This document shows positions 1 to 23,362 of a stretch of 23,362 nt of DNA, in pieces; the stretch's first letter is position 1; every line of letters starts with the position of its first letter. A program made the translations under genes and the position numbers. Below the pieces are notes generated by a model, which worked only from the letters and a program-made list of their open reading frames with translations, did not search any database and was not told the DNA's origin. Origin of the DNA: a virus; the IMG/VR virus record IMGVR_UViG_3300037041_000405, positions 1 through 23,362 of that record, one strand, 5' to 3'.

Positions 1-689
1 CTAATAATCATGAAATTAGAAATCAGAGAGCTAACTATAACGAACGGTATAAAACTTTTGATTTTAGTAGTACTGATTATCACGGATTGAGTTTTGATAA
101 GATTATTACATTAGGTATGTATACTAGTGATAGCACTGCTATAGATTTAAATACTTTTTATTTTATAACACCATTATTTGCAGAGATTCTTTATTATAGT
201 CTAGCTAATAAGATTCCATTTGTATCAGAAAATTCATTATATAAAGCTATTCCAAGTAGTAATATAATCGATGAAGAACTTTATTTAAGTCTTGATAGTA
301 TATTGTCATCTAATGATGAAGAAAATCATATACTAGCTTTTCAGACTATTGCTAATTGTGACTATTCTGCTAGTATAAAGTATTTATATCATCTTTATCA
401 GGATCATGGTGGTAAATTAATGTTCCCGATTTATAAAAATCTTAAGGTATTTAATAATATTAATAACTTGAGAAAATTATATGATATGGATTCAGCAAAG
501 TTTTTAAATTATATGTTTGAAAACTATAATGATCAAATAGATAGATCTCAATGTAATAGAATATTTCAGGAAGAAGCTAAAAGTATTGTTGATGGATTGT
601 CATCAGATTTAGTTGATATAATTATTGTACCTAAACCAAAATTTATAAATTTGTATGATCCAGATACATCCGTTAAATTCGAATTATAA
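1..689 (+). CDS. Unknown protein, 3' part of a gene that starts before the window
   Basis: The frame is open from the first complete codon at position 3, so the gene enters from the left and the visible part is about 228 codons plus the stop. A TTG at 87 could be read as a start, but nothing supports it: upstream codons keep ordinary composition (N, R, Y, K, F, S residues) and no ribosome binding site precedes it. The product is acidic-to-neutral and rich in Asn, Tyr, Leu and Ile. I see no membrane segment, signal peptide or catalytic motif. The C-terminal part looks helical, followed by a short strand-like stretch (VDIIIVPKPKF). It ends TAA, two bases before the next ATG, so it is the first visible member of the replication operon. 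I do not recognise the family. Confidence 0.75.
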   Translation, partial: NNHEIRNQRANYNERYKTFDFSSTDYHGLSFDKIITLGMYTSDSTAIDLNTFYFITPLFAEILYYSLANKIPFVSENSLYKAIPSSNIIDEELYLSLDSILSSNDEENHILAFQTIANCDYSASIKYLYHLYQDHGGKLMFPIYKNLKVFNNINNLRKLYDMDSAKFLNYMFENYNDQIDRSQCNRIFQEEAKSIVDGLSSDLVDIIIVPKPKFINLYDPDTSVKFEL

Positions 690-691
690 AG

Positions 692-1681
692 ATGCTTAAA
701 CACCTTACAGAAGAAGAACGGTTTTATAAAAAGCCGTTTCTTCTAAGTTATTCAGGATTAAATAAGTTATTATTTTCTCCTAAATTATTTTATAGACATT
801 ATGTTCTAAACCAAAAAGAGGAAAGTCTTGATACTCATTTAGTTGAAGGAAAACTGCTTCATACTTTAGTGTTAGAACCGGATAACTTTGACAAGATTTT
901 TATCATATCTCCAGGTAAAATACCAAAAGATAATGCTAAGATTATTGTTGATGCAATGTATAATAAAACACTGAATCCGGAACATTCTAGTAAGTCTTTA
1001 GAAAACTTTGAGTATGAGATATTAGAACTAATGGTTAACCTTAATTATTATCAAAATCTTAAGACAGATGAACAAAGAATTGCTAAAGTTTTAACTGAAG
1101 ATAATATTAATTATTTTAACTTTCTAACACAATTAAGTTCTAAGATACTAATAGAACAGAAAAGTTATGAAAAATGTATGGAATTACGAGATGAGCTTAT
1201 TTCAGATGAAATTATCTGTTATGCTTTATATTGTAATAATCCAGCAGGAGTTGATATCTATAGTGAAAAGTATTTAGAATCTACGTTTTTAAACTATTCT
1301 TTTAAGCTTAAAGGTTATTTGGATAGATTGGTTATTGATCACAACCAAAAGTGTATAAAAATTGTAGATTTAAAGACTACTTCTAAAGCTATAGATAGAT
1401 TTAAAGAATCTATTGATTATTATCGATATGATCTTCAGGCTGCTATTTATTATACTTTATGTGAAGCAGAGTTTACTGAAAAGTATCCTGATTATAGTTT
1501 ACAATATTCTTTTATTGTGGTAGATCCTTTTGTTCAAAAGTGCGTATTTGAGATAAGCATTGATACGATGAAGGATTGGTTATCAGCACTTAAGGAAAAA
1601 GTCGAGGTATTTAATTGGCACTATGTTAATAAAAATTTCGAATTGCCTTTTGATTTAGCTTCTGGTTGTATAATTTTGTAG
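692..1681 (+). CDS. PD-(D/E)XK superfamily nuclease (RecE/RecB-like exonuclease)
   Basis: A 329-residue protein with the layout of phage PD-(D/E)XK exonucleases. The N-terminal segment LLSYSGLNKLLFSPKLFY (about 17-34) is the helix that typically opens this family. GKLLHTLVLEP (53-63) carries the family's G..HtLvLEP element. The catalytic core follows: D211 in GYLDRLVID, then D226-L-K228 in KIVDLKTTSKA, where K228 is the motif lysine. The following helix contains DLQAAIYY with Q249, the motif IV glutamine of the RecB/lambda-exo-like subset. Such enzymes usually degrade or resect DNA ends during phage recombination or replication, and the position two genes before the DNA polymerase fits. The start ATG lies two bases after the previous stop; no Shine-Dalgarno is seen. 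It ends in TAG. Family assignment is firm; polarity and substrate are inferred. Confidence 0.85.
   Translation: MLKHLTEEERFYKKPFLLSYSGLNKLLFSPKLFYRHYVLNQKEESLDTHLVEGKLLHTLVLEPDNFDKIFIISPGKIPKDNAKIIVDAMYNKTLNPEHSSKSLENFEYEILELMVNLNYYQNLKTDEQRIAKVLTEDNINYFNFLTQLSSKILIEQKSYEKCMELRDELISDEIICYALYCNNPAGVDIYSEKYLESTFLNYSFKLKGYLDRLVIDHNQKCIKIVDLKTTSKAIDRFKESIDYYRYDLQAAIYYTLCEAEFTEKYPDYSLQYSFIVVDPFVQKCVFEISIDTMKDWLSALKEKVEVFNWHYVNKNFELPFDLASGCIIL
712..744 (+). repeat. Imperfect hairpin in the 5' coding region of the nuclease gene
   Basis: The 14-base arm AGAAGAACGGTTTT (712-725) pairs with 729-744, with two single-base bulges (G733 and one T near 739), around a 3-base ATA loop. It begins 20 bases after the ATG. 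It could be a translational control or RNA-processing element, or it could be chance. Confidence 0.35.
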
Positions 1682-1697
1682 CAAGCAAATCACATTT

Positions 1698-2249
1698 ATG
1701 GGTACTATTTCTTGTTTATACTCTAAGTATTTTCAAAAGTCTCGTGTATTTCTTTATCCACTGTTAGATATGGTGAAGGGTAGAGATCTTCCGCCGACCG
1801 AGACTTATATAAATTGGCGTAATAAAACTAAACCTGAGGATTGTATATTAACATGTACATATCTTAATGATGATACTCCAAGGTTTAGCATATTTGTTAA
1901 TAATGTAATTTTAAAACATCCTAGATTTAAATCAAAGGAAGTTATTGGCAAGTTGGTTATTTGTAACTATGACCTTAGCAATAACGCTAAAGATTGGGAC
2001 AATTTCCTTAATGGTAAATATTCAAAACTAGAATACAGAACAAAAATTAAAATTCTCAAATATTTCGGTAATTCCGATTCTAACTCAGTATATATCGATA
2101 GTTTTCTTAATCCTCATAAATATTATGGGATATATAGTCGTTTACTTAACATTGATATTGAAAATTTGAAGAGTGTGGTAGAGCTTTGTGATAAGCCTGA
2201 TATAGAGAAAGAAACGTTTAACTCAGATATATTAATTTTTAAATCGTAA
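1698..2249 (+). CDS. Unknown phage protein, 183 residues
   Basis: A basic, soluble-looking protein with no signal peptide or membrane helix. The N-terminal half is strand-rich (CILTCTYL, FSIFVNNVIL, GKLVICNYDL), with a charged loop containing NWRNKTKPED. The C-terminal half looks helical (YYGIYSRLLNIDIENLKSVV). There is no recognisable catalytic motif, and Cys residues at 6, 49, 54, 89 and 164 are not spaced as a zinc site. It follows the nuclease after 16 bases and is followed by the next ATG after 2 bases, so it belongs to the replication operon. The ATG is chosen because the upstream in-frame sequence is short and no ribosome binding site favours an alternative. I do not recognise the family. 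Confidence 0.75.
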   Translation: MGTISCLYSKYFQKSRVFLYPLLDMVKGRDLPPTETYINWRNKTKPEDCILTCTYLNDDTPRFSIFVNNVILKHPRFKSKEVIGKLVICNYDLSNNAKDWDNFLNGKYSKLEYRTKIKILKYFGNSDSNSVYIDSFLNPHKYYGIYSRLLNIDIENLKSVVELCDKPDIEKETFNSDILIFKS

Positions 2250-2251
2250 TT

Positions 2252-2662
2252 ATGGTAGAATCAACAATGTTTCTGACCACTGGTATGTGGACAGATATGG
2301 GTAATGATGGTGGATATAAATCATTACCAACTTTTATGGCTATTGCTTTAACAAATGATAGTCCTTTTATAGAATGTATATTTCATCCGGAAAAACAGAT
2401 CTTATTAGTTCTTACTAAACACCGAGAAGATACATTTAAAATGTTACCTAAACTGGATCCTAGCGGATATCCATTGGTACGTAAAATGTTACCTGAAGAA
2501 AAGAAAGAATCAGAGACAAATTACAATCCGTATAAACAAGAAAGAGTACAAACAACACAGTATTACGAAACAGTAATCAGAGATAAAGAAGATATCTGTG
2601 ATTTTCTTAAAGTAATGACTATTAATTATAACGAAGATAAAATTACTAAATTCTTTGCATGA
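2252..2662 (+). CDS. Unknown small protein, translationally coupled to the DNA polymerase
   Basis: A 136-residue protein. The N-terminal ~70 residues look like a small beta-rich fold (FMAIALTND, IECIFHPEKQILLVLTK), followed by a charged, probably disordered linker (EEKKESETNYNPYKQER, about 81-97) and a short C-terminal helical part. No catalytic motif is visible. Its TGA (2660-2662) overlaps the ATG of the DNA polymerase (2659) as ATGA, a strong sign of coupled translation, so a role as polymerase partner or accessory factor is plausible but unproven. A second Met at codon 6 (position 2267) is a possible alternative start. I do not recognise the family. Confidence 0.75.
   Translation: MVESTMFLTTGMWTDMGNDGGYKSLPTFMAIALTNDSPFIECIFHPEKQILLVLTKHREDTFKMLPKLDPSGYPLVRKMLPEEKKESETNYNPYKQERVQTTQYYETVIRDKEDICDFLKVMTINYNEDKITKFFA
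2300..2328 (+). repeat. Perfect 9-bp inverted repeat in a 5' coding region
   Basis: GGTAATGAT (2300-2308) and ATCATTACC (2320-2328) are exact reverse complements around an 11-base spacer. The repeat starts 48 bases into the small gene upstream of the DNA polymerase. Its arm and spacer lengths equal those of the repeat at 4678-4706, though the sequence differs. Confidence 0.35.
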
Positions 2663-4653
2663 AGTCTCATTGGGTAATTGACTATGAAACACTATCCAAT
2701 TGCACCATATTAGTAGCTGAACACTATCTAGAAAAGACTCGTAAAGAATTTGTTATTCATAAGCTTAAAAATGATTTCAATGATCTTTTAAGGTTTTTAC
2801 TAGATAGTCAGCACAATAAGCAATATCATATCAGCTTTAATGGTTTGACCTTTGATTCTCAAATAAGTGAGTATATTCTTAAGAATAGTGAGTTACTTAA
2901 AGAATTAGACGGATCTCAAATTAGCAATATGATTTACCAAGTTTCGCAGAAAATTATCGAAAGACAAGATAATGGTGAATTTCCTGAGTATTCTGAAAAA
3001 AATCTTAGTATACCTCAAATTGATGTATTTAAGCTAAATCACTGGGACAACCCGGCTAAAAGATCTAGTCTTAAATGGATTCAGTATACTATGGATTGGA
3101 AGAATATTCAGGATATGCCAATCTATCATGGTAAACATATTACTACTTTAGATGAGATAAATTTGATATTAAGTTATTGTAGAAATGACGTAAGTTCTAC
3201 TAAACATATATTCCATTTATCTAAAAAGGCTATTAAACTAAGGAAAGACTTAACAGTAGAATATGATATACCTTTAATGAGTGCTTCAGAACCTAAGATT
3301 AGTAAAGAATTATTCTTACACTTTTTAACTAAAGCTACGGGTATTTCTAAATATGATCTTCGTCAGATGAGGACTTATCGTACACAGATTGTATTAAAGG
3401 ATATTATATTACCTTTTGTAAAGTTCCAATCTCCAGAATTTCAGGAGTTACTTGAAGTTTTTAAGTCTATTGTTATTGAGGATCCTAATAATATTAAGGG
3501 AGTATTTAAAACAAATATTACTCATAAGAACGTTAAGACTGATTTTGGTCTAGGTGGTGCTCACGGTGCTACTAAAAGCGGTATTTATAAATCAGATGAT
3601 AATTATACGCTTATTACTAGTGATGTGGTAAGCTTTTATCCTAATCTTATTATCCGTAATAAGTGGTCCCCAGCACATATACCTAGTAGAGATTTTAATG
3701 AGTTATACGAATGGTTCTTTACAGAAAGACGTAAAATATCTAAAAAGGATGTAAGGAACTATATTTACAAGATTATTTTGAATAGTACATATGGTCTTAG
3801 TAATGATGCTAATAGTTTTTTATATGATCCGGAACTAACTCTTAAAGTTACTATTAATGGTCAGTTAACTCTTATGATGTTATATGAAATGATATCTTTA
3901 GGTATACCGGGATCTATTCCGTTAATGCAAAATACAGATGGAGTAGAAAACTTAATACCTAATGATTCAATTGATAAGTATTACGAGATATGTAAAGAAT
4001 GGGAAAAGCTAACCAGTTTAGAACTTGAACATGATATATATCAGAGTTTGATTCTAGCCGACGTTAATAATTATATCGCCGTGTATAAAGAAAAAGAAGT
4101 ACCGGTTGATATTTATAACGAGCTAATTATTAGTAATCCTTATTATGTATTTAGGAAATCTAATGATAAATGTTATTATTCAGCTACTAAATGTAAGGGT
4201 AGATTTGAGTTTTCTGAACTAGCGTTACATAAGAATAAAAGCTTTTTAGTAGTTCCTAAGTCAATCTATAACTACTTTGTACACAATATTTTACCTGAAG
4301 ATACCTTATTTAAAAATTCAAATATATTTGATTTTTGTGCAGGTTTCAAAACTAACTCTGGTTGGGTATTAGAAAAGATATGTTATATAAAAGGGGCAAT
4401 GAGAAAAGAGGAATTACAAAAAGTAATACGCTATTATATAAGTAATAAGGGTTGTAAGATAACAAAACGAAATGTTCAGGATGGAAGGGAAGTACAGATA
4501 GAAGCGGATAAACGAGCCATGATAACCGTATTTAATAAGTATGTAGAGATGAAGTGGAGTGATTATGATATTAATATGGGTTATTATTTAGACAAAATTT
4601 ATAAAGAAATCGAAAATATCGAATTCGATTCTAGTCAACTTAAACTATTTTAA
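2659..4653 (+). CDS. Family B DNA polymerase with 3'-5' exonuclease domain
   Basis: A 664-residue replicative polymerase, short for family B. The N-terminal proofreading exonuclease is complete: Exo I D8-x-E10 (IDYETLS), Exo II N61 and D66 (FNGLTFDSQ), Exo III Y173-xxx-D177 (YCRND). The polymerase domain has a Gly-rich GLGGAHG (297-303), motif A with D322 (SDVVSFYPNL), motif B K371-xxx-N375-S-x-Y378-G379 (KIILNSTYG), and motif C QNTDGVE with D427. A later DVNNYIAVYK (468-477) resembles the conserved template-primer binding segment after motif C. Motif C has Asn425 where family B usually has Asp; the essential second Asp is kept. The last five residues, QLKLF (660-664), are a canonical bacterial sliding-clamp motif. 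No TPR insertions of the protein-primed subfamily are obvious. The ATG overlaps the upstream stop by four bases. Confidence 0.95.
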   Translation: MKSHWVIDYETLSNCTILVAEHYLEKTRKEFVIHKLKNDFNDLLRFLLDSQHNKQYHISFNGLTFDSQISEYILKNSELLKELDGSQISNMIYQVSQKIIERQDNGEFPEYSEKNLSIPQIDVFKLNHWDNPAKRSSLKWIQYTMDWKNIQDMPIYHGKHITTLDEINLILSYCRNDVSSTKHIFHLSKKAIKLRKDLTVEYDIPLMSASEPKISKELFLHFLTKATGISKYDLRQMRTYRTQIVLKDIILPFVKFQSPEFQELLEVFKSIVIEDPNNIKGVFKTNITHKNVKTDFGLGGAHGATKSGIYKSDDNYTLITSDVVSFYPNLIIRNKWSPAHIPSRDFNELYEWFFTERRKISKKDVRNYIYKIILNSTYGLSNDANSFLYDPELTLKVTINGQLTLMMLYEMISLGIPGSIPLMQNTDGVENLIPNDSIDKYYEICKEWEKLTSLELEHDIYQSLILADVNNYIAVYKEKEVPVDIYNELIISNPYYVFRKSNDKCYYSATKCKGRFEFSELALHKNKSFLVVPKSIYNYFVHNILPEDTLFKNSNIFDFCAGFKTNSGWVLEKICYIKGAMRKEELQKVIRYYISNKGCKITKRNVQDGREVQIEADKRAMITVFNKYVEMKWSDYDINMGYYLDKIYKEIENIEFDSSQLKLF

Positions 4654-4656
4654 ATT

Positions 4657-5487
4657 ATGAAAGTATCAATGCCTATCGTAACGGAGAGTTATTTACGCTC
4701 CGTTACATTACCTAATCATGCTAATAGCTATACAGTTATTAGTCATGGATTTATAATCGATAATGTTAAACAACAGTTAGCTAATAATAATCTTACGATT
4801 TTAAAAGAGTCTTATAAAATTGCTAATAATGGTGATATAGCACAGGGTTCTTATGTTATTAAACCTGCTAATGATACTGATCTAGGTATATTGTTTAGCT
4901 GGGTTAATAGCTATAATAAAAAAGTAAAGTTTCAATGTATAGCTGGAGCTACGGCTTCTCCTACATTACCCTATAGCGCTACATATATACCAGGTAATAT
5001 CGGGTCATTTGTTCGTAAACATACCGGTAATGCTGATCAAGAAGCTATTCAACATATTCATGATCAGATTAATCAATGTTCTTTGTACTATAATACTATT
5101 GTTCGGGATCATGAAAACTTTAGTAAACTAATTCTGGGTAAGGAAAAACATGCTGAAATACTAGGATTTCTTTATTTTATTGATAAAATACTTACTCCTA
5201 CTCAGTCTAGTACTATAGTTAATAACATTAAGGATCCGTTATTACCATCATTGAATTCTTTATGGGATTTATATACTCATGTATCAATTGCATTAAGAAA
5301 ATCGCATCCTTTAGATTGGATTTCTAATCATATAGCTATTCATACTTATATGAATAAGGTATTTAAATCTTTAACTCCAGTTAGCGAACTAGCTAAATTA
5401 GCTGATGATAATCCTAACCAGTTAGACTTATTTGATACAGAAGCTCCTGTAAAACAAGAAATAACTGAAGTATTTTACGATTTATAA
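4657..5487 (+). CDS. DUF932-like phage protein with a C-terminal clamp-binding motif
   Basis: A 276-residue protein of unknown biochemical role. The middle part (about 73-124: LGILFSWVNSY, FQCIAGA, FVRKHTG) resembles the core pattern of DUF932 phage/plasmid proteins (an NS.D-like strand, a Cys strand and a later kHt), but the match is by eye and moderate. The C-terminal half is helical (about 126-245), ending in an acidic tail with DDNPNQLDLFDTE. QLDLF at 255-259 fits the bacterial beta-clamp-binding consensus QLxLF, which also ends the polymerase three bases upstream. The ATG is 3 bases after the polymerase stop and has no Shine-Dalgarno. A role at the replication fork is inferred from the motif and neighbourhood, not shown. 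Confidence 0.7.
   Translation: MKVSMPIVTESYLRSVTLPNHANSYTVISHGFIIDNVKQQLANNNLTILKESYKIANNGDIAQGSYVIKPANDTDLGILFSWVNSYNKKVKFQCIAGATASPTLPYSATYIPGNIGSFVRKHTGNADQEAIQHIHDQINQCSLYYNTIVRDHENFSKLILGKEKHAEILGFLYFIDKILTPTQSSTIVNNIKDPLLPSLNSLWDLYTHVSIALRKSHPLDWISNHIAIHTYMNKVFKSLTPVSELAKLADDNPNQLDLFDTEAPVKQEITEVFYDL
4678..4706 (+). repeat. Perfect 9-bp inverted repeat near the start of the DUF932-like gene
   Basis: GTAACGGAG (4678-4686) is the exact reverse complement of CTCCGTTAC (4698-4706), with an 11-base spacer; two further GT/AC pairs are possible inside the spacer. It begins 21 bases after the ATG and is GC-rich relative to its surroundings, so the transcript could fold a stable stem in the early coding region. 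Confidence 0.4.
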
Positions 5488-5498
5488 AGCATAAAATC

Positions 5499-6155
5499 AT
5501 GGATTTAGTAGAAAGAATTGAATTAAAAAACGATCATGTATTAAATATTTATCAGGATGAGGATCCTGAGAGTCCCCGCGAATGGGATAATCTTGGTATT
5601 ATGATTTGTTGTCATTCTAGATATAATTTGGGTGATAAACAAGTGTCCCATAAACATGCAGCTCTAATGGATATGGCAGATTCTTTAGATATTAATCTAA
5701 TTTTACAAGATCTTGAGATGTATGATGAAATTTACGGTGATGCGGAAACACTAGAAGAATGGCTTAATGTAAAAAACGATTGGGTATGTTTACCTCTTTA
5801 TCTATATGATCATTCAGGTATTACTATGAGCACATCATCATTTTCTTGTAGATGGGATTCTGGTCAGGTTGGATACATTTATTGTCCTACAAGTACTATT
5901 CTAAAAGAATATGGTAATATTGATCCTGAAACACTGGATAAAGTTACTAAATGTCTTGAGGCAGAAGTAGAAACTTATGATCAATACCTAACCGGAGATG
6001 TTTATGGATTTAAGTTAATGAAGATAACTAAGTGTGATTATGGTCATGAACATGAAGAGGAAATAGACTCCTGTTGGGGATTTTATGGTAGTAATTATAA
6101 AACAAATGGTATCTTTGACAATATTGATAATAAACTAATAAACTTTAATTTATGA
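5499..6155 (+). CDS. Widespread phage protein of unknown function (DNLG...YDHSG family)
   Basis: A 218-residue acidic protein. I recognise its motifs from a family found in many phages and mobile elements without a known activity: PREWDNLGIMIC (26-37), RYNLGD (41-46), PLYLYDHSGITMSTSSF (99-115) and SCRWDSGQVGYIY (116-128). The conserved YDHSG and CRWDSG segments look like an active or ligand site, but the reaction is unknown. A C-terminal segment with C179, H183, H185 and C192 could bind a metal. It follows the previous gene after 11 bases. Its TGA (6153-6155) overlaps an ATG at 6152 that was probably the original start of the dNMP kinase, so the two genes were once translationally coupled. 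No signal peptide or membrane segment is seen. Confidence 0.8.
   Translation: MDLVERIELKNDHVLNIYQDEDPESPREWDNLGIMICCHSRYNLGDKQVSHKHAALMDMADSLDINLILQDLEMYDEIYGDAETLEEWLNVKNDWVCLPLYLYDHSGITMSTSSFSCRWDSGQVGYIYCPTSTILKEYGNIDPETLDKVTKCLEAEVETYDQYLTGDVYGFKLMKITKCDYGHEHEEEIDSCWGFYGSNYKTNGIFDNIDNKLINFNL
5552..5569 (+). repeat. Short perfect hairpin with GAGG loop in a 5' coding region
   Basis: TCAGGAT (5552-5558) pairs with ATCCTGA (5563-5569) around the tetraloop GAGG, 53 bases into the gene that starts at 5499. The stem is compact and would be stable as RNA. No function is known. Confidence 0.3.
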
Positions 6156-6202
6156 TAATAGGAATAAGCGGTAAATCAAAATCTGGTAAGTTTGCATATT
6201 AA
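6152..6202 (+). pseudogene. Severed 5' end of the dNMP kinase gene (P-loop remnant)
   Basis: Sixteen codons read MIIGISGKSKSGKFAY and then stop (TAA, 6200-6202). The first thirteen match the N terminus of the intact kinase downstream (MALIGISGKTRVGK), including a full Walker A GxxxxGK, although most wobble positions differ in the DNA. Similarity ends after GGTAAG (6185-6190); the next bases are AT-rich and unrelated to the kinase. The ATG overlaps the preceding TGA as ATGA, the arrangement expected of the ancestral start. I read this as the original kinase beginning, cut off when the homing endonuclease gene inserted. It might still be translated as a short peptide. Confidence 0.8.
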
Positions 6203-6222
6203 ATATATATTATATACTTTTA
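6191..6222 (+). promoter_or_regulatory. Candidate Bacteroides-type promoter ahead of the homing endonuclease
   Basis: TTTG (6191-6194) and TACTTTTA (6215-6222), separated by 20 bases, fit the Bacteroidota primary sigma pattern TTTG-N19-21-TAnnTTTG except for the last base. It lies in the AT-rich gap just upstream of the ATG at 6235, which would give the inserted gene its own transcription. In DNA this AT-rich, a match of this quality can arise by chance. Confidence 0.3.
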
Positions 6223-6233
6223 TAAAAAAGTAT
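6214..6233 (+). repeat. Hairpin directly before the homing endonuclease start
   Basis: ATACTTTT (6214-6221) pairs with AAAAGTAT (6226-6233) around the loop ATAA, ending two bases before... the start codon region at 6235 (one base, 6234, lies between). The ribosome docking region would be folded into the stem. Hairpins that limit translation are known for homing endonuclease genes of T4-like phages, but here the stem is AU-rich and weak. Confidence 0.4.
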
Positions 6234-6234
6234 T

Positions 6235-6924
6235 ATGAAGATATACATTTATACACTAGAACACCCTGTAACTAAAGAAGTTAGATACATAGGTAAAACT
6301 AAAAATCCAAAAGAAAGATTTCACAATCATTGTAATAGACTACATAATCAATATTCTCATAAAAGAAATTGGATAAATAGTCTAAGAAACCAAGGTTTAA
6401 AACCTGTAATAAATATTCTTGATGAAATAGATGAATCAGAATGGAAATACTGGGAAAAGTTTTGGATAGAACAATTTAGACAATGGGGGTTTAATCTTGT
6501 TAATCATACTTCTGGTGGAGATGGTTTAACTGTAGGTAATCAAACATCTTTTAAAAAAGGACAAAAACCTTGGAATTATGGAACAGCTAAACCTAAAATA
6601 TTAAAAGGTAATGTAGGTAAAACTGAAAATTCTATAAAAAATCAATTTAAACCAGGATTTATTCCTTGGAATAAAGGATCAAAAGGATATAGTACTAGTA
6701 AAAAAGGACAATTTTTATCAGAAACTACTAAGATTAAAATAAGTAATAGTTTAAAAGGAATAGAGTCTAATAAAAAAAGAATTATTAAACAATATAATAA
6801 AAATATGGAATTAGTAAAAGAATATCCCTCTATAACAGAGGCAGTTTTAAAAACAGGAATAAAATCAATTAGTAACGCTCTTACAGGTAGAGCAAAAACA
6901 GCAGGAGGTTACATATGGCTTTAA
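6235..6924 (+). CDS. GIY-YIG homing endonuclease with NUMOD DNA-binding modules
   Basis: A 229-residue free-standing homing endonuclease that makes a site-specific break in DNA lacking the gene. The GIY-YIG nuclease domain spans about 1-97: YIYTL (4-8) stands for GIY, RYIGKT (17-22) is YIG, followed by R28, the probable catalytic E74 in WEKFWI and N90 before the HTSGGDG loop. DNA-binding modules follow: two PWN-type repeats (FKKGQKPWNYG, 106-116; FKPGFIPWNKG, 138-148), a NUMOD3-like SETTKIKISNSLKG (162-175), and a NUMOD1-like helix-turn-helix at about 184-228 ending in the typical AGGYIW. It is more A-rich than its neighbours. Its last 10 bases overlap the kinase start, and its AGGY codons supply the kinase's ribosome binding site. 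Confidence 0.92.
   Translation: MKIYIYTLEHPVTKEVRYIGKTKNPKERFHNHCNRLHNQYSHKRNWINSLRNQGLKPVINILDEIDESEWKYWEKFWIEQFRQWGFNLVNHTSGGDGLTVGNQTSFKKGQKPWNYGTAKPKILKGNVGKTENSIKNQFKPGFIPWNKGSKGYSTSKKGQFLSETTKIKISNSLKGIESNKKRIIKQYNKNMELVKEYPSITEAVLKTGIKSISNALTGRAKTAGGYIWL
6903..6908 (+). promoter_or_regulatory. Shine-Dalgarno AGGAGG for the dNMP kinase
   Basis: AGGAGG sits six bases before the ATG at 6915. It is the only strong Shine-Dalgarno sequence I see before any gene in this operon. It is also the codons for the conserved Ala-Gly-Gly of the endonuclease's C-terminal module, so it may serve the kinase only by coincidence. It supports 6915 as the functional start. Confidence 0.5.
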
Positions 6925-7550
6925 TTGGGATTTCAGGAAAAACACGTGTTGGTAAGGATACAGTTGGTAAAATTATCCAAAGATTAATCCATACAAAATC
7001 CAGTGAACTTTGGGAAATTAAACGATTCAGTGATAAACTGAAGATAATATCAGCTGTTTTAACAGGTTTTCCTGTTCATTACTTTGAGGATCAGGAATTT
7101 AAAGATTCTGAGATGGAAGTAGAATGGGACTATATCCAGGATGGTTTTTTACGTAAACGAGCTGAAGATGATGATAGAAAAAAGTATACTTATAGAGAGT
7201 TTTTACAAAGACTTGGTACTGATGCTATAAGAAATAACTTACATGATGATACTTGGATTAATGCGTTATTTGTAAATTATCATGCTGGAAGTAATTGGAT
7301 TATTACAGATCTTCGTTTTCCTAATGAGGCGGATGCTATTAAATCTTTAGGTGGTATTATTATACGTGTGGATAGACCTCTTGAAGATAGATATCCTGAA
7401 TTAACTAAAAGTATATTAGATAATTTTAATCATGAATCTGAAACGGCTTTAGATAATTATGAATTTGATGCTGTTATTGATAATAACGGTCCGACAGGTC
7501 ATTTGGAAATTTCCTTAAACGAGTATTTAAAATCTCGAGAACTGATATAA
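6915..7550 (+). CDS. Deoxynucleoside monophosphate kinase
   Basis: A 211-residue P-loop kinase that would phosphorylate dNMPs to dNDPs with ATP, feeding phage DNA synthesis. The Walker A loop is G8-KTRV-GK14-D15-T16, with Asp in the usual Ser/Thr place, a form common in T4 gp1-like dNMP kinases. Other family features are a tyrosine/arginine segment before FLQRLGTDAIRN (95-106), HDDTWINAL (109-117), the Walker B-like strand WIITDLRFPNEADA (128-141), followed by IIIRVDRP, and a C-terminal HESE...VIDN segment. The protein is complete despite the upstream insertion because the start and P-loop are re-supplied at 6915. It overlaps the endonuclease gene by 10 bases and has AGGAGG upstream. It is the last gene before a terminator. 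Confidence 0.9.
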   Translation: MALIGISGKTRVGKDTVGKIIQRLIHTKSSELWEIKRFSDKLKIISAVLTGFPVHYFEDQEFKDSEMEVEWDYIQDGFLRKRAEDDDRKKYTYREFLQRLGTDAIRNNLHDDTWINALFVNYHAGSNWIITDLRFPNEADAIKSLGGIIIRVDRPLEDRYPELTKSILDNFNHESETALDNYEFDAVIDNNGPTGHLEISLNEYLKSRELI

Positions 7551-7555
7551 CTGAA

Positions 7556-7571
7556 TAACCTAGTTAGGTTA
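7556..7571. repeat. Palindromic element between convergent genes
   Basis: TAACCTA-GT-TAGGTTA has 7-bp arms and a 2-base centre, six bases after the kinase stop. The spacer is too short for an RNA loop without breaking pairs, so it resembles a DNA-level dyad (protein-binding site) more than a terminator. It lies 20 bases before the terminator hairpin. Confidence 0.35.
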
Positions 7572-7590
7572 ACAATAAGAAAAAAAAGAA

Positions 7591-7619
7591 AGAGGGGATT
7601 ATTCCCCTCTATTTTTTTT
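7591..7619. terminator. Bidirectional rho-independent terminator
   Basis: AGAGGGGA (7591-7598) pairs with TCCCCTCT (7603-7610) around the loop TTAT, followed by A and eight T (7612-7619). On the other strand the stem is followed by a T-rich tract (complement of the A-rich 7579-7590). It lies between convergent genes and overlaps the last bases of the minus-strand giant gene, so it can end both transcripts. Confidence 0.9.
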
Positions 7620-10600
7620 ATTTTCTAGACATTATTGAATACTGAGTTCTTATACCCATTATAGGATCTAATGTACTTCCTGTAAGTCCTAATGCTGTAG
7701 CTCCGTATCTAAATGCTTTTATACCACCTTCACGTTGCCATAGATACGGACCGGAATCACGTTTATAATAAGCTGATTTATCACGTGTTGCAAGATCAAA
7801 TATACTACCAGCCATTTTTACATAAGTTTCAATAGTAGGTCCATAGGCTATACTACTTAGATTAGCTAAATCTTTATAGTCTTCTAAGCCATAACCCGGT
7901 AAAGGTATAAATGCTTCGTTTTCTTTTCTAACTTGAAGAGTCATTAACAAGGCATGGTTACTTAACCATCCAAACATATTAAACGGATGATCTTCATCAC
8001 CAGGAGCAAATAAGAATGGAAGGTGTCCACTCTTCTCTCTTAGTTTATCGTATTTGTCATCGTCGTCATCATCAAATCCGAACACTAAAGGTAATAACAT
8101 AGTTAAAGAGGTTAAAGCGACAAACTCGGTTAAAACCCTCATCATAGATAGTTTATCCTTAGTACTCATAACACTGAGATATTTACCTTTTGTTAGTATT
8201 ATAGTAAGCATATCATTCATAGCTTTTATATACCAACCCATCTCTAAACGTTCGGCTCCGATATTAAATCTTTCACTAGATTTCCATATATGTCCTTTAT
8301 ACTGAAAACGATACATAAACATCCTGGTAAAATATCTTCTTAAATAGGATACTAATCTAAATAGTAAGAATCTCTGAGCTTCTGGTTGTTCCCAAGGAGC
8401 ATAAGCTCCACCTAGTTTATTCTGAAGGTCGTGTTGACGATTAACAAAAGTATTGAACTTTTTCATGTCAGCTACCTTCATATCTTCACCATCTTTAAAT
8501 TGACTGAAGGTTTTACCGTTATTATATTTAGATATCCTTCTTTCTAGTTCTTCTTGAGTTATACCAAATTTATTAGCGTATTCTTCTAATGATGTAGTTT
8601 TACTGAATGTTACTATTCTAGGTCTTCTATCATACTCTGGATCAATACCATCTTTTAATACAGTTTCGGTTCTTTCAACTTCTTCAGTTGATCCATCGCG
8701 GTTATATACTAAGCTAGTAACTGATCGTTTTTCCCAGGCGTCTGTATAACTTATAGTAGTAGCATTACCATCAGCATCTAACTGATTAAGTTTAACTCCT
8801 TCCAGAGCTGAGAAAAATACCTCATATTGACCTAGTAACTGTAACCATTCCCTAGTATTATAAGATATACCGGCTTTCATAGGATTAGCTAATTCAGCAA
8901 CATCCTTAACAAATGATCGGCTAAATCTTCTACCAAAGTTTTTATCAACCCGACCTTGTGCCGCATCCATTATATCAGCTAAGTCTAGGTAAACGCTTTT
9001 CTCTTTATCTCCGTACATCTTTAGGGTTACTTCCGCAGCTGTTTTAAAAGCTAAAGCCTGTCCGGATGCCATATCTTTTAAATCATAATCACCACCCCCG
9101 ATAGCGTGAAGACTATACTGCCACTTTTGACCTAGGTAGTTTTTAACAGCAGAGGGTACATTAAACGCAAAGAAACCAAAACTAGCTCTACCAAATATAA
9201 GCTGTGAAAGTTTATTTAATCTAACGTTTTCTTTACTTCCTATACCTTTTTGAGAAATACCTTGAAATTCTCTTTCAATTAAATTATTAATAGCGTTTAA
9301 TCGATTATTCTCATTCTTCTTTTTTAAGAATCTTAAAGGAGATAATGGTCTAATCCTGTTTTCTATCCAACTTTTTTTATCAATTTTTTGTCTATCATCA
9401 ACACCTACTGGAGTACCATCTACATTGATTAAAGATTGTTTAACAGCCATTACATCTGGATACATTTGTATAAGATTTTTCTGCCTTATAGCTGATAGCA
9501 TGTATCTCATATAATTATTTACAATATCGGTATTAACATCCTCAATATCTATAAAGTCACTTCCAGCTATCTTAACACCCGATATCTCATCATCCATCAT
9601 ATCCAGATTAACTAAACGAGCCTGTTCTTCAAAGTTATTAAGACCTTCAGAATATATCTTTTTAGTACTTAATAAAAATTCCCTTACCCTTTTTACTAAT
9701 CTTGATATAGGATTGTCTTTAGCAGACATTTTCTTATTTCTAAGTATTTCAAGTTTACTAGAATAAAACCTTGGTAGATCTAAATAAAGTCTACCATATT
9801 TACTAACACCATTCTGAAGATCAAGTGCTTGCCATTTTAACTTTTCTATTACGTCAATTAAATCAGTATTCCCTGAATCTATAACTTCATAATATTTTTC
9901 GTTTATAAACTGATAAGGATCTTCACCACCTTCAAAGTCATCTTTATACTTATCGTAATAGTCTCTCATGTCTTCTCTATTCTTAGGAAGCCATTGACCT
10001 TTATTTGTTGTAGTAACCCCTATGATTTCTTTATTTCTATATTCATCTTTTACTGTTCTGTAAACATAATTTTCATTAGGTACTCTAGGAATACCATTTA
10101 CTATTATTTCTTCTTGATCAGTAACATCTTCCGGATTTTTAGCCGTATAAGACTCATAATAAGTAATATCCTTAGGTAAAAACTTATTATATAGATACAT
10201 TCTTTGGTAGTCTCCTTTATATCCTACCTTATGGGTTTTATCAAACCATTCTTTAAATTCAGCGTCCTCTAACAAAGGTTCAATACGAGCTTTACTTAAA
10301 TATGAATCATCAACACTAGCTAATGAGGAAATATCATAATTAGATAAGTTAAACCCATTAAAATAATCTATAACAACTTGAGGATTCCTTTGTCTTAAAA
10401 GGTTTAATTGATCATTAAAGTTATCTATATAATAATCAGAAGCAACAGCTTTTTGAAGATTACGTTTTTCTTCTTTAGCAGATTTTAAATCATCGAATAA
10501 TGTTGTGTCTAATCTTTGTCTTTTAGCTTTATCCCTCAGTTCTCTAACCTCAAGTTCAACTCTAGTATCAACACTCATTTCTGGAAAATCAGCAGGTATA

Positions 10601-13600
10601 TCAAATGCTTCTTTTAATTCTTCAATAGTATACTGATCTTTATTAATACCTATTTGGTATCTATCCCATTCTGCCTGGGTTAAACCGCTTTCTCTTACTT
10701 TTACTTCTTTATCTAACCTATCTATCTCATTATTAATCTCTTCTAATCTTTTTACTTCATCTTCTGTAAATTGAGAAGGATCATATTGTCTAGAAGAGTC
10801 TTTTTTACCTAATAGTAACTTATCTCGTTCTTTTGTAAGTTCATCCCATTGAGCATAATATTCTTCATTTGCTTTATCAATAGCTCTTATCTCAGCGTTT
10901 AACAACTTAATTCTTTCATTAATATTCCTAATACTTTCCCAGTATTCAGTATTTAATACAACAGTAGTTTCTGTAAGGAGAAACTCGTTCCATCTTTTGT
11001 TAAATTCTATATCCTGTTGAGCTTTATCTTTATAAGTTTTTGTTACCCAATCCCTTATCTCTTGTTTCTTTTGATAGAAATTTCTATTAAAGGCTTTAGT
11101 TCTTATAGATTTGGTATAAAATTTTTTAGATTGTTCTCTATATTCTATTAGCTTTTGAGCTATATCATAAGCATCACCCTTTTTAGTATTACCGTTAGTA
11201 TCTGTTAAAGAGTATAACTGATTAGATAGTTTTCTATACTTTTCAGCTAATGCGGTATCTCCTATAGCTTTACTCTCATTAATCCGATCTTGGTAATATT
11301 TAAGTTTGTTGTTAGCTATTTTACCGATAGCATCACTAAAAAAGTCAGATTTAAATTTATAAAACTCATCTTTAAAAGGTTGATAAAAATACTTCCTCTG
11401 CCACTTTTCAAACTCCTCCGCGGCTTCCATAAAAGCAGCTTCGTCTTCTACAGACAATGTATCATTATATGTAGCTTCCAGTTTTTTAAGATCTTCTCTT
11501 TTTTGAAATAAAACCGACTCCCAATTTTTATTAGGGTTTAATAGTCTCCATACTTTTTTAATTACATATTTAGGACCTTCTTTAATATCGGTATCATAAT
11601 AAGATATCTCATCCTGGAAAGCTACTTTATTAGTGAACTCTTGAGGATTAGATGGATTATAACCTAACTTTTTAGCAAGAGGACTAATATCATTCCACCA
11701 GGCTTCCATTCTAGATTGTGCTTCAGCCACAGTTCTATTGTAATTATCTTTAATAAACTTAGCTACACTCATTACTATAGGATCCTGATTGTACATATAC
11801 CCCTCTAAGAATCCGTTTAAAGCATGACTATCTCCAAGCTTTCCTTCTAAATACATTTCTATAGACTTTTCTAAAGATTCAAATTGACCTGTATCAGTAT
11901 TAAAGTTTCTAATAGAACTTTGCTTATACTTATCTTTTGTTCTTTGGATTAACCATTCAGGCATTTTTTTATCTTCTAACTTCTGAATTAGGTTATCGTA
12001 ATATTCTCGAATATATTCATCTAAACTCTCAAGTTGCTCAACAACTAAAGCGGTAGTAGATTTTTTATATATCTTATTAGTAATGTGCTTAGCAGATTTA
12101 AGCTTAGTTTCTACTAATGATAAGAAAGATACAAGATCATTTGGAATAAGTCCGTTAGTGTATTCACCACTTTCTATATCCTTTTTCATACCTTGGATAT
12201 AGTCTAACCAATAATTAATAATATCATTTTGAGTATGAGCTCGTTTTAAAAGATTTTTATCATTAATATTATTTAAAGTATCGTTAAGATCCTCAATCAT
12301 ATTATCTAAAGCTGTATCTAAAACTTCGATAGTTTCAACCAGGTTAGTAGCCTGATTAACAAAAAAGTTATAATCAGCTTTGAAATTAGCAAATTTACTT
12401 TCTATTTCAATTTTTACTTCTTGATCAGCTTCTCTAATAAGGTCTATATATTTATTAGCTTGATCATCTGTAAGTACATCCCGACCTTTTAAAAATCCTA
12501 TGATATCTTCATATATTGATATTGGATTAGTATCATCGTTTATAGATTCGGTTAATCGTTTTTCTAAATCGTTAATTACATCAGTAATCTCTTCAGATCG
12601 TTCCATCTGTTTGATTTCATTTAAAGTACCTTGTAACTTCTTACCGGTTGCTCCTAGCTTACTTTGTACTTCTTCAAATAGCGACTTACCATTTATTGTG
12701 GCAAATAAGTCTTTTATAGTGGTTCTTGATACTCCAGGTATATTATATCCTGGTAGAGCTAATCTATCAACAAATTTGTTTACCCTACTAGATAACTCTT
12801 TTATGTTTACTACTAATTTCTCATTATCAAATTTTTCATTAATATTTTTTATGACTTTTCTATTTTCTTCTCTGAATTCTTGAATCTCTTTATTTGTAAT
12901 ATCTTCAGCAGCTATAATAAAGTAATCTCCTTTAGCTAAAGACTTAGCTAAGTCATCTATTGTAGTATTAACATTTAGCTTTGATATATCTATTTTAGAA
13001 CCAAATATATTTCGTAGTAACTGTTTTACCTGGTACATGAATTCTTTTAACCACTCTAATAAACTACCTTTTTTATCGGTATTTACTAATTCAGCTGCTT
13101 TACCTAAAGACCAGGTTAAAACTTCTTTTTTAAAACCCATGCTATCTTTATCTAGTTCTGGGTATTCTTCGATAACCATTTGTTCAACAGTAGTCATCTG
13201 CCCATTATCTAGCTGGATAGTACTTGCTAAAGCTTGATTTACTAGTTTATTAAATAGCTCCGGATTATATACAGATAAAGCTTCAACTAAAGCGTGAGAA
13301 AACTCGTGAAATACAGTAGCTGTAGTAAACTGATCTTTATTAAAATATACAACCCCGTTATAAAAGAATGATTTTTGAGCTAAGTATTTATCTCCTAATA
13401 GCTCTTTAGCCTCTTCATCGGTAAGAAACTCGTAAGGTACATTTAACTGTTCAGTTAATCTATTGGCTAATTGTTCTAGTTCTCCTAAAGCTTTAACATT
13501 ATCATTACCTTGTATATCAAATAAACTATATAAATTTTTATTTCTTAATCCAGGAAACATAAGCTCCTGTATAGCAATAAGATCCTCATCTTCTGTAATT

Positions 13601-16032
13601 TCTGATACTAAATCTTTAGGTTCTAAAACATCTTTTTTAGGTAAAAACCCTATAGCTGATTCATTAATAAGCTTTTTAAACTTTTGAGAATCTTGTTTAT
13701 ACGATTTGTCTGAAAAGAAATTAGTTACATTTTCAGAACTGAAAAGTTTAGAATCAATTTGCATTAAAGTAGAAATAGCTGATTTTAAATTCTCCATCGC
13801 TTCTAAAAATTCTTCTTTCGATTTTTTTATATTTTCAGGAAGCTTTTCTGTCTTTACTACAGTAGTTTCAATTTCACCAAATACCGGTTTTATAATAGAT
13901 TTACTTATAAGTTTACTATCTTCAATTACTTTAAAGAAATTTTCGGATAAAGGAATTATGTTATTAAGAGCTTTAACAATATAATTATATAATTTTTCTA
14001 AGAAATTTAATTTTATGTTTTCTATAACATCTACTACTACTTCTGTTTCTCCAATTTTTTCCCGAGTTTTTACAATTTCTTCATATGTTTTATCTTGTAA
14101 AGTCTGTACTTTTTCTATAAATTCAAAAATATCATTACTTCTCAAATCTGTTTTTTGAATCCATTGTTTAGGATATAACATTAATTGTGTAGAAAAAGCT
14201 GTAAATTCCTTATATAAAGTATCATAACTTAATTCTCCACCTTTATTATATCCTGAACCAAATACTTGGTCCATCATTTCTTTTCCGAAAGCTGTATTAT
14301 AAAGCGAATCAAACGCTTTTCTTAAATCAAGTTCTTCTTCAGTACCATATGATAAAGCATGTAAAGCATGAAACGGTTCATGTAAAATAGCAGCTAATCT
14401 ATTAAATACTTCTTCTTCTTTTAAAAAATTCTTAACTGGTTTAGGTTTTTTATAAGTTTTTAACTCAAAAGGGTTAGCAAACCCAAGTATTTTAACATCA
14501 AATCCTGTATCAGCCTCTGTTTCCATATCTGACATATAATATTGCCCAGATATGTTATTAAAATTAATATTTAGCCAATTAAAATTACCTGAAAAGAAAT
14601 AATCTAAATGAGATATTCCGTTAGATAACTTTTTATCTTTAAACTTTTTAGTTATTCTTTCTTTAGCTGTTTTAAGAAACTCTTCATAAGGCTTGGCAAA
14701 AAGCTCAACAGTTTGCCAATTATATTGTCTAATAGATTCCCTCCATTTAGATAACTCGATAGTGTCCGAATTACCTGTCCAGTTATATGAAATATTTTCT
14801 AAAGCATAATCAAAATCTCCAAACGCAAGTTTTTGTAATTCATTGTAATCTATATTATTATGTTCAGCATATTTTCTTACATTTTCTTCTTCTGAAGAAG
14901 GCTTAAAATATCCAGTGCTGTTTAAGTAGTAAGCGATAGCTTTACGTAATTGTTTGGTAGTCATAGATGTATGATCAATAACTACATTTTCTCCCCATTC
15001 TACCCTCAATACTTTCTTTACACCTCCGGTTCTATCATAATTTTTAAAAGAAACTCCTTGTAATTTTTTGCCTGTAATTTTTTCTATTTCTGTTAATAGT
15101 CCTAATTTTGGAAGTTTGAATTTTACACTATTCTGTAATGTAATAGACGCATTAACATTTGTACTATCTTCAGGCGAATATGTTGTATTTATATAATCCC
15201 ACATATCATTTGGAAAAAGTTCTAACATTTTTCCAATTTCATCTAAATTTATTTTAAGAGAAGTTTCTTCCGGATTTAAAAACTTAATAGCATCATAAAG
15301 ATATTTTTTAGCTTGAGCTACATACTTAGCCTTAGAAGGTTTCTCACGATATAAAACAAATGCTATACTTCTATTAGCATTAAATATCTTAGTTGGTGTA
15401 TATTCTAATCCATATTTACTAGCAATATCAGATTTAACATCTTTTGTAGTATGTAAAACTCTTACATTAGTAGCTAAAACTTCTTCTTTATATTTATCTA
15501 ATATATTGTATAAATTAGATTTTTTGTTTTTGTTAGCTTTAATATAAATTAAATCTACATATTCATTATAACCTTGAAACTCTTGACCAGTTCTTTCATA
15601 TTTAGTTATAATTTTTGTAACTTTAAATTCATTCGGAAAAGCTTTTTCTTTATCTAAAATATAAGCAAATCTTGCAGCATCTTTAGAATTTAAAAAAACA
15701 TAGGATTGTCCTCCTTTAAATTCAAATTTTTCATCTTCTTGATTTGTAAGTAACTCATACTCAATTGTATTTTGAAGATTATCTTTTTCTTTATCAATAA
15801 GCTGAACTAACTCTTCATTTATTTTGAGAGGACTTTTAATAAGTTCTGGAGTATATGTGCCAAACAGTTCTTCTTTAAATGTGTTATATACCTCATCAGG
15901 ATTCCTAAATTCGTTATACATCATATAATCCTTTACTGCGTAGAAGAACGGATTAGTAAACCCTCTTGTTTTCAGGGCTTCTACTTGGTTTTTAAACTCG
16001 GGAGAACTAAAATTAAAGCATGCTTGTGACAT
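7618..16032 (-). CDS. Giant virion-type protein (2,804 aa) with two zincin metalloprotease motifs
   Basis: A huge multidomain protein of the type that crAss-like phages encode beside the virion RNA polymerase; delivery with the genome is inferred. Visible parts: an N-terminal region starting MSQACFNF; a first zincin motif HEPFH (551-555, in HEPFHALH) with a likely third ligand E609; a second zincin motif HEFSH (909-913) with a likely third ligand E970; a long charged helical and coiled-coil middle (about 1050-1900, strongest near 1704-1777); a well-structured C-terminal region including FFAFNVPSAVKNYLG (near 2285); and one hydrophobic stretch (about 2637-2653) followed by six Asp (2654-2659). 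No lysozyme or transglycosylase motif is recognised. The start is the only ATG before an upstream in-frame stop, 5 bases after the preceding gene. The protease role is inferred from motifs; substrates are unknown. Confidence 0.85.
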   Translation of the reverse strand: MSQACFNFSSPEFKNQVEALKTRGFTNPFFYAVKDYMMYNEFRNPDEVYNTFKEELFGTYTPELIKSPLKINEELVQLIDKEKDNLQNTIEYELLTNQEDEKFEFKGGQSYVFLNSKDAARFAYILDKEKAFPNEFKVTKIITKYERTGQEFQGYNEYVDLIYIKANKNKKSNLYNILDKYKEEVLATNVRVLHTTKDVKSDIASKYGLEYTPTKIFNANRSIAFVLYREKPSKAKYVAQAKKYLYDAIKFLNPEETSLKINLDEIGKMLELFPNDMWDYINTTYSPEDSTNVNASITLQNSVKFKLPKLGLLTEIEKITGKKLQGVSFKNYDRTGGVKKVLRVEWGENVVIDHTSMTTKQLRKAIAYYLNSTGYFKPSSEEENVRKYAEHNNIDYNELQKLAFGDFDYALENISYNWTGNSDTIELSKWRESIRQYNWQTVELFAKPYEEFLKTAKERITKKFKDKKLSNGISHLDYFFSGNFNWLNINFNNISGQYYMSDMETEADTGFDVKILGFANPFELKTYKKPKPVKNFLKEEEVFNRLAAILHEPFHALHALSYGTEEELDLRKAFDSLYNTAFGKEMMDQVFGSGYNKGGELSYDTLYKEFTAFSTQLMLYPKQWIQKTDLRSNDIFEFIEKVQTLQDKTYEEIVKTREKIGETEVVVDVIENIKLNFLEKLYNYIVKALNNIIPLSENFFKVIEDSKLISKSIIKPVFGEIETTVVKTEKLPENIKKSKEEFLEAMENLKSAISTLMQIDSKLFSSENVTNFFSDKSYKQDSQKFKKLINESAIGFLPKKDVLEPKDLVSEITEDEDLIAIQELMFPGLRNKNLYSLFDIQGNDNVKALGELEQLANRLTEQLNVPYEFLTDEEAKELLGDKYLAQKSFFYNGVVYFNKDQFTTATVFHEFSHALVEALSVYNPELFNKLVNQALASTIQLDNGQMTTVEQMVIEEYPELDKDSMGFKKEVLTWSLGKAAELVNTDKKGSLLEWLKEFMYQVKQLLRNIFGSKIDISKLNVNTTIDDLAKSLAKGDYFIIAAEDITNKEIQEFREENRKVIKNINEKFDNEKLVVNIKELSSRVNKFVDRLALPGYNIPGVSRTTIKDLFATINGKSLFEEVQSKLGATGKKLQGTLNEIKQMERSEEITDVINDLEKRLTESINDDTNPISIYEDIIGFLKGRDVLTDDQANKYIDLIREADQEVKIEIESKFANFKADYNFFVNQATNLVETIEVLDTALDNMIEDLNDTLNNINDKNLLKRAHTQNDIINYWLDYIQGMKKDIESGEYTNGLIPNDLVSFLSLVETKLKSAKHITNKIYKKSTTALVVEQLESLDEYIREYYDNLIQKLEDKKMPEWLIQRTKDKYKQSSIRNFNTDTGQFESLEKSIEMYLEGKLGDSHALNGFLEGYMYNQDPIVMSVAKFIKDNYNRTVAEAQSRMEAWWNDISPLAKKLGYNPSNPQEFTNKVAFQDEISYYDTDIKEGPKYVIKKVWRLLNPNKNWESVLFQKREDLKKLEATYNDTLSVEDEAAFMEAAEEFEKWQRKYFYQPFKDEFYKFKSDFFSDAIGKIANNKLKYYQDRINESKAIGDTALAEKYRKLSNQLYSLTDTNGNTKKGDAYDIAQKLIEYREQSKKFYTKSIRTKAFNRNFYQKKQEIRDWVTKTYKDKAQQDIEFNKRWNEFLLTETTVVLNTEYWESIRNINERIKLLNAEIRAIDKANEEYYAQWDELTKERDKLLLGKKDSSRQYDPSQFTEDEVKRLEEINNEIDRLDKEVKVRESGLTQAEWDRYQIGINKDQYTIEELKEAFDIPADFPEMSVDTRVELEVRELRDKAKRQRLDTTLFDDLKSAKEEKRNLQKAVASDYYIDNFNDQLNLLRQRNPQVVIDYFNGFNLSNYDISSLASVDDSYLSKARIEPLLEDAEFKEWFDKTHKVGYKGDYQRMYLYNKFLPKDITYYESYTAKNPEDVTDQEEIIVNGIPRVPNENYVYRTVKDEYRNKEIIGVTTTNKGQWLPKNREDMRDYYDKYKDDFEGGEDPYQFINEKYYEVIDSGNTDLIDVIEKLKWQALDLQNGVSKYGRLYLDLPRFYSSKLEILRNKKMSAKDNPISRLVKRVREFLLSTKKIYSEGLNNFEEQARLVNLDMMDDEISGVKIAGSDFIDIEDVNTDIVNNYMRYMLSAIRQKNLIQMYPDVMAVKQSLINVDGTPVGVDDRQKIDKKSWIENRIRPLSPLRFLKKKNENNRLNAINNLIEREFQGISQKGIGSKENVRLNKLSQLIFGRASFGFFAFNVPSAVKNYLGQKWQYSLHAIGGGDYDLKDMASGQALAFKTAAEVTLKMYGDKEKSVYLDLADIMDAAQGRVDKNFGRRFSRSFVKDVAELANPMKAGISYNTREWLQLLGQYEVFFSALEGVKLNQLDADGNATTISYTDAWEKRSVTSLVYNRDGSTEEVERTETVLKDGIDPEYDRRPRIVTFSKTTSLEEYANKFGITQEELERRISKYNNGKTFSQFKDGEDMKVADMKKFNTFVNRQHDLQNKLGGAYAPWEQPEAQRFLLFRLVSYLRRYFTRMFMYRFQYKGHIWKSSERFNIGAERLEMGWYIKAMNDMLTIILTKGKYLSVMSTKDKLSMMRVLTEFVALTSLTMLLPLVFGFDDDDDDKYDKLREKSGHLPFLFAPGDEDHPFNMFGWLSNHALLMTLQVRKENEAFIPLPGYGLEDYKDLANLSSIAYGPTIETYVKMAGSIFDLATRDKSAYYKRDSGPYLWQREGGIKAFRYGATALGLTGSTLDPIMGIRTQYSIMSRK

Positions 16033-16037
16033 ATATA

Positions 16038-19000
16038 CTAAGGCTTAATAAAACATTTGTTAATAAAATCGATTACATCCTGGTCAGTTACCGGTGTAAA
16101 TTTAAGTATAATTTCTTTAGGAGCCTCTGATATATCAAATCCTTTATTAATATATCCGAAATTTTCATATATCTGGGATGAAAGATAGTTAAATCCTTCT
16201 TTATTATAAATAGTATCTACAATAGATTTTACTTCTGTACTTACAGTAGGTTGAGTTGTTCCTTCTATTTTCTTAAGAGCATTTACTGTAGCCCTTACCT
16301 CTATTGCAATTTTATCAGGAGTATTAAGCTCTTTTCCTTTAGTCCAATAAACATCCTTATCATTATTATCTATATGGTCTTGCTCATGTAATATTAAAAA
16401 GGTATTAGCAATTTTATTTGACGTAATGATGTTTTTAATTTTATCTATCGTATAGTCTTGTTTAGCTAACTCATCTAAAACCAATTTTTTCTGTTGACTA
16501 GTGACACCGCCTTCTTCACCTTTAATATAGTCAAAAAACTCTTGAAGATTTGTTACAGGATTTATTGTAATTACTCCATCTTTATTTGTTGATGCAAATC
16601 TTTTAGATCCATCTGTATTTTTTAAATTTTTATTTATTTCATATTTAGGAACTACTAAAGTTTCTTTAACACTAGTAGATAATTGAGCTACAGGAGCTTG
16701 GGTAACAGATGGTATTACATTAGAAAATCCTTGAGCTATAGGAGTAAACAATGGTACAATACCTAGACCCATATAATCTTTTATAGCCTTTATTTTACTA
16801 TCTACCATGTTTTTAAAAGATTCTAGATCTTCTTTAGTATTTAACTTTATATATTGTTTATCGGACCATAATTCAAACAATACAGTTTTAGCTGAATATT
16901 TTGTATTGGGGAATAATTGATAATCTAACTGGTCGATAGGAATAGAAGGTCTAGTTTTATTATTAGCTGTTGTACCGCCGATAATCTGATATTTACTTAA
17001 TCTAGAACTTAATCTAGGATTGGTTAGGTCTTTACCTACCTTACTCAAATTACCTTTTACATAATTAAATTCTCCATACATATTATCTCCTACAGGGTTA
17101 TCAATAACAATAGCCTCGAATCTTTCTACCGGTTGTGGTCTTTCTTTATTAAACATTACCCTCAAACTATTCGAATCGGTAATTTCCCAATTCTTAGTTA
17201 TGTATCTGGTTAGATTAGATCTATAATTTAGATCTACAAATTTTTGTTTATAAATATTTAATACTGAGTTATTTAAAGTTTTATTTAAATCTTTAATAGG
17301 TTCTTCAAGTAATTTCATAACCTTAGAATCTCTAGCTACAGTAAATGTTAAATCTGTTTTTGTACTATAATTACCTTGTAAATAAGCCATTATACTAAAC
17401 TGAGAAAAGAATCTGCTTATATACTCATTTAAAGATTGATCATCTACTTTTTTAATAGCCGGGTTAGCTAAGTCTGATAGCTGATTAGTTATATTATCTT
17501 TTTCAACTGGTGTGTTAATTGTTGAAATAAAAGCCAGATTATTTATACCGGCATTTTCTTTCAAAACTAATTGTGTTAAAATAGGATAGTCTTCACTAGA
17601 TAAATCAGGTAAATTCTCAAATCTTTTAGCGTATGAATTTTGACCCTGGAACATATAATAATAGTTATATGTATTAAATAAAGCTCTTTGAACTAAGAAG
17701 TTCTCGTAAGCTACCATAGGATCTTTTTTATCTTTTAATAGTTCTTTGTATTCATAATCATTTTGATAAGACTCCGGAGTATTATAAATACTTCTAAGTA
17801 CTTCTCTTTCAATGACAAACTTTTCAAATTGATCATAGTTACTAAATACTGATTCAGATTCAACTCCAGCTAGTTTTATTGGAAGTTTAGTTAGTTCATT
17901 GTATTTATCTATATTTTTGCTAGTATATAGCTTATTAGTGTAAACAAAGTTTAGAATCTTTTTATCTATATAGATAACGCCGTCTTTTACAAAAGCTCCT
18001 AATTTTACTTTTCGAGTTTCCTTAATAGGAAACTTTTTTTCATTTTCTTCTTTTGTATATCCCTTATAGTAATTGGTTTCACCAGATCTATCATATTGAG
18101 TATTAACTGATTGAAGTATATTTTGAAATACAAAGGGTACTAACTTATCAATAAAATTTTCATAAAATTCATCAGGAGTAGTAAATCTAGTATTTTCAAT
18201 AATATATTTATAATTTGTACTATCCTGCCCTGAAATTAACATTATATCATCATTCATTAATGATGTAATATAATCTAACAATACAGGATTAGTTCTTAAT
18301 GATAACAAGGTCTTACCAAACATATTTAAAGCTAATTCTGTAGGATTATATTTAGTTTGAACTGTATCCTTAACAGCTTGATTCCACAAACCTCTTGGTA
18401 TAAACTTCTTATCTTCAATAGTTTCGATTTTAGATTTAAGTTTTAATACATCATAAAAGCTAACTTGACGTTTAGTATCAAAGTTTAATAAGTTTGTAAA
18501 CTTACTTATACCGTCCGACATATCCTCTATATGAAAGAAATGTATAAGTCTATCAATATCAGTTTGATTATATTCAGGAACATAACTTTTACCATCTCTT
18601 TTTATTTTGGCTCTTTCAGCTTCTATCCTTTGCTTTAATATAGCACTATCTGTAAAATTTTTATTGTTCTTATTATCATTTATTACTTCAGTATAAAGAG
18701 GGTCCATAAACTGAGCATTTCTCTGATCTCTAAACATAGAAGAATACTTATTTATAAGTTTTTCTCTAGCTCTATCTTTATTTTCCCAAAACTTTTTACT
18801 AGGAGCTTTACCATCATATAATCTTGCATTAGGTCCGGAAAACTTATTTTTATAATCTAAGTATTCTAATATAATAGGTTGATTAATAAAATAAACAGCT
18901 TCCTCAAGCGGTACACCGGCTTTAATTAAAAAAGTTAAAGCTGTTGCTGTATCTCTAGTAGCGTTGATATCATAAACCCAAGCATCTTTAGCAACGTCTA

Positions 19001-22000
19001 CCCAACCGTTTATAAATTGAGATAATACTTCAGGAATATCTAAATCTTCTGAATTTAGGCTAGATAATAATATAGCATCAAAAGGTTTAATTTCTCGTAT
19101 GATTTTCTTCTTTTTATCTTTCCCTACTTTAACTACTTCATTTACCCGTTTTTTATTAAATTGTGAAAATAATAAAGTATGTACATGTTCATTAAACTGG
19201 AGTTGGCCCCTACTATATTGTGTAATAGGTTGAACATACATCCCTATTTTATTAAACGCCGCATTAGCAGCATTTTGAATAGCTCCGATACCTAATCCTC
19301 CCATAGCCATACTATTAGCTATACGGACATCTTCATTAAAGTTATATTCAAATATGTTTGTCGGAGTAGCAGATTTAATTTCAGCTAAACCTTGTTTTTC
19401 ATCTGTAGCTAAGTATTTTATCAAGTATGTACCATTAGGTAATATTAAAGATGAAAAGTTATCAGGTCTTAAAATTATATCAATCATACTTTTCATTAAT
19501 TCATTCTGCGCACCTTCATTTCCTTTAGAAGCTAGTTCTTCTTCTAACTCTATTTTCTTATTAGTAAGCTCTTCAATACTTTTATTTCTAGTTTCTAAGG
19601 CTAATTTAAAACTTGGGATTCTAGAAGCTACTTCTTTTTCTTTTTGAGCATATTCTAATATTATTTCAAACTTTTGATTTTCTAGCTGGTCTTTTTCTTC
19701 TTCTATATTACTACTAGCTATCTTATCATTAAGTGCTTTTATTTTTGTTTTACGCTCATTATGAAGGGATTGTAATAGTTTTTGTTGAGTTGTATTCAAC
19801 CCATTCCAGAATATATTCTGAACTTCTTCAATACCATCGGTTAAGTCCTTTATTTCTGTTTTAAGCTGTGATAATTTTTTAGTAGATCTTTCAATAAATG
19901 GAGTAAGCTTTACTGAGTCTATAGTCTTTAATATACTAGGCATTAATACAGTAAGCTTATCAATATCAAAGTCTGATCCGGCTTTAGCTACAATACTACT
20001 TGGAGGAATAATCATATTACCAGCGTTTTCTGGTAAGAATTCATATACTTCCATTACTTCCATAGAGTTAGGTCCTTGTACAGGGATCCGTACACCGACC
20101 ATTGTGATAAGTTCTCTATTATCTTTTAACCATTCTTCATTTTTGATTAACTGGTTTAAAGCCTGAATACGAGTTAGTTGAGGATTTTCTTTTACTAATT
20201 GTTTTACAGATTTATGATCTAGCAATTTTTTAAAGTCTCCTTGTAAGGCTATTTTAACTTTCATAGCCCGTATCCGTATAGTCTTTCCTTTAGAATCTTT
20301 AACTTCTGTATAACTAGTCAAACCGTCGTTATCTCCATACTGTTCTAATTGTTCTTTAGTAGGATTAGTAAACTGTGATTTAATACCACCATAGTTTTCA
20401 AATCCGGTATTAGCCGCTAATATCAAAGCTTCTCCTTTAAGCTTAGCTTTAATAATATTACGATCTACAATACTATTTATAACCTTTTCAATGTTTTGTG
20501 CATTTGGTGATATAGATAAATCAGAACTAACCTCAAAATATTCTAATTCTGTAGCCGAATATTGTTTAAAATCCTTCTTAAGTCTATCAATAAGTTTTTG
20601 TACATTACCATCAATAGGTTGATAATTTTCATCTAAACCATATTTTTCTCTTAAGTTTAATGTAGATCTTTGTATTAATTGATCAATCTTTTCTAAATAA
20701 GCTTTACTTAGGTTATACTCAGTATAAGTAGTTTTCTTATCTTCAGATAAGTTTTCCCAAGCTTCAAGTCGTTTTGTTACTTGTTCCGGAGTTCTTCTAA
20801 CACCAAAAGAAACTGGCATAAAGGCTACTGGAGCTCCATCAGAATATAAACCGATTTCAGCTAATTTTTTTAACTGAGTTGAAAAAGTTACAGTATTTTT
20901 ATAATATTCATTAGTAGCTACTTGTTCTCCAAAATACGCAGAAAATATCTTATTGACAGTAAACTTAAAGTTAGGATCAGCAAATACTGATTTACGATCG
21001 GTAATATCTCCTTTATAAAACCCATCGGATGATTTTCCTACTGGAGCAAAGTTACCTATTTTAGAGCCAGATTTAACTGTAACATAGTCAATACCTTGCT
21101 CAATCATTCTATCATGAAGTAACCTAAGATTAGAATTATTACCTATAGTACTTGGAACTAAGGGTAATAACGAAAACTTATGAAATCCTATTAGACTATA
21201 TCCAGCATCGATATTAGCATAAGGTCCCCAATATTGCATCTTTTTTATAGGGAAGAACTCTAGGAAGTCTGAAATACTTGTAGATACCTCACCTGTTAGA
21301 ATCTTATTAAATAGGTCATCCTGTTCTTTAGTCCACTTCCCTCCTATACCTTCTGAAATACGTTTATAAGCTGGTAAAGTAATCCATCCTTGAGCATCAT
21401 CTTCAGTCATCTCTGTATAAGCGCTTAAAAGATTATCGGCTTCTTTTTCAGCTGCTTCTTGAGAAATCTTTTTGACAGTTTTTATTTTATTAACTATATA
21501 CTCTTTATATTGATCAAAGTAATATGATTTTAATTCAGCATCGGCTAATATAACTGAATTGAAAAAGTTTACATCAACTGCTGAATTAGTTATAGCCTTT
21601 TGAATATCAATACCTTTATAATTTTCTAAACCTGGTACTGTAGGATTAGAGAACATGTTACTATAAGCATTGATATATTTTTCATTAGTTTTTTGATTTT
21701 CTTGATATTTTTGATAGCCTATATCAGTTCTTGAAGCTAGTTTAGTAGAAGTACCTCCAGCATCACGTTTAGTAAAATCCATAGCACTTTTATATTGTGC
21801 CATATCTCCATAAAACAAATTGATAATTTCAAACTTATTTACAAAATCATTTATCCAAAATAGTCTAATAAGATCATTTATTTTAGTAGTATATTTAGAA
21901 TTATCGTTATCTAAAAATCTAGCTAAATTTGCATCTTTAGCTTGAAGTTCAGTACGAGTTATAAAATTATCCGTTTTATCCTGAAAATATTTAAAAATAT

Positions 22001-23362
22001 CTTCTTCTATATTATTTAGAAGTTCTGAATTATACGCGCTTAAATAATCAAATAAACTTCCAGCATCTTCTATATTTTCAATAACAAGTGTTTTAAGCTT
22101 GTTTTGGTTATTCTCACTGATCATATTTTTTAAATCAGTAAAGTCCTGACCTACTTCAGAATATCGTTTTTTACCCTGTACAATAAACTGATATAAAGGA
22201 CTAGTAGTAAGTTTTTCTTTTTCTACAATAGAACATTCAAGAACTCTATATAATTCTCTTTCAATCATTGTAAAGACATGTTTTGAAAGATTTTCTTTAA
22301 ATGCCTGATTATCAAATAATATATCAGAACTAGTAATAAATGTTTGAGGAGAAAAATAATGTTTATTAATTTTTCCGTTTACTAATACACCTTGTTCTGG
22401 ATATATAAAAAGATTAGTTTTTTTAGTTTCTGGTTGAGGACCCTTTAACTTACCATTTTGTATCCAAGTTTGTAAGTCGGAGAATAAAGCATCTAACGTA
22501 GTTACTGATAAAGTATCATATCCAAATTCTTCATTTCCTGATAATACTTGTAAACCATTATTATTATTAACCTTTATAAAATTAGTATTTCGAGTACCAT
22601 CTTGTTCAAATAATGAAGATAAAATAGCATTACCCTTTTTATTTTTATAGACTTGGTAATTAAAAAATCTTCCAACACCTCCTTTAAAACTATCGTAATC
22701 TGTGATATTTTTTATATCGGGTGAGTTAATTACATCTACCATAGTAGTGACACTAGATTTATCACTATTAATAAACATAACATTTCCAGTAGCTGTTTCT
22801 ATCATCATTGAAGGCAGCTCTTTACCATACTCAATTTCAATGTCTAGTATTTCTTTTTTTATAGTACCTTGATCTTTCCATATTTGTTCAAAAGTAAGTT
22901 TGCCATCTTTACTAAATTTGCCTCTCCAAAAAAAACCAAAGCTTTTTAATTTTGATAACTTTTCTCTTACTTGTTGATTATCAGATAGTTTAATACCTAT
23001 ATCATATAAAAATTGATATTTATCTTTATCAGCTTTGGTAAAATCATATTCTTGGCGAATTGCTTTTACATCAACAACTTTAGTTCCATTGTCTGTTTTT
23101 ATAAAATTTCCATCATTTTGTTTTTCAAAATCAATTTTTAATTTTTTGAGTAAAGTATCATTAGCAATAGTCTTATCAGTAGATGTATGTTGAAATCCAT
23201 TTTCTAAAATGGTATATTTACTTATTACATTTCTGATTTTATCTTTATCAAAACCTGTAAAAAATGCAGTCCATATAGATTGAACTTCAGAATTTAAAGA
23301 TTCATTATTACCTAATAAATTTAAAACCTGTTTTGAGGTATATTTAGTTAGAGTATTACTTT
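16038..23362 (-). CDS. Giant crAss-like virion RNA polymerase (partial), with C-terminal zincin motif
   Basis: The frame is open to the right edge, so at least 2,440 residues are present and the N terminus is missing; an ATG at 22808 is only an internal Met (numbering below counts from it). The double-psi barrel signature of multisubunit-type RNA polymerases is clear: VRIPVQGPNS (906-915, the counterpart of the R-P...H/S strand) leading to GSDFDID (944-950), where D946, D948 and D950 would bind catalytic Mg. Cellular enzymes have DFDGD here. Further crAss-like polymerase elements are FYGDMAQYK (332-340) and GGLGIG (1170-1175). A charged coiled coil (about 976-1103) is inserted after the active loop. 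Near the C terminus lies a zincin motif HEQDH (2141-2145) with a possible ligand E2170. Related phage enzymes are packaged and transcribe early genes after injection. Ends in TAG. Confidence 0.9.
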   Translation of the reverse strand, partial: SNTLTKYTSKQVLNLLGNNESLNSEVQSIWTAFFTGFDKDKIRNVISKYTILENGFQHTSTDKTIANDTLLKKLKIDFEKQNDGNFIKTDNGTKVVDVKAIRQEYDFTKADKDKYQFLYDIGIKLSDNQQVREKLSKLKSFGFFWRGKFSKDGKLTFEQIWKDQGTIKKEILDIEIEYGKELPSMMIETATGNVMFINSDKSSVTTMVDVINSPDIKNITDYDSFKGGVGRFFNYQVYKNKKGNAILSSLFEQDGTRNTNFIKVNNNNGLQVLSGNEEFGYDTLSVTTLDALFSDLQTWIQNGKLKGPQPETKKTNLFIYPEQGVLVNGKINKHYFSPQTFITSSDILFDNQAFKENLSKHVFTMIERELYRVLECSIVEKEKLTTSPLYQFIVQGKKRYSEVGQDFTDLKNMISENNQNKLKTLVIENIEDAGSLFDYLSAYNSELLNNIEEDIFKYFQDKTDNFITRTELQAKDANLARFLDNDNSKYTTKINDLIRLFWINDFVNKFEIINLFYGDMAQYKSAMDFTKRDAGGTSTKLASRTDIGYQKYQENQKTNEKYINAYSNMFSNPTVPGLENYKGIDIQKAITNSAVDVNFFNSVILADAELKSYYFDQYKEYIVNKIKTVKKISQEAAEKEADNLLSAYTEMTEDDAQGWITLPAYKRISEGIGGKWTKEQDDLFNKILTGEVSTSISDFLEFFPIKKMQYWGPYANIDAGYSLIGFHKFSLLPLVPSTIGNNSNLRLLHDRMIEQGIDYVTVKSGSKIGNFAPVGKSSDGFYKGDITDRKSVFADPNFKFTVNKIFSAYFGEQVATNEYYKNTVTFSTQLKKLAEIGLYSDGAPVAFMPVSFGVRRTPEQVTKRLEAWENLSEDKKTTYTEYNLSKAYLEKIDQLIQRSTLNLREKYGLDENYQPIDGNVQKLIDRLKKDFKQYSATELEYFEVSSDLSISPNAQNIEKVINSIVDRNIIKAKLKGEALILAANTGFENYGGIKSQFTNPTKEQLEQYGDNDGLTSYTEVKDSKGKTIRIRAMKVKIALQGDFKKLLDHKSVKQLVKENPQLTRIQALNQLIKNEEWLKDNRELITMVGVRIPVQGPNSMEVMEVYEFLPENAGNMIIPPSSIVAKAGSDFDIDKLTVLMPSILKTIDSVKLTPFIERSTKKLSQLKTEIKDLTDGIEEVQNIFWNGLNTTQQKLLQSLHNERKTKIKALNDKIASSNIEEEKDQLENQKFEIILEYAQKEKEVASRIPSFKLALETRNKSIEELTNKKIELEEELASKGNEGAQNELMKSMIDIILRPDNFSSLILPNGTYLIKYLATDEKQGLAEIKSATPTNIFEYNFNEDVRIANSMAMGGLGIGAIQNAANAAFNKIGMYVQPITQYSRGQLQFNEHVHTLLFSQFNKKRVNEVVKVGKDKKKKIIREIKPFDAILLSSLNSEDLDIPEVLSQFINGWVDVAKDAWVYDINATRDTATALTFLIKAGVPLEEAVYFINQPIILEYLDYKNKFSGPNARLYDGKAPSKKFWENKDRAREKLINKYSSMFRDQRNAQFMDPLYTEVINDNKNNKNFTDSAILKQRIEAERAKIKRDGKSYVPEYNQTDIDRLIHFFHIEDMSDGISKFTNLLNFDTKRQVSFYDVLKLKSKIETIEDKKFIPRGLWNQAVKDTVQTKYNPTELALNMFGKTLLSLRTNPVLLDYITSLMNDDIMLISGQDSTNYKYIIENTRFTTPDEFYENFIDKLVPFVFQNILQSVNTQYDRSGETNYYKGYTKEENEKKFPIKETRKVKLGAFVKDGVIYIDKKILNFVYTNKLYTSKNIDKYNELTKLPIKLAGVESESVFSNYDQFEKFVIEREVLRSIYNTPESYQNDYEYKELLKDKKDPMVAYENFLVQRALFNTYNYYYMFQGQNSYAKRFENLPDLSSEDYPILTQLVLKENAGINNLAFISTINTPVEKDNITNQLSDLANPAIKKVDDQSLNEYISRFFSQFSIMAYLQGNYSTKTDLTFTVARDSKVMKLLEEPIKDLNKTLNNSVLNIYKQKFVDLNYRSNLTRYITKNWEITDSNSLRVMFNKERPQPVERFEAIVIDNPVGDNMYGEFNYVKGNLSKVGKDLTNPRLSSRLSKYQIIGGTTANNKTRPSIPIDQLDYQLFPNTKYSAKTVLFELWSDKQYIKLNTKEDLESFKNMVDSKIKAIKDYMGLGIVPLFTPIAQGFSNVIPSVTQAPVAQLSTSVKETLVVPKYEINKNLKNTDGSKRFASTNKDGVITINPVTNLQEFFDYIKGEEGGVTSQQKKLVLDELAKQDYTIDKIKNIITSNKIANTFLILHEQDHIDNNDKDVYWTKGKELNTPDKIAIEVRATVNALKKIEGTTQPTVSTEVKSIVDTIYNKEGFNYLSSQIYENFGYINKGFDISEAPKEIILKFTPVTDQDVIDFINKCFIKP

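Follow-up and report, generated by a model that had tools for sequence, protein, structure and literature searches.

The 766-bp insert in the dNMP kinase gene of the 23,362-nt viral stretch analysed here (the window; IMG/VR record IMGVR_UViG_3300037041_000405) is very probably a mobile homing cassette, which has replaced the start of its target kinase in such a way that a full-length chimeric enzyme is still encoded. At the level of sequence, our comparisons established the insertion and both of its edges, showed that the head is foreign and that the element has spread between distantly related phages, and revealed repeated occurrence at the site as well as decay products.

The interrupted kinase locus and its uninterrupted allele

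A near-identical contig without the endonuclease (L001) aligned with the window along 3,042 nt of its left flank (3149-6190; 99.24%) and 3,598 nt of its right flank (6950-10547; 99.47%), with nothing between the two matches, giving presence and absence at one precise site in near-identical genomes. Compared with L001, the insert splits the Walker A codons of the kinase between GG and TAAG, and the 7-bp TGGTAAG is common to both P-loop copies (Table 1). Since L001 supplies the uninterrupted allele, the question of whether the two-head arrangement was due to chance is settled. The preliminary description had predicted such an empty site, and in L001 the 6152-type start indeed continued directly into GATACAGTT after GGTAAG. 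Its account of two versions of one N terminus around the endonuclease gene, of 6152 as the ancestral start, and of a homing-type endonuclease inserted at the P-loop codons was borne out by the same alignment and, for the endonuclease, by the PF01541 match; a kinase start that is always of the 6915 type was not found, as L001 begins with the 6152 sequence.

In the window, the native start encoding MIIGISGKSKSGK runs on through FAY to a stop at 6200-6202, leaving a 16-codon remnant, while the kinase ORF at 6915-7550 begins MALIGISGKTRVGKDTVGK, with the kinase body following the foreign gene end in frame. The enzyme was identified as a dNMP kinase by Pfam DNMK (1.4e-15), PHROG 139 (1.6e-46) and PDB 1dek (E 3.9e-6). 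The endonuclease, as divided by eye, has a catalytic part at about residues 3-87 and a DNA-binding part from about residue 102, and its reading frame stops within the new kinase head (10-nt overlap, 6915-6924). The leader pattern TTTG-N20-TAnnTTTG was matched by 9 of 11 cassette leaders, the exceptions being those of the window and L040.

Table 1. Features of the interrupted kinase locus, in window positions
Feature	Position	Strand	Evidence or remark
Upstream ORF	5499-6155		Stop overlaps the 6152 start as ATGA
Remnant of the native kinase start, decapitated: MIIGISGKSKSGK + FAY + stop	6152-6202	+	6152-6190 identical to the intact L001 kinase start; ATGA overlap
Left TGGTAAG copy, 7 bp	6184-6190	+	Cassette edge between GG (6185-6186) and T (6187), from alignment with L001 and other occupied alleles
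Cassette leader with promoter-like layout, 44 nt	6191-6234	+	Bacteroidota-type TTTG (6191-6194)-N20-TAnnTTTG; second box in the window TACTTTTA (6215-6222)
GIY-YIG homing-type endonuclease, 229 aa	6235-6924	+	Pfam PF01541, E 9.6e-8; ORF uninterrupted
GGAGG, candidate Shine-Dalgarno-like element, from sequence	6904-6908	+	Within the endonuclease gene, 6 nt 5' of the new kinase ATG
Replacement head of the kinase, from the start codon through the Walker A codons as far as GG of the last glycine	6915-6952	+	36/38 nt identical to the L081 head, 35/38 to the L083 head
Right TGGTAAG copy	6950-6956	+	Right cassette edge 6952/6953; window matches L001 from 6950; L081 differences crowd from 6953
Native dNMP kinase body	6953-7550	+	Right flank 99.5% identical to L001; Pfam DNMK, PHROG 139

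Joining the two TGGTAAG repeats would yield an intact kinase, which would suit a self-splicing intron that houses the endonuclease, with the 6152 start spliced to the body and the second head irrelevant. We regard this as very improbable: the whole window gave no Rfam match at the gathering threshold, a search of 6100-7100 at E up to 5 returned two chance-level snoRNA matches (E 3.9) and no intron model, and with most of the insert taken up by the endonuclease ORF, which also runs into the new start codon, a ribozyme would be confined to the 44-nt leader plus the head. Moreover, the downstream kinase ORF is complete on its own. An intein was also considered and rejected, as a continuous frame from the host N-terminus is absent and the stop follows 3 codons after the remnant lysine.

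A DNA search of the annotated phage collection with positions 5499-7550 returned one weak match, inside the endonuclease, from an uncultured phage. At the protein level, the endonuclease matched 16 records of that collection and the kinase 545 (40 of the 545 listed), all at less than 60% identity, and no relatives of the endonuclease were found in bacterial and archaeal genomes. The crAss-like label given to the phage earlier was not confirmed, as two giant ORFs had no Pfam or PHROG match and the 2804-aa ORF had no match in the phage collection.

Origin of the replacement head

Across the window, L081 and L083, endonuclease identity was 95-97%, compared with 51-54% for the DNA polymerase and 47-64% for the kinase bodies, the element being more alike than the host genomes in all three. 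The L081 and L083 heads, which differ from that of the window at two and three of 38 nt, precede kinase bodies that are 47% and 50% identical to the window body, respectively. Heads track the cassette (92-97% nucleotide identity among the three), while remnant and body track the host. Judged by these identities, the downstream head is foreign and not locally recoded, which upholds one half of the earlier suggestion that it came from a donor or was recoded.

A local duplication, in which the phage copied its own P-loop segment at insertion and the copies later drifted, would explain why the two heads encode similar peptides that both end in the same 7 bp. This origin is scarcely credible, as the downstream head matches that of the distant L081 at 36 of 38 nt and its own remnant at 19 of 33, the remnant is unchanged from L001, and both L081 and L083 contradict it.

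The other half of the earlier suggestion, special recoding, was not supported. Ranked against 88 natural heads, head-to-remnant DNA identity in the 10 occupied alleles (not all independent) lay at quantile 0.02 for L040 and at 0.10 to 0.82 for the others. Comparison with natural heads matched for amino-acid identity gave a mixed result (L040, 0 of 30; L208, 0 of 1; others, 0.14 to 1.0). Special recoding for immunity was rejected, since there was no overall excess of head divergence and 9 of the 10 alleles diverged as much as or less than unrelated kinases do; on these quantiles, the window head resembles the head of some other lineage. No donor was found among the natural heads, the nearest of which shared 23-27 of 33 nt with eight cassette heads and 22 with that of L208. 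In L083, the remnant and the head both carry AAAATAGGTGTTGG next to the junction, suggesting that head divergence alone may not confer immunity.

Recurrence, cassette types and V2 heads

Among the matches listed, the two-P-loop arrangement was present in 9 of 86 distinct kinases, the other 77 having no detected second P-loop; this fraction is biased upward and is not an unbiased frequency, because L223 and L085 entered only via endonuclease searches and two kinase scans began from occupied loci. Counting started from at least 195 loci with a kinase match, of which 22 were dropped because the script saw no P-loop at the expected place, although several of them do have one. Clustering of the bodies at 97% reduced the other 173 loci to 91 distinct ones, with bodies shorter than 90 nt skipped, and exclusion of the 5 with less than 700 nt upstream left the 86; L001 and the window formed one body cluster, counted as occupied. 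Detection of a second P-loop required a fixed pattern and a nearby downstream stop, a rule that longer or eroded copies can escape: L235, an HNH-occupied locus with an eroded remnant, was counted among the 77, as were the decayed cassettes L168 and L033. All 9 distinct kinases with two P-loops had an upstream endonuclease match, and no case of two P-loops without an endonuclease, which would have spoken against the preliminary description, was found among them.

Several cassette types and two nuclease families occupy the one site, the nuclease domains of the other cassettes being GIY-YIG or NUMOD4 + HNH_3; in L206, for example, the same kinase site holds a nuclease of another kind (NUMOD4 + HNH). 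The window and L086 were 91% identical in the leader and 94% in the catalytic part, but 40% in the DNA-binding part and 47% in the head, and L208 and L223 showed the same two-module pattern. In these alignments, the DNA-binding domain and the head move as one unit. Uninterrupted relatives were also found for L081 (L195 and L197, 91% and 89% identical over the left 2.95 kb) and, at a greater distance, for L038-L040 (L055, with the start peptide of the remnant and 79-82% kinase DNA identity). Between V1 cassettes dN/dS was 0.09-0.12, and the endonuclease is under purifying selection. Decayed cassettes retained only the endonuclease tail and head (L063/L168, one contig) or only the HNH tail and head (L033).

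An endonuclease that is free-standing beside the kinase, with the head as a co-conversion passenger from the donor that plays no role in the success of the element, is unlikely. Co-conversion of flanks is usual in homing, according to the available part of PMC2988022, and a short foreign patch adjoins the insertion in L084, from the phage lineage of the window: of the 69 positions at which it differs from the window, 49 lie at or after 6176, six of these within nine remnant positions, forming one patch beside the insertion as a short co-conversion might leave, a pattern that also suits the homing cassette itself. On the other hand, endonuclease and head overlap in the window type, and heads follow the DNA-binding domain, not the host, although adjacency alone could give that. 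In addition, the insertion point is within the gene, so a headless cassette would knock out the kinase.

The V2 heads (L085, L086 and L087) read GGT TA GGT AAA, with TAG directly 3' of the first GGT, and are out of frame with the kinase body, 5 extra nt and a stop lying between; this mismatch means that restoration of the kinase fails there unless recoding occurs. The 5' stem-loop next to the putative take-off site was predicted at -22.0 and -20.2 kcal/mol, compared with a median of -4.1 for 91 heads. The site resembles, by analogy, the translational bypassing of T4 gene 60, although the coding gap is 5 nt including the landing codon and a long gap of the 50-nt gene 60 type is absent. A -1 frameshift was considered and, when the sequence was read by hand, was predicted to introduce further residues at the cost of the Walker A spacing. 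Kinase Ka/Ks was 0.24-0.34 in four comparisons with L086 and 0.24-0.39 in four without it, values in which most divergence may predate the insertion, while the comparison between L086 and L087 has no power because they are 99.97% identical. The V2 pattern was not found in bacterial and archaeal genomes, and V2 head plus kinase DNA had no match in the annotated phage collection.

We put forward tentatively, as a possibility somewhat short of probable, that the P-loop codons are a shared battleground of exchangeable cassettes, each with a DNA-binding domain and a self-protecting head, and that in V2 a ribosome hop bypasses a protective 5-nt insert. That insert, placed exactly in the target, would give protection; the ribosome would hop at GGU, UAG, GGU, driven to do so by the hairpin immediately 5' of it, whose codons are very rare. 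If true, V2 would offer a minimal phage parallel to the bypassing in T4 gene 60, likewise linked to a homing endonuclease, and its cassettes are a compact and testable candidate for programmed ribosome hopping. The available part of PMC5009743 names as bypassing cases T4 gene 60, 81 inserts in the mitochondria of one yeast and, less certainly, a Streptomyces phage and Prevotella.

Proposed mechanism and known systems

We propose that the cassette combines a promoter-like leader and a GIY-YIG endonuclease with a new start for the gene it targets, and that it would enter a phage dNMP kinase gene at the glycine-lysine codons of Walker A, between GG and NAAR, leaving the native start as the short remnant and supplying a foreign start codon and half P-loop. 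The endonuclease would cut the uninterrupted P-loop sequence, and repair of the break would copy the cassette, for which remnant and kinase body would provide the arms of homology. Recutting of the donor would presumably be prevented by the foreign head, and the chimeric kinase probably works.

On such a mechanism, a selfish gene can occupy the catalytic motif of an enzyme gene by bringing the missing piece, with no intron or intein found. Since the cassette carries the replacement head, the kinase N-terminus would be horizontally mobile independently of the body; and as several cassette types occur at one site, with DNA-binding module and head together, target recognition versus self-immunity becomes directly testable. 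A warning also follows, in that gene callers annotate the chimeric start unnoticed. The preliminary interpretation was partly supported overall, but the arrangement, which had looked unusual there, is not a one-off, given its recurrence and the similarly built elements of fungal mitochondria (available parts of PMC3630166 and PMC7315562).

The comparisons that follow rest on sources available in part. Like the cassette, the out-of-frame HNH insertion in the methylase of phage ShiLan is a homing insertion that is neither a recognised intron nor an intein; it is free of stops in the frame of the host gene and is translated through into the protein, and the abstract describes no replacement end (PMC11855218). 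Free-standing phage endonucleases also occupy functionally critical gene regions in T4 (mobA/gene 60) and Aeh1 (mobE/nrdA), where the genes are split into two polypeptides that reassemble, whereas the cassette re-supplies the lost part (PMC2988022, PMC5009743). The gene 60 insert, bypassed by ribosomes, is thought to protect against cleavage (PMC2988022, PMC5009743), and bypass-like signals were present here only in V2. In the elements described in PMC7315562, too, a mobile element with a homing endonuclease is tied to the exchange of a foreign gene fragment, with N-terminal duplication, but they are introns or former introns with a duplicated fragment about the size of the following exon, while no intron was found in the cassette and its head spans 12-13 codons, or more in V2.

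Such a phage element was not recognised in the open-licence PMC literature, mostly judged on abstract openings and with subscription papers outside the scope. The closest systems are the mobile ORFs with duplicated gene ends of fungal mitochondria, in Allomyces atp6 and Glomus atp6, atp9, cox2 and nad3 (PMC3630166). In these, too, an endonuclease ORF lies in the gene, a foreign gene end replaces the native one, the remnant matches an insertion-free relative and a horizontal origin is inferred. They affect the C-terminus, in mitochondria, with a LAGLIDADG enzyme in Glomus atp6, whereas the cassette affects the N-terminus and start codon, in phages, with GIY-YIG or HNH nucleases, and its junction, unlike theirs, lies inside the Walker A motif (PMC3630166). 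As fungal mitochondria hold analogous elements with duplicated gene ends, the cassette appears to be the phage form of an existing type.

Insertion of a cassette into the kinase P-loop

In left-to-right order, the window encodes a DNA polymerase and two proteins of unknown function, followed by an endonuclease and a dNMP kinase. Residues 1–22 of the kinase aligned without gaps to the N terminus of T4 dNMP kinase 1dek (MKLIFLSGVKRSGKDTTADFIM), an alignment not significant alone; the significant match to 1dek covered residues 89–179.

The related IMG/VR contig L001 was 99.24 % identical to the window over 3,042 nt on the left and 99.47 % over 3,598 nt on the right, and its kinase start (ATGATAATAGGAATAAGCGGTAAATCAAAATCTGGTAAGGATACAGTT) contained no insert. 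Since both flanks matched and L001 read through uninterrupted, the insert (leader, endonuclease and replacement kinase start, or head) was placed at 766 bp, with TGGTAAG at each end. The preliminary description had taken the upstream start as the native one and predicted that a relative without the endonuclease would read from it directly into the kinase body; L001 agreed on both points. Uninterrupted starts were also found in L195 and L197, relatives of the occupied locus L081 that match its cut-off native start, or remnant (MIIGISGRMGSGKDTIGTIIQGL), and in L055, a more distant counterpart of L038–L040. When eight occupied alleles were aligned, the left side was host-specific before GG, with AAGTTTGCA and beyond common to all; on the right side, V1 heads were shared and the sequence past GG was host-specific. 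Because of these switch points, the edges were set at GG^NAAG (left) and GG^NAAR (right), at the same codon position of Walker A.

Features of the window and of related IMG/VR loci
Feature	Position	Remarks
Remnant frame	start 6152	16 codons, MIIGISGKSKSGKFAY; ATGA overlap with preceding stop
GIY-YIG endonuclease ORF	6235–6924	229 aa; after remnant frame
Kinase	start 6915	within endonuclease gene; reads MALIGISGKTRVGKDTVGK
Giant ORF	7618–16032 (−)	2804 aa
Giant ORF, adjacent	16038–23360 (−)	at least 2440 aa; open at window end
V2 kinase head with GGT-TAG-GGT	L085, L086, L087, each 3584–3660	
NUMOD4/HNH endonuclease at same kinase site	L206:2348–3040; L235:2900–3560	
Decayed cassette	L063:2910–3030	same contig as L168; only endonuclease tail joined to head
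Decayed cassette	L033:2880–3010	only HNH tail and head

Types, origin and modules of the cassettes

A second head preceded by a truncated P-loop was present in 9/86 distinct kinase bodies (those of 91 with at least 700 nt upstream), a frequency biased upward by some loci found via endonuclease searches and some kinase scans started from occupied loci; all nine had an endonuclease match upstream. By our own labels, the cassettes were V1 (window, L081, L082/L083 and L084, whose contig ends inside the endonuclease), V2 (L085, L086/L087), V3 (L038–L040, endonuclease 41 % identical to that of the window), V4 (L208/L209 and L223) and an HNH type, comprising L206 and also L235, where the HNH is 90 % identical and the remnant is eroded. 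In L206 the left edge (GGTAAGTTTGCATATTA) is that of the GIY-YIG cassettes but the gene behind it is HNH, an arrangement resembling the replacement of one homing element by another. The existence of decayed cassettes indicates that invasion, replacement and loss can therefore leave the kinase start permanently exchanged. At the HNH-occupied loci the kinase reads GKNN or GKNT, not GKDT. In addition to the HNH gene at its kinase, the L235 contig (G011, 113,094 bases) carried five GIY-YIG domain matches.

The endonucleases of L081 and L083 (L082 being a near-identical sister of the latter) were 97 and 95 % identical to that of the window, and their head DNA matched the window head at 36/38 and 35/38 positions; identities were 54 and 51 % for the DNA polymerase and 47 and 50 % for the kinase body. 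Judged from these values, the window obtained its head from a foreign source, and this head is part of the cassette. Endonuclease dN/dS among V1 cassettes was 0.09–0.12. L084 was collinear with the window (98.0 % over 3,501 nt), with 49/69 differences at or past 6176, and 6/14 of its differences from L001 fell within nine remnant positions (6176–6184); the simplest reading would be that one phage lineage acquired a cassette on two separate occasions and carries a short patch of conversion.

Within the cassette, the leader co-segregated with the catalytic part, and the DNA-binding part with the head. Identities for leader, catalytic part, DNA-binding part and head were 91, 94, 40 and 47 % between the window and L086, 94, 91, 49 and 60 % between L208 and L223, and 58, 57, 64 and 74 % between L223 and L040, leader and head values being coarse, as nucleotide identities over 24–44 positions. 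The L081 and L086 phages are related (DNA polymerase 92 %), yet their DNA-binding parts and heads differ. Between the window and L081 or L083, and between L085 and L086, dS was about 0.30 to 0.36 in the catalytic half of the endonuclease and 0.05 to 0.14 in the DNA-binding half, a 2- to 6-fold excess, as if the 3′ part had recombined more recently. Co-segregation of DNA-binding part and head could arise from adjacency alone; it would also be expected if target recognition were paired with self-protection. Putative resistance of the new head to self-cleavage, as suggested in the preliminary description, is an attractive idea because the occupied gene again has an intact P-loop adjoining the right half-site. 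The proposal that the head had been specially recoded was not supported: set against 88 natural heads, head–remnant identities ranged from quantile 0.02 to 0.82, showing no overall excess of divergence, and L040 alone stood out. Protection may need no more than the usual divergence of a foreign head, or it may rest on something else.

The pattern TTTG-N20-TAnnTTTG occurred in 9/11 cassette leaders, five of the nine being close relatives, so that the nine amount to three unrelated leaders (V1/V2, V4, HNH); the window (TACTTTTA) and L040 leaders did not match. At spacings of 18–22 it occurred three times in 46,724 nt (both window strands), once at spacing 20. In Bacteroides promoters, TTTG lies at −33 and TAnnTTTG at −7 (PMC7366714), and the likeness suggests that each cassette may bring a promoter for Bacteroidota hosts.

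Candidate translational bypassing in V2 heads

The V2 head, MKKENKKHP(I/V)NLIGINGRIGSG, ends GGT TAG GTA AAG, with five extra nucleotides and a stop; a search of IMG/VR for this pattern returned three contigs only, of which L086 and L087 are near-identical. A ribosomal hop between the two GGU codons, first to second, would recreate the exact P-loop GKDT; without the hop, the kinase is predicted to lose its P-loop. Directly 5′ of the take-off codon, a hairpin of −22.0 (L086) or −20.2 (L085) kcal/mol was predicted, the 91 heads folded, including these two, having a median of −4.1 and a next best of −10.4 kcal/mol. The 137-nt L086 fold had a z of −3.2, with 0/200 shuffles equally stable. The L085 and L086 heads show three differences, two of them in the stem, and both of these keep it paired. 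The stem is made partly of codons rare in the phage (GGG 1/84 Gly, CTC 1/134 Leu; 1,737 codons in eight L086 reading frames), which would also be expected if the head had come from a GC-richer donor. T4 gene 60 (PMC5009743) has GGA UAG ... GGA with a stem-loop on the 5′ side, and a homing endonuclease gene lies next to it; V2 heads share the repeated Gly codon around UAG, a predicted 5′ stem-loop and the adjacent homing endonuclease. We regard bypassing as a tentative candidate, somewhat short of an even chance: it is limited to two independent V2 sequences, and these phages may simply have a kinase that no longer works.

Phage group and comparison with known systems

The label crAss-like found no backing as Crassvirales membership, polymerase matches being scattered and the giant ORFs lacking a family match. 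The best among the polymerase matches listed were 30–33 % identical and spanned many phage groups, including Cellulophaga phage phi14:2, which we take, as a lead only, to be related to crAss-like phages. Pfam and PHROG searches returned no match for either giant ORF, and the phage collection none for the 2804-aa ORF.

Among the open-licence papers listed by literature searches, we recognised no phage cassette that brings back both the start codon and the first half of Walker A. N-terminal duplications are found in Tremella introns (PMC7315562). In fungal mitochondrial elements (PMC3630166), an endonuclease ORF is inserted with a foreign C terminus, whereas here the foreign part lies at the N terminus. 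The phage cases in PMC2988022 have a gene split into two polypeptides, whereas the window cassette re-supplies the start.
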